This document shows, one piece after another, positions 1 to 64,000 of a stretch of 64,000 nucleotides of DNA; positions within the stretch are counted from its first letter, which is position 1; each line of letters begins with the position of its first letter. Source of the DNA: Stenotrophomonas sp. SAU14A_NAIMI4_8 (GTDB taxonomy: Bacteria; Pseudomonadota; Gammaproteobacteria; Xanthomonadales; Xanthomonadaceae); the NCBI RefSeq assembly GCF_003086695.1, contig NZ_CP025999.1, forward strand, positions 2,583,680 to 2,647,679, written 5' to 3'. A program made the position numbers and the translations under genes. The notes below the pieces were generated by a model that worked only from the letters and a program-made list of their open reading frames with translations, searched no databases and had not been told where the DNA came from.

Positions 1-429
1 CAGTTCCTTCACCGTGGACACGTCCAGATTGCGGTAATGGAAATACTTTTCCAGCCGCGGCATCTGCCGGTGCAGGAAGCGGCGATCCTGGCAGATCGAG
101 TTGCCGCTCATTGGCGAGGCGCCGGCCGGAATCCACTGCGCCAGGAAGTTGATGGTCTGCGCTTCGGCCTGGCCCAGCGTAGTGGTGCTGTCCAGCACGC
201 GCTGCCACAGCCCGGAACGGCGGTGCTGGTTGCGGTTCCATTCGTCCATCGCCTCCAGCGTTTCCAGCGGGTGGTGAATGGCGAATTCCGGGCCTTCGGC
301 CAGCACGTTCAACTGCGCGTCGGTCACAACCGTGGCGATCTCGATGATCGAATCGTTGTCGGTATCCAACCCGGTCATTTCCAGGTCGATCCAGATCAGT
401 CGCTCGTTGCTCGCGCCGTTGTCGGCCAT
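1..429 (-). CDS. orn: Oligoribonuclease, 3' part beyond window edge
   Basis: DEDDh-family 3'-5' exoribonuclease that degrades 2-5 nt RNA fragments to mononucleotides in the cytoplasm. The start [20 protein letters not shown] contains the first DEDD motif (D-x-E) in its usual place, followed by [13 protein letters not shown]. The gene reads leftward and runs off the left edge after 143 codons; the family is about 180-195 residues, so roughly a quarter is missing here. The ATG at 427-429 is the only sensible start. Family identification is firm. Confidence 0.93.
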
Positions 430-508
430 CGTGTCGTCTCGTTGCCGGGCAGGCACGTGGCCCGCCGCAGGAATAGGAAAGGGGGCGACCATCATACCCT
501 TTCGCTGC

Positions 509-1033
509 TCAGGCCTCGTCGGCGTGGTTTTCCAGCAGCAACGGTGGCTTGCCACGCTTGGCGCGGAAGTAGTTGGTCAGGCGGAGGCTGGCCTCCTTGG
601 CCAGCACGCCGCCATGGATCTCCACCCGGTGGTTGTGTCGCGCATCGCCCAGCAGGTCGAAGACGCTGCCGCAGGCGCCGGTCTTCGGGTCGCTGGCGCC
701 ATAGACCAGGCGCGACACGCGCGCATGCACGATGGCCATGGCGCACATGGCACACGGCTCCAGCGTCACGTACAGGGTGCTGCCCACCAGACGGTGGTTG
801 GCCAGCACCCGGCCGCCCTCGCGCATGGCGACGATTTCGGCATGCGCGCTGGGGTCGTGGCTGGCGATGTTGAGGTTCCAGCCCTCGCCCAGCACCTGGC
901 CATCGGCGCCTACCAGCACCGCGCCCACCGGAATCTCATCGAACACGTGCTGCGCGCGCTCGGCCAGCGCCAGCGCGTGGCGCATCCAGTGTTCGTCAGC
1001 ATCGTGCACGGGCACGCCCAGGGAATCGCTCAT
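509..1033 (-). CDS. tadA: tRNA adenosine(34) deaminase TadA
   Basis: Zinc-dependent deaminase that converts A34 to inosine in the tRNA-Arg(ACG) anticodon; essential in most bacteria. The zinc and catalytic signature is complete: H-A-E in [15 protein letters not shown] and the P-C-x-x-C pair in [16 protein letters not shown]. The 174-residue product (start [11 protein letters not shown] at 1033) fits the family. The open frame continues upstream of this ATG, but the added residues do not look like TadA. It follows orn on the same strand. Confidence 0.93.
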
Positions 1034-1162
1034 GGTGGTTCTCGCAGTGAAGACCCGGCCACGCCGGACGGCCGGCATTGTACGCCCCGGGCGCGTGCAG
1101 GCCGGGTGGCCGGCCGCCCACAATGCTAGATTCGACGTTTTCCCAAGGAAGGAGTGCCCGCA

Positions 1163-1366
1163 ATGGGGGGTCAGATTCTGTTCTTCATCTTCGCCACCGT
1201 CATGAGCGTGGTGTGGATCCTGGTGCCGTTCGCGATCTTCGGTGTGCGCAGCCTCATGCGTGAACTGCTGGCCGAACAACGCCGCACCAATGAACTGCTG
1301 ACGCACATCGGTGGCTACCGCATTCCGCCGCCGGCGCCGGAACCGCGCCCGTGGCAGGCGCCGTGA
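1163..1366 (+). CDS. Small single-span membrane protein
   Basis: 67-residue protein with one hydrophobic segment near the N-terminus (ILFFIFATVMSVVWILVPFAIFG) followed by a short charged helix (LMRELLAEQRRTNELL) and a Pro-rich tail. A very strong Shine-Dalgarno sequence, AAGGAAGGAG (1145-1154), sits 8 nt before the ATG at 1163, which favours this start over the in-frame GTG at 1154. No known family recognised. It is divergent from tadA and is followed by an inverted repeat. Confidence 0.7.
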   Translation: MGGQILFFIFATVMSVVWILVPFAIFGVRSLMRELLAEQRRTNELLTHIGGYRIPPPAPEPRPWQAP

Positions 1367-1370
1367 AGCC

Positions 1371-1411
1371 GGGGTCAGAGCCGCGCTCCGTCGGAAAACG
1401 GATCTGACCCC
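1371..1411. repeat. Inverted repeat GGGGTCAGA...TCTGACCCC
   Basis: Nine-base arms GGGGTCAGA and TCTGACCCC enclose about 23 bases. It lies between the small membrane gene and the convergent acetyltransferase gene, so it may act as a terminator for both. A second element with the same ends lies at 29986-30024, so this is a dispersed repeat family and not a private terminator. Confidence 0.75.
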
Positions 1412-1412
1412 A

Positions 1413-1922
1413 TCACAGCGGCGCAGTCGCCTCGAACGCCGGCGAATAGCGCACCTCGCCCTGCGCCATCGGCGGCTGCAGGCACAGGGCCTGGAAGTAC
1501 TCCGCAGGCACCCCCGGCAGGATCAGCCCCGGTTCGGCGCGGAAACCAAACCGACCGTAGTAGGCCGGCTCGCCCAGCAGCACGCAGCCGTGCGCCTGCT
1601 GGCTGCGCAGTGCATCGATCGCGGCCTGCATCAACGCCGCGCCCACACCCTGCCCCTGCCGGGCCGGCAGCACGGAAATGGGCCCCAGGCCAAACCAGCC
1701 GGTACTGCCGTCGCTCACCGCAACTGGCGACACCGCCACATGGCCGACCACCGCACCGTCCTGCTCGGCCACCAGCGACACCGTCAGTTCGCCCCGGTCG
1801 CGCAGCGCGTCCACGATGAGCTGCTCGGTATGGCTGCTGTGCTCGGCCTGGCGGAAGGCGGCCTCGGTCAGGGCGTGAATGGCGGCCACGTCGGCCGGTT
1901 GTTCGGGGCGGATCAAGGGCAT
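1413..1922 (-). CDS. GNAT family N-acetyltransferase
   Basis: 169-residue protein of the Gcn5-related acetyltransferase fold, similar in layout to YhbS-type enzymes. The acetyl-CoA loop is visible as VLPARQGQGVGAALMQAAID (consensus Q/R-x-x-G-x-G/A). The N-terminus MPLIRPEQPADVAAIHALTEAAF is the usual beta1-alpha1 entry, and YYGRFGF near the C-terminus is typical of the YhbS group. The ATG at 1922 is chosen because the family motif begins right after it, although the open frame extends about 85 codons upstream. Substrate unknown. Confidence 0.85.
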   Translation of the reverse strand: MPLIRPEQPADVAAIHALTEAAFRQAEHSSHTEQLIVDALRDRGELTVSLVAEQDGAVVGHVAVSPVAVSDGSTGWFGLGPISVLPARQGQGVGAALMQAAIDALRSQQAHGCVLLGEPAYYGRFGFRAEPGLILPGVPAEYFQALCLQPPMAQGEVRYSPAFEATAPL

Positions 1923-2224
1923 CTGGGGAACTCCATGGAAGCGCGCACACCATGGCCCCAGGCGCGGATTCACGCAACCGTTACCTCCACCGCGCAATGC
2001 GCCCCGCGTGAATTGTTGATACACCTCACGAATTGAGACACCCGTCCGCAGCCGGTTCCAGCGTGCTGCAGCATGCGCAAGCCCTTGTGCAAACAGGCAT
2101 TTCCACGGCATCGGCTGGGCTGCTTGCGTCAAATTCATGACGGAACCAGGCCGCAAGCGGTGGCAGCGTGTCGTCATGGCCTCCCATAATCAAAACTCCC
2201 GTCCCCAAGGAAAGGAGACCTGCC
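1923..2224. other. Intergenic region before the lipase effector pair
   Basis: About 300 bases between divergent genes. No convincing conserved gene. A CATAAT box at about 2184-2190 could be a -10 element for the rightward unit, but no good -35 is visible. The strong Shine-Dalgarno AGGAAAGGAG at 2208-2217 serves the short frame at 2225. Confidence 0.4.
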
Positions 2225-2323
2225 GTGCACATTGCGTTGGCGTTCGCGCGCACGGCTGTACATCTGCAGACGCTGCCTGCCGTGTTGCTGCACCGTCCCT
2301 GTCCCGCCCCACAGGCGGCCTGA
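2225..2323 (+). CDS. Possible 32-residue leader peptide ahead of immunity lipoprotein
   Basis: Short frame beginning with GTG (GTG CAC ATT GCG...) whose start lies 7 nt after GGAG within AGGAAAGGAG (2208-2217), the best ribosome-binding site in the neighbourhood. It stops with TGA at 2321-2323, two bases before the ATG of the lipoprotein gene. That ATG has GAGG directly abutting it, too close to be used efficiently. This layout suggests translational coupling. The peptide itself resembles nothing known. It could also be a chance frame if the lipoprotein starts elsewhere. Confidence 0.4.
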   Translation: MHIALAFARTAVHLQTLPAVLLHRPCPAPQAA

Positions 2324-2325
2324 GG

Positions 2326-2979
2326 ATGCGCGGCCGCACATTTCCCTGCGTTGTTCTGTCGCTGCTGATCGCCTGCAGCCCGGAGGCTCTCATGTCACAG
2401 GAGTTTGATTCCGCCGCCGCCAACGTCGCCCAGGGAGGGCGCGGCCTGGCAAAGCTCAACCCCGCCCCCCGCAAGGCCTATGAACTGGTCCTGCGGTTGG
2501 CCAACCCACCCGGCGATTTCGCGGTGGTCGAAGGCGTGGCCCAGTACGATGTCACCAACGAAGACCAGTGCGGCTACATCGAGCCGGAAACCGGCACCCC
2601 CGCGCGCATCACCAGCCAGGAGCCGGTGACCCTGCGCAAGGTGGCCGACAACGAGTATCGCGGCACGGTGTACCTGGACCGCATGCTGGACGAGGACTAC
2701 TACGGCCGCGGCGTCTGCACCTGGTCGTTCAGCGGTGCCGGCGCCATGCTCAAGGCCACCGGCGCCGACGGCGAAACCCGTTTCCTGTCCTTCCTAGGCG
2801 CCGATCCGTTCATGGGCGGGCGCACCGAAACCCGCCACTACCCGCGCGGCGACTACCCACGCGTGGATGACATGCCCGACTACGGCGCCAGCGGCCAGCA
2901 GGACCCCAACCGCTTCCGCGCCGAGCTGCGCGACGCCCTGTTCTCGGCCACCCTGAGCGCGCACGAGGTCAGCCCATGA
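2326..2979 (+). CDS. Putative immunity lipoprotein (X-Tfi) for lipase effector
   Basis: 217-residue lipoprotein: hydrophobic signal with lipobox L-I-A-C (VVLSLLIACS), so the mature protein would be lipid-anchored on the periplasmic side. The rest is polar, with two further Cys (QCGYIEP, GVCTWSF) that may form a disulfide. Its stop overlaps the start of the XVIPCD lipase by four bases (ATGA). In Xanthomonadaceae T4SSs such lipoproteins encoded beside effectors neutralise toxin returning to the periplasm (established for the family); the assignment here rests on context plus lipobox, not on sequence recognition. Confidence 0.75.
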   Translation: MRGRTFPCVVLSLLIACSPEALMSQEFDSAAANVAQGGRGLAKLNPAPRKAYELVLRLANPPGDFAVVEGVAQYDVTNEDQCGYIEPETGTPARITSQEPVTLRKVADNEYRGTVYLDRMLDEDYYGRGVCTWSFSGAGAMLKATGADGETRFLSFLGADPFMGGRTETRHYPRGDYPRVDDMPDYGASGQQDPNRFRAELRDALFSATLSAHEVSP

Positions 2980-4286
2980 CCGTGACCAGCCAGGACTACG
3001 CCGCGCTGGCCAGCGATGCCTACCGCGACGAACGGGTCGGCCGCCACGATCCAGCGCAGGAGCAGCCGGTCATCCTCAATGGCCACGCCTACCGCGTGCT
3101 GGAACACGCCAACAACCGCCTCAACGGCTACCAGGGCACCATCTATCAGCGCGTGGATACCCACGAGATCGTGGTCGCCCACCGTGGCACCGAACAGATC
3201 GGCCGCGACGGCATCCTGACCGACGGTGGCATGGTGCTGGCCCGGCGCAACCTGCAGGCCAACGACGCACTGGAACTGACCCGCCACGCCCTGGCCTATG
3301 CGCAGAAGGAAGGCCGCGACCTGGGCCAGACCCCGGAAGTAAGCGTGACCGGGCATTCGCTGGGCGGCACGCTGGCGCAGATTTCGGCCCATCACTTCGA
3401 TCTGAAGGGCGAAACCTTCAACGCCTACGGCGCGGTCAGCCTGACCTACCGCATTCCCGAAGGCGGCCACAACGTGCTCAACCACGTGATGGCGGCCGAC
3501 CCGGTCAGTGCGGCCTCGCAGCACTTCGGTGACGTGCGCATGTACGCCACGCAGAAGGAGATCGACACGCTGGGCAGCTGGGGCTTCAGCAACAGCCGCT
3601 TCCGCGCGCTCATTCCCGACAGTGCGCTGGGCGCGGCCGCCTCATCGCTGGGCTCGCACAAGCTCAGTAACTTCCTCGGCGACGATTCGGTCTTGAACAC
3701 CGCGGGCACGCAGGAGCTTGCCCGCGACAACAGCCGGATGATCGGCGAGTACCGCAACGAAGTGGAGCGCGTGCGCCGTGGCATCACCATTGGTGCGCGT
3801 GGCATCACCGGCAATCTGTACGACATCTACGACCACAGCCGCGGCCCGCTGCAGCCGGGCGAACCGGCACGGCGGGAAGGCCCGGTGGCGCCGTTGCCGG
3901 GTATCACCGAACGTGACCATGCCGGCAATCCACTGTTCAACGATGCCCTGCGCGGCGTTCACGCCCTGGACGCACGTGCCGGGCGCACGCCCGATGCGAT
4001 GAGTATGCAGCTGGCAGGTTCACTGGCAGCGGAAATGCACGCCGCCGGCGGCCAGCGCATCGACGAGGTGGTGATGAGCGGCGATGCCGCGCGCAGCTTT
4101 GCGGTGCAGGGCCAGAGTGGTGATCCCGGCCATCTGCGGGTATCGGTGGATACCGCAGTGGCCACCCACACGCCGCTGGAACAGAGCACCCAGCGCATCG
4201 AGCAGCAGACCGCGCAGCGCCAGAGCCAGGAACGCGACCCGCAGCAGGAGCTGCTGCAGAGCCAGGCACGCGCCCTGCCCTCCTGA
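2976..4286 (+). CDS. XVIPCD lipase effector of the T4SS (X-Tfe)
   Basis: 436 residues in two parts. The N-terminal alpha/beta-hydrolase domain has the class-3 lipase nucleophile elbow G-H-S-L-G-G (Ser about 128, in VTGHSLGGTLAQISAHHF) and the upstream IVVAHRGTE strand typical of lipases. The C-terminus from about residue 313 is an XVIPCD, the VirD4-docking secretion domain: NPLFNDALRGVHALD, then GQRIDEVVMS, SFAVQGQSGDP, and a Gln-rich tail. The predicted role is phospholipid attack in the periplasm of recipient cells after transfer through the T4SS. The start overlaps the immunity lipoprotein gene (ATGA), so the two are co-translated. No signal peptide, as expected for a T4SS substrate. Confidence 0.88.
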   Translation: MTVTSQDYAALASDAYRDERVGRHDPAQEQPVILNGHAYRVLEHANNRLNGYQGTIYQRVDTHEIVVAHRGTEQIGRDGILTDGGMVLARRNLQANDALELTRHALAYAQKEGRDLGQTPEVSVTGHSLGGTLAQISAHHFDLKGETFNAYGAVSLTYRIPEGGHNVLNHVMAADPVSAASQHFGDVRMYATQKEIDTLGSWGFSNSRFRALIPDSALGAAASSLGSHKLSNFLGDDSVLNTAGTQELARDNSRMIGEYRNEVERVRRGITIGARGITGNLYDIYDHSRGPLQPGEPARREGPVAPLPGITERDHAGNPLFNDALRGVHALDARAGRTPDAMSMQLAGSLAAEMHAAGGQRIDEVVMSGDAARSFAVQGQSGDPGHLRVSVDTAVATHTPLEQSTQRIEQQTAQRQSQERDPQQELLQSQARALPS

Positions 4287-4304
4287 CGGGCGACGGCTTG
4301 CGCA

Positions 4305-4333
4305 AACGGGGGCCGGACCTGCCGGCTCCCGTT
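4305..4333. terminator. Hairpin between convergent genes
   Basis: AACGGG and CCCGTT arms, continued by GCCGG/CCGGC with one mismatch, enclose a short loop between the ends of the lipase gene (+) and the Ala/Pro-rich gene (-). There is no T-run, so it may be a bidirectional stem that stalls or protects transcripts. Confidence 0.5.
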
Positions 4334-4355
4334 CGTGCAGCACGCAATAGCGCCG

Positions 4356-5684
4356 TTACGGGCTGGAGATCGCCGCGGTGCTGTCGCCGGCCGCGTTGTC
4401 GGCCGTCACGTAGACATCCGGGCCCGAATCCGGGAAGCCACCACAGGCGCGATCGCCGGGCGCGACCGGATCACAGGGCCATTGCCTGCGCGCCACGCGC
4501 TCGCGCAGTTCGAAGTTCTGCCCGTTCCAGACCACGAAGGCCAGGTGTTCGCGATTCCAGTCGCTGAATGCGTGCGGGCCGGTCTTCTGCGGCGATTCCG
4601 GATACTGCACGTACCAGCGCAGCGCCGGACCGTACTGCAGCTTGCTGTGGTCCAGCAGCACCCGGCCTTCGCGCGCCTGCTGGCGGGCGCGGTCGGCCTC
4701 GGTGATCGACGGTGCCGACGGCATCACCTTGGCGGTGACGTCCTGGGCCACGCCATCGGCCCCCATCTGGTACACCCGCTGGCTGACGTAGGCCTGCTGG
4801 CAGGCACCGGCCGGCACGCGCACCGGATCGGGACGGGCGTCGGTCGGCAACGCCCGGTCGGCGCACTCGAACGGTGCCTGCACCAGATAGGTGGTGACCG
4901 CCGGATCGGCGCCTTCGAACGAACGCACCCAGATATCGCCCAGGCGGGCGATGAAATCCGGCCGCTGGCCGAAGCCAGCAACCGCCTTGAACCACACGCG
5001 CTGGCGCACCTCGCGTTCGCGCCAGGCGCGCGGCAGCAGGATGTCCTGTTCCGGCACGGCCACCAGCAATGCGGCCAGATGCGCGGGCGGCGTGCCCTGG
5101 CAGGCGCCGATCATCAGATCGCCCTGCGGCGCCAGGCGCCCGGCCAGATCGACCGGGCAACGCGCGCCGAGCTGGCGTTCGGTAGCCTGGTCCGGTGGCA
5201 GCGGCACTACGGCCAGTGCAGGTGGTGCTGGTGGCGCGGGTGGCGTGACGGGTGCCGGCGGAGCGGCGGGAGCGGCAGGCGCCCCGGCTACCGGCGCGGC
5301 AGGTGCTGCGGGTGCGGGTGCGGGTGCGGGTGCGGGTGCAGCTTCAGGCGCAGGCGCCGGAGCCGGAGCCGGAGCCGGAGCAGCTTCAGCCGCCACCGGT
5401 GCGGCCGGCGCTACCGCTGCCGCAGGTTCCGCTGCCGGTTCGGTAGCCGGAGCAGGCGCCGGTGCCTGTGCCGCCTCGGCCACGGGCGCCGGAGCCGGTA
5501 CGGCCTCAGCCGCCACTGCCGATGCGACTGCCGGTGCAACGTCTTCCGCAGCCGCAGGCGCGTCCTGTGCCTGGGCCAGCGTGGCGGTCAGTGCCAGCGA
5601 CAGCGCCCACAACGGCGCCAGGCGCACGCCGCAGCGCGGGCGATGCGCGGCAGCACGCCGCGCGGGTGATTCACGATTCTGCAT
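4356..5684 (-). CDS. Secreted Ala/Pro-rich protein of unknown function
   Basis: 442 residues. After a 24-residue basic leader comes a Sec-type hydrophobic stretch ending LTATLAQAQD (likely AQA cleavage). Residues about 40-160 are almost entirely Ala, Pro, Val and Glu (APAPAPAPE-type runs), a flexible linker such as is seen in wall- or envelope-spanning proteins. The C-terminal 270 residues are globular, with several Cys (RCPVDLAG, GACQGTPP, FECADRAL, WPCDPVAPG, ACGGFPDSG) suggesting disulfides in the periplasm. It lies 86 bases downstream of the GH19 effector gene on the same strand, so it may belong to that operon; a role as immunity or accessory protein is only inferred from position. Confidence 0.75.
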   Translation of the reverse strand: MQNRESPARRAAAHRPRCGVRLAPLWALSLALTATLAQAQDAPAAAEDVAPAVASAVAAEAVPAPAPVAEAAQAPAPAPATEPAAEPAAAVAPAAPVAAEAAPAPAPAPAPAPEAAPAPAPAPAPAAPAAPVAGAPAAPAAPPAPVTPPAPPAPPALAVVPLPPDQATERQLGARCPVDLAGRLAPQGDLMIGACQGTPPAHLAALLVAVPEQDILLPRAWREREVRQRVWFKAVAGFGQRPDFIARLGDIWVRSFEGADPAVTTYLVQAPFECADRALPTDARPDPVRVPAGACQQAYVSQRVYQMGADGVAQDVTAKVMPSAPSITEADRARQQAREGRVLLDHSKLQYGPALRWYVQYPESPQKTGPHAFSDWNREHLAFVVWNGQNFELRERVARRQWPCDPVAPGDRACGGFPDSGPDVYVTADNAAGDSTAAISSP

Positions 5685-5770
5685 GTTGTGTCCCTACAAG
5701 GAAGTTCCATGAAGGCGCCCGCAGGCGCCCAACCCATGCGATCCCACGCCTGTGCCCAGGCGGACCGCGC

Positions 5771-6778
5771 TTACAGCGTTCGCGAGCGCTGCTGTTCCTG
5801 CTCGCGGTTGATCGAAGCCGACTGTTCCTGCCGTGCAGTGGCATCGGCCGCCAGTTGCCGGCTGCTTTCTTCCAGCGGTTGCTGGGTGGCCTGCACGCGT
5901 TCCACCGCACAGCGCTGCATGGCCGGGTCGCCCATGTTGCCCTGCACTGCAAACAGCATGCGCCCGTCCGCGCCAGCGACCACGTGGTCAATCTGTTGCA
6001 GCCCGGCCTTGTGCGCGCCTGCCGCCAGCGCGGCGGCCGCGTTGTCCAGTTCCTGCGGCGTGCGCAGGCCACTGCCCGGCCCAAGCTGCTGCAACCCGTT
6101 GCGCGCGCCCAGGAACAGGCCATGGCCGACGTGGCTGGGATCGGTCATATCGCGCGCCACCGCGGCGCGTTCGCCCACCTCGCCACGCCCCAGGCGCTCC
6201 ATCACGTCGGGGGTCAGCTTCTGCTGCCAGCCATCGAAGCGCCGCAGCCGATCCTCCACCCCGTTCATCGCACCATTGATGGCATAGGTTGCCTCGCGCA
6301 CATCCTCGCGCGCCTGCTCCGGTACGTGCTGCTGCCACTGCCAGACCGCGATGCGACCAGCGTGTTCGGGCTGCGCGGCCAGCTCGGGGTGGTTCAACAG
6401 ATCCAGATCCAGCGCCTGGCCGGCGCGCGCGTAAGCGTCCTTTCCGGTCAGCGGCAGATAGCCGCGCCCGTGGTAGGTCAGCGCATCGCCTGGCGCATCG
6501 TTGCCCAGCCGGCCGCCGTACATCAGCTCGGCCAGCGCCTCCGGGCGCCCACGCAGGGCCTCCTGGCGCGCCGACTCCAGCGCGTCGTTGCCGTTGCGCC
6601 ACGCCGCTTCCACCGGAATCTGCGAGATGCCCCGGGTGTAGTTGAAGCTCTCGTTCAGACGCGACAGGCCGCGCGACTCGTGCCCCGCCTGGGCCATGAA
6701 ATTGGCCAGCTCGCGTGGCGAATCGATGCCTGCCGCAGTCGCCTGCCGCAGCAGTTGCGACTCCCTATCCCTCGACAC
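5771..6778 (-). CDS. XVIPCD effector with GH19 peptidoglycan hydrolase domain (X-Tfe)
   Basis: 335 residues. Residues 1 to about 185 form a GH19 lysozyme/chitinase-type domain: FMAQAGHESRGLSRLNESFN carries the first catalytic Glu (HES), and GDALTYHGRGYLPLTGKDAY matches the family's GRG-x-x-Q/L-TG core. From about 205 there is an XVIPCD: DPSHVGHGLFLGARNG, LQQIDHVVAGADGRMLFAVQ and a Gln-rich tail ending EQEQQRSRTL. No signal peptide. The expected role is cleavage of rival peptidoglycan after T4SS delivery. The likely immunity gene lies immediately upstream on the same strand. Confidence 0.9.
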   Translation of the reverse strand: MSRDRESQLLRQATAAGIDSPRELANFMAQAGHESRGLSRLNESFNYTRGISQIPVEAAWRNGNDALESARQEALRGRPEALAELMYGGRLGNDAPGDALTYHGRGYLPLTGKDAYARAGQALDLDLLNHPELAAQPEHAGRIAVWQWQQHVPEQAREDVREATYAINGAMNGVEDRLRRFDGWQQKLTPDVMERLGRGEVGERAAVARDMTDPSHVGHGLFLGARNGLQQLGPGSGLRTPQELDNAAAALAAGAHKAGLQQIDHVVAGADGRMLFAVQGNMGDPAMQRCAVERVQATQQPLEESSRQLAADATARQEQSASINREQEQQRSRTL

Positions 6779-6835
6779 GGTGCCACTCCTGGGTAGTCAT
6801 CAGCGCGGGTTCCTTCCCGCCAGTTGAAGCCTGGC

Positions 6836-7447
6836 TCATGGAAGCGTCACCTCTGCGACGCTGGCCGGATCAAAATCCTCGAATCGCACCCGGCCGATTT
6901 CGGCCGCCGAGAATTCACGGATGTTGGTCGCCTCGGTTTCGATGTCCACCACCTTGCGGCGCACGGTATCGACCCAGCAGTCCCGCTCCGCCGAGGCATA
7001 GCGGAACGTGTAGGTGCTGCTCCAGCGCTGCCGGCTGCCGCCGTTGGTGATCACGCTGAACGTGTCTTCCTCAACCATTGCATACGCAAAAGGGTCGCCG
7101 GCCAGGCCACCCCGGGTCGAACACGGCACCAGCTTGTCGTTGCGCGCAGCCAGCTGCCAGCGGCCGCCGCCGTCACCGCGCAGCAACAGCAATACCCGGT
7201 TGGGACCATGCTGGCCGGCCACCAGGCCTTCCGGCGCGGGCTGGTCGATCACCAGCAGCTGATACTGCACACCGTCGCCGTTGCACACGCCCCTGACGGC
7301 TTCCAGCAGGTTCGCGCCAGACGGAACGAATGCCAGGGCATTGTCCATGTGCGCGCCACTCCGGTTCTCCATCCCCTCCCACTCCTTCAATGTCATGCCG
7401 CCGGTGCCCACCCGCTCCGCGGGCACGGACGCCAGGTCCACCTGCAC
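6836..7447 (-). CDS. Putative immunity protein for GH19 effector; damaged 5' end
   Basis: 203 residues from a GTG at 7447; acidic, with three or four Cys (GVCNGDG, VPCSTRG, RDCWVD) as in periplasmic inhibitors. It precedes the GH19 effector by 57 bases, the immunity-then-effector order also seen in the lipase pair. No export signal is encoded from this start. The same frame upstream, across a TGA at 7469-7471, reads VTLATIAAATVPGL, a convincing signal-peptide core, and an ATG with an AGGAG site at 7542 sits in another frame (MRTLSVPS). The simplest reading is that the signal peptide has been broken by a stop and a frameshift; expression of an exported form is doubtful. Confidence 0.65.
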   Translation of the reverse strand: MQVDLASVPAERVGTGGMTLKEWEGMENRSGAHMDNALAFVPSGANLLEAVRGVCNGDGVQYQLLVIDQPAPEGLVAGQHGPNRVLLLLRGDGGGRWQLAARNDKLVPCSTRGGLAGDPFAYAMVEEDTFSVITNGGSRQRWSSTYTFRYASAERDCWVDTVRRKVVDIETEATNIREFSAAEIGRVRFEDFDPASVAEVTLP

Positions 7448-7721
7448 CGGGCTGTCCGTCGAAACGGATCATAGCCCCGGCACCGTCGCCGCGGCGATGG
7501 TGGCAAGCGTCACCCTGGGACGGGACAGACAGAGTCCTCATGGACGGGAAAGCTCCTGCATGCGGTGCACCGACGCGTCATGTTTCTGACGCAAAGCGAG
7601 CTTACCGCGAGGGCATTCGTTACGTCGAAGGGGTAAGCGCTGAAAGAGCGGTTTCAGTCACAAAAAAAGTGTGACTTTCACGAAGGGGGTGCGCTGTAGG
7701 CGACACCCGCCTCTTCTGCAC
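7448..7721. other. Intergenic region with signal-peptide remnant and inverted repeat
   Basis: Holds the broken 5' end of the immunity gene (about 7448-7542) and, at 7657-7675, an inverted repeat GTCACA-N7-TGTGAC about 50 bases past the end of the next gene on the - strand, which could be a weak terminator or operator. Nothing else recognised. Confidence 0.4.
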
Positions 7722-8738
7722 TCAGCGTACCTGTTGGGTGCAGGCGGCGCCCTGGGTGGCGTAATCGCGGATATACCCATCCACCGAGAACACGGTGATA
7801 TCACAGCGGTTGTTCACGTCGCTGATCACATGACCATAGACGTTCAAGCCCTGGATGCGTGCGCCACGATGCAGATACAAGGTACGCGAGCCATTGGGAC
7901 CTTCCTCGACACGATCCGGCGTACCCCAGTTGCGCACGAACTCATGCTCGGTCTTACCGACCCACATCTCCATCAGGCTATTGCGCCCAACCCGGTTGGC
8001 CGACCGCTGGAAATCGTCAACGACCCGTTCGCTCTGGCTGTAACCCTTGGCCAGATTCGACTCCAGATTGCTTATCGATTTGTCCAGTTCAGCATCGGTG
8101 GTCTGGTAGGTGAACGCAGGGCGCGTACCATCCTTCCACAGGTGCGCCCAGATGAAGTTGACCGGGGACTGGCCAACATCACCGATCGGTAGGAAACCGC
8201 GCTGCATCATCGCTTCGGGGAGCTTCGCCGCGTTCGGATCAGGCCCCACCAGACAGACAAAACGAACCATCTGTACCTGCCACGGCTCGGTTGCCTCTGT
8301 CCTCAGATCCAGCTGCTCTGGAGGTATATCCTGCAGGGGACGGTCGCGCCATTGCACGATGCTGTCCTTCATGGCCACCGTGTTCCGCCGACAGTTCACC
8401 GTATAACGACCCATGACACGATTGGGCTTCTGACCATTCTCGAACACGCGGTTGACACCGATGTCGTACACCGGGTCCGGGCCAACTGTGACTTCGCCGG
8501 GCTTGGGTGGCTTACGACGCAGCAGAACCTTGTTGTACGCCTTCGTCTCTTCCGGTGTTGCTGTGGCCAGGAATGCCATCAGATCGGATTTGTCACTCAA
8601 TTGCTGGGCATCCACTACCCAGGCCTCCCGATTGGGCTTCTCGCCACTGGCAAAGATCACCCAGCTGTCGGTAGCCGAGGCGTTGGTCGCCACGGTCATC
8701 CCTGCGGCGACAAGCAACAGACGAAGGGGGTTCGGCAT
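7722..8738 (-). CDS. Exported protein of unknown function in T4SS region
   Basis: 338 residues from the ATG at 8738, which starts a clear signal peptide (MPNPLRLLLVAAGMTVATNASA, cleavage after ASA). The mature part has several Cys (VNCRRN, RFVCLVGP, NRCDITVF, GAACTQQ) and a C-terminal stretch VGKTEHEFVRNWGTPDRVEE followed by TLYLHRG, resembling the short repeats of SmpA/OmlA-like outer-membrane proteins, though too weakly to assign. It is the last gene of the leftward block that begins with virB7. Unknown role; periplasmic location is likely. Confidence 0.75.
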   Translation of the reverse strand: MPNPLRLLLVAAGMTVATNASATDSWVIFASGEKPNREAWVVDAQQLSDKSDLMAFLATATPEETKAYNKVLLRRKPPKPGEVTVGPDPVYDIGVNRVFENGQKPNRVMGRYTVNCRRNTVAMKDSIVQWRDRPLQDIPPEQLDLRTEATEPWQVQMVRFVCLVGPDPNAAKLPEAMMQRGFLPIGDVGQSPVNFIWAHLWKDGTRPAFTYQTTDAELDKSISNLESNLAKGYSQSERVVDDFQRSANRVGRNSLMEMWVGKTEHEFVRNWGTPDRVEEGPNGSRTLYLHRGARIQGLNVYGHVISDVNNRCDITVFSVDGYIRDYATQGAACTQQVR

Positions 8739-8926
8739 GATCGTTCCTTGATGATTCCCGAAGCAGACAATACGAGGCCTTGACCAGGATTGCATGCGTG
8801 ATCGGGTTGGACATTCGTTCCGATGGGAAAGCGCATCCGCGGTGCATTTGGCTACGCGGGCCCGTTCTCAATTGACAAGCCGGCCGCGCTGAATGCGACA
8901 GCTACGGCACGGTGACACAATGTTGA

Positions 8927-9472
8927 TCAGAACGCCTCGAAGATCGGCTTCGTGCAATTCGCATAGACCTCTTCACACGGCCCCGGGCCGTCGTTCCTGC
9001 ACTGCGTCTGGGCGGCCCGTCGAGCGAGTTCGGGGTTTGGACCTCCGCCCACACCTCCCCTGCCCCTACCAGTGCGACCTTTGGGAACGAGCCAGGACAC
9101 ACACTGATTGTAGTAACTCATGGTGACCGTGCAGTCTTTGGCACCCGCGGTTGCACACCGCGAAACGGCCAACGCCTCAGCCTCGCCCTTCGTTCGTTTC
9201 CCATCGGAAACGCCTGCGTCATCTGACGTCGCTGATTCTGCGATGGATCCCCACGTCTTTATCCAATGCCCGGTTGGAGAGTTGGCGGGGACTTCGGTCT
9301 GGCCACTAGTGCCCGACGTTCCACTTGGAATAGGCGCACAGCCCTGCACGCCTTGCCCGCCAATGGGGTAGTAGCCTGGAGGGCAGCTTCCGCCTTCTGC
9401 CGACGCGGTGCCGACGCTTCCGATGAGGAGCAGGATCAAACCCGCAACCACTGCCTTTATCCACATCAACAC
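8927..9472 (-). CDS. DUF4189-type exported protein, copy A
   Basis: 181 residues: signal peptide (LILLLIGSVGTASAEG), an N-terminal CPPGYYPIGG-x-GVQGCAPIP motif, a Ser/Gly/Thr linker, then the DUF4189 core beginning HWIKTWGSIAESATSDDAG with Cys pairs in SRCATAGAKDC, NQCVSWLVPK and CRNDGPGPCEEVYANC. Ends TKPIFEAF. It is the most downstream of six related units. Start is GTG 9472 or ATG 9466; GAGG lies 5 nt before the GTG. Function of the family is unknown; export and disulfides suggest a periplasmic or surface role linked to the T4SS. Confidence 0.82.
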   Translation of the reverse strand: MLMWIKAVVAGLILLLIGSVGTASAEGGSCPPGYYPIGGQGVQGCAPIPSGTSGTSGQTEVPANSPTGHWIKTWGSIAESATSDDAGVSDGKRTKGEAEALAVSRCATAGAKDCTVTMSYYNQCVSWLVPKGRTGRGRGGVGGGPNPELARRAAQTQCRNDGPGPCEEVYANCTKPIFEAF

Positions 9473-9690
9473 AATTACCTCGCACAGTTGGCACTGACAA
9501 AATGCTGTACCTGCATCCTCAATTCGGTTGCACTATCTACCAGAACACCAAGCGCTATGACCGAAGACGTCTTGGTCCGACCCGAGATGCCGGACCCACG
9601 TCTTACCAGGTTCCCAGCTCCGTCCAGCTAGTTTCCACGCACCCACCGCCCCCGTCAGGCTCGAAAAGTGGCAGACCAATTACGACAGTA

Positions 9691-10233
9691 TCAGAACTCT
9701 TCGAAGATCGGCTTCGTACAGTTCGCGTAGATCTGCTCACAGGGACCCGGACCGTCGTTCTTGCAGTGCGCCTGCGCTGAAAATCGAGCAAGCTCCGGAC
9801 TCGGCCCGCTCGCAATCGCTGCCTCCCCCCGGCCAGTGCGACCCTTGGGAATTAGCCACGATACGCATTGATTGAAGTAACTCATGGTGATCTTGCAGAC
9901 GCCGCCACCGCCAGTGGTGCACTTCGACAACGCTACCTTCTCCGCTTCATCCTTTGTTCGCTTGCCATCGGAAACACCAACATCATCTGAGGTAGTGGAC
10001 GAAGCAATGGATCCCCAAGTCTTTATCCAATGCCCGGTCGGAGAATTTGCCGGAACTTCGGACTGGCCGCCACTTCCTGAAGAACCACCCGGAATTGGCG
10101 CACAACCCTGCGCTCCTTGCCCGCCAATCGGATAATAGCCTTGAGGACAGCTTCCACCTTCTGCAGATGCAGTGCTGGCGCTCCCAAGGAAGAGCGATAC
10201 CACAACCGCCAGCACCACCGATATCTGCTTCAT
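9691..10233 (-). CDS. DUF4189-type exported protein, copy B
   Basis: 180 residues, close relative of copies A and C (signal peptide VVVSLFLGSASTASAEGG, CPQGYYPIGGQGAQGCAPIP, HWIKTWGSIASSTTSDDVG, C-terminus CTKPIFEEF). The start at 10233 (MKQISVV) is favoured because GAGG lies 8 nt upstream; the ATG at 10239 has only 2 nt spacing. The Cys pattern of copy A is kept except for local changes (KCTTGGGGVC). Confidence 0.85.
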   Translation of the reverse strand: MKQISVVLAVVVSLFLGSASTASAEGGSCPQGYYPIGGQGAQGCAPIPGGSSGSGGQSEVPANSPTGHWIKTWGSIASSTTSDDVGVSDGKRTKDEAEKVALSKCTTGGGGVCKITMSYFNQCVSWLIPKGRTGRGEAAIASGPSPELARFSAQAHCKNDGPGPCEQIYANCTKPIFEEF

Positions 10234-10630
10234 CACCATCACCTCACGACGTCTGCACGGGAGAAAGGCGTTGCTGCGCTCCTGTCGACCGAGCGGCAAT
10301 CGTAGTTGTCATGCGCGCTGCCGTGGCGACATGGGACAACAAAGCACACACACGCTCGCGATACACCTTTACAAGGCACTCCAGGATCAGGCAAATCAAC
10401 GTGCAGCCTCTTGGTCTGATTTGCGATACCGGTCCTGCCCCGAACAGAACAGCTGTATCCAGAGGGTAGCCCAGAAGCTCCAGCGTGATCCAATGCCAAT
10501 GAAGGACCTACGGTCAACCAGCTACTCGCTCGCCCAAAGCGGGTTCATCAGCACTGAGCGTGCATCGAGTGGATATCAATCCGTCTTCGGCCAACTCAAG
10601 CGCGAAATGCTTATGCTTATCAAGGCGACA
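10234..10630. other. Spacer between DUF4189 copies B and C
   Basis: About 400 bases with no recognisable gene, lower in GC than the core operon. Open frames here on the + strand are antisense extensions of the flanking genes. It probably holds decayed sequence from duplication of the array. Confidence 0.4.
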
Positions 10631-11173
10631 TCAAAACTCTTCAAAAATTGGCTTCGTGCAGTTCGCGTAAATCTCCTCACAGGGACCCGGGCCGTCGTTC
10701 TTGCAGTGCGCCTGCGCTGAGAATCGAGCATCTTCTGGCGTCGGCCCCCCACCTATCCCCGAAGCGCCCTGCCCGCTGCGCCAACGAGGAATCAACCAAG
10801 AGACGCACTGATTGTAGTAGCTCATGGTGATCTTACAGTTCTTGGCACCTGCACTCGCACACCGCGCAATAGCAGCCGCCTCGGCCTCAGCCTTCGTCCG
10901 CTTACCATCGGACACGCCAGCATCATCTGAAGTAGTGGACTCAGATATGGATCCCCACGTCTTTATCCATCGACCAGTCGGTGAATTGGCTGGGACCTCA
11001 GACTGAGACACCCCACCCGAGGCCCCGCCAGGAATAGGAGCGCAACCCTGAACCCCCTGCCCACCGATAGGGTAGTAGCCAGGAGGACAGCTTCCGCCCT
11101 CTGCAGACGCAGTGCCGACGCTTCCAAGGAACATTGAGCCAATACACGTCACCACGGCCAACATCCACTTCAT
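10631..11173 (-). CDS. DUF4189-type exported protein, copy C
   Basis: 180 residues from ATG 11173 (AAGG 8 nt upstream). Signal peptide ends GSVGTASAEGG; motifs CPPGYYPIGGQGVQGCAPIP, RWIKTWGSISESTTSDDAG, NQCVSWLIPRWRSG, CKNDGPGPCEEIYANCTKPI. The pseudogene fragment at 11460-11774 is nearest to this copy (shared GSISESTTSDDAGVSDGKRT). Directly upstream lies a fragment of virB6, reproducing the arrangement virB6 end then DUF4189 gene seen at 13.3 kb. Confidence 0.85.
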   Translation of the reverse strand: MKWMLAVVTCIGSMFLGSVGTASAEGGSCPPGYYPIGGQGVQGCAPIPGGASGGVSQSEVPANSPTGRWIKTWGSISESTTSDDAGVSDGKRTKAEAEAAAIARCASAGAKNCKITMSYYNQCVSWLIPRWRSGQGASGIGGGPTPEDARFSAQAHCKNDGPGPCEEIYANCTKPIFEEF

Positions 11174-11211
11174 CTCAATCACCTTGGGGATTTTCAATCA
11201 GCAAGCCGAAG

Positions 11212-11459
11212 TCATGCGGTGTTAGTGTTTGCGTTTCCACGCATGCCCGACTGCCCCTGCTGCAAATCAGTACCTGCGTGAATTCGAGGAGCTAAGCCCT
11301 CACCACCAAAACTTGGTCGAGCACCACTATTGGCCGGCGCTTCAGGCCTATAACCCTGCCCACCGCTGGAGCCCGGAGGCTGACCGTTCGGGCCTTGCGA
11401 TACAGGCACCGGGCTGCCGCCTATCTGGGAATATGCCATGAAGCTGCCCAGCGTGCCCT
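11212..11459 (-). pseudogene. Fragment: virB6 3' end (duplicate)
   Basis: Encodes QGTLGSFMAYSQIGGSPVPV and then GPNGQPPGS, matching the C-terminal part of the intact virB6 at 13291-14454 (QGTLGSFMAYSQIGGSAVPA, GPNGQPPGS). After that the tails differ: here GQGYRPEAPANSG to GNANTNTA, in the intact gene a Ser/Gly-rich end. At about 11459 the virB6 sequence joins the truncated end of a DUF4189 pseudogene at CCCTGGAA/ATCGG. It is a duplication scar carrying a different virB6 tail. Confidence 0.8.
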
Positions 11460-11976
11460 GGAAATCGGCGTGGTGCAATTCGCGTAGATCTGCTCACAGG
11501 GACCCGGACCGTCGTTCTTTCAGTGCGCCTGCGCTGAAAATCGACCATCTTCTGGCGTCGCCCCCCGCCCTGTTCCCTAAGCGCCCTGCCCACTGCGCCC
11601 ACGAGGAATCACCCAAGAGACGCACTGAATGTAGTAGCTCATGGTGATCTTACGGTTCTTGGCACCTACGCTCGCACACCGCGCAGCAGCCGCCGCCTCG
11701 GCCTGAGCCTTCGTTCGCTTACCATCAGACACACCAGCATCATCTGAAGTAGTGGATTCCGATATGGATCCCAACGTTTTTATCCAATGCCCGGTCGGAG
11801 AGTTGGCGGGACTTCAGTCTGGCCGCTACTACCCGAAGATCCACCTGGAAAGGCGCACAACCCCGTACGCCCTCTCCTCCTGTGGGATACATGCCGGATG
11901 GACAGTCACCCTCAGCCTGAACTGGATTCATGCCGTACATGCTCAGGCAGATCAGGGCGGCGGACACGCGCAACAC
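11460..11976 (-). pseudogene. DUF4189 pseudogene (copy D)
   Basis: Pieces of the family lie in different frames: signal peptide and CPSGMYPTGGEGVRGCAPF (11976 leftward), then MGSISESTTSDDAGVSDGKR to YYIQCVSWVIPRGRSGQGA ending at a stop near 11577, then remnants of the CKNDGPGPCEQIYANCT segment in yet another frame. The last codons are replaced by the virB6 fragment. At least two frameshifts and one stop make it non-functional. An 11-base C run (G on the coding strand) at 11980-11990 lies just before the GTG start. Confidence 0.8.
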
Positions 11977-12027
11977 GCGCCCCCCCCCCCTTCACGGCTG
12001 TGGTGCCGGAACGAGCCGAACATGCAG

Positions 12028-12579
12028 TCAGTAAGCGCGGAACTCCGCGAAACTGCATGCGGAGTAGGCAATCTCACAAACCTGTCCATTCCTCAATCGC
12101 GAACAACTGGAAACCGCGTTGGCACGGGCCTTCGCTTCAGACGGCGCGCGCGCGATTACCGCCTGACCCACCGGCGAGCCTCCCTTCACGTTCATCGGGT
12201 CCGCAATTGCGACACACTGATTGTAATAGGTCATTCGCACAGCACACTCCTTGCCCCCCAACCGAACGCACTCTGCCAAAGCCATGCGTTTGGCCTCTGC
12301 TTCGGACCCGCGGGACCGTACGACACCTGTCACCAGCGTCGCGCCGAGGCGATCAGCGCTGTCATCCGCGATGGCCCCCCAGCGATCTTCCCACACGCCA
12401 GGGGTTGCGCGAGGCTGGCTCTGCGCCTGCGGCACTGCTCGGCCGGGGATCGGTGCGCAGCCTTGGACACCCTACCCCCCGATGGGATAGAACCCAGCCG
12501 GGCAATTGCCCTCGGCAAGAGCCACTGAGGACAACGTCATGAGGGCCACCAACAGATTCAAACTGAAACGCGTTCCCAC
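12028..12579 (-). pseudogene. DUF4189-type gene interrupted by one amber codon (copy E)
   Basis: One continuous frame apart from a TAG at 12472-12474. Upstream part: GTG start, TRFSLNLLVALMTLSSVALAEG signal, NCPAGFYPIGG; then TAG where the relatives have CAG (Gln in GGQGV), then GVQGCAPIPG and the intact DUF4189 core VWEDRWGAIADDSADRLGA to ACSFAEFRAY. A single C-to-T change explains the break. The core is divergent from copies A-C (Cys pattern ECVRLGGKEC, NQCVAIADP). It could be translated from internal starts only without a signal peptide. Confidence 0.75.
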
Positions 12580-12742
12580 ATGCCCTCCGGAATCGATCCT
12601 ACCGACATCACCTCGCACGTTTGTTCGCGCCCCGCGGAGTTGATCAAGTACAAATTCCGCCATGGGAACACGAAACTGAGCTAACCGCCGGCATTACTAA
12701 TGTCACGCGCACCAGCCTGCCCCCGAACGAGCGGGACCACCA

Positions 12743-13282
12743 TCAATAGCGCTTGAAGAAAGGCTCACTACAAGCCGAATAAATCGATCTGCATTGAGAT
12801 CCTCCTTTGTTTCGGCAGTTCTGCAGGGCAGACTGAGTCGCTTCCTTTACGGTCGCAGCGCTGACGTAGTTTGTTCCAGTTGAAGCCAGTTCTGAAACAA
12901 CTGCCGCCACGCACTGATTCTGATAGACGAACTCAACCTTGCATGGACCGCCAGCCCTCTTCTCACAGTTCTCAATCGCCCTGCTCCGCGCTGTGCGTTC
13001 GCTGAACGCACCGACTGCAGCGCCGCCCTCCTTTCCCTCAATTGCACCGGCCAGAGCTCCCCACGTCTTGACCCATTCTCCTGTCAGTCGCTCGGACGCC
13101 GGCGCGGAAGGAGACGCACTCGTCCCTGAAGGCTGCTGTGCACCAGGGATCGGCGCACAGCCTCTCACGCCCTGTCCGCCAATGGGATACATCCCCGGAG
13201 GGCATCCGCCTTCCGCCCGCACCACTGGAGCGGCAAAGAACCCAAACATTACCAGTGCAAAACAGATCAAACGATGTGACAT
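12743..13282 (-). CDS. DUF4189-type exported protein, copy F
   Basis: 179 residues from ATG 13282 (GAGG 6 nt upstream). Signal peptide ALVMFGFFAAPVVRAEGG, CPPGMYPIGGQGVRGCAPIP, Ser/Pro-rich linker, core GEWVKTWGALAGAIEGKEGG with NCEKRAGGPC, NQCVAAVVSE, CRNKGGSQCRSIYSAC. The end is EPFFKRY. It lies just 8 bases after the virB6 stop, so it is probably the ancestral position of the array. Divergent from A-C, which resemble one another closely. Confidence 0.85.
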   Translation of the reverse strand: MSHRLICFALVMFGFFAAPVVRAEGGCPPGMYPIGGQGVRGCAPIPGAQQPSGTSASPSAPASERLTGEWVKTWGALAGAIEGKEGGAAVGAFSERTARSRAIENCEKRAGGPCKVEFVYQNQCVAAVVSELASTGTNYVSAATVKEATQSALQNCRNKGGSQCRSIYSACSEPFFKRY

Positions 13283-13290
13283 AGCAGACC

Positions 13291-14454
13291 TCACCCCCTA
13301 TCGTTGTTAGCGACACCTCGCTGCCCCGTGCCAGTAGTTGAGTCACTACCGAAACCGGAACGCTGCCCGCTGGAATCGTTCATTCTCTGCCCGGTATCGT
13401 GCGCAATGGGAGTGGGCGCGATTGCAGTCCCGCCGCTACCTGACCCATGCGAACCCGGCGGCTGCCCATTCGGGCCCGGCGATGCAGGTACGGCACTCCC
13501 GCCTATCTGCGAATATGCCATGAAGCTACCCAGGGTGCCCTGGAAGAACATCGCCGCCATTGGGGGCGCAGTCAGGATCAGCGTCGTGAGAATAAGCCCC
13601 ATGCCGCCCTGCTGCAGCGCCATGCTGGACATGCCCTCGGTGAAATTCTCGCCCATCAGGGCACCGGCTAGCGTGCTCCCCCAAAACGCGAAGGCAACCT
13701 TGGCAACCATCTTCATTGCAATGGCCGTCATTGCGGCAAGTACCGCCATTGAGAACATCGTGCCTATGCCATACAGCAACCATTTCTGGAACAGCTGCTT
13801 GGTCTGTTCAAATAGCAGGCACAAGATGAACAGCGGACCGAGGCCAATGAAGAGGGCCAGCGCTACTTCGTAGAGCAGCAACATCGAGCCTGCAGTCACG
13901 GCAGGACCACCGGTACCCATGCCGATAAACCACATGGTCCGCGTTTTCGCATTGTCCAGAGTGACATCACCCACGACGTCCAGCGTATCCACAGACGCCA
14001 GTGCAAGCTGCATGTAGCCAAGGTTCCGGTCAATGAGGTCTTCCGGCGATTCGTCCTCACCCGTAATCACATGAGTGATTTCGTTCTTTACGTCCTTGTT
14101 GAGGAAGCTGTGAAGATTGCTACCAAACATGGCCATCGTCGTGGCGACCGATACGATAAGCGCTGCCTTGGCCATGTTGGTTACAAGCACCATCATGGAA
14201 TCCCGGCTCTGGCCGGTGGCTATGCGATAGCCCTGAATGAGAACCCACAGAGTCATCAATGTCAGCGCCATGGCGCCGACCCACTTCATCACGCGTCCCA
14301 GCAGATCAACGCCAAACTCAGCGATCTCCTTATGCAGGTAGTCGAGGATCAGCCTGAAGAACATGAAGTCGCCAATGGACGACGTCACGTGAAGGTTCTG
14401 CAACATATCCAGTGCATTCAAGCCAAATGCACCACCGACCATCCCTAGACTCAT
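13291..14454 (-). CDS. virB6: T4SS inner-membrane channel protein VirB6
   Basis: 387-residue polytopic inner-membrane protein. Several hydrophobic segments are visible (WVGAMALTLMTLWVLIQGY, AALIVSVATTMAMFG, LLLYEVALALFIGLGPLFILCLLF, GMGLILTTLILTAPPMAAMFF), followed by a Gly/Ser/Pro-rich cytoplasmic or periplasmic tail. LFIGLGPLFILCLLFEQTKQLF is the family's conserved core. Last structural gene in the virB7-virB6 series. Its tail is duplicated at 11212-11459. Confidence 0.93.
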   Translation of the reverse strand: MSLGMVGGAFGLNALDMLQNLHVTSSIGDFMFFRLILDYLHKEIAEFGVDLLGRVMKWVGAMALTLMTLWVLIQGYRIATGQSRDSMMVLVTNMAKAALIVSVATTMAMFGSNLHSFLNKDVKNEITHVITGEDESPEDLIDRNLGYMQLALASVDTLDVVGDVTLDNAKTRTMWFIGMGTGGPAVTAGSMLLLYEVALALFIGLGPLFILCLLFEQTKQLFQKWLLYGIGTMFSMAVLAAMTAIAMKMVAKVAFAFWGSTLAGALMGENFTEGMSSMALQQGGMGLILTTLILTAPPMAAMFFQGTLGSFMAYSQIGGSAVPASPGPNGQPPGSHGSGSGGTAIAPTPIAHDTGQRMNDSSGQRSGFGSDSTTGTGQRGVANNDRG

Positions 14455-14501
14455 GACATCACCTGATTAAAGAACGCAGCATTGGCCAACCGGCGTCTGC
14501 A

Positions 14502-15350
14502 TTAGAGGGACAACGCCGCCTTGAGTGCAGCGGTCTTGACGACGGTTCCCAACGGCGATCGTGTCCCCTTGAGCGCGCGCTCAGTCAGGAACTCCTGTTG
14601 GCGCTCCAGGGCCGAGATCTGCCGGTCATACATCTTGATGCGCGTTTCCCATGCGGTGAAGTCCGCCTGCATGTACGAGTCGGACAGTTGGGCATTGGTC
14701 ATGGTTTCCGTCATTCCGCCTTCCTTGGACGTCAGCTCGCGAATGCTCTTGATCTTGTCAAGGACGCCGCGAATCTCCGGAAGCGTATCCTGGACGACAC
14801 TGATGGTTTCGTTGTATTTCTTGTTCTGGATGAGCTGGATCGCCGCGCAGATCTCCTTCTGCTGCTGTGCGATATCACCCTTGGGATTGAGCTTCATCGC
14901 CGAAAGCAGATCACCGATCCCACCGATCACGCCCAAGCCACAGCGTTCGGAAACATTCCAGTCATCCGGAACAGGCGTCAACGTGATGCCCGAGGGCATG
15001 TTCGGAGCGGCGATGATCTGCTGGAACTGGGCCAGCTTCTGCAGCCAGTTCTGCGTTGTGTCATAGAAGCGCTTGTACTGCTCGCCGTACTCGATAAAGG
15101 CCTCAGCCTGACTGGTCAGGGTATTGACCTCGGTCATCGTGCCGTTGAACAGCTGCATGCCGATCTCGACTACCGGAAGCGTGTAGGCCTGGACAGGCGC
15201 CACCAGCATCGCCGTCAGGCTTGCACCCATCAGCGAGGTACGGATGCGGGAGGACAGGGACTTCTTCTTGAGAGCGCGAGGTGCGGTTTCCATGTTCTTC
15301 TCCATCGTAATCAAGGGGCTTGCTGCGTTCACGTCCGTTGCGACAGTCAT
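14502..15350 (-). CDS. virB5: T4SS minor pilus protein VirB5
   Basis: 282 residues as drawn; the first ATG overlaps the virB4 stop (ATGA), but an internal ATG at 15293 with GGAG 6 nt upstream begins a better signal peptide (METAPRALKKK... to VAPVQAYT). The mature protein is largely helical with YGEQYKRFYDTTQNWLQKLA and ALERQQEFLTERALKG, as in VirB5/TraC. It is secreted to the periplasm and is placed at the pilus tip in model systems. The gene order virB4-virB5-virB6 supports the call. Confidence 0.88.
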   Translation of the reverse strand: MTVATDVNAASPLITMEKNMETAPRALKKKSLSSRIRTSLMGASLTAMLVAPVQAYTLPVVEIGMQLFNGTMTEVNTLTSQAEAFIEYGEQYKRFYDTTQNWLQKLAQFQQIIAAPNMPSGITLTPVPDDWNVSERCGLGVIGGIGDLLSAMKLNPKGDIAQQQKEICAAIQLIQNKKYNETISVVQDTLPEIRGVLDKIKSIRELTSKEGGMTETMTNAQLSDSYMQADFTAWETRIKMYDRQISALERQQEFLTERALKGTRSPLGTVVKTAALKAALSL

Positions 15351-17794
15351 GCTGCAACCTCCTTATTGTTGGATGCGGGCTTTCCAGAGCCCTTCCGGTT
15401 CTTGTAGAAATCTTCCAGCCACTGCTCCGGCGTCAGCTCATCGACCGTTACGCGGGCACGCACGGCAGCGCTCTGCAGCACACGGTGCATGACGTCGATG
15501 TTGTCGGTGGATGCAGAGATCACCGACAGGATGTCGTCCATGCCGCGCAGGTTGAGCTGGCACACGCTGGAAGCGTGGCCCTGCTTGACCAGGAAACAGC
15601 GTGAGCGCTCATCCAGCGCGGTGACGACACGGAACTCGGCCTCGGTCAGCTTCAGGCCGTCCATGTAGTCGCTCTTGCTGGCGTTCGGGTTCGGCAGCAG
15701 GATCAGCGTGGCGGTCTGTTCGATCAGGGCAGCGGAGATGTCGCTCTTCAGCGCGTCTTCCGGGCTCTGCGTGGCGAAGATGCCCAGCCCATTCTGCTTA
15801 CGGATGGTCTTCTGCTTGTTCTTGGCGAACTCCTTCAGGCCACCCTCGCCGTCCAGGATCTTCCAGAATTCGTCCATCACGTAGATCAGCGGACGACCGT
15901 CGATCAGCGATTCCAGTCGGTGCAGCAGGTAGTTGATGACCGGCACGCGCACTTCGGGGTTGTCGATGATGTCGGTGTAGTCAAAGCCAATGATGTTGGC
16001 CTTGCTCAGGTCCACGGTATCAACGGGGTTGTCGAACACCCAGCCCAGCGAGTTGCCCGAGGTCCAGCGGCGCATGCGCGCGTACAGACCGTCGTCGCCC
16101 ATGTTGGGCAGGCTCTTCTGGAAGTTGGTCATGCTGCGCAGGTGCATGGGCGTGTCCAGCATGCTTTCCACCGCGCGGTAGATGTCTTCCTCTTCGCGGG
16201 CGCTGTATTCGCGCTTGCCGGCCAGCACCTTGATCAGGTCGGCCAGGAACTGCACGTTGGCTTCGCTGTTTTCGCACTGGAACGGATTGAAGCCGGTCGG
16301 CGCGCCGTTCTCCAGGGCCAGGTAGTTGCCGCCACAGGCACGCACGAAGATCTCTGCGCCGCGGTCCTTGTCGAAGAAGAAGATCGTCGGCGACGGGTCG
16401 TACTTCTGCACCTGGCTGAGCAGGAAATTGATCAGCGCGGTCTTACCGGTACCGGACTTACCGATCACCATGGTGTTGGCGATGGCCTTTTCACCCAGCG
16501 AATTCTCGGAGGGATGGGTGGCGTGGAAGTTGAAGTAGTACGGCTGGCCGTTGGTGGTCTGCAGCGTGGTGACGCAGTCGCCCCACGGGTTGTTGTGCTG
16601 CTTGCCGGTGGCGAAGTTGTGCAACGGCGACAGGCCCAGGAAGTTCAGCGAGCTGACGTTGGCCAGCCGCGTGCGATAGCGCCAGTTGCCCGGCAGCTGC
16701 GAGTAGAACGACGAGGTGACGGCCAGGTCTTCCTTGGTCGATACGAACCCAGCGTTGGACAGCTCGGCGCGGGTGGTGGCCACGTTCTGCGAGAGCTTGG
16801 CCTGGCTGTCGCCGTAGACCGTCATCATGAAGTGGTACTCGCCCAGCACGAAATTGCCTGAGGAGAGCTGATCCATGGCCTGGTCCAGCTCCACGATCTG
16901 ACTGACCGCCTTGTCACCGGACGAGATCATCATGCCCTTGGTGCGGTCCAGCACCTTCAGAGCATCCTGGCGCCCCATCGGGCTGAAGGAGTGGGTGATG
17001 ACGTATTCGTAGTCCAGATACTTCAGACCGTTGAGGATGCCCGGGTAGGTTCCCTCGGCATACTCCTTGATGTTCAGGATGGCGCCGAAGTGATTGACGC
17101 CATTGGGCGTATTGATGACGAAGTCACCGGTCTTGGCCGAGAACATGTGCCGGCTGACCGGCAGGTAGTCCTTCACGGGAGCCGACAACACCGGCACCGG
17201 CTCATCAATGCGGTTGATGAGGTAACCAAACAGCTCCAGCGTTTCCGAGAACACCACGCCGTTCTTGGCCTCGTACATGCCCAAGCGGTAAGGCGCGTAG
17301 TCGCGGATCACCGCTTCAACGTTGCCCGCCAGTTCCAGCAGCTTCTCGACCGCCTGCTCCTGCTCGGCGCGCAGCTTTTCGATGTTGGCGGACTTTTCGA
17401 CGAAGCGCTTTCCGGCCACGACCGGCCTGAAGATCATGGTCAGATACAGTTCGTTCTGCATGATGCGCTGCGACGACAGCATGCCCATGTACTGATCGGA
17501 CACGTCCTGGTTGAACCGCTGCTTGTACTCGCTCTTGCCCTTCAGCGTGCGACGGCGACGGATGTCATGCACCCAGAAGGCGACGTTGACGAAATCCGGC
17601 GCGCGCAGGGTCTGCAGCAGCCGGTTGAAGGTGTTGTGCCGATGCTCGAGCTCCCATTCCTCACGGCCCACGAACGGCAAGCCTTCCAGATGCCAGGTCA
17701 TGAGATAGTCGCCGCCCGTGGTCTTCACCACGTTCGGTGCCACATGTGATGACAACGGAATGAATTCGCTGATGGAGGTGTCTGGACTGAACAT
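15347..17794 (-). CDS. virB4: T4SS ATPase VirB4
   Basis: 815-residue cytoplasmic AAA+ ATPase that powers assembly and substrate transfer. Walker A is GKSGTGKTALINFLL, Walker B LIYVMDEFWKIL, and the C-terminal Gln motif region IFATQSPEDALKS is present. The N-terminal CagE/VirB4 domain covers about the first 350 residues. Length is normal. It is separated from virB3 by 81 bases that include a stem-loop. Confidence 0.96.
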   Translation of the reverse strand: MFSPDTSISEFIPLSSHVAPNVVKTTGGDYLMTWHLEGLPFVGREEWELEHRHNTFNRLLQTLRAPDFVNVAFWVHDIRRRRTLKGKSEYKQRFNQDVSDQYMGMLSSQRIMQNELYLTMIFRPVVAGKRFVEKSANIEKLRAEQEQAVEKLLELAGNVEAVIRDYAPYRLGMYEAKNGVVFSETLELFGYLINRIDEPVPVLSAPVKDYLPVSRHMFSAKTGDFVINTPNGVNHFGAILNIKEYAEGTYPGILNGLKYLDYEYVITHSFSPMGRQDALKVLDRTKGMMISSGDKAVSQIVELDQAMDQLSSGNFVLGEYHFMMTVYGDSQAKLSQNVATTRAELSNAGFVSTKEDLAVTSSFYSQLPGNWRYRTRLANVSSLNFLGLSPLHNFATGKQHNNPWGDCVTTLQTTNGQPYYFNFHATHPSENSLGEKAIANTMVIGKSGTGKTALINFLLSQVQKYDPSPTIFFFDKDRGAEIFVRACGGNYLALENGAPTGFNPFQCENSEANVQFLADLIKVLAGKREYSAREEEDIYRAVESMLDTPMHLRSMTNFQKSLPNMGDDGLYARMRRWTSGNSLGWVFDNPVDTVDLSKANIIGFDYTDIIDNPEVRVPVINYLLHRLESLIDGRPLIYVMDEFWKILDGEGGLKEFAKNKQKTIRKQNGLGIFATQSPEDALKSDISAALIEQTATLILLPNPNASKSDYMDGLKLTEAEFRVVTALDERSRCFLVKQGHASSVCQLNLRGMDDILSVISASTDNIDVMHRVLQSAAVRARVTVDELTPEQWLEDFYKNRKGSGKPASNNKEVAA

Positions 17795-17836
17795 GCGACG
17801 GCTTCCAAAGGGGTACTGCAGAAGTGGTTTGAAGCT

Positions 17837-17866
17837 GCACCGGCCAGCCTGTCGGCCGGCCGGTGC
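17837..17866. repeat. Stem-loop between virB3 and virB4
   Basis: Perfect 9-base arms GCACCGGCC (17837-17845) and GGCCGGTGC (17858-17866) in the 81-base gap inside the operon. No T-run. It may stabilise or process the mRNA between virB3 and virB4. Confidence 0.55.
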
Positions 17867-17875
17867 ATGTGGCCC

Positions 17876-18184
17876 TCAATCCTTGGGGGCCGGCTTGGTG
17901 CGGTAGTGATTCGGGTTGAACACCCACATCCCATCGTGTTCCTGCACATTGCGGGCGCGCAGCTTGAACAGCAGCCGCAGGCCCAGCAGCCGGAAGATCA
18001 TCTCGTCACGCTTGGCCATCTGCCGCATGATGAAAATGGCCACCGGTATGGTGAGCAGGAACCAGAAATTGGTGTAGACGCTCAGCAACAGCAACCCGCC
18101 CGCCACCATGAAGAAAGGCAGGTAGGGCACGCCCAGAAACATGGCCGGGCGCGTGCAACCCCGAAACAGTACGTTCTTATGCAC
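17876..18184 (-). CDS. virB3: T4SS inner-membrane protein VirB3
   Basis: 102 residues with paired hydrophobic segments near the N-terminus (FLGVPYLPFFMVAGGLLLLSV, FWFLLTIPVAIFIM) and the basic tail typical of VirB3. The conserved opening LFRGCTRPAMFLGVP is diagnostic. It overlaps the end of virB2 by 8 bases, so translation is probably coupled. Confidence 0.93.
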   Translation of the reverse strand: MHKNVLFRGCTRPAMFLGVPYLPFFMVAGGLLLLSVYTNFWFLLTIPVAIFIMRQMAKRDEMIFRLLGLRLLFKLRARNVQEHDGMWVFNPNHYRTKPAPKD

Positions 18185-18587
18185 TGTAGTACTGGATGGC
18201 GTTCTGGATCAGGAAGGTGGTGCCGCCGCCCGAGTTGGAGCAGTTGCCATCGCTGCCGTCACCCAGCAGCATGCGCGCGATCTGGCTGGCAGCGCCGATC
18301 AGAACGCCACCGATCAGGATAGGCGCCACTTCAGAGATGCGCTTGTGAGCGAAGGCGATCTGGTAACCGGCAAAGATGACGGCGATGGTGACCACCGCGA
18401 TCGAGGCCATGTTCAGCAGGCCGTTGATGTTGTCGAAGAAGCCACAGACCTTGGTGTCGGTGCCGCCGTAGTCGGGACCGCCGGCGAACACCTGCGGCGC
18501 GAACACGGCGCCGACGAAAAGGGTGGCCATCAGCAGCGACTTCAGCGTGCGCTGCGCCTGGACGAGGTCAATATTGGATCGCTTCAT
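18177..18587 (-). CDS. virB2: T4SS major pilin VirB2
   Basis: 136 residues from ATG 18587, with AGGA 9 nt upstream. A long signal peptide ends VFAPQVFAGG; the mature pilin has two hydrophobic helices (MASIAVVTIAVIFAGYQIAF, VAPILIGGVLIGAASQIARML) joined by a short basic loop AHKRISE, the standard pilin layout, then a longer Gly/Ser-rich C-terminus (GDGSDGNCSNSGGGTTF) with a Cys that may pair with VCGFFDN. The longer open frame upstream is an artefact. Confidence 0.93.
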   Translation of the reverse strand: MKRSNIDLVQAQRTLKSLLMATLFVGAVFAPQVFAGGPDYGGTDTKVCGFFDNINGLLNMASIAVVTIAVIFAGYQIAFAHKRISEVAPILIGGVLIGAASQIARMLLGDGSDGNCSNSGGGTTFLIQNAIQYYSA

Positions 18588-18660
18588 GGATTGATTTCCT
18601 TGTTGATGGACTAACAGAACTGAATCGACCAGCCGGGGGACTGGCCGCACCACGACTTCG

Positions 18661-19629
18661 TCAGAACACGAAGGCCGCATCCCCTGCGGGAATCTGTTGC
18701 ACCGGCAGCTGCTGGGCCGGCGCGTTATAGACGTTTTCCTGGGCGGCGGTCGGCTGTTCGCGCTCGCCCCAGGGGCGCAGCATGACCGGCTGCTCGCCAG
18801 AGGCCGCCATTCCCGGCAGCTGTTGCGGCATTGCCTGCGGACCGGGGGCGCCGGCTGCCTGCGGCAGCTGCTGCGGATAAGCCTGCCCCTGCGCACCCTG
18901 TGCCGCAGCCTGTTGCGGCTGCATCATGCGGTCCACCGAGCCCAGCACCACGCGCGACAGCGCCTGATCGGCAAGGTTCAACGCACTGCTGCGCGCCATC
19001 GCGCCCGCCGACGGGTAGACCGTGTAGGCACGGGCCGGATCGTTGGACGGCACGTACACCGGCGCGTCGGCCTGGGCGACGATGCGCGACTGCACCGGCG
19101 ACAGGGTCTGCGGATGGTGTTCAACCTTCACCGTACGACGCTCGCCGCGGCTGACCACATCGATCGGCAGTGCGCCATTGCTGGCCACCTGCTGCCCACG
19201 GCGCATCGAATCGTAGATCTTCTGCACGTAGCCATGGCGGAAGCCGGTGGTGAAATTACCCGAGTAGTAGCAGCTGAACGACTTGCCCCAGTCCTGGCCG
19301 GAACGCTTGTAGCATTCGGCCAGGATGCGCGAGCCCGCCTGCAGGTTGGCGCACTGTTGGAAGGCTTTTTCGTACGAATCCAGGCCGTACTTGGCCAGGT
19401 TGTAGCGGTTCACCTGGGCCAGGCCGACCGAGAAGTTGTAACCCTTCTCTTCCAGCATGCGCACGGTGGCCAGCGCTTCATCCAGCGCCTTGGGCTGGCG
19501 CACCAGCGCGCCGCCCACCACGCCGATGGCGAAGGGGTTGCGCGAGGATTCCACGTTGATGACGTGCTGCATGACGTCCATGGACACGGCCATTTCCGGG
19601 CATGCCATCATTTCCAGGCCTGGCAACAT
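18661..19629 (-). CDS. virB1: T4SS lytic transglycosylase VirB1
   Basis: 322 residues. The N-terminal lysozyme-like domain has the catalytic Glu in HVINVESSRNPFAIGVV, with SVGLAQVNRYNLAKYGL and CYYSGNFTTGFRHGYVQKI as the usual motifs. The C-terminal half is a Gln/Pro/Ala-rich linker with no clear fold. It opens peptidoglycan for T4SS assembly. The start lies three bases after the virB11 stop. No classical signal peptide is seen at the drawn start, as is common for VirB1 in this group. Confidence 0.9.
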   Translation of the reverse strand: MLPGLEMMACPEMAVSMDVMQHVINVESSRNPFAIGVVGGALVRQPKALDEALATVRMLEEKGYNFSVGLAQVNRYNLAKYGLDSYEKAFQQCANLQAGSRILAECYKRSGQDWGKSFSCYYSGNFTTGFRHGYVQKIYDSMRRGQQVASNGALPIDVVSRGERRTVKVEHHPQTLSPVQSRIVAQADAPVYVPSNDPARAYTVYPSAGAMARSSALNLADQALSRVVLGSVDRMMQPQQAAAQGAQGQAYPQQLPQAAGAPGPQAMPQQLPGMAASGEQPVMLRPWGEREQPTAAQENVYNAPAQQLPVQQIPAGDAAFVF

Positions 19630-19632
19630 CGT

Positions 19633-20676
19633 TCAACCCTCCTGCCCCTGGGCGCGCCCAGGATTGAAATCAATGCCGGTGATGTAACGCGAACCGGCAT
19701 GCGCCTTGATATGCACCACGATGTCGATGGTCATCATCAGCAGACGCTTGATGACCTCGAATTCCAGGCCAGAGCCCTCCGTGGAGGCCTTCACCATCAG
19801 CGCCAGCTGGTCCCAGGTCTGCTCCGGGCTGCCGGCATGGCAGCTAGTGATGGAACCGGGGTGACCGGACGCGCAGTTACGGATGAAGTAGAACGCTTCA
19901 TCGCCACGCAGCTCGGCCAGGATGATGCGCTCGGGCTTCATGCGCAGGCAGGCTTCCATGCAGCTCTTGGCGGTGACGTTGCTGGCACTCTGGCCGCCCT
20001 TGGAGTACAGCAGGTGAACCACGTTGGGCTGGGTCAGGAACAGCTCGCGTGCGTCCTCGATGGTGACCAGGCGTTCGCTGTCTGGAATGTGGTTGACCAG
20101 TGCCTTCATGAAGGTGGTCTTGCCACTACCGGTGGCGCCGGACACCACGATGTTCTTGCGATACATCACCGCACGCCGGAAGAACTCGGCGTATTCGCGC
20201 GAATGCCGCAGCTCCAGCAGCTCGCGGTCCTGCTCGCTCAGGCTGCCGTCCTGCTCCAGGATCTGGTTGAAGAACCCGTCTTCGTGATACTGGGTGAGCG
20301 ACTTGGTGTGCTTGGACGGCAGACGGATGGTGATGGACACCTTGCCGGCATCGCACGCAGGCGGGATCACGAACTGCGCACGCTGCCCGGTGGGGAACGT
20401 GAGCGAGACCACCGGATCGGCATCGGTGATGCGCTGGCCGGTGTTGCTCTCGTTCACCACCGCGGTGCAGAACTGCCGGGCCCGCTCGAAGGTCAGGCCC
20501 GGCACGTCCACGCGCTGCCACCCTGCCCGGGTTTCCAGGTACAACTCGCCCGGACGGTTGATGCAGATTTCCGTCACGTCGGGCGAGCTCATGTACTCCG
20601 CGATGCCCAGCACTTCGTACTGATAGCGCAGGAATTCGCTGGAAACAAGGGCGATGGGAGACACTTCGGCGTCCAT
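19633..20676 (-). CDS. virB11: T4SS ATPase VirB11
   Basis: 347-residue hexameric traffic ATPase. Walker A is SGATGSGKTTFMKALVNH, the Asp box is VTIEDARELFL, and the Walker B/His-box region is RIILAELRGDEAFYFI and NCASGHPGSITSCHAGSPEQ. Located at the cytoplasmic face; in X. citri it works with VirB4 and VirD4. Separated from virB10 by 14 bases. Confidence 0.96.
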   Translation of the reverse strand: MDAEVSPIALVSSEFLRYQYEVLGIAEYMSSPDVTEICINRPGELYLETRAGWQRVDVPGLTFERARQFCTAVVNESNTGQRITDADPVVSLTFPTGQRAQFVIPPACDAGKVSITIRLPSKHTKSLTQYHEDGFFNQILEQDGSLSEQDRELLELRHSREYAEFFRRAVMYRKNIVVSGATGSGKTTFMKALVNHIPDSERLVTIEDARELFLTQPNVVHLLYSKGGQSASNVTAKSCMEACLRMKPERIILAELRGDEAFYFIRNCASGHPGSITSCHAGSPEQTWDQLALMVKASTEGSGLEFEVIKRLLMMTIDIVVHIKAHAGSRYITGIDFNPGRAQGQEG

Positions 20677-20690
20677 GATCGTTCTATGAA

Positions 20691-21965
20691 TTACCGGCGC
20701 GGGTTGAGCACGTTGGTGAAATCAACGTCTTTTGCGACGTAGACATTCACAACGGTGCCCTGGTTGATGGTGACCGTCGGCGGGCGACGACCTTCGCTGA
20801 GCGCTTCGTTGGCCAGGCGCTCCATGGTGCGGGCGGTCGCGCTCTCATACGGCGACTGCACGGCGAACCCGTTGCTGGCCACCGTGGTCGACTCCGGGCC
20901 GTGTTCGGCAGCGGCGTACTTGAACACGTCGGAGATCAGGCTGATCATCAGCGCGGACGCGATTCGGCTGCCCCAGTGCGCGCTGTACTGCCCCGGATGA
21001 CCCGCCCCACCCAGACCGTCGATGCCCGGGCTGGACATGGCCACGTCGATGCCGTTCGGCGTGGTGACGCGATCCCAGATCACTTCCACACGCTTGCCAG
21101 CCGGACCGCCACCATAGGAACCGTAGATCTTCGAACCCTTCGGCAGCAGCAGGCTGCGACCATTGATGGAGTACACCGGCTCAGTCAGCAGGCACGAGGT
21201 GTAGCCGGCCAGGTCGGTGATGATGCGGGTTTCCAGCACACAGCGCAGGTAGGTACCGCGCACCAGCAAGGCATCCGGACTGTGGATGTAGGTTGCAGAA
21301 GATATGTCTTCCACGTCGGGGCCACGACGCACCTTCTGCGGCCCCTGCTGGTTGGGCATCATGTTGGCCAGCAATGCCTGTCGGGTCTGTTCGTCGATGG
21401 CCGAACGCTGCGACTGCGGGCCACCCGGGCGATTACCAGCGCCGACCGCTGCGTCATCAGCACCGGCAATGCGGCGCTCCAGAAGCGTCGGACCGCGCGG
21501 CTGCATCGGCTCAGGGCGAGCGGTGATCGGCACCAGCTGCGGACCCTCGTCGCGCGGCCTGTCCGGAAGCATCGGAATCGGCTCGGCGACCTGGGCCGGG
21601 GCGGCCTGCGGTGCAGCCGGCGCGACATTAGGCAGGTCTGGCGTGGAGACGCGTGCCACCTCACGGGGCTTGCTCTTCGTATCGGCGTCGTCGCTGCCCT
21701 TGCGGAACAGCAGGAAGCCCATCGCCACCAGCAGCACCACAATGCCGCCGAGGAACAACAGCGCCTTGCGATTCAGCCGCTGCTCTTCGGCCGAGCGCAG
21801 CTGTGGCGCACCCGCATCCAGGTCCGGCGAGGCGTTCTGGGTATTACCACCGAAGTAGGGATTGGACGGATTTTCCGACGCGCTGCCGGACACCGAGCCG
21901 TACGGGCTCTGGCCCTCTTCGCGTCCGGTGTTCGGATCGTTTCCGGGAGTGTTCTGCTGGCTCAT
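20691..21965 (-). CDS. virB10: T4SS core-complex scaffold VirB10
   Basis: 424 residues spanning the envelope: cytoplasmic N-terminus, one membrane helix (ALLFLGGIVVLLVAMGFLLF, about 69-88), a Pro/Ala-rich periplasmic linker (about 95-175) and the C-terminal TrbI/VirB10 beta-barrel domain with LLVRGTYLRCVLETRIITDL, PKGSKIYGSYGGG and SSPGIDGLGGAGHPGQYSAH. Start overlaps the virB9 stop (ATGA). Confidence 0.96.
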   Translation of the reverse strand: MSQQNTPGNDPNTGREEGQSPYGSVSGSASENPSNPYFGGNTQNASPDLDAGAPQLRSAEEQRLNRKALLFLGGIVVLLVAMGFLLFRKGSDDADTKSKPREVARVSTPDLPNVAPAAPQAAPAQVAEPIPMLPDRPRDEGPQLVPITARPEPMQPRGPTLLERRIAGADDAAVGAGNRPGGPQSQRSAIDEQTRQALLANMMPNQQGPQKVRRGPDVEDISSATYIHSPDALLVRGTYLRCVLETRIITDLAGYTSCLLTEPVYSINGRSLLLPKGSKIYGSYGGGPAGKRVEVIWDRVTTPNGIDVAMSSPGIDGLGGAGHPGQYSAHWGSRIASALMISLISDVFKYAAAEHGPESTTVASNGFAVQSPYESATARTMERLANEALSEGRRPPTVTINQGTVVNVYVAKDVDFTNVLNPRR

Positions 21966-22741
21966 TTCTTCACGTTCCTTCGCAGACCGACGACGTAATC
22001 GCCGTGGCGGATGACCAGGTACGGGTAGGTCCCGTGCACGATCAGCGTATTGCCCTCAACGGTGGTATTGACCACGAAGTCTTCACCGTATTCCTTCTCA
22101 CGGCCAAACACGGCCGGGAAGATGCCGGTCTTGTATTCCGGCGAGTTCGGCAGCTTCAGGTAAGTGAAACGACCGTCGTCGTAGGCATTGACCGGAATCA
22201 GCCAGCCCATCTTCTTCGCCCGGCTGGTCGAGTACGAATAGTTGAAGTTGTACTGGCGATCCTTGGCCAGCTCCGTGCTCAGCAGCGGCTGGGCCTCCTC
22301 CTCCACTGCCGACTGGGCCACGCCGAATTCGGTATCGCTGGGATAGCTGAAGGCAATCTTGTACTGCACACCCGCCCTGCGTGCCTGCTCCAGCTGGCGC
22401 CAGTCGGTAGCCACCACCTTCAGTTCGAAGATGTACGAATGGGTTTCGGTGCGCACCATCATGTTGGTGTCCACGTCCACGTTCTTCGGCTTGATGTAGA
22501 ACACGTTCTCGCGACGGGTCAGCTCCCAGCCATTGCTGAAGCCTGTGCTGTAGTCGAGGATCTTTTCGTTCGGGCTCAGCTCGATCTGGGTGGTCAGGCC
22601 CAGGCCGGTGCGAACCGGGTAGATGCGATCCTTTTCATACTCGTAATGGTCTACTGCCTGCGCCATCGCCGCGGTGGAAAACACCAGCGACAGCAACGAC
22701 AGCAGCGCCAATGCGCCCCCCCTGACTTTTCGACTACTCAT
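21962..22741 (-). CDS. virB9: T4SS core-complex protein VirB9
   Basis: 259 residues with a signal peptide (ALALLSLLSLVFSTAAMAQA). The mature protein matches VirB9: EKDRIYPVRTGLGLTTQIEL, VRTETHSYIFELKV, NYSYSTSRAKKMGWLIPVNA and the C-terminal VirB7-binding region YLVIRHGDYVVGLRRNVKK. It is the outer-membrane ring partner of VirB7 and VirB10. Its gene overlaps virB10 by four bases. Confidence 0.95.
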   Translation of the reverse strand: MSSRKVRGGALALLSLLSLVFSTAAMAQAVDHYEYEKDRIYPVRTGLGLTTQIELSPNEKILDYSTGFSNGWELTRRENVFYIKPKNVDVDTNMMVRTETHSYIFELKVVATDWRQLEQARRAGVQYKIAFSYPSDTEFGVAQSAVEEEAQPLLSTELAKDRQYNFNYSYSTSRAKKMGWLIPVNAYDDGRFTYLKLPNSPEYKTGIFPAVFGREKEYGEDFVVNTTVEGNTLIVHGTYPYLVIRHGDYVVGLRRNVKK

Positions 22742-22790
22742 CGGTTGCTTGCTCCATCAGCATTTCCGGTGGAATGGTTCGTTACACGTT

Positions 22791-23870
22791 TCATCGGCCG
22801 CCCTGCATCGGTTGTGCCTGCGGCTGCGCCTGCATGGGCTGCTGGCCCGGGTAGGCGGGCGCGGGGGCCTGCTGTCCCTGCATGGGCTGCCCCTGCATCT
22901 GGGGCACACCCTGCATCGGCTGCCCCTGCATCTGCGGCGCACCCTGCACTGGCTGGCCCTGCATTGGCTGGCCCTGCATTGGCGGCACCTGGCCGTTGGC
23001 CGGCGCGGCCAGCGGCTGCCCGGTGGCCGGGTCGATCATGGTGGCTGCCGCGGGATTGTTCGGGTCGTAGATGCCCTGCGCCTGTTGGGCGGCCTGCTGC
23101 GCCTGCGCCTGCATGGCACTGTCGTCAGGCACCGGGACGCCGCGTGCGTAGTCGTTGTCGACCCGGTACTCGGTGACCTGGAAGGCCAGCGGGTTCAGCA
23201 CACGATCCTGCTCGGACAGCGCCAGATTCTGGTTGTACTCGAAGCGCATCGTCACCAGCTGGTTATCCAGGTAACTGGTGGCGCCCGTACGCTTGTCCAG
23301 CAGACTGCGCTGGATACGCACGGAGGCACCACGGAAGCTGCCATTGGCCTGCTGCATGAGCGGGGTGATGCTGAGGATCTTGATGCGGATGGCCTTTTCG
23401 CGGCCATACATGAGGAACGGATTCTGCGGATTGTTCCCCGCATAGCGCTGCTTCATGCTCTGCGCCACCGGCCCGTTGGACATCACGAACACCAGTTCCC
23501 AGTCGCGCAGGCCCATGACCGCCGAGTCGAACGACTCACGTGCCAGCACGTACTGGGCCACGTTGCTGCGATTGACCGCTTCGTTGGACGTAATGGTCTC
23601 GCCCTGGAAGGTGCCCGTCAGCCGCGCCACCGTGGCCGTACCGGTGTAGGCATCGGCCATCACCAGGAACGGCACCTTCTCTTTCAGCGGCAGCATGTAG
23701 TAGTAGCCGCCCGCCAGCGCCAGCGACATCAGCAACGAGCCGGTGGCCACCCACCAGGCGCGGCGCTCGCTGCGTCGTGCCATGTCGGCCACGGTGATCT
23801 CGTAGCTGACCGCCTTGGCGACCGACTGCTCGACCTTCTGGCTGTTGCCTGCATCCTTCTTGCGGAACAT
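22791..23870 (-). CDS. virB8: T4SS inner-membrane protein VirB8 with Gln/Met/Pro repeat tail
   Basis: 359 residues. A cytoplasmic N-terminus is followed by one membrane helix (WWVATGSLLMSLALAGGYYYM) and the periplasmic VirB8 domain (SFDSAVMGLRDWELVFVMSN, INPLAFQVTEYRVDNDYARG-like end). After about residue 255 the sequence becomes low-complexity with repeated M-Q-G-Q-P units (DNA 22795-22985), an extension beyond the usual 230-residue family length. The globular part is normal, so the call is safe. Confidence 0.93.
   Translation of the reverse strand: MFRKKDAGNSQKVEQSVAKAVSYEITVADMARRSERRAWWVATGSLLMSLALAGGYYYMLPLKEKVPFLVMADAYTGTATVARLTGTFQGETITSNEAVNRSNVAQYVLARESFDSAVMGLRDWELVFVMSNGPVAQSMKQRYAGNNPQNPFLMYGREKAIRIKILSITPLMQQANGSFRGASVRIQRSLLDKRTGATSYLDNQLVTMRFEYNQNLALSEQDRVLNPLAFQVTEYRVDNDYARGVPVPDDSAMQAQAQQAAQQAQGIYDPNNPAAATMIDPATGQPLAAPANGQVPPMQGQPMQGQPVQGAPQMQGQPMQGVPQMQGQPMQGQQAPAPAYPGQQPMQAQPQAQPMQGGR
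22870..22985 (-). repeat. Imperfect tandem repeat coding M-Q-G-Q-P in virB8
   Basis: Repeated units of about 12-15 bases (on the + strand variants of CTGCATnGGCTGnCCCTGCAT) encode PMQGQPMQGQPVQGAPQMQ and similar. Such repeats can change copy number by slippage without breaking the frame when units are multiples of three. Confidence 0.7.
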
Positions 23871-23958
23871 GGATTCTTCCGTACTGCTGAAACATCAATG
23901 GGCGTGACGCCCCTGCGGCGGGCGCGGGGTGCGGCACGTTCGATGATTTCGGTGGGGC

Positions 23959-24405
23959 TCAGCTGCCGCTGTTGGCGTCAGCCGCCGGAACCGCCGCCGT
24001 GGGCGTCGATCCGGCGTTCTGCACGACAATCTGGTTGCCCACGATGGAGACGGAAACACCTTGTGCCGCATAGGCTGCCGTGAGGTCGATCACGGCCTGC
24101 TGTGCGTTGGTGGTGTCGATGTCCGACACCGCGCCATACAGGGTGAAATCCGAGCTGAGGCGATAATCCAGGGTGCGGCCGGAATCCTTGGCCCAACGCT
24201 CAAGCATCGCCTTCAGCGTGCCGTCCATCGGCGACGCCTGGTACACGTAGCTGGTATAGAGCGGGATTTCGGTCGGGGCCGTGGCAAACCGGTTCACCGG
24301 CTTCCAGCGTCCGCCGAAATCGGGTGCGGGCTTGGTGGCGCAACCGGCCACCATCAACGCCGCGGCTGCGGCGATGGACATTTTCACGATAAACGCCTGA
24401 TTCAT
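23959..24405 (-). CDS. virB7: T4SS outer-membrane lipoprotein VirB7 with N0-type domain
   Basis: 148-residue lipoprotein, much longer than the roughly 45-residue Agrobacterium VirB7. Lipobox V-A-G-C (AAAAALMVAGCATKPAPDFG), then the short VirB9-binding stretch, then a globular domain (SPMDGTLKAMLERWAKDSGR, LYGAVSDIDTTNAQQAVIDL, VSVSIVGNQIVV) of the secretin N0 type, as established for X. citri VirB7. It is the first gene of the virB7-11/virB1-6 series and is preceded by a 416-base leader/promoter gap. Confidence 0.93.
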   Translation of the reverse strand: MNQAFIVKMSIAAAAALMVAGCATKPAPDFGGRWKPVNRFATAPTEIPLYTSYVYQASPMDGTLKAMLERWAKDSGRTLDYRLSSDFTLYGAVSDIDTTNAQQAVIDLTAAYAAQGVSVSIVGNQIVVQNAGSTPTAAVPAADANSGS

Positions 24406-24608
24406 ACGGGCTTCACTTTGACGTACGAAAAAGCAGTCCCGATGTTGGTCCCCTGGTCGTCCGGCGCTGCATGGCGCACGCCAGAAACGTCACAGTAAGC
24501 GCACTTAACAGGGCACAACTGTCACGGTTCCCCTGCAGCCCGAAAGCTGCCAACCAGGTCGCATACCACGGCCTTTCCAAGCCGCGCTCATGCGCCCTCA
24601 CCAACGTC

Positions 24609-24625
24609 GGAACCATCCCTGTTCC
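24609..24625 (-). promoter_or_regulatory. Predicted CsrA/RsmA-binding hairpin in virB7 leader
   Basis: On the RNA strand: GGAAC AGGGAUG GUUCC, a five-base-pair stem presenting AGGGAUG in the loop. ACAGGGAUGG matches 9 of 10 positions of the CsrA consensus ACARGGAUGU, with the GGA exposed in the loop as preferred. CsrA repression of the virB operon is established in X. citri; binding here is inferred. It lies about 205 nt before the virB7 ATG. Confidence 0.6.
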
Positions 24626-24684
24626 AATGGCTGAAACTCCTGGCCACTCTGAAAGCAAGCTGAATCACGAGGATTCCCAAGCCG

Positions 24685-24712
24685 TGCATAGAGTCGCACA
24701 ACCGCACGTCAA
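24685..24712 (-). promoter_or_regulatory. Candidate sigma-70 promoter for virB7 operon
   Basis: TTGACG (24707-24712) and TATGCA (24685-24690) on the - strand, 16 bases apart. The -35 is good and the -10 weak, which fits a promoter that needs an activator or is only modest in strength. Confidence 0.35.
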
Positions 24713-24740
24713 TTCCATGTCAGACAAGTCTGAATTCCAT
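24711..24740. promoter_or_regulatory. Palindrome with flanking direct repeats upstream of candidate -35
   Basis: TCAGAC-AA-GTCTGA at 24720-24733, flanked by two copies of AATTCCAT (24711-24718 and 24733-24740). It ends 7 bases upstream of the candidate -35, a normal position for an activator or operator site. The protein that binds it is unknown. Confidence 0.45.
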
Positions 24741-24821
24741 CAACGTATGGTGTTTTTTTGACGCGCTTCACTAATTCACATCCCTGAATTCGTGCATGCG
24801 TCACATTCAGCACTCGACAAC

Positions 24822-26525
24822 TCAAATATCGAGCACCGGCGCGTCAACTTTCGGAAGTAGACGCGACGTGAAATAGCGATCCTTGTAATAGCGGATCTTG
24901 TCGCACTTCACCGGATGCGGGATGCCTTCATACAGGAATACCTCCTGGTCCGGACCCATCGCCTTCAGCTCCTGCGGCAGCATCAGCGCACGCCGCTCTT
25001 CGCTGTAGCTGTGGGTCTTCTCACGGGCATGGGTCACGTTCTTCTTGCGGATGGTGGTGTAGCCCAGCATGTCCGAGTAGTCGTTGGCGTCCTGCTGTTC
25101 GCGCGGCGCGTACAGGATCTGCAGCGCGTGGTTGGTGATGATGGTGCGCGAGGTTTCCCGGCCATAGGTGGCATCGAGCTGGGACATGCTCTGGATGATG
25201 GGCAGCAGGCGCACGTTGTAGCCGGCCATGTAGGACACGGCCGAGGCGATGATGTCCACCTTGCCGATCGATGTGAATTCGTCCATCAGCAGCAGGCACT
25301 GGTACTTCAGGTCCGGGTTGGACTTGGGCAGTTCCTTGGTGTTGAGGTTGATCAGCTGGCTGAAGAACAGGTTGATGATCAGGCGGCTCTCGGCCAGCTT
25401 GTTGGGCTGGATGCCGATATAGATGGTCATCTTCTTCTTGCGCACGTCGGTGAGCAGGAAGTCGTTGGTGCTGGTGGCCTTGTCCAGCACCGGATTGATC
25501 CAGGCGTTCAGCGGCTCCTTGAAGGTGCCCAGGATCGAGGCGAAGGTCTCATCGGCCTGGGACAGCATGTTGGCGAACGCCGAGCGCGCGTTGCTGCTCA
25601 GGAACGGCCGCTCGGACAGGCCCTTCAGGAACTTCTTCAGATCGGTGCCGTCACCGGAGGACAGGCGGTAGACCGAACCCAGCGTGGGCGTGCCCATGCC
25701 GCCGGGGAAGCCGCTGGCGCGCTCGTCGTCCCAGTTCTCGAACAGGTACAGGGTGAAGGCGATGAAGGCATTGCGGGCCTGGCTGACCCAGAACTTCTGG
25801 TCCTCGGCGCCATCGGGGTACAGCATGGCGGCGATGCTCATCAGGTCCGAGACACGGAAGGCCGGATCGTCGGACACATAGCTGAGCGGGTTCCAGCGGT
25901 GCGTGCGGCGGTCTTCGGCGAAGGGATTGAACAGGTAGATTTCCTGGCCCTGGCTGGCGCGCCAGCCACTGGTCAGGTCGAAGTTTTCCTGCTTGATGTC
26001 CAGCACCACCAGCGATTCGCCGTATTCCAGCAGGTTCGGAATGACCACGCCCACGCCCTTGCCCGAACGGGTGGGCGCGGCCAGGATCACGAACTGCTGG
26101 CCATCCAGGCGCACCAGCTTGCCGCCGTGGCTGCCGACCACAATGCTCTGCCCGGTCTTCTTGAACATGCCGTGCTTGGCCAGGTCGGCGCTGGTGGCAA
26201 AGCGGGCATCGCCGTGCAGCGAGCGCTTGTCCTTCTTCAGCAGCGCCACCAGTGCGATCACCGCCAGCAGCAGCAGCGGCACGCCGAAGCCCAGGTAGCC
26301 GGCCCACTTGATCTTGCCCACGAACGGGGCGACCTGCGGCTGGCCCAGGGCATTGAAATACTGGTAGTAGGTGTTCCAGGTGAAGAGCTTGGTATCCAGG
26401 CCGAGCAACAGCAGGGTCAGATAACCGGACAGCGCAAACCCGAGCACCAGGGTCGCCAGGGTGGCGATGGCGATGAGCAGATACTTCTTACTGGGCAACA
26501 CCCGAATCCTCCATGATGCGCCCAA
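24822..26525 (-). CDS. virD4: T4SS coupling protein VirD4
   Basis: 567-residue inner-membrane ATPase that recruits effectors through their XVIPCD domains. Two N-terminal membrane segments (YLLIAIATLATLVLGFALSG, WAGYLGFGVPLLLLAVIALV), Walker A in APTRSGKGVGVVIPNLL, Walker B in CLLLMDEFTSIGK. It is upstream of, and separated from, the virB7 operon, as in Xanthomonas. The start may be the in-frame GTG (VLPSKKYL) a few codons later. Confidence 0.95.
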   Translation of the reverse strand: MGASWRIRVLPSKKYLLIAIATLATLVLGFALSGYLTLLLLGLDTKLFTWNTYYQYFNALGQPQVAPFVGKIKWAGYLGFGVPLLLLAVIALVALLKKDKRSLHGDARFATSADLAKHGMFKKTGQSIVVGSHGGKLVRLDGQQFVILAAPTRSGKGVGVVIPNLLEYGESLVVLDIKQENFDLTSGWRASQGQEIYLFNPFAEDRRTHRWNPLSYVSDDPAFRVSDLMSIAAMLYPDGAEDQKFWVSQARNAFIAFTLYLFENWDDERASGFPGGMGTPTLGSVYRLSSGDGTDLKKFLKGLSERPFLSSNARSAFANMLSQADETFASILGTFKEPLNAWINPVLDKATSTNDFLLTDVRKKKMTIYIGIQPNKLAESRLIINLFFSQLINLNTKELPKSNPDLKYQCLLLMDEFTSIGKVDIIASAVSYMAGYNVRLLPIIQSMSQLDATYGRETSRTIITNHALQILYAPREQQDANDYSDMLGYTTIRKKNVTHAREKTHSYSEERRALMLPQELKAMGPDQEVFLYEGIPHPVKCDKIRYYKDRYFTSRLLPKVDAPVLDI

Positions 26526-26537
26526 GGGCGCGACGAA

Positions 26538-26795
26538 CTAGCGGCGGCGCCAGCGTGACGCCTTCTTCCGCAGGTGGTTTTCATCCTCCAGCCCGGGCTC
26601 GATGCCCTCTTCCCGCAGCAGCCCTTCCAGGTAGTGCCGCGCCTCGGCCAGCGACATCAGATCGGACAGACGCTCCCCGTCATCGGCGATGACCGCATGC
26701 CCGATCACATCGCCGGGAGCGTACACCGGCGCGTGGGTCACCGCTACCAATCGGTAGCGCCCGCGTAGTTCAAGTTGGTGTGTGTACTGCTGCAT
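26538..26795 (-). CDS. Small conserved-looking protein upstream of virD4
   Basis: 85 residues, 12 bases upstream of virD4 on the same strand, so probably co-transcribed. Sequence YRLVAVTHAPVYAPGDVIGH and SLAEARHYLEGLLREEGIEP, with a basic C-terminus (HLRKKASRWRRR). No signal peptide or membrane segment; probably cytoplasmic. No family recognised. Being first in the virD4 unit, it might be an assembly or regulatory factor, but that is a guess. Confidence 0.7.
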   Translation of the reverse strand: MQQYTHQLELRGRYRLVAVTHAPVYAPGDVIGHAVIADDGERLSDLMSLAEARHYLEGLLREEGIEPGLEDENHLRKKASRWRRR

Positions 26796-26918
26796 TGCTT
26801 CACTCCGTGACGGCGTTCACATGTCGTTCCCACGACGGGCCCGTGCGTCGCTCCGATCAGGGCTGGCAACGCGCGGGTGCCACCCCTGACAATACACGTC
26901 TGCGCTTCGGAGACCACC

Positions 26919-27347
26919 ATGGATTGGATTGCACGCGCCCGCGCACTGGCTGCCGACGCCCACGCCGGGCAGATCGACAAGGCCGGTGCGCCCTACATCG
27001 GGCATGTGGCCCGCGTCGCGGAACGGGTACGCGGCGATGACGACGCCGAAGTGGTGGCCTGGCTGCACGACGTGCTGGAGGACTGCCCGGGCTTCGCCGC
27101 CCAGGTGCAGGACTTCCCGCCGGCGATCCAGCACGCGGTGCAGCTGCTGAGCCGCAACCACAGCGCCGACACCGCTCATTACTATGCAGGCATCGCGGCC
27201 AACCCGCTGGCCCTGAAAGTGAAGCTGGCCGATATTGCCGACAATGCCGACGAAACGCGGCTGTCGGCCCTGGATGCGGCCACCGCCGAGCCCCTGCGCG
27301 GGAAGTATCGCGCCGCACGGGCGCAGCTGGGGCCGACGGCCGTCTAG
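26919..27347 (+). CDS. HD-domain phosphohydrolase
   Basis: 142 residues from ATG 26919 (GGAG 6 nt upstream). The HD metal site is visible: YIGHVARVAERV, then VVAWLHDVLEDCP (the H-D pair) and later KVKLADIADNADETRL, the layout of the small (p)ppGpp-hydrolase-like HD family. Divergent from the virD4 unit. Substrate unknown; a nucleotide is likely. Confidence 0.82.
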   Translation: MDWIARARALAADAHAGQIDKAGAPYIGHVARVAERVRGDDDAEVVAWLHDVLEDCPGFAAQVQDFPPAIQHAVQLLSRNHSADTAHYYAGIAANPLALKVKLADIADNADETRLSALDAATAEPLRGKYRAARAQLGPTAV

Positions 27348-27446
27348 GCGCGCCACCGGCCGAACACTGATTTTCCTGAACGCCGCTGCCGTCTGCTGCA
27401 GCGCAGCAGTACAATGGCCCGTTCCCCTGCCCCATCGCGCGCCCGC

Positions 27447-28643
27447 ATGAGCCCCAATTCCTCCCTGGCCGCACGGCTGACGCCGCGCCAGCGCACCCTG
27501 ATCATCATCGCCCTATCGCTGGGCGGCTTTGCCATCGGCACCAGTGAGTTCGCCAGCATGGGCCTGATGCTGGAAATCAGCCGCGGCCTGTCCATCAGCG
27601 AAACCCAGGTGGGCCACCTGATCAGTGCCTACGCCATCGGCGTGGTGGTCGGCGCCCCGATCCTGGCCTTCGTCGGCGCCAGCTTCCCGCGGCGCAAGCT
27701 GCTGCTGGCGCTGATGGGCTTCTACGCCGTGGGCAACCTGGCCAGCGCCCTGGCGCCCAACTACACCACCATGCTGGTCGCCCGCTTCGTCGCCGGCCTG
27801 CCGCACGGCGCCTACTTCGGCGTGGCCATGCTGGTGGCTGCGGCAATCAGCCCGGCCGGCCAGCGCGGCCAGGCCATGTCGCGGGTGCTGTTGGGCCTGT
27901 CGATTGCCATCCTGATCGGCAACCCGCTGACCACCTGGCTGGGCCAGCAGGTGAGCTGGCGCACCGCCTTCGCCCTGGTCAGCCTGCTGGCCATCGCCAC
28001 CGTGGTGATGATTGCCCGCTTCCTGCTGCCCGATCCGGACGAGGTGCGCACCTCGCCCATGCGTGAACTGCGCGCCTTCAACACCACCCAGGTGTGGCTG
28101 GCACTGGCGATCGGTGCGGTCGGCTTTGCCGGCATGTTCTGTGTGTTCACCTATCTGGCCCCGACGCTGGTGCAGGTGACCGGCGTGGCCGAATCGTGGA
28201 TGCCGCTGGCGGTAGGCGTGTTCGGCATTGGCGCGATCATCGGCAATATTGCCGGCGGCTGGCTGGTGGACAAGTTCCACTTCAAGGCCGCCGCCGTGGT
28301 GCTGGCCTGGTCGATCGTAATGCTGCTGCTGTACCCGGTTGCAGCGCAGTCGGTGTGGTCCATCGGCCCGATGATCGTGACGGTGGGCACCATGGGCGCA
28401 CTGGCGGCCGTGCTGCAGACCCGCCTGATGGACGTGGCCGGCGAAGCGCAGACCCTGGCCGCCGCGTCCAACCACGCTGCGTTCAACACGGCCAATGCAC
28501 TGGGCCCGTGGCTGGGCGGCATGGCCATCAGCGCCGGCTTCAGCCCGGCCACCACCGGTTACGTGGGCGCGGCGACCGCCATCGGCGGCCTGCTGCTGTG
28601 GTGCGTATCGGTAATGGTGGACCGCCGCCGCAAGGCCGCCTGA
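27447..28643 (+). CDS. MFS transporter, DHA1 (AraJ/YdhP-like)
   Basis: 398 residues with 12 hydrophobic segments. The MFS signature between helices 2 and 3 is FVGASFPRRKLLLALMGFY, and helix 4 reads ARFVAGLPHGAYFGVAMLVA, typical of the sugar-efflux/arabinose-exporter branch (AraJ, YdhP, SotB). Start MSPNSSLAARLTP at 27447 is preferred over the GTG-like upstream extension. Substrate not predictable. Confidence 0.88.
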   Translation: MSPNSSLAARLTPRQRTLIIIALSLGGFAIGTSEFASMGLMLEISRGLSISETQVGHLISAYAIGVVVGAPILAFVGASFPRRKLLLALMGFYAVGNLASALAPNYTTMLVARFVAGLPHGAYFGVAMLVAAAISPAGQRGQAMSRVLLGLSIAILIGNPLTTWLGQQVSWRTAFALVSLLAIATVVMIARFLLPDPDEVRTSPMRELRAFNTTQVWLALAIGAVGFAGMFCVFTYLAPTLVQVTGVAESWMPLAVGVFGIGAIIGNIAGGWLVDKFHFKAAAVVLAWSIVMLLLYPVAAQSVWSIGPMIVTVGTMGALAAVLQTRLMDVAGEAQTLAAASNHAAFNTANALGPWLGGMAISAGFSPATTGYVGAATAIGGLLLWCVSVMVDRRRKAA

Positions 28644-28647
28644 GGCC

Positions 28648-28685
28648 CTGGACACAGCCCTTGCAGCTGGCAGGGCTGTGTCCAG
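28648..28685 (+). terminator. Strong stem-loop after MFS gene
   Basis: Perfect 14-base arms CTGGACACAGCCCT (28648-28661) and AGGGCTGTGTCCAG (28672-28685), 10-base loop, beginning just after the stop codon. No T-run, so it is either a terminator helped by Rho or an mRNA-stabilising stem. Confidence 0.65.
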
Positions 28686-28748
28686 CAGCTGGATTTGATC
28701 TCGCCACCGCATCGGGCTGACGGGGTCATCACAGGTGAAAGTGTGACG

Positions 28749-29027
28749 ATGAATGCACCTTCCCCTGCCCCCCTTCCCCTCATGTCGGACACCGGTCATT
28801 TCGCCATTCGCGCCTTCGAGGCCGTCTTCAACATGGCCGGCGGGGTCGAACGCATCACGTCGCTGACGGTGACGTGCAACCATTGCGAAGCCACGACCTC
28901 GTCCACCGAAGGCAATCTACTGCACCTGCCGGGCGGCACCCTGTTCCGCTGTGAAGACTGCGGCTGCCATCAGGCCGTGAGCAATGCACGCGTGGCCGAC
29001 TGGCAGCCGCGCGTGCTCGGCGTATGA
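28749..29027 (+). CDS. Small zinc-ribbon-like protein
   Basis: 92 residues from ATG 28749. Two Cys pairs, C-N-H-C (TVTCNHCEATTS) and C-E-D-C-G-C (FRCEDCGCHQ), about 30 apart, form a probable zinc ribbon. It overlaps the next gene by four bases (ATGA). No specific family recognised. Start could be another in-frame Met at MSDTGHF. Confidence 0.65.
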   Translation: MNAPSPAPLPLMSDTGHFAIRAFEAVFNMAGGVERITSLTVTCNHCEATTSSTEGNLLHLPGGTLFRCEDCGCHQAVSNARVADWQPRVLGV

Positions 29028-29212
29028 ACATGGACACGTCACTGACCGGCGCACAGCGACGGATCCTGCAGGCCATTGCCGATGCGGAACAGGTAGACAG
29101 CGACGCCGCAACCTGGGCGGTCGCCGCAGGCCTTGCCGTACAGGCCGAGGACGGTGACATCGACCTGACCCCGCGAGGACGCGACGTGCTGCAGGCACAT
29201 CCGCCGCGCTGA
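29024..29212 (+). CDS. Small hypothetical protein, possible winged-helix
   Basis: 62 residues: LTGAQRRILQAIADAEQVDS, then AGLAVQAEDGDIDLTPRGRDVLQ, which has the outline of a small helix-turn-helix/wing (the final LTPRGRDVL resembles the end of many winged-helix domains). Translationally coupled to the zinc-ribbon gene and 18 bases before the SRAP gene, so a three-gene operon. Confidence 0.6.
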   Translation: MNMDTSLTGAQRRILQAIADAEQVDSDAATWAVAAGLAVQAEDGDIDLTPRGRDVLQAHPPR

Positions 29213-29230
29213 GGCAGCGACGGAGCGGTC

Positions 29231-29974
29231 ATGCGACGTTTCGTGCAGGCCTTCGTGGACGCGGACAGCTTCCCTGCTGCCCTGCCCGGTGACGTGGCCG
29301 CAGCACTGGCAACGGGAGATGCGCACTACAACATTGGCAAGGACGGCCACGCCTGGGTCTGGGCGGCCGGCGCCGCCGATGACGCGACCACGACAGTCGT
29401 TGCGGAAATGCAGTGGGGCCTGGTGCCGCGCTGGTCGAAACAACCGTCCACGCCCTACACCACCGTCACGGCCCGGCTGGAGCGCGCCCCGCGCAGCCGC
29501 ATCTTTGCCGATGCCTGGAGCAAGCGGCGCTGCATCGTGCCGATGACGGGCTATTTCAAATGGGACCGGCAACGACGACAGCCCTGGCCCATGTTCGTGC
29601 AGCGCCAGGATGGCCTGGCCCTGCTGGCGGCGGGGCTGTGGGAACACTGGCAGGACGAGGCCGGCGACATGCGCGACACGTTTTCGATCCTGACCGATGG
29701 CAATCCGTCGATCCCGGCGCCGCTGTCTGCCGATGGGCCGGTGTTTGTGGAACCCGCGGCCGCGGCGGCCTGGCTGCGTGGCGAGCTGACCACCCCGGCG
29801 CAACTGCGACGACAGGCGCATACCGCCGTGCTGGAGGCTGCCTATGTCGGCCTGGGTATCCGCGACCCGCAACGCGATGATTACACCCTGCTGGAGCCGG
29901 TGAACCCCGATGCGCTGCGTGCCGACAGCGCGCTGCCCGATTGGGATGGCGATGCGCTGGATGACGATGCGTGA
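29231..29974 (+). CDS. SRAP-fold (HMCES/YedK-like) protein lacking catalytic residues
   Basis: 247 residues. The SRAP fold is clear from WGLVPRWSK, RSRIFADAWSKRRCIVPMTG, YFKWDRQRRQPWPMFV and LALLAAGLWEHW. In active members the N-terminal Met is removed and Cys2 forms a thiazolidine crosslink to abasic sites in single-stranded DNA. Here the protein starts MRRF; the start is fixed by GGAG 5 nt before the ATG. The Asn of the N-A-R-x-E motif is Thr (TVTARLER), the Glu of G-F-Y-E-W is Lys (GYFKW), and the usual His of H-D-R-M-P is absent (PLSADGPVFV). It is therefore probably not a crosslinker. Confidence 0.85.
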   Translation: MRRFVQAFVDADSFPAALPGDVAAALATGDAHYNIGKDGHAWVWAAGAADDATTTVVAEMQWGLVPRWSKQPSTPYTTVTARLERAPRSRIFADAWSKRRCIVPMTGYFKWDRQRRQPWPMFVQRQDGLALLAAGLWEHWQDEAGDMRDTFSILTDGNPSIPAPLSADGPVFVEPAAAAAWLRGELTTPAQLRRQAHTAVLEAAYVGLGIRDPQRDDYTLLEPVNPDALRADSALPDWDGDALDDDA

Positions 29975-29985
29975 GCTACGGGATT

Positions 29986-30024
29986 GGGGTCAGAGCCCTT
30001 TCCGCTGGAAAGGGATCCGACCCC
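29986..30024. repeat. Long inverted repeat, second GGGGTCAGA element
   Basis: GGGGTCAGAGCCCTTTCC and GGAAAGGGATCCGACCCC pair over 18 bases with two mismatches around a GCT loop. Same ends as the element at 1371-1411. Located after the SRAP stop codon. Confidence 0.75.
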
Positions 30025-30069
30025 TTGAAAAACACATGGCGTGGATGTGGCTTGCGGCAGAGTGCAGCC

Positions 30070-30339
30070 ATGCAGCACCGCCCCTCCCCTGCCCGCCATG
30101 ATGCCGTCGCCCTGCAGGCAGGGCTGTTGGGCAGCGTGCTGGGCGTGGGCCTGTTCAAGGCGCTGGCGCTGTCGGGCGTAGTGTCCGGCTCGCTGATGGG
30201 CATGGGCCTGTGGCTGCTGGCCTGTGTCCTGCTCGGTGCATGGGCATTGGCCGCAGGCCTCGCTTGCCTGGCCCTGAGCCGACGCGTGTTCGTGCTGATG
30301 GTCGCGCTGTCGGCGGTGTTCGTGCTCTGCATTGCTTGA
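30070..30339 (+). CDS. Small two-span membrane protein
   Basis: 89 residues from ATG 30070: a short basic N-terminus ([11 protein letters not shown]) then hydrophobic segments ([58 protein letters not shown]). No ribosome site of note and no family recognised. The frame is open further upstream through the inverted repeat, which is unlikely to be coding. Confidence 0.5.
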
Positions 30340-30484
30340 TGCGCAGGCGCCTTCGAAAAAAAACCGAACCATTGCGCTAAAGCTTCGGCTTGCAGCGCCG
30401 CTACCCTCTTACTGCCTGCCGGGACTCTCTCCTGTGCAGACACGCCCGGCAGTCGGGCTTACGACGACTACCGGACTTCACAAA

Positions 30485-32611
30485 TTGAACACACTGCGCC
30501 GCTTCAAGGTAGGCACCCGCCTTACCGCTGGTTTTTCCATCCTGCTGTTGATGATCGCCACCATTCTTGCGATCGCCCTGCACAGCAACTACAAACAGCG
30601 GCAACAGTTCGACAACGCGGTGAACGTACGCGTGACCCGCATGGGCGAGCTGTACGACATGCTGATCATCAACAAGGAACTGTTGCTGCTGCGCCGCGAT
30701 ATGCTGCTGCGCCGCGGCCAGGCACTGGACCGCGACCTGGCCATGGTGCAGGCGCAGACCGCGCGCTACGACCAGATCTGGCAGCACTTCACTGCGCGGC
30801 CAGCCACCAGCCCGCTGGCACAGACCATGCGTGACAAGGTGGCCGCGCACCAGCAGGCCACACAGGCCGCATTGGCCGAGCTGGACGCACGCATGCGTGC
30901 CGGCGATTTCGAGACCGCCGACACCCTGCTGCTGGACAAGGTGGCGCCGGCGGCGGCGCAATGGAACACGGCACTGAGCGAGTTCGCCGATCTGCAGCAG
31001 AAGCTGGTAGCGGAAGCTGCGGCGGAGATGCAGTCGCTGGCGGCGCGCACCACCGGTCTGCTGACCCTGTTCGGCGTGGCCAGCCTGGCGCTGGGCGTCC
31101 TGGCCGCGTGGCTGATCTCGCGCAGCCTGACCGTGCCGCTGGCACGCGTGCAGGCCTCGATCAATGCGGTGACCCGTGGCGACCTGAGCGTGCGCGCCCA
31201 GGATGACAGCCAGGACGAGGTGGGCCAGATGCTGCGCGCCACCGATGGCATGGTGCAGCTGCTGCAGCGCTTTTCCCAGCAGACCCGGCAGATGATCGAC
31301 AAACATGCCGCCGAGGACATCACCCATCGCATGCCGACCGACTTCCCGGGCGTGTATGGCGAGCTGGCCGAGGGCATGAACACCATGGTATTCGAGCATC
31401 TGGACGCCATCGTGGATGCGATCGAGGTGCTGAACGAATACGCCCAGGGCGATCTGCGCCGCGACGCCCGGCGCCTGCCCGGCAGCCGCGCGATGCTGCA
31501 TGAATCGATGGATGCGGCCAAGGCCAGTCTGCATGCGATCAACCAGGACATCCAACGCCTGGCCCGCGCGGCAGCGGCCGGCGACTTCAGCGCGCGCGGC
31601 GATGCCGGTGCCTATCGCCACGACTTCCAGCGCATGGTCGTGGATCTGAACCAGTTGATGGAAACCGCCGATGGCAGCCTGAAGGCCTTGTCGGTGGTGC
31701 TGGGCGCGATGGCCGAGGGTGACCTGAGCCGACGCCTGCAGGGCGACTACCAGGGTGTGTTCGCGGCCATGCAGCGCGACACCAACCGCACCGCTGAAAA
31801 CCTGTCGGGCATCGTGCAACGCATCCAGACGGCGGCAGCGTCCATTGCCAGCGGCTCGGACGAAATCGCCGCCGGCAACGCCGATCTTTCGCGCCGCACC
31901 GAGAGCCAGGCGGCCAACCTGGAGGAAACCGCCGCGTCAATGGAAGAGCTGACGTCGACGGTGCGCCAGAACGCCGAGCATGCCCAGCATGCCAATGCCG
32001 CATCGCGCAGCGCCGGCGACGCCGTGCAGCGCACCGCCCGCGCGGTGCAGGATGTGGTGCAGGTGATGCAGCAGATCGACGCCTCGTCCCAGCGGATCGG
32101 CGAGATGGTGGGCCTGATCGATGGCATCGCCTTCCAGACCAACATCCTGGCCCTGAATGCCGCCGTGGAAGCGGCACGCGCCGGGGAACAGGGGCGCGGT
32201 TTCGCCGTGGTGGCCAGCGAGGTGCGTACCCTGGCCCAGCGCGCGGCAGCGTCGGCCAAGGACATCAAGGCGCTGATCGAGACCTCCGGCGAGAACGTGC
32301 AGGCCGGCATCGGCATTGCCCGCCAGTCGGAACAGGCCATCGACCAGCTGCGTACCGCCGCTGCCCAGACCGATACGCTGATCCAGCAGATCGCCCAGGC
32401 CAGCAGCGAACAGGCATCCGGCATCGAGCAGGTGAACCAGACCATCGCGCAGATGGACGAGGCCACCCAGCAGAATGCCGCGCTGGTGGAAGAAGCCAGT
32501 GCATCGGCGCGCGCCATGGCCGAGCAGGCCAGTGCGCTGGACCAGGCCGCAGCGACGTTCAAGATCGCAGCCGCTGGCGCACCGCACGCGACGTTGCAGC
32601 GCGCAGCGTAA
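30485..32611 (+). CDS. Methyl-accepting chemotaxis protein
   Basis: About 708 residues from a TTG at 30485 ([20 protein letters not shown]); no ATG fits. First membrane helix [16 protein letters not shown], periplasmic four-helix-bundle sensor with [19 protein letters not shown], second helix [20 protein letters not shown], then HAMP-type repeats, and the signalling hairpin [20 protein letters not shown] followed by [20 protein letters not shown]. Methylation helices flank it ([20 protein letters not shown]). Unusually long HAMP-like region (about residues 225-450), as in poly-HAMP receptors. Ligand unknown. Confidence 0.9.
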
Positions 32612-32625
32612 GCACATGCCCTGCC

Positions 32626-32653
32626 CTGCCCAGCTGAAGGATTCAGTGGGCAG
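32626..32653 (+). terminator. Stem-loop after chemoreceptor gene
   Basis: CTGCCCAGCTGAA pairs with TTCAGTGGGCAG with a single bulge. No T-run. Sits 15 bases after the stop codon. Confidence 0.5.
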
Positions 32654-32755
32654 GATCGCAGGGGCGCACCGTGCAAGCCGACGCCACACCGCCTTCGCGC
32701 CGCCTGCGGCATGCTGGCGGTGTAGCGCCCCGACCGCCGTAACGATGTCCCGTAC

Positions 32756-34534
32756 ATGCCTGCCAGCCGTGATGAAGAACGAATGTCCACCCTCGCCGGC
32801 CTCAATGCGCTGGGCGAGATCAGTGGCGCCTCGCTGGACAGCCTGACCGAGCTGGCCACGCACACCTTCAACGTGCCGGTGGCGTTTGTTTCGCTGCTGC
32901 AGATCGACCGCCAGCGGCTGGTCTCCCGCCGTGGCCTGGCCATGTCGCAGACCCATATCCGCGATTCCATCTGCGCCAGCACGATTGGTTCAGCCGAAAC
33001 GCTGGTGATCGACGATCTGCTGCAGCACCCGCGGCATGCCAGCAATCCGCTGGTGGCCGGCGAGCCGCACCTGCGTTTCTACGCCGGGGCGCCCCTGGTG
33101 GCGCGCAACGGCGTGGCCATCGGCGCGTTCTGCGTGATGGACGATGCACCGCGCACGCTGTCCGAGGCCGAGCGGCGGCAGTTGGAAACGCTGGCCCGGG
33201 CGGCCATGAACGAACTGGAGCTGCGCGCAATGAGCGGGCGCAGCGACCCGGTGAGCGGCCTGCCTGATCGCCAGCAGTTCATGCTGGACCACGATGCACT
33301 GGCCGAACGCGAGCCGGGAACCTTCATGCATGCGGTGCTGGTGGACGTGTTCGATACCGCCATTTCCACCGAGGCGGGACAGGTGCTGGGCATGGCGCCG
33401 CTGGAAACGCTGATTCGGCGCACCGGCGTGCGCCTGAAGGTGGCACTGGACGGGCTGGCCCAGGTCTACCATGTGGGCGTGGCGCGCTTCGCCTTCGTGC
33501 TGGAGCTGGAGCAGGCCAGTGCGGTGGAAGCCCTGCTGGCCGAACTGCAGGCACGGGTGACCCGGCCGATGATGGCCGCCGAAGTGCCGATGTCACCCGG
33601 CTTCCACGCCGGCGTTTGCGAGCTGACCCTGGGCCAGCACAGCGCGGGAGAAGTGATCCGCCGCCTGCTGGTCGGGCTGAGCGCGGCGGTGTCCGCCCGC
33701 GCCCCTTTCCGCTGGTACTCGCAAGGCCACGATGCCAGTACCCGCCGCGGCTACCGGCTGGCCACCGACGGGCGCACGGCGCTGCAGCAGGACGAGTTCC
33801 ATCTGGTCTACCAGCCCCGCTTCCGCGCCCGCGACCTGCAGCCCGTCGCGGCCGAAGTGCTGATCCGCTGGAACCACCCGCAGCTGGGACCGGTCAGCCC
33901 GGCCGAGTTCATTCCGGTGTTCGAACGCACCGCATTGATGCACGGCATTACCGACTGGGTGGTGGACCGTGCACTGGACCAGCTTGCACGCTGGCACGCC
34001 GATGGCCTGCTGCTGAACCTGTCGATCAACTACTCGGCCCGCGACATGGCCCGCGAAGGCGCGGCCGAGCGCTTGATCGCCGGGATTGACCGGCGCGGCC
34101 TGGCCTGCACGCAGGTCGAGGTGGAGATCACGGAAAGCCAATGGCTGCGTGCCGATTCGCAGCAGGGCGTACAACTGAAGCGGATGGCCGATGCGGGCAT
34201 CCGCGTGGCGGTGGACGACTTCGGCAGCGGCTACAGCAACTTTGGTTACCTGACCGAACTGCCGATCAGCACGCTGAAGCTGGACAAGTCGCTGATCGAT
34301 CGCCTGTGCCTGGACAACCGGTCCAGCGTGAAGGTGGAAGCGATCATCGGCCTGGCCCATCGCCTGGGCTACAGCGTGGTGGCCGAAGGCGCCGAGAGTG
34401 CCGACCAGGTCAGCCGCCTGCGCGCACTGGGCTGCGATGAGATCCAGGGATTTGCCCTGGCCCGGCCGATGGATCCGGATCAGCTGTTCACCGGCCACAG
34501 CCGTCCGCTGCTGGGTGCCCACCTGGCCGGTTGA
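32756..34534 (+). CDS. GAF-EAL cyclic-di-GMP phosphodiesterase
   Basis: 592 residues. GAF domain in the first about 160 (AFVSLLQIDRQRLVSRRG, LRFYAGAPLVARNGVAIGAF), a degenerate GGDEF-like middle (DPVSGLPDRQQFMLDHDAL but no GGDEF motif), and a C-terminal EAL domain: AEVLIRWNHP (E-V-L in place of E-A-L, catalytic Glu kept), EVEITESQ, VAVDDFGSGYSNFGYL, LKLDKSLI and VVAEGAES. Metal and base residues are present, so hydrolysis of c-di-GMP to pGpG is likely. Start could also be ATG 32783. Confidence 0.88.
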   Translation: MPASRDEERMSTLAGLNALGEISGASLDSLTELATHTFNVPVAFVSLLQIDRQRLVSRRGLAMSQTHIRDSICASTIGSAETLVIDDLLQHPRHASNPLVAGEPHLRFYAGAPLVARNGVAIGAFCVMDDAPRTLSEAERRQLETLARAAMNELELRAMSGRSDPVSGLPDRQQFMLDHDALAEREPGTFMHAVLVDVFDTAISTEAGQVLGMAPLETLIRRTGVRLKVALDGLAQVYHVGVARFAFVLELEQASAVEALLAELQARVTRPMMAAEVPMSPGFHAGVCELTLGQHSAGEVIRRLLVGLSAAVSARAPFRWYSQGHDASTRRGYRLATDGRTALQQDEFHLVYQPRFRARDLQPVAAEVLIRWNHPQLGPVSPAEFIPVFERTALMHGITDWVVDRALDQLARWHADGLLLNLSINYSARDMAREGAAERLIAGIDRRGLACTQVEVEITESQWLRADSQQGVQLKRMADAGIRVAVDDFGSGYSNFGYLTELPISTLKLDKSLIDRLCLDNRSSVKVEAIIGLAHRLGYSVVAEGAESADQVSRLRALGCDEIQGFALARPMDPDQLFTGHSRPLLGAHLAG

Positions 34535-34599
34535 ACCACTGGCGCGCGCCGCGCGTCGCTATACTGCTCCTGCCCAGACGCGATGCCGGATTGCCTGCG

Positions 34600-35793
34600 A
34601 TGCCCTCACGAATCGACTTCCGCACCTCGCTGGACCTCGCCTGCCAGTTGACTGGCATGCGCGTGGCGCTGGTGGGCGAAATAACCGATGCGCACTGGCG
34701 GGCCGTGCAGAGCGTTGACCGCGCCGGCCTGGGCATCAGCAACGGCATGGTGCTGGACATCAACAAGACCTTCTGCAGGGACGTGAAGGCCCAGCAGTGC
34801 CCGGTCTGGTTTGCCGACGCACACGCCCACCCGGATTTCCAGCACAGCCCGGTACCCGGCCTGTATGGTTTCCGCAGCTATATCTCCGTGCCGATCACCC
34901 TGGCTGACGGCAGCATCTTCGGTACGCTCTGCACGCTCGATCCGCTGCCTCGGCCGGTGGACGAGAGCCATGTGGCGGCGCTGACGATGCTGGCGCGGCT
35001 GGTGGCCGCGCAGATCGATGCCGTGCACAGCCACGACGCCGATGCGGAACTGATCGATGGCCTGAAGCGTGATGGGACCAGCCGCGACGCGCAGTTGGCC
35101 GAATCCGAGCACAACAACGCCGAGCTGCTGCGGGTGGGCAAGGAGCGCGAGGAGTTCATCGCGGTGCTGGCCCACGATCTGCGCAACCCCGTGCAGGCCA
35201 TCCGTGCCGGCGCCGACCTGCTTTCGCTGGGCGCGCTGAGCGTGGCGCAGCAGAAGGTGCTGGAGCACATCAACGACAGCACCGACCGCATTGCCGAGCT
35301 GATCGATGTGACCCTGGATTTCGCCCGGGGCCGGCTGGGCACCGGCATTGCCCTGAAGCTGGAAGACTGGTCCGATCTTTCCGGGGTACTGGCCGTGGCC
35401 TGCCGCGAGGCCATGCGTGCCTATCCGCAGCGCCGTTGCGAGGTGGATCTGCAGTTGCCGCCGGTGTTCCGCTGCGACGGTGCGCGCCTGTGCCAGCTGC
35501 TGGCCAACCTGGTCATCAACGCCGCCGTGCATGGCACCGCCGGGGAACCCATTCGCGTGACCGGCCGCAGCGAGGGAGACGGCCTGTGCATCGAGGTGGC
35601 CAACGCCGGGGTGATCCCGCAGGCGCAGCTGGCGGCGTTGTTCGAGCCGTTCTCGCGCCCGCAGGAGAAGCGCCTGGATTCCGGCCTCGGCCTGGGGCTG
35701 TATATCGCCTCGCAGATCGCCAAGGCCCATGGCGGCACCCTGTCGGTGGCCAGCGCCAGCGATTCGGGCACGGTACTGACCCTGCGCCTCTGA
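34600..35793 (+). CDS. GAF-domain sensor histidine kinase
   Basis: 397 residues from ATG 34600. GAF domain (WFADAHAHPDFQHSPVPGLY, YISVPITLADGSIFGTLCTL), coiled linker, H-box AVLAHDLRNPVQAIRAGADL, N-box LLANLVINAAVHGTAGEP, G-boxes LDSGLGLGLYIASQIAKAHG. No membrane segments, so it senses inside the cytoplasm. Begins 65 bases after the EAL gene; no partner response regulator is adjacent. Both GAF domains share the GAF layout for free-Met-R-sulfoxide-like or light sensors, ligand unknown. Confidence 0.88.
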   Translation: MPSRIDFRTSLDLACQLTGMRVALVGEITDAHWRAVQSVDRAGLGISNGMVLDINKTFCRDVKAQQCPVWFADAHAHPDFQHSPVPGLYGFRSYISVPITLADGSIFGTLCTLDPLPRPVDESHVAALTMLARLVAAQIDAVHSHDADAELIDGLKRDGTSRDAQLAESEHNNAELLRVGKEREEFIAVLAHDLRNPVQAIRAGADLLSLGALSVAQQKVLEHINDSTDRIAELIDVTLDFARGRLGTGIALKLEDWSDLSGVLAVACREAMRAYPQRRCEVDLQLPPVFRCDGARLCQLLANLVINAAVHGTAGEPIRVTGRSEGDGLCIEVANAGVIPQAQLAALFEPFSRPQEKRLDSGLGLGLYIASQIAKAHGGTLSVASASDSGTVLTLRL

Positions 35794-35836
35794 AACGAAA
35801 CGGCATTGCCCGAACGGGGGATGCGTGTCGAAGTGT

Positions 35837-35863
35837 TGCAAATGCTAATATTTCTCATTTGCA
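35837..35863 (+). promoter_or_regulatory. Fur-box-like palindrome before siderophore receptor
   Basis: Perfect 8-base arms TGCAAATG (35837-35844) and CATTTGCA (35856-35863); the A+T-rich middle CTAATATTTCT makes it resemble the Fur consensus of alternating AATG/CATT units. It lies 18 bases before the ATG at 35882, where a repressor would block transcription or translation start. Confidence 0.55.
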
Positions 35864-35881
35864 GCCACCCCCACACTGCCC

Positions 35882-38032
35882 ATGCCCGTCAATTTGCCCC
35901 GCCGCCGCGCCCTGTGCGCCGCGCTCGCCCTGCCCTTGGCTATTGCCGCACACACTACCCACGCCGCCGATAGCCCGCCTTCCAGCGTCCAGGACCTGGA
36001 CAAGGTAGAGGTGCGCGGCCGCGCACAGACCCTGTACCGGGCCGACGACGCCGCCGTCGGCACCCGCACCGACACGCCCCTGGCCCTGGTGCCGCAGTCG
36101 ATCCAGGTGCTGCCGCGCGAACTGATCGATGACCAGGCCGCCCGCCAGGTGACTGATCTGTACCGCAGCATCAGCGGCATCAGTTTCTTCAGCTACGCCG
36201 GCGTGACCCTGCGCGGCTTCCGCCAGGAAAACGTGCTGTACGACGGCCTGCGCGGCGATCCCTACGCCGGCTTTTCGGTGCCGCAGCTGTTCAACATCGA
36301 ACGGGTGGAAGTACTGAAGGGCCCGGCCGGCGCGCTGTACGGCGGCGGCGATGCCGGCGGCGTGATCAACTACGTGACCCGCAAGCCCAAGGCCAGCGCC
36401 GAGCGCCGCATCGAGCTGCAGGTCGGCAACGAGGACTTCCGCGCCGCCTCGATCGAAGGCACCGGCCCGTTGAACCGCAGCGGCAGCGTGCGCTACCGCG
36501 CGGGCCTCTATGGCGATACCGAATCGGGCGTGCGCTGGAACACCGACAGTGAAAGCGTGATTGGCGATGCCTCGCTGGCCTTCGACGTGGGCGACAGCGG
36601 CGAGCTGGTGCTGCAGTTCACCGATATCACCCAGAACCTGGGCGGCAACCGCCTGCGCGGCGTGCCAGTGGACGACAACGGCACCTTCCTGACCGACCGC
36701 CGCTGGAACCACAACGAAGCGAGCGATTTCCTGGACATGCGTGCCAAGGTGGCGCTGGCGCAGTACCGCTTCGCCCCCACTGACGCGCTGGACGTGGACG
36801 TGGCGGCGCGCTGGTTCAAGAACAGCGAACACCAGATGTACCACGAGCCGATGGGGCTGATCGACCGTGACGGCGACGGCGTGGCCGAGTGGATGACCCG
36901 CCAGCTGCGCAACCAGATCCGCGACAACGACGCGGTGACCGCCAACGCCAATGCGGTGTGGCGCACCCGCACCGGCGGCATCGAGCACAAGGTGCTGTTC
37001 GGCGCTGATGTGTACCAGACCGATGCGGACTTCACCGCGCAGACCGCCAACAGCGCCGACCTGGCCCGTGGCGCAGGCCCGGTGCAGGGCATCGACTTGT
37101 TCAACCCGGTGTACGGCGCCAGCACCTGGCATGACTACAACCTGGCCGCCCTGCCCTGGCGCAGCACGTCCACCCGCAGCCAGCGCTACGGCGGCTACCT
37201 GCAGGACGAGCTGACCCTGACCCCGCGCTGGCACGTGCTGGCCGGCCTGCGCTGGGACGGCTTCAAGGACGAAGACCGCATCGCCCACAGCAGCGTGGAT
37301 GGCAACGACATCAGCTGGCGCCTCGGCAGCACCTTCATCGTGCGCGACGGCCTGAACCTGTACGCCAACGTGGCCAGTGGTTTCGTGCCGCAGACCGCGG
37401 CGAACCAGAATTCAGCCGCCGGCGGTCCGTTCGATGCCGAGCGCAGCAAGCAGTGGGAGGTGGGCATGAAATCGCTGCTGGCCGACCGGGTAACACTGAA
37501 CCTGGCCGCCTACCGCATCGACCGCAGCAACATCGTGCAGGCCACCGGCGAAGTGGTGGGCGGGGTGAACCAGCTTGCCGCGCTGGGCCTGGTGCGCAGC
37601 ACCGGCATGGAGATGGACCTGCTGGCCGACGTGACCGAACGCTGGGTGCTGAACCTGACCTACGCCTACAACGATGCGCGGGTGAAGGATGCCGGCCCGA
37701 ACGGGATCACCAATGCCTCCGGCGACCGCTTCGCCAATGCGCCGCGCAACAAGCTGGGCCTGTGGACCCGCTACGACCTGCCCGCCCTGCATTCGGCCGT
37801 CGGCTTCGGCGCCGATTACGTGGGTGAGCGCGTCAGCCTGGACGGCCAGCGGGTGAAGCCTTATGCCGTGTTCGACATGAGCTGGAAGACCACGTGGCAG
37901 CAGTGGCAGTTCCAGGCCAACGTGAAGAACCTCTTCGACAAGGTGTATGCGGCCAGCGGCTTCATCGAGCGCAATGGCCACTTCCCCGGCGAGCCGCGCC
38001 GGGTCTACCTGCAGGCGGCGTACAGTTTCTAA
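35882..38032 (+). CDS. TonB-dependent siderophore receptor
   Basis: 716 residues. Signal peptide ALCAALALPLAIAAHTTHAA, TonB-box-like DKVEVRGRAQ, plug domain with LALVPQSIQVLPRELIDDQA and VLKGPAGALYGGGDAGGVIN, then a 22-strand barrel ending with an aromatic residue (VYLQAAYSF), the Omp85 targeting signal. Plug wording is typical of catecholate/hydroxamate siderophore receptors (FhuA/Fiu group). The upstream Fur-like box agrees with iron control. Stands alone: no biosynthesis or ABC genes near. Confidence 0.92.
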   Translation: MPVNLPRRRALCAALALPLAIAAHTTHAADSPPSSVQDLDKVEVRGRAQTLYRADDAAVGTRTDTPLALVPQSIQVLPRELIDDQAARQVTDLYRSISGISFFSYAGVTLRGFRQENVLYDGLRGDPYAGFSVPQLFNIERVEVLKGPAGALYGGGDAGGVINYVTRKPKASAERRIELQVGNEDFRAASIEGTGPLNRSGSVRYRAGLYGDTESGVRWNTDSESVIGDASLAFDVGDSGELVLQFTDITQNLGGNRLRGVPVDDNGTFLTDRRWNHNEASDFLDMRAKVALAQYRFAPTDALDVDVAARWFKNSEHQMYHEPMGLIDRDGDGVAEWMTRQLRNQIRDNDAVTANANAVWRTRTGGIEHKVLFGADVYQTDADFTAQTANSADLARGAGPVQGIDLFNPVYGASTWHDYNLAALPWRSTSTRSQRYGGYLQDELTLTPRWHVLAGLRWDGFKDEDRIAHSSVDGNDISWRLGSTFIVRDGLNLYANVASGFVPQTAANQNSAAGGPFDAERSKQWEVGMKSLLADRVTLNLAAYRIDRSNIVQATGEVVGGVNQLAALGLVRSTGMEMDLLADVTERWVLNLTYAYNDARVKDAGPNGITNASGDRFANAPRNKLGLWTRYDLPALHSAVGFGADYVGERVSLDGQRVKPYAVFDMSWKTTWQQWQFQANVKNLFDKVYAASGFIERNGHFPGEPRRVYLQAAYSF

Positions 38033-38045
38033 TGCCGTCGTGACC

Positions 38046-38084
38046 ACCCGGCGGCGTGTAGAGCATGCACACACGCCGTCGGGT
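38046..38084 (+). terminator. Stem-loop after siderophore receptor gene
   Basis: ACCCGGCGGCGTGT (38046-38059) pairs with ACACGCCGTCGGGT (38071-38084), 14 bases with one G-T pair, 11-base loop. No T-run. Confidence 0.6.
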
Positions 38085-38115
38085 ACGCTGTGCCACCTTC
38101 CTGCCCTGAGCGGCC

Positions 38116-39804
38116 ATGCACGCCTTTTCCCTTCCGGTCTCTGCGCCCGAGCAGCTGGCGTACCGTCTGCTGCAGGACAGTGACTGGGCACAGACCGCGC
38201 AGGCCGCGCAGATGCCGGCCGAACTGCGCACCGTGCTGGCCATGGTGTTCGATTCACCCGAGCCGATGTGGATTGCCTGGGGCCCGCAGGACAAGGCGTT
38301 CTTCTTCAACGATGCCTACCTGCCGCTGCTGGGCGGCAAGCTGCACGGCGCCATGGGCGCACGACTGGACGTGGTGTGGGCCGATGTCTGGGCCGACGTC
38401 AGCCAGGCCATCGACGATGCCTTCGCCGGCACCGCGCGCAGCTTCCAGAACCTGCGCCTGATGATGGACCGCGACGGCACGATGAAGGAAACCTGGTGGA
38501 CCTTCTCGTATTCGCCGCTGCGGCTGGGCAACGGCGAGATCGCCGGCCTGCTGTGCGTGGTGAGCGAGCAGACCGAGCGGGTGATCGAACGCGACCTGCA
38601 CAGCCGCCAGGTGGCCGCCATTACCCAGGAAGCACGCGAGGCGCACCTGGAACTGGTGCGCGCACGCGAGCAGCTGCGCCAGGCACAGAAACTGGAAGCC
38701 ATGGGCCAGTTGACCGGCGGCGTGGCGCACGACTTCAACAACCTGCTGCAGGTGATCACCGGTTCGGTGGACATGCTGCTGTACGGCTGGCCCAGTGATG
38801 ACCCGCGCCGGCGCTACGCCCAGGCGATCGAATCGGCGGCCGAGCGTGCGACCAAACTGACCGCCCAGTTGCTGGCGTTCTCGCGGCGGCAGAGCCTGTC
38901 GCCGGAAGTGTTCGACCTGTGCGAGAGCGTGCAGGCGCTGGCGGACATCATCACCACCGTGGTGGGCGCGCGTATCGATGTGGACCTGCACTTGCCCGAC
39001 GTGCCGCTGCCGGTGCTGCTGGACCGCAACCAACTGGATACCGCGCTGATCAATATTGCGGTGAACGCGCGCGATGCGATCGAAGGCCACGGCAAGGTGA
39101 CACTGGCAGTGCAACGGGTCAGCACCGTGCCATCTGTGCGCCAGTCGATTCCGCTGAAGGGCGATTTTGCGGCGATCAGCGTGACTGATTCGGGCAGTGG
39201 TATTGATCCTTCGGTGCTGGAACGCATCTTCGAACCGTTCTTCACCACCAAGGGCGTGGGCGCCGGCACCGGGCTGGGGCTGAGCCAGGTGTTCGGCTTC
39301 GTGAAGCAGTCCGAAGGCGAAGTGGACGTGCAGAGCCGGCCGGGCGCGGGCACCTGCTTCACCCTGTACCTGCCGCTGACCCAATGCACCGACAGCGTGC
39401 CGCGCCCTGCCCCGCACCCCGGCCTGGCCAGTGGCGACGGGCTGTGCGTGCTGGTGGTGGAAGACAACGTGGACGTGGCCGACTTCGCCGTGGGCGCGCT
39501 GCGCGAGCTGGACTACGGCGTGGTGCTGGCGCGAAACGCGGCCGAGGCCATGGCCGAACTGGAACATGACGCCGCGCGCTTCCAGCTGGTGTTCACCGAC
39601 GTGGTGATGCCCGGCACCAACGGCCTGGAACTGGCACGCACGATCCGCGCGCAGTTCCCGAAGCTGCCGATCATCCTGACCAGCGGCTACAGCGAACTGC
39701 TGGCACGCGACCCGGGGCACGGCTTCACCCTGCTGCGAAAACCGTATTCGCTGAAGCAACTGGCCCAGGTGATGTCCGAAGCGGCGCACGGCAGCGCCCG
39801 GTAG
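38116..39804 (+). CDS. Hybrid sensor histidine kinase with PAS and receiver domains
   Basis: 562 residues, cytoplasmic. PAS domain (PMWIAWGPQDKAFFFNDAYL, WTFSYSPLRLGNGEIAGLLC), H-box QLTGGVAHDFNNLLQVITGS of the HWE/NtrB-like hybrid type, ATPase domain DSGSGIDPSVLERIFEPFF and GAGTGLGLSQVFGFVKQSEG, then a receiver domain with the acidic pair VVEDN, phospho-Asp in VFTDVVMPGTNGLEL and Lys in LLRKPYSL. Likely phosphorelay start. No partner beside it. Confidence 0.92.
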   Translation: MHAFSLPVSAPEQLAYRLLQDSDWAQTAQAAQMPAELRTVLAMVFDSPEPMWIAWGPQDKAFFFNDAYLPLLGGKLHGAMGARLDVVWADVWADVSQAIDDAFAGTARSFQNLRLMMDRDGTMKETWWTFSYSPLRLGNGEIAGLLCVVSEQTERVIERDLHSRQVAAITQEAREAHLELVRAREQLRQAQKLEAMGQLTGGVAHDFNNLLQVITGSVDMLLYGWPSDDPRRRYAQAIESAAERATKLTAQLLAFSRRQSLSPEVFDLCESVQALADIITTVVGARIDVDLHLPDVPLPVLLDRNQLDTALINIAVNARDAIEGHGKVTLAVQRVSTVPSVRQSIPLKGDFAAISVTDSGSGIDPSVLERIFEPFFTTKGVGAGTGLGLSQVFGFVKQSEGEVDVQSRPGAGTCFTLYLPLTQCTDSVPRPAPHPGLASGDGLCVLVVEDNVDVADFAVGALRELDYGVVLARNAAEAMAELEHDAARFQLVFTDVVMPGTNGLELARTIRAQFPKLPIILTSGYSELLARDPGHGFTLLRKPYSLKQLAQVMSEAAHGSAR

Positions 39805-40109
39805 ACGCCCACCTTGGTGGGCATGGCTCTCCGCCTACCCTGCGCGGTCTCGCTTTGGTAGATGCCCACCTTGGTGGGCATTGCTCTCTGCATACCCTGC
39901 GCGGTCTCGCTTTGGTAGATGCCCACCTTGGTGGGCATGGCTCTCTGCCTACCCTTCGTGCCCACCAAGGTGGGCACCTACCGAGATGCCCGCCACCCTG
40001 CTCGGTCCCGCTTTGCCGTTCGTGCCCACCAAGGTGGGCACCTACCGAGATGCCCGCCACCCTGCTCGGTCCCGCTTTGCCGCTCGTGCCCACCAAGGTG
40101 GGCACCTAC
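39801..40109. repeat. Two-armed REP (SMAG-type) array, 3 + 3 copies
   Basis: Three copies of GTAGAYGCCCACCTTGGTGG at 39801, 39858 and 39915 (exact 57-base period), then three copies in the opposite direction ending CTAC at 39981, 40045 and 40109 (exact 64-base period). Each copy is a small palindrome (GCCCACC/GGTGGGC) with a GTAG head. The first copy starts inside the stop region of the hybrid kinase gene. The family is the GTAG-headed REP class of S. maltophilia. Confidence 0.88.
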
Positions 40110-40134
40110 CGGGCAGGCCGCGGATCGTGGGTTG

Positions 40135-40542
40135 TCACGCAACCAGACACCGTTCTACCTGCAGCGACAAGGCTTCGCAGGCGTCGAACAATCCATCGAC
40201 CACGGCCGCGGAGGGACAGCCCGCCGGATCATCACTTTCCCGTGCCACATGGGCGGCATGCAGCACGGCGGTCAATGCGGTAATGCCCGACGCGCAGCGT
40301 GTGGCCAGGGCCAGATCGAACGCGCGGGTGGGGGTCAGGCGATGTTCGCCCCACGGTTGGCCGTCGGCACGGAGGTTCCTGCCGTGGCCTTTCAGGTGCG
40401 CGAAGAAGGCAGACGGCGCGAGGCCGTCGGGCGAATCGCAGAGCGCGTCTTCCAGCTGTTCGGCGATGGCATTGGGCAGATCGCGCGTGGCATTCCCCAG
40501 CAGCGCATGCAGGCGGGGATAGTCGGGAAGCAGGTCGGACAT
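40135..40542 (-). CDS. Hypothetical protein
   Basis: 135 residues from ATG 40542 (GAGG 11 nt upstream). Helical composition (LHALLGNATRDLPNAIAEQL, AFFAHLKGHGRNLRADGQPW, SAAVVDGLFDACEALSLQVE); no signal peptide or membrane segment. No family recognised. Flanked by the REP array on one side and a large inverted repeat on the other. Confidence 0.6.
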   Translation of the reverse strand: MSDLLPDYPRLHALLGNATRDLPNAIAEQLEDALCDSPDGLAPSAFFAHLKGHGRNLRADGQPWGEHRLTPTRAFDLALATRCASGITALTAVLHAAHVARESDDPAGCPSAAVVDGLFDACEALSLQVERCLVA

Positions 40543-40955
40543 GGCGGCAACCTCACGGTGTGGCCACCTGCGAAAGCAAGGTGGCGGACGGTGCGGGTTG
40601 GCGTGCCGGATACGAAGTACGAGAAGCCGGCGGATCGGAAGATCCCCACGCACCGTCCACCATGGACTGGCAAGCGGTGCATTGTCGGGACTGCACGTTG
40701 CAGTGCAAGCCCGACGCCGTGTACTTCGTAAGTTCGGGACGCCAATCCCGGCCAGGGCGGGTGCCTTGGCGTGGCGATGATTGCCGCAGTCTTTCGTGGA
40801 TGAAAAGTAGGGAAATACACCGCCATGGTGTGCTCAGGGCACATGCGTCATGCGGTGACGGGCGCCCCCTTCAATGGCGCTGCCGGCCTGCAGCCTTCAT
40901 CCACGCCAGCCGCAATTCAACTCGCCCCGACGGGCCAATCGCGACACCTCATGCG
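40543..40955. other. Gene-free stretch with large inverted repeat
   Basis: No supported gene. Contains an imperfect inverted repeat of about 28 bases (about 40595-40620 and 40722-40749; perfect over TACGAAGTAC/GTACTTCGTA) enclosing a second stem (GTCGGG/CCCGAC with TGCAC/GTGCA). It may be a decayed miniature element or a structured RNA. Confidence 0.5.
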
Positions 40956-41302
40956 TCAACTGTCATCGCGCGCGCTCTGATAACCACGATAGGTTTCGCC
41001 CCACTCACGCATGGCCAGCAGCACCGGCACCAGCGTGTGGCCAAACTCGGACAGTTCGTACTCCACCTTCGGCGGCACTTCCGGATAGACATGGCGGATC
41101 ACCACGCCATCGGCCTCGAGCTCGCGCAATTGGCTGGTCAACATCGATTGGGTGGCGTTGGGCACACGCCGCGTCAGTTCCATGAACCGGCGCCTGCCCT
41201 TGATCAGGTGAAACAGAATGATCGGCTTCCACACGCCCCCATCACCGAAAGCGTGACTTCCACGGCACAACCACTTTTGTTGTCCCAACGCCTGCTACGC
41301 AT
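40956..41302 (-). pseudogene. HxlR-family regulator with one-base frameshift
   Basis: Read from the ATG at 41300-41302 the frame gives MRSRRWDNKSGCAVEVTLSV then MG, the standard HxlR start with its redox Cys, and then goes out of frame at a run of five G (41236-41240 region, C on the + strand). The following frame continues perfectly as GVWKPIILFHLIKGRRRFME to VLLAMREWGETYRGY. One more G would give GGVWKP as in intact relatives. Either a true frameshift, a slippage site, or a sequencing error. It is divergent from the reductase gene it probably controls. Confidence 0.75.
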
Positions 41303-41403
41303 GAATACTCCGGAAAACCATAGTACCTACGAAAAACCATCGTTCTTGTTGCAATAACGGTGCGAGCCTAGCATGGGCGCATCCATTGACGGTGAGGCCC
41401 GCG

Positions 41404-42393
41404 ATGACATTCAAGGCACTACTTTCCAGCAAGACCGACGACCGCGTCGTTACTGAACTGGTCGATTTTGATGAGGCCGACCTGATGGACGGCGATGTGC
41501 TGGTACAGGTCGATTATTCGACCCTGAATTACAAGGACGCGCTGGCGCTGACCAACAGCCGCCCGGTCATCCAGAAATTCCCGCTGATTCCCGGCATCGA
41601 CCTGGCCGGCGTGGTGCTGGAATCCAGCAATGCCGATTTCGAGACCGGTGATCGCGTGGTACTGAACGGCTGGGACCTGAGCATGGGCCACCATGGCGGC
41701 CTGGCCCAGCGCGCCCGCGTGCGTGGTGAGTGGCTGAACAAGATTCCCGGCAACCTGACCACCCGCGATGCCATGGCCATCGGCACCGCCGGCTATACCG
41801 CCATGCTGTGCGTGCTGGCATTGGAAGATGCGGGCGTGACCCCGGACAAGGGCGATGTGCTGGTAACCGGCGCCAATGGCGGCGTCGGCTCGATTGCCGT
41901 GGCCATTCTGTCCAAGCTGGGTTACCGCGTTGTGGCCGCGACCGGCCGCCCCGAACATGCCGACTACCTGCACAGCCTGGGCGCGGCCGAGATCATCGAC
42001 CGCGCGGAGCTGTCCGAGCCGCGCAAGAAGCCAATCAGCGCCGAACGCTGGGCCGGCGTGGTGGACGTGGCCGGCGGCCCCACCCTGGTCAATGCCCTGG
42101 CCGAAACCAAGTACCGCGGCGCGGTGGCCGCCTGCGGCCTGGCCCAGAGCGATGCACTGCACGGCTCGGTGCTGCCGTTCATCCTGCGCAACGTGACCCT
42201 GGCAGGCGTGGATTCGGTGAACGCACCGCAGGACGTGCGCCAGCGCGCCTGGGATCGCCTGGCCACCGATCTGGACCCGAAGAAGCTGGAAAGCACGGTG
42301 CAGCAGATCGGGCTGGCTGAAGTGCTGGATGTGTACGAGCAGATCATCCCGGGCAAGGTGCGCGGGCGGATCGTGGTGGATGTGAATGCCTGA
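41404..42393 (+). CDS. acuI: AcuI/YhdH-type acryloyl-CoA reductase family (MDR)
   Basis: 329 residues from ATG 41404. Medium-chain dehydrogenase without zinc: YSTLNYKDALALTNSRPVI, FPLIPGIDLAGVVLES, the NADPH loop VTGANGGVGSIAVAILSKLG, and the YhdH-specific CGLAQSDALHGSVLPFILRN with VTLAGVDSVNAP. YhdH/AcuI reduces acryloyl-CoA; closely related enzymes handle quinones and enones. Divergent from an HxlR regulator (damaged here), a common pairing for oxidoreductases of this type. Confidence 0.88.
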   Translation: MTFKALLSSKTDDRVVTELVDFDEADLMDGDVLVQVDYSTLNYKDALALTNSRPVIQKFPLIPGIDLAGVVLESSNADFETGDRVVLNGWDLSMGHHGGLAQRARVRGEWLNKIPGNLTTRDAMAIGTAGYTAMLCVLALEDAGVTPDKGDVLVTGANGGVGSIAVAILSKLGYRVVAATGRPEHADYLHSLGAAEIIDRAELSEPRKKPISAERWAGVVDVAGGPTLVNALAETKYRGAVAACGLAQSDALHGSVLPFILRNVTLAGVDSVNAPQDVRQRAWDRLATDLDPKKLESTVQQIGLAEVLDVYEQIIPGKVRGRIVVDVNA

Positions 42394-42401
42394 GGGCGAT
42401 C

Positions 42402-42434
42402 GGGCCAGCGCTGCTGCAACGCCAGCGCTGGCCC
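42402..42434 (+). terminator. Stem-loop after acuI
   Basis: Perfect 11-base arms GGGCCAGCGCT (42402-42412) and AGCGCTGGCCC (42424-42434). Two smaller stems follow (AGCCCC/GGGGCT at 42474-42493, GGGCG/CGCCC at 42498-42512). No clear T-run. Confidence 0.6.
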
Positions 42435-42538
42435 ACTGCTTTGCCTGACCCGGAAACGCCGCGCACGCCATCAAGCCCCTTTATCATGGGGCTGTAAGGG
42501 CGCTTTACGCCCAGTGACGTACGCAAGGCAGTATCTGG

Positions 42539-45298
42539 ATGTCTATGGAATGGCGCCCCTCGGGCTGGGGCCAACGTGTGACCCGCTCGCCGGACTGGCG
42601 GCTGCGGCTGGATGGCGAACAGGTCGAACTCTCGATTGGGAGCGCGCTGTACCAGCACCACGTAGATGGCGACGCGCGTGTGCGGATCATTCCGGGCCTG
42701 TTCTGGGCCCGGATCGAGCTGCAGCGCGACGACGGTGAAACGCTGTCCGTCGATGGCCTGCCCAACCGTCAGGCATCGCAGCTTTCGGCCGCCGTGCAGC
42801 AGGTCTTGCTTGCCTGCACCACCCGTGGGCGCAAGGCGCTCTTTCAAGACATCCTGACGCAGATCCAGGGCTGGCTGGCCGAGGCAGACGCCCTGACCGA
42901 CCGCGGCAGCGCCGGTCGCCGCTGGATCACGCACGAACAACAGCAGGCCCTGCTGGCCGAGCGCCCTGCCCTGCCGTTGCAGCCGTCCGCGCTGAAGCGG
43001 CTGTTCCTCGACGAGGACGTGCACGACGACCTGCATTCGCCCAGCCACCGTGCCGCGCTGGACGCCCTGCACGATTGGGAACTGGACTGGCCGTCCGTCT
43101 GGGCCGAAGCCAACGCGACCATGGCAACGCGCGAGCTGGCGCTGGCCCGCGGTTTCCTGCACCGGGTCGAGAGCAAGCCACTGACCGAAGAACAGGCCCG
43201 CGCGGTCATCTGTTTCGACAATCATGTGCAGGTGGTCGCCGCAGCCGGTTCCGGCAAGACCTCGACCATGGTCGCCAAGGCCGCCTATGCCATTGATCGC
43301 GGCTTCGTTGCGCCCGAACGCATCGTGATGCTGGCCTTCAACAAAGATGCCGCCAAGGAACTGGAGGACCGCGCGCAGCGGTCGTTCGAACGGCTGGGCA
43401 TGGGCGATACCGTGGTGGAAGCACGCACCTTCCACGCACTGGGCCTGTCGATCATCGCCAAGGCGACCGGACGCAAGCCCGACATTCCCGAATGGGCCAT
43501 CGATGCAGCGCTGGGCTTCAACAAGCTGGCCGAGCTGGTGGATGACCTGAAGGACCGCTCGCCCCACTTCCGCACCCAGTGGGACATGTTCCGCCTGGTG
43601 TTCGGCCGCGATCTGCCGCCACTGGGCGCGCAGATGCTGGCCGATGGCTACGACCGCGATGGCACGCCCTATATCCGCACCCTGCAGGGCGAGCGGGTGA
43701 AGAGCCTGGAAGAGTGCGTGATTGCCGATTGGCTGTTCTACAACGGCGTGGCCTACGACTACGAGCGGCGCTACGAGTTCGATACCGCCACCGATACGCA
43801 TCGCCAGTATCGACCAGACTTCTATTACCCGGATGCCGCGCTGTACCACGAGCACTTCGCGCTGGATGCCGACGGCCAGCCGCCGCAGCAGTTCGCCAAC
43901 TACGCCGAGGGTGTGCGCTGGAAACGCGAGCAGCACGCCGCACGCGGGACCGCACTGATCGAGACCACGTCGTTCGGGCTGCGCAGTGGCGAGGCCCTGC
44001 ACCACCTGTCCGAACGGCTGGGCGAATCGCGCATTGAACTGGACCCGAATCCGGACCGCGAACTGCCCGACGCCGGCGCCAAGCCCATGCCCGATGCCGA
44101 TCTGATCGGCTTGATGCGCACCTTCATCGCCCATGCCAAGAGCAACTGCCTGAGCCTGGAAGACATGGCCGAGCGCCTGAGGCAGATGCCCGAAGACCAG
44201 TTCAAGGAACGCTACCGGCGCTTCCTGGAAATCGCCGGGCCCGTATTCCAGGCCTGGGATGACGCACTGGCGGACGAGCGCAGCATCGACTTCGAAGACA
44301 TGTTGAACATGGCCGCCGGACTGCTGGAACAGGGCCATTATGAATCGCCCTACGAACTGGTGATGGCCGACGAGTTCCAGGATGCCTCGCGCGCCCGCGC
44401 CCGCCTGTGCCGCGCCCTGGTCAACCGCCCGGGACGCTACCTGTTTGCGGTGGGCGACGACTGGCAGTCGATCAACCGTTTCGCCGGTGCCGATGTTTCG
44501 GTGATGACCGGTTTCCGCGAATGGATGGGGCACGGCCAGGTACTGAAACTGGAGCAGACCTTCCGCTGCCCGCAGGAACTGTGCGATATCTCCAGCCGCT
44601 TCATCAGCCGCAATCCTGCGCAGATTGCCAAGACGGTTCGCTCTACCGCGCCGGCAATTGGGCCGGTGCTGCAGGCCTTCCAGATGACCCGGCGCGAAGA
44701 AGTGCAGGATGGCGTTCGCCAGTATCTGGCTACGCTGCATCAGCAACTTCTGTCCGGCGCGGTGCCTCGTGGCCGCAGCGGGCGCGTGACCGTTTTCATT
44801 CTGGGCCGGTACCGGAATGAGCGCAGCGTACTGCCGGCGGACTGGAAGGCAGCGTTCGGCAGCACGATGGACGTGGAGTTCCTGACCGCGCACCGTTCAA
44901 AGGGACGCGAGGCCGACTATGTGATTCTGCCGGGAATGGTGAACCTCGGTTTCCCCAGCCTGCGCGCGGATGACCCGGTACTTTCGCTGGCGATGCCCGA
45001 AGGCGATACCTTCCCGCTGGGCGAAGAGCGGCGGCTGTTCTATGTGGCACTGACGCGCGCTCGGCGCGGTGTTGCGATGTTCACGCTGCAGGGCAAGCGC
45101 TCGCCGTTCCTGGATGAGCTGGTGGAGAATGGCGTGGTGGAGGTTACGAGCGTGTCGGGTGTGGCGATCAATGAGGAGCGCTGCCCGGTGTGCAAGGTGG
45201 GGGTGTTCGTGGAGCGGAATGGGCCGCATGGGGCGTTCCGGTCGTGTTCGAGTTATCCGTTGTGCCATAACAAGCCGAGGCAACATCGCAGCGACTGA
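42539..45298 (+). CDS. HelD-like (helicase IV) UvrD/Rep superfamily helicase with zinc ribbon
   Basis: 919 residues, about 230 longer than E. coli HelD. N-terminal region as in helicase IV (SPDWRLRLDGEQVELSIGSA, KRLFLDEDVHDDLHS), Walker A VVAAAGSGKTSTMVAKAAYA, motif II VMADEFQDASRARARL, motif III AVGDDWQSINRFAGAD, motif IV-V LEQTFRCPQELCDI and EFLTAHRSKGREADYVILPG, motif VI LFYVALTRARRGV. The C-terminus is a topoisomerase-type zinc ribbon (RCPVCKVGVFVERNG ... FRSCSSYPLCHNK). Likely SF1 3'-5' helicase in DNA repair. Confidence 0.9.
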   Translation: MSMEWRPSGWGQRVTRSPDWRLRLDGEQVELSIGSALYQHHVDGDARVRIIPGLFWARIELQRDDGETLSVDGLPNRQASQLSAAVQQVLLACTTRGRKALFQDILTQIQGWLAEADALTDRGSAGRRWITHEQQQALLAERPALPLQPSALKRLFLDEDVHDDLHSPSHRAALDALHDWELDWPSVWAEANATMATRELALARGFLHRVESKPLTEEQARAVICFDNHVQVVAAAGSGKTSTMVAKAAYAIDRGFVAPERIVMLAFNKDAAKELEDRAQRSFERLGMGDTVVEARTFHALGLSIIAKATGRKPDIPEWAIDAALGFNKLAELVDDLKDRSPHFRTQWDMFRLVFGRDLPPLGAQMLADGYDRDGTPYIRTLQGERVKSLEECVIADWLFYNGVAYDYERRYEFDTATDTHRQYRPDFYYPDAALYHEHFALDADGQPPQQFANYAEGVRWKREQHAARGTALIETTSFGLRSGEALHHLSERLGESRIELDPNPDRELPDAGAKPMPDADLIGLMRTFIAHAKSNCLSLEDMAERLRQMPEDQFKERYRRFLEIAGPVFQAWDDALADERSIDFEDMLNMAAGLLEQGHYESPYELVMADEFQDASRARARLCRALVNRPGRYLFAVGDDWQSINRFAGADVSVMTGFREWMGHGQVLKLEQTFRCPQELCDISSRFISRNPAQIAKTVRSTAPAIGPVLQAFQMTRREEVQDGVRQYLATLHQQLLSGAVPRGRSGRVTVFILGRYRNERSVLPADWKAAFGSTMDVEFLTAHRSKGREADYVILPGMVNLGFPSLRADDPVLSLAMPEGDTFPLGEERRLFYVALTRARRGVAMFTLQGKRSPFLDELVENGVVEVTSVSGVAINEERCPVCKVGVFVERNGPHGAFRSCSSYPLCHNKPRQHRSD

Positions 45299-45476
45299 GG
45301 GCCATCCAGCGCACACTAGCCACAAACGCAGGCGCCAAGTATCAGCAGAGTGCGCTGGACGCGGCGGGCAAGGCCCAGTACGTAACGATCACTGTGATTG
45401 CCGTGCATCAGACGGCCTCCGCGAATTTAATCGCGATAGGACATATCATTCTGTCAATTCACACGGGATCTAAACG

Positions 45477-46052
45477 ATGGTTGATTGGACTGGGAGCAAC
45501 GCTGCTGCTTGGGCACAAGCGGTATTGTCTGGTCTCGCAATCCTTTACTCGGGTCGCCTTGCATACGGACAATCGCGATCTGCAAAGCGCGAGAAAATTG
45601 ACACCTACGTTGCGCTTCTCTATGAAGCCGATGAGGCTGCCGAATGCGCCTTAGAAGTGCTGAGAGATGCTGCCAGTGAGAACGTGGAGGTCGTGGCACC
45701 GCCGATGGATTTCGCTGGATTGGAGCGATCCTTTCGTGAGGTCCCATTCAATGAAGTTCCAGATCATCGACTGGTGCGAGTTCTCAGAAGTGCAGCCTTC
45801 AGCTGCTTTCAGCTTTCTCTTCGATACGACAAAGTAGTTGACGGCACGACACGCGTTTGCACATTCCACTTTGAGCTTGCGGAAAGTGAGGCGAAAACTA
45901 TACGAGCACTTCGTTTGGAGGCCGAGGCAATCAGTAATAGCTATATGTCATTGCCCGCGCGAGCCCTGTTTTTCGCTTGGAGAATGAAGAACTCCGCCAT
46001 CGGCGCTCTTAGGCCGCATAGGATTGAACCTCCGAAAGATCCCGAGAGCTAA
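45477..46052 (+). CDS. Hypothetical membrane-anchored protein, accessory region
   Basis: 191 residues with one N-terminal hydrophobic segment (AAAWAQAVLSGLAILYSGRLAY) followed by a soluble helical domain (DTYVALLYEADEAAECALEV, ESEAKTIRALRLEAEAISNS). Lower GC and looser codon use than its neighbours suggest acquisition. No good ribosome site. The layout (one anchor plus helical body) is common among phage- and defence-island proteins, but no family was recognised. Confidence 0.7.
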   Translation: MVDWTGSNAAAWAQAVLSGLAILYSGRLAYGQSRSAKREKIDTYVALLYEADEAAECALEVLRDAASENVEVVAPPMDFAGLERSFREVPFNEVPDHRLVRVLRSAAFSCFQLSLRYDKVVDGTTRVCTFHFELAESEAKTIRALRLEAEAISNSYMSLPARALFFAWRMKNSAIGALRPHRIEPPKDPES

Positions 46053-46593
46053 AACCAAGCACCAGCAGGCTGGCACTCTGCGCTTGGCCGCATTCTTGGT
46101 AGAGTATTACCGCACTGGAGCGAACATGCTGGGCCTGCGTGATCCGGTGGATACCACCATCACCGAGTAGTAAGGCCTCAGCGCGTTTCTGATACGCGTT
46201 TCCACGCGGGGCACCTTGGAAGGCCGAGGCTAAACATGGCGCGCATGGGACTTCGCAACAGGCTTCGCAAGATGGAAAGGCCCCGTAGGGGCCAAGCCCG
46301 AACCGGGTTCTTCGCTACAACCCCGCCCACCTTGGGGACGGCCCTGTAAGCGACGACTTTCCTGTTCGGGCTTGGGTACTGGCGAATGGGTGAAGATCCC
46401 GCCAGCCAGCCCCTAGGGGCGTTTTCTGGCCGCTTCGCCCTTGTACTTCAGCGCGACGGCGGCATGGGAAGTGGCGGCGGAACAGCAGCATCGCAACTTG
46501 CTGGCGAAGGTCCGCAGCCGAATTGGCGAACCTTCGCACCTGAATTCACGTGCCATAGTGACCTTACCAGGCCTTCGCACCGGGCTTTTTTTA
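46053..46593. other. Gene-poor stretch with two hairpins
   Basis: No supported gene. Contains the tail of a lost frame (LAAFLVEYYRTGANMLGLRD, ending at TAG 46168-46170), a hairpin GGCCCC-GTA-GGGGCC (46279-46293) and, on the + strand, GCCCC-TA-GGGGC followed by GTTTT (46409-46425), a short terminator-like stem. Looks like remnants of mobile DNA. Confidence 0.45.
46409..46425 (+). terminator. Terminator-like hairpin GCCCC-TA-GGGGC-GTTTT
   Basis: Five-base GC stem with a two-base loop and a short T-run on the + strand, in a stretch with no intact gene. Confidence 0.4.
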
Positions 46594-46884
46594 TCAAGCG
46601 GGATTGGGTGAGAATCCATCCGCAGCCAAAGCGTCCGAAGCAGCCTTTCGAGCTTCCTTGTGAGCTTTCGCCACGTCTAGTCCGCCGTTTTGCACGAACG
46701 TTTTGACCTTCTTATATGTGCGAAATTCTTCGATATCGATGTTACCAGCGCGCAACTGGTCGGATACCAGCATTTCGGCAGTGTGACGGTCATATTTTTT
46801 GACCAGCTGGTCAAAGTCGAAGTTTTCCTTTGCCTCGCGGCAAGTTCCCAGAACTTCGCGACCTGCATCTACTATTTTGCCCAT
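46594..46884 (-). CDS. Small hypothetical protein (accessory region)
   Basis: 96 residues from ATG 46884 (GGAG 7 nt upstream): MGKIVDAGREVLGTCREAKE, FDQLVKKYDRHTAEMLVSDQ, FRTYKKVKTFVQNGGLD. Charged and helical, no signal or membrane segment. 13 bases after the HTH gene on the same strand, so co-transcribed. Low GC. No family recognised; a plasmid/phage-type orphan. Confidence 0.65.
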   Translation of the reverse strand: MGKIVDAGREVLGTCREAKENFDFDQLVKKYDRHTAEMLVSDQLRAGNIDIEEFRTYKKVKTFVQNGGLDVAKAHKEARKAASDALAADGFSPNPA

Positions 46885-46897
46885 CTTGGCTCTCCGA

Positions 46898-47287
46898 TTA
46901 GCGGCGGTTACGGGAAATTTGAGAAACACGCGACTGAGAAATCCCCAGTCGTCGCCCCACATCCGCTTGCGACAAGCCTTCGTCGAGGAGGTACATCACT
47001 GCATCATCGCGTTGGTCGATGGTGATGGTATTCGGATCGAAGCGAGTTGTGCGCGTCAGGCCGGGCACTGGTTCTTCGTAGTGAACAGTCCGGCCATCCG
47101 TATGGCGGGCATTTACTTGAACGATGCCAGTTCGTTTGTTCACCCGAACGTCGAAGGAATCAACATTGGGATCATTGACCAGCTGCTGTGAAATTTCCCC
47201 GACGGAACTATGGCGGGGCACTGGTTGTGGTGGGATAGGGGCAAGTGGCCGAGCCACTTCGATACTCCTGAGGGAACGTGGGAGCAT
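46898..47287 (-). CDS. Helix-turn-helix protein of accessory region
   Basis: 129 residues from ATG 47287. N-terminal half is a Pro-rich stretch plus a beta-rich region (SFDVRVNKRTGIVQVNARHT); the C-terminus is a HTH resembling sigma/transposase types (YLLDEGLSQADVGRRLGISQ, SRVSQISRNRR). A palindrome ACTACTA-N7-TAGTAGT lies 21 bases upstream, suggesting autoregulation. First gene of a two-gene leftward unit. Confidence 0.7.
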   Translation of the reverse strand: MLPRSLRSIEVARPLAPIPPQPVPRHSSVGEISQQLVNDPNVDSFDVRVNKRTGIVQVNARHTDGRTVHYEEPVPGLTRTTRFDPNTITIDQRDDAVMYLLDEGLSQADVGRRLGISQSRVSQISRNRR

Positions 47288-47307
47288 CGTAACAGATACC
47301 TAATCAA

Positions 47308-47328
47308 ACTACTACCATTTTTAGTAGT
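47308..47328. promoter_or_regulatory. Palindromic operator candidate ACTACTA-N7-TAGTAGT
   Basis: Perfect 7-base arms (47308-47314 and 47322-47328) about 21 bases before the ATG of the HTH gene, in a promoter position. A natural target for the HTH protein itself. Confidence 0.5.
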
Positions 47329-47424
47329 TATGACCAGCATAGCAGCGCCTTCCAGCTTCGATCGCATCTAGCGACAAAAAGAAAGCCAACAATCGGCGTT
47401 TCGTTGTGGGCTCTTATGTAGGTT

Positions 47425-47457
47425 AAAACCAAAAGTCTTATTTAAGATATTGGTTTT
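47425..47457 (-). terminator. AT-rich stem-loop after tRNA-Ser
   Basis: AAAACCAA (47425-47432) pairs with TTGGTTTT (47450-47457), with an inner stem TCTTA/TAAGA. On the - strand it ends in a T-rich arm 11 bases after the tRNA end, a plausible terminator. Confidence 0.6.
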
Positions 47458-47467
47458 ACTGCTTATT

Positions 47468-47557
47468 TGGCGGAGAGAGTGGGATTCGAACCCACGGAAG
47501 GTTTAACCCTTCGCCGGTTTTCAAGACCGGTGCCTTAAACCGCTCGGCCATCTCTCC
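47468..47557 (-). tRNA. tRNA-Ser(UGA)
   Basis: 90 bases with encoded CCA. Acceptor arms GGAGAGA and TCTCTCC, discriminator G, D-arm GGCCGAGCGG, anticodon stem-loop CCGGTCTTGAAAACCGG with anticodon TGA, long variable arm, and T-arm GTGGGTTCGAATCCCAC. Class II structure with the long variable arm is diagnostic of tRNA-Ser. The accessory strip lies on its 3' side, as in islands that integrate into tRNA genes, though no repeat of the tRNA end was found in the window. Confidence 0.97.
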
Positions 47558-47659
47558 GTATCGGCCCAGCCTGCTGGCCGGGCACGCATTCTCGCACGGC
47601 CGGGCGATTTGCCCAAGACCGGCGTAACGCCGGGCGTGACCCGGCGCTATCGGCAGGCT

Positions 47660-48652
47660 TCAGCCCGCATCCACGGCCAAGGCGCCCAGGGCGCTGGCCT
47701 TGATCTTCTCCTTGGCCTTCTCGCACGCGCCACCGCAGTCCAGGCGCGAGGCCTCCAGCTGCGGCGGCAGGTGTTCGGCCAGGAAGTCGATGAACACGCG
47801 CACCGCCGGCAACAGGCCACGGCGCGAGGCGAACACGGCATGGCACACGCCCTGCGGCAGCGACCAGTCCGGCAGCACCACTTCCAGCTCACCGTTGCGC
47901 ACGGCTTCGGCGCACACGGTCTCCGGCAGCATGGTGATGCCGAAACCGTCCTTCACCATGCTCTGCAGCAGCGGGAAGTCGAAGCCGGCCACACGCGGCT
48001 GCAGGTCCACGCGGCGCACTTCGCCTTCCGGGCCATGCAGTTCCCAGCGCTGGCGCGCCTCGTCTTCGCTGATGCTGAGGGTGACGTGCTGGGTCAGCTC
48101 TTCCGGGTCCTTCGGTCGGCCGGCGCGGTCCAGGTACTTCGGGCTGGCCACCAGCAGTTCCTGCACCTGGCCGAAGCTGCGCATGACCAGGCTGCCGTCG
48201 TCGTCCAGGCGCGAACGCACGCGCAGGGCCACGTCGTAGCCTTCATTGATGATGTCCACGCGGCGGTTGCTGATGTTCAGCTGCAGGCGCACCTTCGGGT
48301 ACTGCTCCAGGAACTTGGGCAGCAGCTTGGGCAGCTGCATCTGCGCCAACGAGACGGGCACGCTGGCGCGCACCACGCCGCGCGGCTCGGCGCTCAGGCG
48401 GTCCACCACTTCGCGCGCGGCCTGGGCCTCAGCCAGCATGGTCTGCGCATGGCGATGCACGCTGGTGCCGACGTCGGTGACGGCGAAGCGGCGCGTGGAA
48501 CGCTGCAACAGGCGCACGCCCAGGTCGGTTTCCAGCTGGCTGATACGGCGGCTCAGGCGCGATTTGGGGATACCCAGGGCGCGCTCGGCGGCGGCGAAAC
48601 CGCCATGGTCCACGACCATGGCGAAGTAGTACAGGTCATTCAGGTCATGCAT
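47660..48652 (-). CDS. LysR-family transcriptional regulator
   Basis: 330 residues. N-terminal winged helix (LYYFAMVVDHGGFAAAERAL, GIPKSRLSRRISQLETDLG, RLLQRSTRRFAVTDVG), then the effector-binding domain (VRASVPVSLAQMQLPKLLPK, FDFPLLQSMVKDGFGITMLP). Close to the AaeR/PtxR-like group that controls quinone or azo reductases. Divergent from azoR (124-base gap), so it probably regulates that gene. Confidence 0.9.
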   Translation of the reverse strand: MHDLNDLYYFAMVVDHGGFAAAERALGIPKSRLSRRISQLETDLGVRLLQRSTRRFAVTDVGTSVHRHAQTMLAEAQAAREVVDRLSAEPRGVVRASVPVSLAQMQLPKLLPKFLEQYPKVRLQLNISNRRVDIINEGYDVALRVRSRLDDDGSLVMRSFGQVQELLVASPKYLDRAGRPKDPEELTQHVTLSISEDEARQRWELHGPEGEVRRVDLQPRVAGFDFPLLQSMVKDGFGITMLPETVCAEAVRNGELEVVLPDWSLPQGVCHAVFASRRGLLPAVRVFIDFLAEHLPPQLEASRLDCGGACEKAKEKIKASALGALAVDAG

Positions 48653-48776
48653 ACCCGAGTTCCATATCTAGAACAATTCGTGGCATTGAACCACCTTTAT
48701 CCCGCCCATGCAACAACCTATCGTTCTCTCCGTCGGCGGCGAACCCGCCCCTCCTTCCCGAACATAGGTGACTGCC

Positions 48777-49361
48777 ATGAAGCTTCTGCATCTCGACGCC
48801 AGCGTGCTTGGCGACAACTCCGTCTCGCGTCAGCTGACTGCGGCGGTGGTCGCCCAGTTCAAGGACCAGATCGACGGCCTGCAGGTCGATTATCGCGATC
48901 TGGACGCCAACCCGGTACCCCATCTGCGCAGCGGTTCGCTGGCCGGCGCCGATGCCGCCGAGGCGGCCGATGCTGAACAGGTGATGCAGCAGTTCCTGGC
49001 CGCCGACATCCTTGTCATCGGCGCGCCGATGTACAACTTCAGCATTCCGTCCACGCTGAAGGCCTGGATTGACCGCGTGGCCGTGGCCGGCCGCACCTTC
49101 AAGTACACCGAGAACGGCCCGGTGGGCCTGGCCGGCGGCAAGCGTGTGATCGTGGTGAGCGCCCGCGGCGGCATCTACACCGATTCGCCGGCCGACTTCC
49201 AGGAGCCCTTCCTGCGCCAGGTGTTCGCCTTCATGGGCATCGACAACGTGGAATTCGTGCGCGCCGAAGGCATTGCCTATTCGCCGAAGCACCGCGAAGA
49301 CGCCATTGCCGGCGCGCTGTCGGCCCTGCCGTCGCACGCTGGCGAAGAAGTGGCCGCGTAA
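48777..49361 (+). CDS. azoR: FMN-dependent NADH-azoreductase
   Basis: 194 residues, flavodoxin-like fold: MKLLHLDASVLGDNSVSRQL (FMN phosphate loop), GAPMYNFSIPSTLKAWIDRV, VAVAGRTFKYTENGPVGL, GGKRVIVVSARGG, all characteristic of AzoR. Reduces azo dyes and quinones using NADH, in quinone-stress defence. ATG 48777 is preferred over GTG 48768. Confidence 0.93.
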   Translation: MKLLHLDASVLGDNSVSRQLTAAVVAQFKDQIDGLQVDYRDLDANPVPHLRSGSLAGADAAEAADAEQVMQQFLAADILVIGAPMYNFSIPSTLKAWIDRVAVAGRTFKYTENGPVGLAGGKRVIVVSARGGIYTDSPADFQEPFLRQVFAFMGIDNVEFVRAEGIAYSPKHREDAIAGALSALPSHAGEEVAA

Positions 49362-49452
49362 GTACTGCGTTCCAGCGATCGGCGCCCTCCCCCTCCTCGT
49401 CGGGGGCGCTGATTGCGGGCCGGGAGCCCCTCCCCCATCCCGGCCCACCCTG

Positions 49453-49480
49453 ACGGCTCCGCATTGCGGGGCCGTTTTTT
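49453..49480 (+). terminator. Rho-independent terminator after azoR
   Basis: ACGGCTCCGC-ATT-GCGGGGCCGT followed by TTTTT: a 10-base stem with one G-T pair and a three-base loop. Confidence 0.85.
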
Positions 49481-49507
49481 GTTGTGTGGAGCCGGTAGGC
49501 TGGGGGT

Positions 49508-49858
49508 ATGGACTACATCGTGACCACTGCGCACCGCAGCGAATTTCCGCAACCGATCACCCTGCGCCGTGGGCAGGCGCTGGTGGTGGGTGAACGTTAT
49601 GAAGGCCCTGAGGGCTGGGAAGACTGGTTTCTATGCCAGGCCGAGGGGCAGGAACCGGGCTTCGTGCCGGCGCCGGTGATCGGGCGCGATGCGCACGGTG
49701 GCGCATTTGCCACGCAGGATTACTGCGCGCGGGAGCTGGATGTGGACCCGGGCCAACGATTGCGCGGGCTGCGCACGCTGAATGGATGGGCGTGGTGTGT
49801 GCCAGAGCACGGCGAGCCCGGTTGGGTGCCGTTGGAGAAGGTGCGGGTGGTGGGGTGA
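49508..49858 (+). CDS. SH3-like domain protein
   Basis: 116 residues in two similar halves: ITLRRGQALVVGERYEGPEG and EPGFVPAPVIGRDA; then LDVDPGQRLRGLRTLNGWAW and EPGWVPLEKVRVVG. Each half has the variant-SH3 pattern (G-x-x-x-x-V ... G-x-V/W-P). Cytoplasmic. Role unknown. Confidence 0.75.
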   Translation: MDYIVTTAHRSEFPQPITLRRGQALVVGERYEGPEGWEDWFLCQAEGQEPGFVPAPVIGRDAHGGAFATQDYCARELDVDPGQRLRGLRTLNGWAWCVPEHGEPGWVPLEKVRVVG

Positions 49859-49868
49859 TCGCGGGGGT

Positions 49869-49953
49869 TCATCCACGCATAGCGTGGACGCGGTAGATCC
49901 ACGCCATGCGTGGATGCCCCACCCAAAAGCGCCGGGCATGGCCCGGCGCTACC
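49869..49953. repeat. REP (SMAG-type) pair
   Basis: ATCCACGCATAGCGTGGAC plus the head-to-head GTAGATCCACGCCATGCGTGGAT (49871-49914), followed by a GCCGGGCATGGCCCGGCGCTAC unit (49931-49952). Lies between the SH3 gene and the convergent serS end. Confidence 0.85.
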
Positions 49954-49957
49954 GGGC

Positions 49958-51280
<1,323 letters not shown>

Positions 51281-51351
51281 TTATACGGATTTCTGCCGCC
51301 CGGTTCATTCCGGGCGTGGCAGAATCGGGGTACTTCACGCTGGTCTGGTCC

Positions 51352-51990
51352 ATGTCTGCACCCCGCTCGTCCTCTGCCAAGTCGTTCACTGTGCACATTC
51401 CGCGCAACGCCCTGAAGATCGCCGGCATCGCCTTCGGCGTGGGCATCGCGCTGTTCGTGGTGGTCTGGCTGACCGGCCGCGACAAGGAATTCTTCCGCGC
51501 CGACCCGGCCACGGCCACCCCGCAGGAAACGGCGCAGATCGAGCCGCTGCCCGAGCCGTTGCCGGCCGCGGCGGGCTCCAGCGAAATGCCCGATGCCAAG
51601 CCGGCGCCGCTGCCCGAGGACGAGGCGCCGAAGCTGGTGGAAACCGCCCCGCCGCCGCCGGCCGCAGTGGACCCGGCCGCCCCTGCGCCGGGCACGGCCG
51701 CGCCGGCTGCAGCCACCTCGCAACCGATGCCGATTGCCGAGCAGTCGCCCGCGCCCAGCTACCCGCCCGCCGCCCTGCGCCGTGGCGAGGCCGGCAGCGT
51801 GGTGGTACGCGTGGACGTAGATGCCACCGGCTACCCGAACAACGTAACGGTGATCCAGCGCAGCGGTTCGCGTGACCTGGACCGTGCGGCCACCGACGCC
51901 GTGCGCCGCTGGCGTTTCACCCCCGCGCAGAGCAATGGCCAGGCCGTGCCGGGCAGCATTGAAGTGCCGTTCGACTTCAAGCCGCAGTAA
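51352..51990 (+). CDS. TonB-family energy transducer (1)
   Basis: 212 residues from ATG 51352. Single N-terminal membrane helix (IAGIAFGVGIALFVVVWLTG), Pro/Ala/Glu-rich periplasmic linker, then a TonB C-terminal domain: PSYPPAALRRGEAGSVVVRV, DLDRAATDAVRRWRFTPAQS. Lacks the His of ExbB-linked TonB in the helix, so it may act with another energy source or as an accessory. Followed by a second, similar gene. Confidence 0.82.
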   Translation: MSAPRSSSAKSFTVHIPRNALKIAGIAFGVGIALFVVVWLTGRDKEFFRADPATATPQETAQIEPLPEPLPAAAGSSEMPDAKPAPLPEDEAPKLVETAPPPPAAVDPAAPAPGTAAPAAATSQPMPIAEQSPAPSYPPAALRRGEAGSVVVRVDVDATGYPNNVTVIQRSGSRDLDRAATDAVRRWRFTPAQSNGQAVPGSIEVPFDFKPQ

Positions 51991-52108
51991 CTGAACGGTG
52001 CCCGGCAGGCAACCTGAACCCTGCCGGTTGCGTTGACGCAACGCTGACACATTGCCACTGCTGCCCGGTCCAGACTCGGGGCGTCGTTACAGACGCGAGG
52101 AGCAAGCA

Positions 52109-52669
52109 ATGACGGCTACTACCCACGAAAACCTTCATTCGCCCCAGCTGCAGCAGGACGTGCCGCACCGGCCGACCTCGCCGTGGCTGTGGATGGCGCT
52201 GATCGTGGCAATGTTCGCGGCGGCCTTCGTCTGGCTGCGCTTTGCCAACCAGGAAGATGTGGCGCCGGCCCCGGTGGGCGAGCGCATGCTGCCGGCCACC
52301 GAGACCCCGGTCGCAACCACAGCGCCGGCGGCCCGCACCGCGGCACCGGCCAACGCCACCCGACGCAGCGCTCCGGCCGTGAGCAACCGTGAGGCGCGCC
52401 CGCTGGCCAGCAATGCCAAGCCGACCTATCCCGCTGCGGCGCTGCGTAGCGGCGTGCAGGGCAGCGTGGTGGCCAGCCTTAACGTGGATACCCGCGGCAA
52501 CGTCACCCAGGCCAGCATCGTGTCGCGCAGCGGCGAACGCAGCCGCGACCTGGATCGCGCCGTCATCAATACCGTGCAGGGCTGGAAGTTCCAGCCGGCG
52601 ATGCATGAGGGGCGCGCCGTGGCCAGTGTGGTGCGCGTGCCGGTGGATTTCCGTACCGAACAGCGTTGA
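52109..52669 (+). CDS. TonB-family energy transducer (2)
   Basis: 186 residues from ATG 52109 (GAGGAG 8 nt upstream). Membrane helix WLWMALIVAMFAAAFVWLRF, linker, and a C-terminal domain YPAAALRSGVQGSVVASLNV ... RDLDRAVINTVQGWKFQPAM. Parallel in layout to the preceding gene, so the pair looks like an old duplication. 118 bases apart. Confidence 0.82.
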   Translation: MTATTHENLHSPQLQQDVPHRPTSPWLWMALIVAMFAAAFVWLRFANQEDVAPAPVGERMLPATETPVATTAPAARTAAPANATRRSAPAVSNREARPLASNAKPTYPAAALRSGVQGSVVASLNVDTRGNVTQASIVSRSGERSRDLDRAVINTVQGWKFQPAMHEGRAVASVVRVPVDFRTEQR

Positions 52670-52693
52670 TCGCGGACGAGGGGTTCGTGATGT

Positions 52694-52722
52694 GGCGGAG
52701 GCTTCGGCCTCCGCCTTTTTTT
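52694..52722 (+). terminator. Rho-independent terminator
   Basis: GGCGGAGGC-TTCG-GCCTCCGCC followed by TTTTTTT: a 9-base GC stem with a UUCG tetraloop. Textbook terminator for the TonB pair. Confidence 0.95.
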
Positions 52723-52740
52723 GCCCGGGATTGCCTGTTC

Positions 52741-52852
52741 GCCGGGCATGGCCCGGCGCTACCGGACGCGGGCGCTGATGGATTCCGCCGGGCATGGCCC
52801 GGCGCTACCTGGGTGCGGGTGCTGATGCGCTACACCGGGCATGGCCCGGCGA
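52741..52852. repeat. REP (SMAG-type) triplet
   Basis: Three copies of GCCGGGCATGGCCCGGCGC at about 52741, 52787 and 52834 (period about 46 bases), the first two ending CTAC, the third with altered end. Lies between the TonB pair and the convergent aroA end. Confidence 0.85.
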
Positions 52853-52874
52853 GCGCAGCGGTATCGCGCCGAGG

Positions 52875-54182
52875 TCAGGCCAGGTTGAAGCCTGCGCTGC
52901 GGGCCAGGCCGTCGAAATCCGGGAACGAAGTGGCGACGTTGGCGATGTCGTTGATGCGCACCTCGCCGCTGCTGATCTGCCCGGCAATGGCAAACGCCAT
53001 GGCAATGCGATGGTCGCCGTGGCTTTCGATGGTGCCGCTGCCCAGGGTCACACCACCATGCAGGGTGGCGCCGTCTTCGGTTTCGTCCACCTGCATACCC
53101 AGCGCGCGCAGGCCGGTGGCCATGGCGGCAAGACGGTCCGATTCCTTCACCCGCAGTTCGGCCGCGCCGGTCACCACGGTCTGGCCTTCGGCGGCCGCGG
53201 CGGCAACGAACAGCGCCGGGAACTCATCGATCATGTCCGGCACCAGTTCCTCGGGAATGCGCGCGGCCTTCAGCGGGGCATGGCGCACGACCAGGTCGGC
53301 CACCGCTTCCCCGCCCTGCTCGGCCGGGTTTTCTTCGGTGATATCCGCGCCCATCAGGCGCAGTGCGTGCAGCAGACCGGTGCGGCGCGGGTTCAGGCCC
53401 ACCTGCTTCAAACGGATGTGCGAGCCGGGAATGATGCTGGCAGCGACCAGGAAGAATGCGGCCGAGGAGAAATCAGCCGGCACCACGATATCGGTGGCGC
53501 GCAGGCGCTGGCCGCCGCGCAGGCGGGCCTTGCCCGGCGAGAATTCAATGTCCACGCCGAACGCTGACAGCATGCGCTCGGTGTAATCGCGGGTCGGGTG
53601 CGGTTCGACCACGCTGGTTTCGCCCTGCGCATACAGGCCAGCCAGCAGGACCGCCGATTTGACCTGCGCGCTGGCCACCGGCGAGGCGAAGTCGATGCCG
53701 TGCAGCGCCTGGCCACCGTGCACGTGCAGCGGCGGGGTGCCATCGTCCTGCGTGTCGATCTTCGCGCCCATCTGCGACAGCGGACCGGTCACCCGGCGCA
53801 TCGGTCGGCCCGACAGCGATTCATCACCCACCAGCGTGCAGCCGAACGCCTGGCCGGCCAGCAGACCGGCCAGCAGGCGCATGCCGGTGCCGGCGTTGCC
53901 ACAGTCCAGCGGCGCGCTGGGCGCCTGCAGACCGTCGATGCCAACGCCATGCACGATGCGCTGCGAGGCGCTGGGGGTTTCGATGCGCACGCCCAGCTGG
54001 CTGAAGATGCGCGCGGTGGCGCGGGTGTCTTCGCCTTCCAGGAAGCCGTCGATCTGCGAGGTGCCATCGGCCAGCGCGGCGAACATCACCGAGCGGTGCG
54101 ACACCGACTTGTCGCCGGGAATGGTCAGGCTGCCCTGCAGGGGCTGGCCCTTGCGGGCAATCCAGTGTTGCGCGTTGCTCAT
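52875..54182 (-). CDS. aroA: 3-phosphoshikimate 1-carboxyvinyltransferase (EPSP synthase)
   Basis: 435 residues from ATG 54182. Substrate and active-site motifs: PGDKSVSHRSVMFAALA, LDCGNAGTGMRLLAGLLAG (the LDCGNAGT loop), RDYTERMLSAFGV, ELRVKESDRLAAMATGLRAL, HGDHRIAMAFAIAG. Sixth step of the shikimate pathway. Third gene of serC-pheA-aroA; 72 bases after pheA. Confidence 0.97.
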   Translation of the reverse strand: MSNAQHWIARKGQPLQGSLTIPGDKSVSHRSVMFAALADGTSQIDGFLEGEDTRATARIFSQLGVRIETPSASQRIVHGVGIDGLQAPSAPLDCGNAGTGMRLLAGLLAGQAFGCTLVGDESLSGRPMRRVTGPLSQMGAKIDTQDDGTPPLHVHGGQALHGIDFASPVASAQVKSAVLLAGLYAQGETSVVEPHPTRDYTERMLSAFGVDIEFSPGKARLRGGQRLRATDIVVPADFSSAAFFLVAASIIPGSHIRLKQVGLNPRRTGLLHALRLMGADITEENPAEQGGEAVADLVVRHAPLKAARIPEELVPDMIDEFPALFVAAAAAEGQTVVTGAAELRVKESDRLAAMATGLRALGMQVDETEDGATLHGGVTLGSGTIESHGDHRIAMAFAIAGQISSGEVRINDIANVATSFPDFDGLARSAGFNLA

Positions 54183-54254
54183 CGTTCGATCGTTCCGTAA
54201 ACGCCGGCGGGCCGGCGGTGCTTCAAGGGGCGCGGCACATGGCCGCCACAGCAA

Positions 54255-55439
54255 TCAGGGCACGGCCACCGGGTAGGAACCCAGCACCTTGATCTGCGCC
54301 GAGTGCGCTTCCAGTTCGGCCAGCGCGGCCTGCATGGGGGCATCGTCGATATGGCCGGCCAGATCGATGAAGAAGCCGTATTCCCACTTGCCGTGGTGCG
54401 ACGGGCGCGATTCGATGCGGTTCATGCTGATGCCGTGGCGGGCGAACGGGCTGAGCACATCGAACAGCGCGCCGGGCTTGTCATGGATGAACACCAGCAC
54501 CGAGGTGCGGTCGTGGCCGGAGGTCGGGAAGATGTTGCGGCCCACCACCAGGAAACGGGTGGTGTTGTCGGCATCGTTCTGGATCGGCTTGGTCACGACC
54601 TTCTTCAGGCCGTACACGTGGCCGGCGCTTTCACCACCGATGGCCGCGGCATCGTCGGCGTTACGCGCACGGCGCGCGCCTTCGGCGTTGCTGGACACGG
54701 GGATCTTCTCAGCCTTCGGCAGGTTGGCACGCATCCAGGCCGAGGTCTGCATGAAGGACTGCGGGTGGCCGTAGATGCGCTCGATATCTTCGATGCGCCC
54801 GCTGCGTGACATCAGGTACTGATGCACACGCAGTTCCACTTCGCCGCAGATCTTCAGGTTGGAGGTCAGGAACATGTCCAGAGTGATCTGGATGGTGCCC
54901 TGCCCCGAATTTTCCACCGGCACCACGCCGAAATCGGCGTTGCCCGCTTCCACTTCCTGGAACACTTCTTCGATGCTGGCCATCGGCAGGCCCAGTGCCG
55001 AGCGGCCGAAGTGCTTGAGCACAGCCTGCTGGCTGAAGGTGCCTTCCGGGCCGAGGTAACCGATCTTCAGCGGTTCCTGCTGGGCCAGACAGGCCGACAT
55101 GATTTCGCGGAACACGTGCACCAGCAGTTCGTCGCTGAGCGGGCCTTCGTTGCGGTCCACCACCATGCGCAGCACCTGGGCTTCGCGCTCGGGGCGGTAG
55201 TAATCGACGGCGGCGGCCAGCTTGCCCTTGGCCTTGCCCACCTGGTGCGCGAACTGAGCGCGTTCGGCGATCAGGCCCTGGATGTCACGGTCGATCTGGT
55301 CGATCTTGGCGCGCACGTCGGCCAGCGCCAGCGGTGCCAGCGTGGGGGCCGCGGTGGCGGTCTTCTTGCCCTTGGGGGCCGCGCTGCCCTTGGCCGTTTC
55401 AGCCTTGGCGGGCGCCTTCTTGGCGGGTTTGCTTGCCAT
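54255..55439 (-). CDS. pheA: Bifunctional chorismate mutase/prephenate dehydratase
   Basis: 394 residues from ATG 55439. Lys/Ala-rich N-terminal extension (about 1-38), chorismate mutase domain (DVRAKIDQIDRDIQGLIAER), prephenate dehydratase domain (GYLGPEGTFSQQAVLKHFG, FGVVPVENSGQGTIQITLDM, NTTRFLVVGRN), and a C-terminal ACT domain with HGISMNRIESRPS, the phenylalanine-sensing motif. Makes phenylpyruvate and is feedback-inhibited by Phe. Confidence 0.96.
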   Translation of the reverse strand: MASKPAKKAPAKAETAKGSAAPKGKKTATAAPTLAPLALADVRAKIDQIDRDIQGLIAERAQFAHQVGKAKGKLAAAVDYYRPEREAQVLRMVVDRNEGPLSDELLVHVFREIMSACLAQQEPLKIGYLGPEGTFSQQAVLKHFGRSALGLPMASIEEVFQEVEAGNADFGVVPVENSGQGTIQITLDMFLTSNLKICGEVELRVHQYLMSRSGRIEDIERIYGHPQSFMQTSAWMRANLPKAEKIPVSSNAEGARRARNADDAAAIGGESAGHVYGLKKVVTKPIQNDADNTTRFLVVGRNIFPTSGHDRTSVLVFIHDKPGALFDVLSPFARHGISMNRIESRPSHHGKWEYGFFIDLAGHIDDAPMQAALAELEAHSAQIKVLGSYPVAVP

Positions 55440-55490
55440 TGGAATTCCTTGTTGCAGGGCACGCACCGGACGGTGCGCGCCGTTCAGTGC

Positions 55491-56576
55491 TCAACCGTGA
55501 CGCTGCTGGAAATCGGCCATGAAGGCGACCAGCGCCTCGGCCCCGGCCAGCGGCATGGCGTTGTACAGCGAAGCGCGGATGCCGCCCACCACCTTGTGGC
55601 CCTTCAGCGCCAGCAGGCCAGCGGTCTTGGCCTCGGCCACGAAGCGCGCGTCCAGGTCGGTGCTGGGCAGGAAGAACGGGATGTTCATCCGCGAGCGCGC
55701 CGAGGGCGCCACTTCATTGCGATAGAAGCCGCCGGAAGCATCGATGGCGCCGTACACCAGCGCGGCCTTGGCGGCATTGCGCTTGGCGAATTCGACCACG
55801 CCACCTTCGGCCAGCATCCACTTGAACACCAGGCCGGCCAGGTACCAGTTCCAGGTGGGCGGGGTGTTGAGCATGGAATCGCGCGCGACGTGCGAGCGGT
55901 AATCGAAGATGTCTGCACGCGGCTGGCCGGCGCGCTCCAGCAGGTCGCGGCGGATGATCATCACCGCAATGCCGACCGGGCCCAGATTCTTCTGCGCACC
56001 GGCATAGATGATGCCGTAGCGGCGCACATCCAGCGGTTCGCTGGCGATGGACGAGCTGAAATCGGCCACCAGCGGCACAGTACCGGTATCGGGCACATCA
56101 CGGAATTCGACGCCGTGGATGGTCTCATTGGCGGTGATGTGCACGTAGGCGGCATCGGCCGAGAGCTGCCAGCCCTCGCGCGCGGGCAGTTCGCGATAGC
56201 CGTTGGCTTCGCTGCTGGCGGCGATGTTCACATCCACATAGGGGCCGGCCTGTTTGACCGCTGTCTTTCCCCAATGGCCGCTTACGACATAGTCGGCGCG
56301 CTGGCCGGGCTGGGCGAAGTTGAGCGGGATGAGCGCCTGCTGGGTGGTGGCACCCCCGGGCAGGAACAGCACCGCGTAGTCGTCGGGGATATCGAGCAGG
56401 CGGCGCAGGTCGGCCTCGGCCTCGGCAGCCACGGACATGAATTCCGGGCCGCGATGGCTCATTTCCACGATCGAGGCGCCGGCACCGTGCCAGTCCAGCA
56501 TTTCCGCCTGCGCCTGGCGCAGGACCGATTCCGGCAAGGTTGCAGGGCCGGCACTGAAGTTGAACGCGCGCGTCAT
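55491..56576 (-). CDS. serC: Phosphoserine aminotransferase
   Basis: 361 residues from ATG 56576 ([20 protein letters not shown]). PLP enzyme: [37 protein letters not shown] (Lys that binds PLP in GAQKN), [20 protein letters not shown]. Makes phosphoserine in serine synthesis and a step of PLP synthesis. First gene of serC-pheA-aroA; 51 bases before pheA. Confidence 0.97.
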
Positions 56577-56685
56577 GTCACACCTGTGGGGCAAGACCCG
56601 TAGTATGCCGCAGCGCACCAGCGTTGCGGCCTTGTCGCGCAAGGGAAATTTGGTTGCATTCGTATCCAATTGCCGGCGGGGCAAT

Positions 56686-56858
56686 GTGCCAACCAAGGTT
56701 GGCACCTACCGAAGCGGGGGCGTGCCCTGCTTTGGTAGCCGCCGACCTTGGTCGGCGTACGCCGTCAGGGGTCATGCGGCCGGGACATCGTGCCAACCAA
56801 GGTTGGCACCTACCGAAGCGGGGTGGGTCGGGCGGTAGCGCCGGGCCATGCCCGGCGG
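56686..56858. repeat. REP (SMAG-type) cluster upstream of serC
   Basis: Four GTAG-type palindromes: GTGCCAACCAAGGTTGGCAC-CTAC at 56686 and 56790, GTAG-CCGCCGACCTTGGTCGGC at 56735, GTAG-CGCCGGGCCATGCCCGGCG at 56835. Orientation alternates. Between serC and the FHA gene. Confidence 0.85.
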
Positions 56859-56865
56859 AGCGGGT

Positions 56866-57675
56866 TCAGCGCGCGCCGAACCAGAGCAGCAGGCTGAGCA
56901 CGCCAGCCAGCAGGAGGGCGCTGACCAGCAGCCACGGCCAGCGGCGCACGTGACGCGGCGCCGCCGGGGCCACCGGCGCCTGCTCGCTGTCTGCCGCCTC
57001 GTCGTCCGGGCTGGGCGCCGGGCGCCGGCGCGGGTCGTGCGGCACTTCCAGCACGAAGCGATGCTGGCCGTCGAACACCAGCTGGTCACCGGCCTGCAGC
57101 CAGCAGTGGCGCACGGCCACGCCGTTCACCCGGCTGCCTTCGGCACTGCCCAGGTCACGCAGCAGTACCCGCTCGCCATGCAGTTCGACCCGAGCGTGCT
57201 GGTCGGCGAAGGCCGGCTCATCAATAGCGATGTCGGCATCGTCACCGCGACCGATCACCCGCGGCCGTGCCAGGGTGAAACCGCGGCCATGGTGCAGGCC
57301 GCCCACGCCGCGCAACACGCGCTGTTCGTCGATGCCCGGATCAGCCTGCGCCGTCGGCGCCGGTGCCTGCAGCAGGGTTTCCACCTCGCCCTGCAGGACC
57401 ATTTCCACGCCGTCCACGTACACCGCATCACCCGCACGCAGCAGGGCCATGCGGCGCACCGGGCGACCATTCACGTGGATGCCACGGATACCGTTGCCGA
57501 CCTGCAGCCACAGACCGCGATCATCCAGGCAGAACTGGGCCAGCAGCAGGGCGCCGTTGCCGGCATCGCCCAGCCGCACGCTGCCATTGGCCTGGCGCAC
57601 GATGCGCTGCACCCCGGGCCGCAGCGGCTGGTCGGGCTGTTGGTGTTGACTGAAGTGAACAAGCAGGTTCTGCAC
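56866..57675 (-). CDS. FHA-domain membrane protein
   Basis: About 269 residues from a GTG at 57675 (the frame is open further, to 57756). Two FHA-like units: an N-terminal one (LDDRGLWLQVGNGIRGIHVN, GRPVRRMALLRAGDAVYVDG) and a C-terminal one (TLARPRVIGRGDDADIAIDE, ADQHARVELHGERVLLRDLG, SAEGSRVNGVAVRHCWLQAG). One C-terminal membrane helix (WPWLLVSALLLAGVLSLLLW). Binds phosphothreonine-type ligands at the membrane; partner kinase not in the window. Confidence 0.82.
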   Translation of the reverse strand: MQNLLVHFSQHQQPDQPLRPGVQRIVRQANGSVRLGDAGNGALLLAQFCLDDRGLWLQVGNGIRGIHVNGRPVRRMALLRAGDAVYVDGVEMVLQGEVETLLQAPAPTAQADPGIDEQRVLRGVGGLHHGRGFTLARPRVIGRGDDADIAIDEPAFADQHARVELHGERVLLRDLGSAEGSRVNGVAVRHCWLQAGDQLVFDGQHRFVLEVPHDPRRRPAPSPDDEAADSEQAPVAPAAPRHVRRWPWLLVSALLLAGVLSLLLWFGAR

Positions 57676-57800
57676 GCGGCGCAGACTAGCAGGTTGACCG
57701 CCAACGCAGAAGAACCCCGCGTGAGTGCTTGGCGCCGCGCCCGCCGATGCGCACAATGACCGCCCTCTTACTACAACCCGGCCCTGCGCCAGGAGCCTGC

Positions 57801-58076
57801 ATGTCCAGCATCGACGTCCGCCACGCCCACTCCCTGCCCGACGCGCAGGCGCGCGAGGCCATCGAACAGGTGGCCGCCAAGCTGTCTGAGCGCTTCGGCC
57901 TGAAGTCGAGCTGGGCCGCCGACGTACTGAACTTCAGCGGCAGCGGCGTGGACGGTGCCATCGAACTGCAGCCGGGCGCGGTGCGCGTGACCGCCAAGCT
58001 CGGTTTCCTGCTGTCGGCCATGAAGGGCATGGTGGAAAGCGAGATCCAGCGTGTGCTGAAGGAAAAGCTGGGCTGA
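57801..58076 (+). CDS. Polyhydroxyalkanoic-acid system family protein
   Basis: 91 residues from ATG 57801. Matches the PHA-granule system family: IDVRHAHSLPDAQAREAIEQ, VAAKLSERFGLKSSWAADVL, GAVRVTAKLGFLLSAMKGMV. Its neighbour is a phasin-like gene. Role in polyester granules by family; no synthase lies in the window. Confidence 0.8.
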   Translation: MSSIDVRHAHSLPDAQAREAIEQVAAKLSERFGLKSSWAADVLNFSGSGVDGAIELQPGAVRVTAKLGFLLSAMKGMVESEIQRVLKEKLG

Positions 58077-58156
58077 ACCCCGGCGCCGGGCCATCACGGC
58101 CCAGCAACGCAACGCCGCGCTACTCTCGGGGCAGGCCCAACCTCCCCGGGAGTGCG

Positions 58157-58645
58157 ATGAACACTTACGACAACGACGACCGCCGCGATGATGACGCCAG
58201 CTTCGGCGAGCAGGCGGGGCGCTTTTCGCGCAAGTTGAGCGATTCGGCACAACAGGTCTGGCTGGCCGGGCTGGGCGCACTGGGCCGGGCACAGGCCGAA
58301 GGCAACCGCTTCTTCGATGGCCTGGTGAAGGAAGGCGAAGCCTGGGAAGCGCGCCGCCGCGAACGCAGCGGCGAACAGGGCCCGGGCTGGCGCGACAATG
58401 TGGAACAGTCACTGGATGAGGCCCGCGAAAAGGCGTCGGGCACCTGGACGAAGGTGGAGAAGGCCTTCGACGAACAGGTGCAGGGCGTGCTGAAACGCAT
58501 GCATGTGCCCACCGCGCAGGATGTGACTGCACTGGAAGCTCGCTTGGATGCGCTGCATGCGCGCCTGGCCAAGCTGGAAAACCGTGCCGCATCGGGCACT
58601 GATGCCCCCGCCCCCGGCAGCCACCAGGGGCCGGGCGCCGCCTGA
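58157..58645 (+). CDS. Phasin-family granule-associated protein
   Basis: 162 residues: SDSAQQVWLAGLGALGRAQA is the phasin (PhaF/PhaI) hallmark, followed by amphipathic helices (NRFFDGLVKEGEAWEARRRE, EKASGTWTKVEKAFDEQVQG) and a C-terminal heptad-like helix (VTALEARLDALHARLAKLEN). Coats polyhydroxyalkanoate granules. 80 bases after the preceding gene, so likely one operon. Confidence 0.85.
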   Translation: MNTYDNDDRRDDDASFGEQAGRFSRKLSDSAQQVWLAGLGALGRAQAEGNRFFDGLVKEGEAWEARRRERSGEQGPGWRDNVEQSLDEAREKASGTWTKVEKAFDEQVQGVLKRMHVPTAQDVTALEARLDALHARLAKLENRAASGTDAPAPGSHQGPGAA

Positions 58646-58691
58646 CCGGCCAATTGTTGCAATGCAATAAAATTTATCTGACAATCGCGAG

Positions 58692-58758
58692 AACCCGCCA
58701 ATCGCTTCGCCTGCCGTTTGTTCCCTCCCCTCACGGCTTCAGGATTGGCGGGTTTTTT
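58692..58758 (+). terminator. Long-loop terminator/possible small RNA end
   Basis: AACCCGCCAATC (58692-58703) and GATTGGCGGGTT (58743-58754) form a perfect 12-base stem with a 39-base loop, followed by TTTT. It ends the phasin unit. Large loop and nearby AT-rich sequence (TAAAAT at 58668) leave open a separate short transcript. Confidence 0.75.
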
Positions 58759-58881
58759 CGTGTCTGCACAGCGCTGATCTGCGCGCTGCATCACGCTTCT
58801 TGTCGGGAACACCCTGACGCAATCGCCCAGTGTGGCCTTTACACTGTCGGCTTCTGAATTTTTCCTTCCGTTCGCACCTGC

Positions 58882-59901
58882 ATGCTCCCTTGGATTCTGG
58901 CCCTGCTGTCGGCCCTGCTCATCTGTACCCTGGCTGTTGTCTACCTGTGGTGGGTGAAGCGGCGGCAAACGGAAATGCGACTGGGCCTGCAGGCCCTGGC
59001 CGGTATGCATTGGCGTGAGTTTTCCACGCTGATCAAGCGCATGCTGAGCGAGCAGCGCGGGCTGCGCGAGGCGCATGACGCGGACGAGGATGCGCGCGAG
59101 CCGCGCAGCGATTTCGTGCTGACCGACGGCCCCAACACCTGGATGGTCTGGTGCAAGCACGGCCTGGCCTACCGCATTGGTACGGCAGCGGTGAACGAGC
59201 TGGGCGCGGCCACGCGCCTGGGCGGCGCCAAGGGTGGCCTGTTGATCACCGAAGGGCGGGTGGAGCGTGATGGCCTGGCTGCCGCCGAGAAGCAGGCGGT
59301 GGAAGTGCTGGACGGCCCGCGCCTGTGGCCGCTGCTGCAGCCTTACCTGCCAGGCGATATCGAAAGCCGCGTGCGTGCCAGCGCCCGCCACGAGGCCGTG
59401 CGCCGCATCGCCATTTCCGCACTGGGCGCGGTGACCGTGGGCCTGCTGGTCGGGGTCAGCCTGCAGGGGCTGCACGCCGATGCACCGGTTGCCGCCCCAG
59501 AGCCTACGCCCGTGGCCGCTTCCAGCGCAGCGGTTGCACCAGCCGCCCCCGTGGCAGCGCCGTCACCTGCGGCGGATGCGGCCCCGGCCAGCGCGCCCGT
59601 GGTGCCGGCCGCCAAGGCCGGCGACGACAGCCGCAGCAACCCCAATCCCGATGCGGCCACGCTGGAGCGCTACCAGGCCGAACTGGCCCGCGCCCTGGCC
59701 GGCCAGAGCGGCATTGCCAGCGGCGTCTGGCTGACCCGGCAGACCCTGGCCATCAACCGCACCGGCGAACTGGAGCAGGTCTGGCCGCGCGTCTGCCAGG
59801 AAGTGCTGCGCTACCCCGCCCTGCGCACCGTGCGCGTGCAGCTCAACGCCCGCCCGGGCGTGGACGAGCCGGTGCGCTGGCGGCAGTGCGCCACGTATTG
59901 A
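58882..59901 (+). CDS. Membrane-anchored Mrr-like endonuclease-fold protein
   Basis: 339 residues. N-terminal membrane helix (MLPWILALLSALLICTLAVV) then an Mrr/restriction-endonuclease-like fold: GMHWREFSTLIKRMLSEQRG, SDFVLTDGPNTWMVWCKHGL, GAAVNELGAATRLGG-like region, GGLLITEGRVERDGLAA. In active members the pattern is D-(x)n-Q/E-x-K; here the D and W-C-K are seen, with the Q/E replaced by W. A second helix (IAISALGAVTVGLLVGVSLQ), a Pro/Ala-rich linker and a small C-terminal domain follow. Confidence 0.72.
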   Translation: MLPWILALLSALLICTLAVVYLWWVKRRQTEMRLGLQALAGMHWREFSTLIKRMLSEQRGLREAHDADEDAREPRSDFVLTDGPNTWMVWCKHGLAYRIGTAAVNELGAATRLGGAKGGLLITEGRVERDGLAAAEKQAVEVLDGPRLWPLLQPYLPGDIESRVRASARHEAVRRIAISALGAVTVGLLVGVSLQGLHADAPVAAPEPTPVAASSAAVAPAAPVAAPSPAADAAPASAPVVPAAKAGDDSRSNPNPDAATLERYQAELARALAGQSGIASGVWLTRQTLAINRTGELEQVWPRVCQEVLRYPALRTVRVQLNARPGVDEPVRWRQCATY

Positions 59902-59910
59902 GTGGTGCGC

Positions 59911-59931
59911 CATCCACGCATGGCGTGGATG
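59911..59931. repeat. REP (SMAG-type) single unit
   Basis: CATCCACGCATGGCGTGGATG, a near-perfect palindrome of the same class as those at 49871 and 60531, 10 bases after the preceding stop. Confidence 0.75.
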
Positions 59932-59950
59932 GTTGCGCCGCCCGCCGCCG

Positions 59951-60343
59951 TCAAGCCAACGCGGCAAGATGGGCGATGTAGCTTGAACGTGTTTCCCCGG
60001 CCGCCTTGGCCTGCGCATCCAACCTGGACAGGATCCGTCGCGGCAGGCTGATGTTCACCCGCTCGATGGTGTCATCCAGCAGTGCTGGATCAATGCTGAT
60101 ATAGGCAAGAATCCATTGCGTTCCACCTGCCGCGTCGGCGACCAGTTTCTGTGGTGCAGACGGTGTTGGAATCGAGTGCCCGGCATCCAGTGCGGCGTCA
60201 ATCCAGGCAAGCGCAGCCTCTTCCGCCGAACGCAGGGCGTCATCGAGCGTGTCCGCGGCAGAGAAGCAGCCCGGTAGATCCGGCACCACCACGCCCCAAG
60301 CAGTGTGTTCATCACCGGCTTCGATCAAGACTGGATATCGCAT
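59951..60343 (-). CDS. hicB: HicB-type antitoxin
   Basis: 130 residues from ATG 60343. N-terminal HicB fold (MRYPVLIEAGDEHTAWGVVV, PDLPGCFSAADTLDDALRSA, EEAALAWIDAALDAGHSIP) and a C-terminal ribbon-helix-helix DNA-binding end (RVNISLPRRILSRLDAQAKA). In complete systems it binds and blocks HicA, an mRNA-interferase, and represses the operon. The hicA directly upstream is damaged. Confidence 0.88.
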   Translation of the reverse strand: MRYPVLIEAGDEHTAWGVVVPDLPGCFSAADTLDDALRSAEEAALAWIDAALDAGHSIPTPSAPQKLVADAAGGTQWILAYISIDPALLDDTIERVNISLPRRILSRLDAQAKAAGETRSSYIAHLAALA

Positions 60344-60351
60344 GGGAGCCT

Positions 60352-60457
60352 CTACTTCAGTCCAGCGAGCTTCCGGATTGCCTTGACCAGGCCAATTCCC
60401 AGATCCTTCCTGGGATGGGGCACGGTAACGATGTGCGATTATGTCCCCGCTCTTCAT
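60352..60457 (-). pseudogene. hicA: hicA remnant with internal deletion
   Basis: Begins ATG with MKSGDII, the standard HicA start, then after about 22 bases jumps frame into HIVTVPHPRKDLGIGLVKAI and RKLAGLK with a TAG stop at 60352-60354, the standard HicA end. The middle (about residues 8-30, which holds the dsRNA-binding fold and the G-S-H-H active site) is missing, and the two parts are in different frames. 106 bases where a normal hicA has about 180. Non-functional toxin. Confidence 0.85.
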
Positions 60458-60530
60458 CCCGGGGACGATACACACCGTCCACACGCCCCGACAGAGTTCA
60501 AGGCGACAGATCTACCCGTTGAAGGAACGC

Positions 60531-60655
60531 CATCCACGCATGGCGTGGATCTACCGGCATGGTGTCACCCATGGGGTGGATCACCCGTGCGGGGTCCCGG
60601 CATTACGTGTACCACCCCTGCGTGGTCTCACCCGGTAGATCCACGCCATGCGTGG
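60531..60655. repeat. REP (SMAG-type) pair flanking decayed copy
   Basis: ATCCACGCATGGCGTGGATCTAC at 60531-60553 and GGTAGATCCACGCCATGCGTGGAT at 60632-60655 in opposite directions, with a degenerate copy (CCCATGGGGTGGATCACC) between. Lies between hicA and hutC. Confidence 0.8.
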
Positions 60656-60665
60656 ATTGGCCGCC

Positions 60666-61394
60666 TCAGCGCCCGCCCGGCGCGAAGCGCGCCACCAGGT
60701 CCCAGGCATCGCCCAGGAACACCTGCCGCACCCGGGTGATCGGCTGATCGCCGCGCCAGGTCAGGCGCTCGATCACCAGGCAGGCGGTGCCCGGCGCCAC
60801 CTGCAGCAGCTTGGCCGCGGCGGCGTCGGCGCCCCAGGCACTGATGCGGTGCTGGGCGCGGGTCCAGGACACGTTCTGCAGCAGCCAGCTGCCGGGCGCG
60901 GTGGTGCTGAAATCCACCGCCAGCACTTCGGGCACGCCCACCGGGCTGATCAGGCGATGTTCCAGCGCCAGCGGCCGGTCATCGGCCAGATGCAGGCAGC
61001 GCATCGCCAACAGCGAGCCCGCACCGGCCAGCTCTTCTTCGCCGGCATTACCCGCGCTGGCCCCGCGCAGCTCGCGCTGCAGCAGGCGGTAGCTGTACTG
61101 ATGGCCACGCGAGCCGACTTCCATCGCGATATCGGGAATTTCCAGCGCCACCTGTTCCAGGTGCGGCGGCTGCCGGGCCACGAACGAACCGGCCCGGCGC
61201 CGACGCTCGATCATGCCGCTCTCGGCCAGCGCGGTCAGCACCTTGTTAACCGTCATCCGCGAACAGCCGTACTGTTCCATCAGCTCGTGTTCGTACGGAA
61301 TGCGGAAACCCGGCGCCCACTCTCCACTTAGGATGCGGCTTTCCAGATCGCTGCGGATACGCTGGTTGAGCGTGGCGGACTTGCGGGCCTTCAC
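60666..61394 (-). CDS. hutC: Histidine-utilisation repressor HutC
   Basis: 242 residues from GTG 61394. GntR-type winged helix (QRIRSDLESRILSGEWAPGF, RIPYEHELMEQYGCSRMTVN, KVLTALAESGMIERRRRAG) and a UTRA effector domain (EVLAVDFSTTAPGSWLLQNV). Urocanate is the inducer in known HutC. 44 bases after hutF, so one operon. Binds the palindrome at 62832-62856. Confidence 0.93.
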   Translation of the reverse strand: MKARKSATLNQRIRSDLESRILSGEWAPGFRIPYEHELMEQYGCSRMTVNKVLTALAESGMIERRRRAGSFVARQPPHLEQVALEIPDIAMEVGSRGHQYSYRLLQRELRGASAGNAGEEELAGAGSLLAMRCLHLADDRPLALEHRLISPVGVPEVLAVDFSTTAPGSWLLQNVSWTRAQHRISAWGADAAAAKLLQVAPGTACLVIERLTWRGDQPITRVRQVFLGDAWDLVARFAPGGR

Positions 61395-61438
61395 GGGGGT
61401 GGGGGTCTCGATGAGGATCTCGACAAACAGGGAGGCGA

Positions 61439-62809
61439 TCAGCCCAGCACGCCACGCAGGGCAGCGGCAAAGACGGTGGTGATGGCCTCGCGCTGCAGAT
61501 GGCGGCCGTCGGCCACGACCTGGCGGCCATGGCGCCAGACCGAACGCAGCGCGCCATTACGTGCAGCGAAGACCCAGCTGTCAAGCCATGCGTCATTCTG
61601 TCGCGCCTGCAGCGCCGGGTGCGCGGCGTCCAGTTCCAGCAGATCGGCACTGGCGCCAACCTGCAGGCCGGCGGCCACGCCCAGCGCCTGCGCACCGCCG
61701 TGCAGGGCGCCTTCGAACAGGAAGCGGCCACTGCTGCGGCGGGCGTCCGGGGCCAGCACGTTGCGGCCGCGCAGGCTCAGACGCTGGCCATATTCCAGCA
61801 GGCGCAGCTCTTCGGCCGCGTCGATCAGCACGTTCGAATCGGAGCCGACGCCGAAGCGCCCGCCTTCGCGCGCGAACGCCTGCATCGGGAACAGGCCGTC
61901 GCCCAGGTTGGCCTCGGTGATCGGGCACAGGCCGGCCACCGCCTGGCTGGCCACGATCGCGGCGCGCTCGTCGTCGGTGATGTGGGTGGCATGCACCAGG
62001 CACCAGCGCGCATCCACCGGCGCATGGTTGTACAGCCACTGCACCGGGCGCTGGCCGCTCCAGGCCAGGCAGGCGTCGACTTCGCGCACCTGCTCGGCGA
62101 TATGAATGTGCACGGGGCCTTCGGTCAACGGCAGCAGCGCGCTCAGTTCTTCACCGGTCACTGCCCGCAGGCTGTGCGGCGCGATGCCCAGCACCGCATC
62201 GGGCAGGGCGGCCAGGGCCGGCTTGGCCGCATCCAGCAGCTGCGCGAAACCTTCCACGTCGTGGATCAAGCGGCGCTGCGCGGGATTGGGCGGCGCGCCG
62301 CCGAAATCGGCGTGCGCATAGAACACCGGCAGCAGAGTCAGGCCGATGCCGGTCTGCGCCGCAGCGGCGGCAATGCGCGCGCTCATCTCGGCGCGGTTCG
62401 CGTACCGCTGGCCATCGGCGTCGTGGTGCAGGTAGTGGAATTCGCCCACCCGGGTGAAGCCGCTTTCCAGCATTTCCATGTACGCCTGCGCGGCAATGGC
62501 CTGCACGGCATCGGGACGCAGGTGCGCCAGGAAGCGGTACATCAGCTCGCGCCAGCTCCAGAAGCTGTCGCCGTCGCCGCCGCCGATCTCGGTCAGCCCC
62601 GCCATGCCGCGCTGGAAGGCGTGGCTGTGCAGATTCGGCAGGCCCGGCACCGCGATGCCGACGCGGGTATCCCCTGCTTCGGCAGCCTGCCCCGTGCTGA
62701 TCGCGGTGATGCGACCGTGCTGCACCTGCAGGCGCACGTCACGGGCCCAGCCGTCGGCCAGCAAGGCATGGGCGGCGTGGAAAGCGGCAGGGGAACGCGA
62801 ATCAGACAT
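61439..62809 (-). CDS. hutF: Formimidoylglutamate deiminase
   Basis: 456-residue metal-dependent amidohydrolase: PGLPNLHSHAFQRGMAGLTE (metal H-x-H), GVGEFHYLHHDADG-type segment, HIHIAEQVREVDACLAWSGQ, LVHATHITDDERAAIVASQA, FGVGSDSNVLIDAAEELRLL. Converts N-formimino-Glu to N-formyl-Glu plus ammonia in the five-step histidine pathway. Divergent from hutI across the HutC operator. Confidence 0.95.
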   Translation of the reverse strand: MSDSRSPAAFHAAHALLADGWARDVRLQVQHGRITAISTGQAAEAGDTRVGIAVPGLPNLHSHAFQRGMAGLTEIGGGDGDSFWSWRELMYRFLAHLRPDAVQAIAAQAYMEMLESGFTRVGEFHYLHHDADGQRYANRAEMSARIAAAAAQTGIGLTLLPVFYAHADFGGAPPNPAQRRLIHDVEGFAQLLDAAKPALAALPDAVLGIAPHSLRAVTGEELSALLPLTEGPVHIHIAEQVREVDACLAWSGQRPVQWLYNHAPVDARWCLVHATHITDDERAAIVASQAVAGLCPITEANLGDGLFPMQAFAREGGRFGVGSDSNVLIDAAEELRLLEYGQRLSLRGRNVLAPDARRSSGRFLFEGALHGGAQALGVAAGLQVGASADLLELDAAHPALQARQNDAWLDSWVFAARNGALRSVWRHGRQVVADGRHLQREAITTVFAAALRGVLG

Positions 62810-62831
62810 GGCTGGACAACCCGAAAGGGAC

Positions 62832-62856
62832 GCTTATATTGTATAGACATATAAGC
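62832..62856. promoter_or_regulatory. HutC operator palindrome between hutF and hutI
   Basis: Perfect arms GCTTATAT (62832-62839) and ATATAAGC (62849-62856) around TGTATAGAC, in the 67-base gap between the divergent hut genes. The core TGTATAGACA resembles known hut operators (TGTATANACA). Confidence 0.72.
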
Positions 62857-62876
62857 ACAGCCGCGTAGTGGATGCC

Positions 62877-64000
62877 ATGCACGTCGACACCCTCTGGTCC
62901 AATGTCCACCTGATGACCCTTGATGGCGAGGGCCTGGGAATCATCCGCGACGGCGTGCTGGCCTGCGCCGACGGCCGCATCGTGCACGTCGGCCCGGCCG
63001 GCAGCGATACCCACCTGCGCCCGACCACGCGTTTCGATGGCGAGGGCCGCTGGATCTCGCCCGGGCTGGTCGACTGCCACACGCACCTGGTCTACGCCGG
63101 CAACCGCGCCAACGAATTCGAGCAGCGCCTGCAGGGCGTCAGCTATGCCGATATCGCCCGCGCCGGCGGCGGCATCGTCTCCACCGTACGCGCCACCCGT
63201 GCCGCCAGTGCGGAGCAGTTGGCCGCAGAAAGCCGCCCACGCCTGCTGGCGATGCGTGCCGAAGGCGTGACCACGGTCGAGATCAAATCCGGCTATGGCC
63301 TGACCCTGGCCGACGAACGCAAGCAGTTGCAGGTCGCGCGCGCGCTGGGCGAGCAATGCCAGGTGAACGTGGCCACCACCTTCCTGGGCGCGCACGCGGT
63401 GCCGCCGGGCCGACAGGCGCAGGAGTACACCGACGAGGTGTGCAACGTGATGATTCCGGCCATCGCCGCCGAAGGCCTGGCCGAAGCGGTGGACGTGTTC
63501 TGCGAGAACATCGCGTTCTCGCCCGCACAGGCGCGGCAGGTGTTCGAGGCGGCCCGTGCCAGCGGCCTGGCGGTGAAGATCCACGCCGAACAGATGAGCA
63601 ACCAGCATGGCGCCGAACTGGCCGCCGGCTTCGGTGCGCTGTCGGCCGACCATATCGAACATCTGGATGCGGCCGGCATCGCCGCCATGGCCGCCGCCGG
63701 CACCGTGGCCGTACTGCTGCCCGGCGCCTTCTATTTCACCCGCGATACCACCCTGCCCCCGATTGCCGCGCTGCGTGCGGCCGGCGTGCCGCTGGCCCTG
63801 GCCACCGACAGCAACCCCGGCACCTCGCCGCTGACCAGCCCGCTGCTGGCCATGAACATGGGCGCCACCCTGTTCCGCCTGACCGTGGACGAATGCATTG
63901 CCGGCTTCACCCGTGAAGCGGCGCGCGCGCTGGGCCGCGGCGAACGCATCGGCCGCCTGGCCGTGGGCATGGACTGCGACCTGGCGATCTGGGACATCGA
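62877..64000 (+). CDS. hutI: Imidazolonepropionase, 3' end beyond window
   Basis: Amidohydrolase that opens imidazolonepropionate to N-formimino-Glu. Metal site [20 protein letters not shown], substrate motifs [96 protein letters not shown]. From ATG 62877; open to the right edge (374 codons of roughly 400). Confidence 0.94.

What the first reader, a model, noticed from the sequence alone, without database searches (positions are those of the whole stretch)
8927..13282. Expanding and decaying array of six DUF4189 secreted proteins after virB6
Six related exported proteins follow virB6: F and E divergent, A, B and C very similar, D broken. The intact ones keep CPxGYYPIGG and Cys pairs. Expansion of one exported family just behind a contact-killing machine suggests selection for diversity, as seen in immunity or decoy proteins. 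The family's role is unknown, so this may be an unrecognised component of the system.
Basis: partly seen in the sequence, partly recalled or inferred. Interest (0 to 1): 0.75.

Follow-up and report, generated by a model that had tools for sequence, protein, structure and literature searches.

The report
VirB6-tail partner genes with displaced copies
Next to a bacterial killing machine lies a row of small exported proteins, each matched to a highly variable tail of one machine part, which looks like a lock-and-key system that could let sister cells spare each other.

Summary
The six DUF4189 copies are real; four are intact (A, B, C, F), D and also E are broken. In related genomes the repeating unit is [virB6 3' end + DUF4189]. 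VirB6 ends in a hypervariable tail of about 50 residues, and tail and adjacent DUF4189 travel as a matched pair: for 52 of 53 units with a tail match of 60% or more, the best tail match is also (within 3 points) the best DUF match. Displaced DUF4189 genes are mostly intact (98 of 133) with low dN/dS, while their virB6 pieces decay or are absent. Strong DUF4189 hits occur in 53 of 55 T4SS-positive and 1 of 36 T4SS-negative Stenotrophomonas genomes. Three Luteimonas VirB6 without a tail also lack the gene. Best explanation (inferred): VirB6-directed exclusion, as in conjugative plasmids, sparing kin from T4SS killing; displaced genes kept as extra specificities. It would fill a published gap: wild-type X. 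citri does not kill sisters lacking effector-immunity proteins (PMC10933484). Binding and protection are untested; the topology of the VirB6 tail is an open difficulty.

The parts
13291..14454 (-). virB6 of the antibacterial T4SS (387 aa)
   Evidence: Pfam TrbL/VirB6 E 1.1e-28; between virB5 and the array
13294..13452 (-). codons of the hypervariable VirB6 tail (about residues 335-387), after the conserved hinge MAAMFFQGTLGSFMAYSQIGG...PPG
   Evidence: column identity about 0.95 before the hinge end and 0.31-0.36 in the tail over 70 homologs; comparison of 45 active units
12743..13294 (-). DUF4189 copy F, intact, the copy directly behind the working virB6; start codon overlaps or touches the virB6 stop
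   Evidence: PF13827 E 1.8e-17; closest relatives are active copies of L038/L102 (56%)
12028..12663 (-). DUF4189 copy E, interrupted by an in-frame stop (12472-12474)
   Evidence: PF13827 E 7e-16 for 12028-12435; frames
11480..11976 (-). DUF4189 copy D, broken by frame changes and stops; its end is fused to the virB6 fossil
   Evidence: PF13827 E 1.6e-6 for 11577-11774; one TGA and one TAG inside; junction
11212..11478 (-). fossil of the virB6 3' end: hinge plus another tail allele, no N-terminal part
   Evidence: 58% to VirB6 301-384, E 6e-13; 63% to the VirB6 tail region of L006
10631..11197 (-). DUF4189 copy C, intact, directly behind the virB6 fossil (the displaced pair)
   Evidence: PF13827 E 1.9e-16; structure model pLDDT 84
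9691..10299 (-). DUF4189 copy B, intact, no virB6 remnant directly upstream
   Evidence: PF13827 E 1.2e-16
8927..9472 (-). DUF4189 copy A, intact, no virB6 remnant directly upstream
   Evidence: PF13827 E 2.4e-16
14502..26525 (-). rest of the T4SS cluster upstream: virB5, virB4, virB2, virB1, virB11-virB7, virD4 (named by order and by reading the frames, not scanned one by one)
5771..6778 (-). T4SS effector, GH19 domain plus XVIPCD secretion domain
   Evidence: PF20410 E 2e-27 and PF00182 E 1.3e-7
2976..4286 (+). T4SS effector, lipase domain plus XVIPCD secretion domain
   Evidence: PF20410 E 5.5e-26 and PF01764 E 1.5e-4

Best explanation
The array is a set of cognate partners of the VirB6 tail, and most likely a machine-directed exclusion (kin-protection) system. 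Shown by sequence: the working virB6 carries a hypervariable C-terminal tail; the gene directly behind it encodes an exported-looking DUF4189 protein; tail and DUF4189 are exchanged between strains and species as one matched module; older modules are pushed downstream, where the virB6 piece is a 5'-truncated fossil but the DUF4189 gene mostly stays intact. Inferred: DUF4189 sits in the periplasm of a potential target and recognises the tail of the attacker's VirB6, the central channel subunit, stopping delivery if the tail is of the cell's own type, as Eex/TraS proteins of conjugative elements do with their VirB6 homolog TraG. Displaced DUF4189 copies would keep protection against attackers that still use those tails, so the array would be a heritable set of accepted tail types. 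The steps 'binds the tail', 'acts in the recipient' and 'blocks killing' are not shown.
For: (1) Pairing: 162 distinct units (tail plus intact DUF) from 93 loci; for 52 of the 53 units whose best tail match is 60% or more, the same unit is (within 3 points) the best DUF match; r 0.49 against a maximum of 0.09 in 500 label permutations. In the first set of 78 units, partial r given the VirB6 body is 0.56. (2) Module exchange: of 30 pairs of active VirB6 with bodies at least 97% identical, 27 have tails under 65% (22 pairs with the contig-cut L056 dropped); the reverse, L031 displaced against L041 active, has bodies 63%, tails 100%, DUF 97%. (3) Retention: 45 of 45 first copies and 98 of 133 displaced copies intact; displaced DUF intact without an intact tail 73 times, intact tail with broken DUF 4 times; displaced-displaced pairs at 90% identity or more have median dN/dS 0.13. 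(4) 17 of 108 intact displaced copies are at least 85% identical to the working copy of another genome. (5) Co-loss: Luteimonas L110, L112 and L114 have VirB6 ending 28 residues after the hinge and no DUF4189. (6) A T4SS-negative genome (G057) keeps a DUF4189 gene beside a lysozyme-inhibitor (LprI) gene. (7) Precedent, passages read: exclusion genes of IncP, IncW and IncN plasmids abut a virB6 homolog, and TraS/Eex target the VirB6 homolog TraG (PMC11493245); SGI1 evades exclusion by replacing TraG (PMC5389848). (8) Open gap in print: wild-type X. citri does not kill sisters lacking immunity proteins, pointing to 'a still-to-be-characterized mechanism of protection' (PMC10933484; abstract and three sections read); the deletions named there do not include XAC2611, and published qPCR primers for XAC2611 and XAC2606 translate into the DUF4189 N-terminal motif.
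Against: No binding, localisation or protection data. In A. tumefaciens and Brucella the VirB6 C-terminus is reported cytosolic (PMC6536674, passage), whereas DUF4189 looks exported, so a meeting needs exposure of the tail or a different topology; my VirB6 model is too poor to help (pLDDT 49). Export is read by eye from the N-terminus and conserved Cys; no signal-peptide predictor was run. Tail and DUF are neighbours, so part of the covariation is linkage. L030 (G085) has a tail but no DUF4189, and L120 has a short tail and no DUF. The second VirB6 type (L026, L032, L047, L054) has a tail and no DUF4189. One gene, L005:5324, joins the tail type of L004 to the DUF type of L006; it is a broken gene. 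Decay does not increase with distance in the array, so an ordered record is not supported. DUF4189 domains also occur far from T4SS genes in other families.
Confidence: 0.58

Rival explanations
1. Cis partner: DUF4189 is an assembly, gating or protective factor that must fit the VirB6 tail in the same cell. Displaced copies are by-products of module replacement or a reserve for later recombination.
For: All 45 first copies are intact; start of the DUF4189 homology lies at a median of 4 bp from the virB6 stop; X. citri virB6, xac2611, xac2610 and xac2609 respond together in a 5' UTR mutant (PMC7286519, passage).
Against: Displaced copies whose VirB6 partner is gone are mostly intact with low dN/dS, and a T4SS-negative genome keeps one. 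As a reserve one would expect tails to be kept as well as DUFs.
Confidence: 0.22
2. Outside pressure: the tail or DUF4189 contacts target-cell or phage molecules, and phage or prey resistance drives the diversity; displaced copies serve as alternatives.
For: Hypervariable, horizontally exchanged alleles fit any arms race; VirB5 of these systems is also said to evolve fast (PMC6536674, passage).
Against: Does not predict one matched partner per tail nor retention of DUF without tail. VirB6 is a membrane subunit, not known as surface exposed.
Confidence: 0.08
3. Hitch-hiking: the tail is an unconstrained linker and DUF4189 is merely the next gene; recombination moves both because they are neighbours.
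For: Adjacent DNA shares history without any interaction; tails are predicted disordered.
Against: Tails keep a hinge and a terminal G-x-x-G-x-A-like motif; where the tail is absent in three Luteimonas the gene is absent too; DUF4189 tracks the T4SS; similar tails with unlike intact DUFs were not found except two pairs of the short-tailed L053/L036 type, where 50 residues include the hinge.
Confidence: 0.07

Closest known systems
Entry exclusion of conjugative elements aimed at a VirB6 homolog (TraS-TraG of F, Eex-TraG of SXT/R391, EexC-TraG of IncC; eex/trbK genes beside virB6 homologs in IncN, IncP, IncW)
   Same: Gene next to a virB6 homolog, allele-specific pairing with it, envelope protein (passages of PMC11493245, PMC8923210, PMC12624023).
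   Different: Here in a chromosomal protein-killing T4SS, with an exported Cys-rich protein of another family (PF13827), a short hypervariable tail as the varying part, and arrays of displaced modules. No exclusion activity shown.
Orphan modules of CDI/Rhs polymorphic toxins (recalled, no call)
   Same: Displaced 3' fragments of the big gene, each with its partner gene kept behind it.
   Different: The fragment is the tail of a machine subunit, not a toxin domain; the partner outlives the fragment.
[quoted passage not shown]
   Same: Exported protective proteins coded beside the same machine.
   Different: Partner is VirB6, not an effector; X-Tfis protect the producing cell itself (PMC10933484).
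Rv1813c of Mycobacterium tuberculosis (7nhz)
   Different: Other organism and setting; no VirB6 link is known to me. A shared fold shows no function.

Membership tests
DUF4189 (PF13827) | Match above Pfam's gathering score | tested here: met
   A, B, C, E, F and a piece of D above 25 bits
Antibacterial Xanthomonadales-like T4SS (X-T4SS) | Effectors with XVIPCD near a virB7-11/virB1-6 plus virD4 cluster | tested here: met
   Two PF20410 effectors in the window; VirB6 TrbL hit; VirB10 relatives in the same 55 genomes as VirB6; other subunits by reading only
VirB6-directed entry exclusion | Gene adjacent to a virB6 homolog | tested here: met
   96 of 106 distinct full-length VirB6 genes with at least 500 bp of sequence behind them (20 of the loci had been picked with DUF hits known)
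VirB6-directed entry exclusion | Allele-specific match with the VirB6 homolog | tested here: met
   Covariation, 52 of 53 units; binding itself not tested
VirB6-directed entry exclusion | Acts in the recipient to block delivery | not testable with these tools
   Needs a killing assay
VirB6-directed entry exclusion | Sequence match to a named exclusion family | tested here: not met
   NCBIfam gives no family at E <= 0.1 for A, B, C and F; Pfam gives only DUF4189. So it is not filed as a member of a named exclusion family; the claim is that it works like one
Effector-immunity (X-Tfi) | Gene paired with an X-Tfe effector gene | tested here: not met
   In the window the copies lie behind virB6 or behind each other, with another exported ORF between A and the GH19 effector; partner by covariation is VirB6
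Orphan modules as in CDI/Rhs | Displaced 3' fragments each followed by the partner gene | tested here: met
   Maps
Orphan modules as in CDI/Rhs | The displaced fragment is a toxin domain | tested here: not met
   It is a VirB6 hinge and a P/G/S-rich tail without a Pfam hit

The most novel reading that the evidence does not exclude
An antibacterial T4SS carries a tag-and-shield system: the VirB6 tail is a polymorphic identity tag of the attacker, DUF4189 is the matching shield in the target, and bacteria collect foreign or former shields in an array. This would be general kin recognition at the level of the weapon rather than of each effector, and would explain why X. citri spares sisters without effector immunity.
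Probability: 0.5. Interest if true: 0.92.

Novelty: new variant of a known kind. Interest (0 to 1): 0.85.

Why it matters
How cells with this T4SS avoid killing each other is stated to be unknown (PMC10933484, Discussion). The module gives a named candidate, XAC2611 and its VirB6 partner XAC2612, and a prediction that can be read from sequence: strains with the same VirB6 tail, or carrying the matching DUF4189, should spare each other. It would also extend VirB6-directed exclusion from conjugation to bacterial killing and give a function to part of a domain family of unknown function.

Tried and rejected

Absence in print rests on these searches of open-licence PMC papers (no preprints held): DUF4189 with type IV secretion, 0 papers; DUF4189, 3 papers, seen as a listing; XAC2611, 2 papers; fratricide and T4SS since 2023, 1 paper; kin discrimination and VirB6 terms since 2022, 2 papers.
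Full report
What is there. Six DUF4189 copies lie behind virB6 on the minus strand. All six DUF4189 places of this genome are in this array. Between D and C is a fossil of the virB6 3' end, 11212-11478 (58% to VirB6 residues 301-384, E 6e-13), and the end of D runs directly into it. The cluster is an antibacterial T4SS: two effectors with the XVIPCD secretion domain lie in the window (PF20410).

The fossil is the rule, not an accident. I fetched 57 loci from Stenotrophomonas genomes, nearly all chosen by a virB6 match, and mapped VirB6 and DUF4189 on them. The usual order is full virB6, DUF4189, and then in many genomes repeats of [5'-truncated virB6 piece, DUF4189]. G046 (L010) has six VirB6 pieces besides the full gene. 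The same holds in loci of other genera: 20 loci picked because both families had hits, and 50 loci found by VirB6 alone and carrying organism names (Xanthomonas, Pseudoxanthomonas, Luteimonas, Lysobacter, Rhodanobacter, a Rhodoferax MAG). In one Xanthomonas-like genome (G380) four full virB6 genes stand in line, each followed by its own DUF4189; by eye, units also hold a virB4 piece, a virB5-like gene, a possible immunity gene and an effector-like gene with a repeated C-terminus. A paper already noted four virB6 copies in X. euvesicatoria (PMC10432156, passage).

VirB6 has a hypervariable tail. After the conserved hinge (MAAMFFQGTLG...PPG) follow about 50 residues that differ almost freely and end in a G-x-x-G-x-A-like motif. 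Of 30 pairs of active VirB6 with bodies at least 97% identical, 27 have tails under 65% identity; 22 further pairs were dropped because L056 is cut by a contig end. L004, L005 and L006 have bodies rounding to 100% but tails of 49-57% and DUF4189 of 59-64%.

Tail and DUF4189 are a matched pair. In Stenotrophomonas, 78 units with readable tails give 2954 pairs between loci: tails of 80% or more (16 pairs) go with DUF4189 of median 97% (64-100), tails under 50% with medians of 42-46%. The correlation is 0.585 (maximum of 2000 permutations 0.089) and 0.56 after removing VirB6-body similarity. Over 162 distinct units from 93 loci, 53 have a tail match of 60% or more, and for 52 of them the same unit is, within 3 points, the best DUF match. 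Discordant pairs: two with tails of 80% or more and DUF under 75%, both of the short-tailed L053/L036 type where 50 residues include the hinge; seven with DUF of 85% or more and tails under 60%, in which, by my reading, one tail is frame-shifted (L006, L028, L070 or L085). One real mismatch, L005:5324, joins the tail type of L004 to the DUF type of L006, and that gene is broken. Modules cross species borders: a displaced unit of L031 equals the active unit of L041 (tail 100%, DUF 97%) although the VirB6 bodies are 63% identical.

The partner outlives the tail. In 45 loci (six loci with divergent types were left out) all 45 first copies and 98 of 133 displaced copies are intact. A displaced DUF is intact without an intact tail 73 times (61 of them without any virB6 remnant directly upstream, some of which may never have had one); the reverse, intact tail with broken DUF, occurs 4 times. 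Pairs of displaced copies at 90% identity or more have pooled pN/pS 0.17 and median dN/dS 0.13 (24 pairs, not independent; part of the divergence may predate displacement). 17 of 108 intact displaced copies are at least 85% identical to the working copy of another genome. Neither tail retention nor DUF intactness falls with position, so the array is not an ordered record.

Presence and absence. Among 91 Stenotrophomonas genomes, 55 have VirB6 (E <= 1e-40) and VirB10 (E <= 1e-90), the same 55. Strong DUF4189 hits (E <= 1e-10) occur in 53 of these 55 and in 1 of the other 36; at E <= 1e-3 the counts are 54 and 11. The T4SS-negative genome with a strong hit, G057, carries it beside a lysozyme-inhibitor gene (LprI). 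In the family sample 213 of 395 genomes have a VirB6 match and 195 of 395 a DUF4189 match. Of 106 distinct full-length VirB6 genes with at least 500 bp of sequence behind them, 96 have DUF4189 directly behind (median 4 bp; two more VirB6 without a recognised hinge were left out of this count). The ten without: L090 (tail cut short), L110, L112 and L114 (Luteimonas, VirB6 ends 28 residues after the hinge), L120 (short tail), L030 (G085, full tail, a real exception), and L026, L032, L047 and L054, a second VirB6 type with other genes behind it. Three natural cases thus lack tail and DUF4189 together.

Mechanism. [quoted passage not shown] TraS and Eex act on TraG (PMC11493245, passages; PMC12624023, passages); SGI1 escapes exclusion by bringing its own TraG (PMC5389848, passages). 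The DUF4189 module has that position, an allele-specific link to VirB6, an exported-looking product, and retained copies without partner. Wild-type X. citri does not kill sisters that lack effector-immunity pairs, and the authors point to an uncharacterised protection (PMC10933484, abstract and sections 7, 12 and 15). X. citri xac2611 follows virB6 in the operon (PMC7286519, passage), and its published qPCR primers, like those of XAC2606, translate into the DUF4189 N-terminal motif; XAC2611 was the one tested neighbour gene not lowered in planta (PMC3953393, passage). S. maltophilia and X. citri do kill each other (PMC6759196, passage), as expected of different tail types. I therefore favour a VirB6-directed kin exclusion (0.58) over a cis partner (0.22), outside pressure (0.08) and hitch-hiking (0.07).

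Weak points. Neighbouring genes covary by linkage; no interaction is shown. VirB6 C-termini are reported cytosolic in two model systems (PMC6536674, passage), the number of membrane helices in these VirB6 is called ambiguous there, and DUF4189 looks periplasmic; for SXT/R391 the matching regions of Eex and TraG are called cytoplasmic (PMC11493245), so a similar puzzle exists for known systems. DUF4189 domains exist outside T4SS loci.

Noticed in passing
L054 4328-6226 (own genome, G000:C1 near 2421161): A second virB5-virB6 pair away from the T4SS cluster, with a VirB6 tail ending in the same kind of motif but two other small exported-looking ORFs (114 and 175 aa, no Pfam hit) behind it instead of DUF4189; similar VirB6 in L026, L032 and L047. 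Possibly a spare specificity with another partner family.
   Followed up: partly
L059/L060 (G380) and L062: Repeated cassettes of virB5, virB6, DUF4189, possible immunity gene and effector-like gene, with transposases nearby; effector ends look alike, as if the locus gains cassettes by recombination.
   Followed up: partly
window 7722-8795 (-): A 357-aa exported-looking ORF without Pfam or NCBIfam match between the array and the GH19 effector region.
   Followed up: no
L055 6711-7800: T4SS-negative genome with DUF4189 next to an LprI lysozyme inhibitor, perhaps a small protective island.
   Followed up: partly
L025, L046, L049, opposite strand: Two-domain DUF4189-like proteins of about 370 aa with a 159-aa neighbour close to, but opposite to, the array.
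   Followed up: no
P0265, P0290-P0292, P0302, P0309, P0312, P0314: DUF4189 relatives (53-69% to a Xanthomonas copy) in Pseudomonas of the syringae group; whether beside a T4SS could not be seen.
   Followed up: no
L058 14285-16067 (Rhizobium plasmid pMK-2): Three tandem DUF4189 genes on a conjugative plasmid with no virB6 annotated within 15 kb.
   Followed up: no
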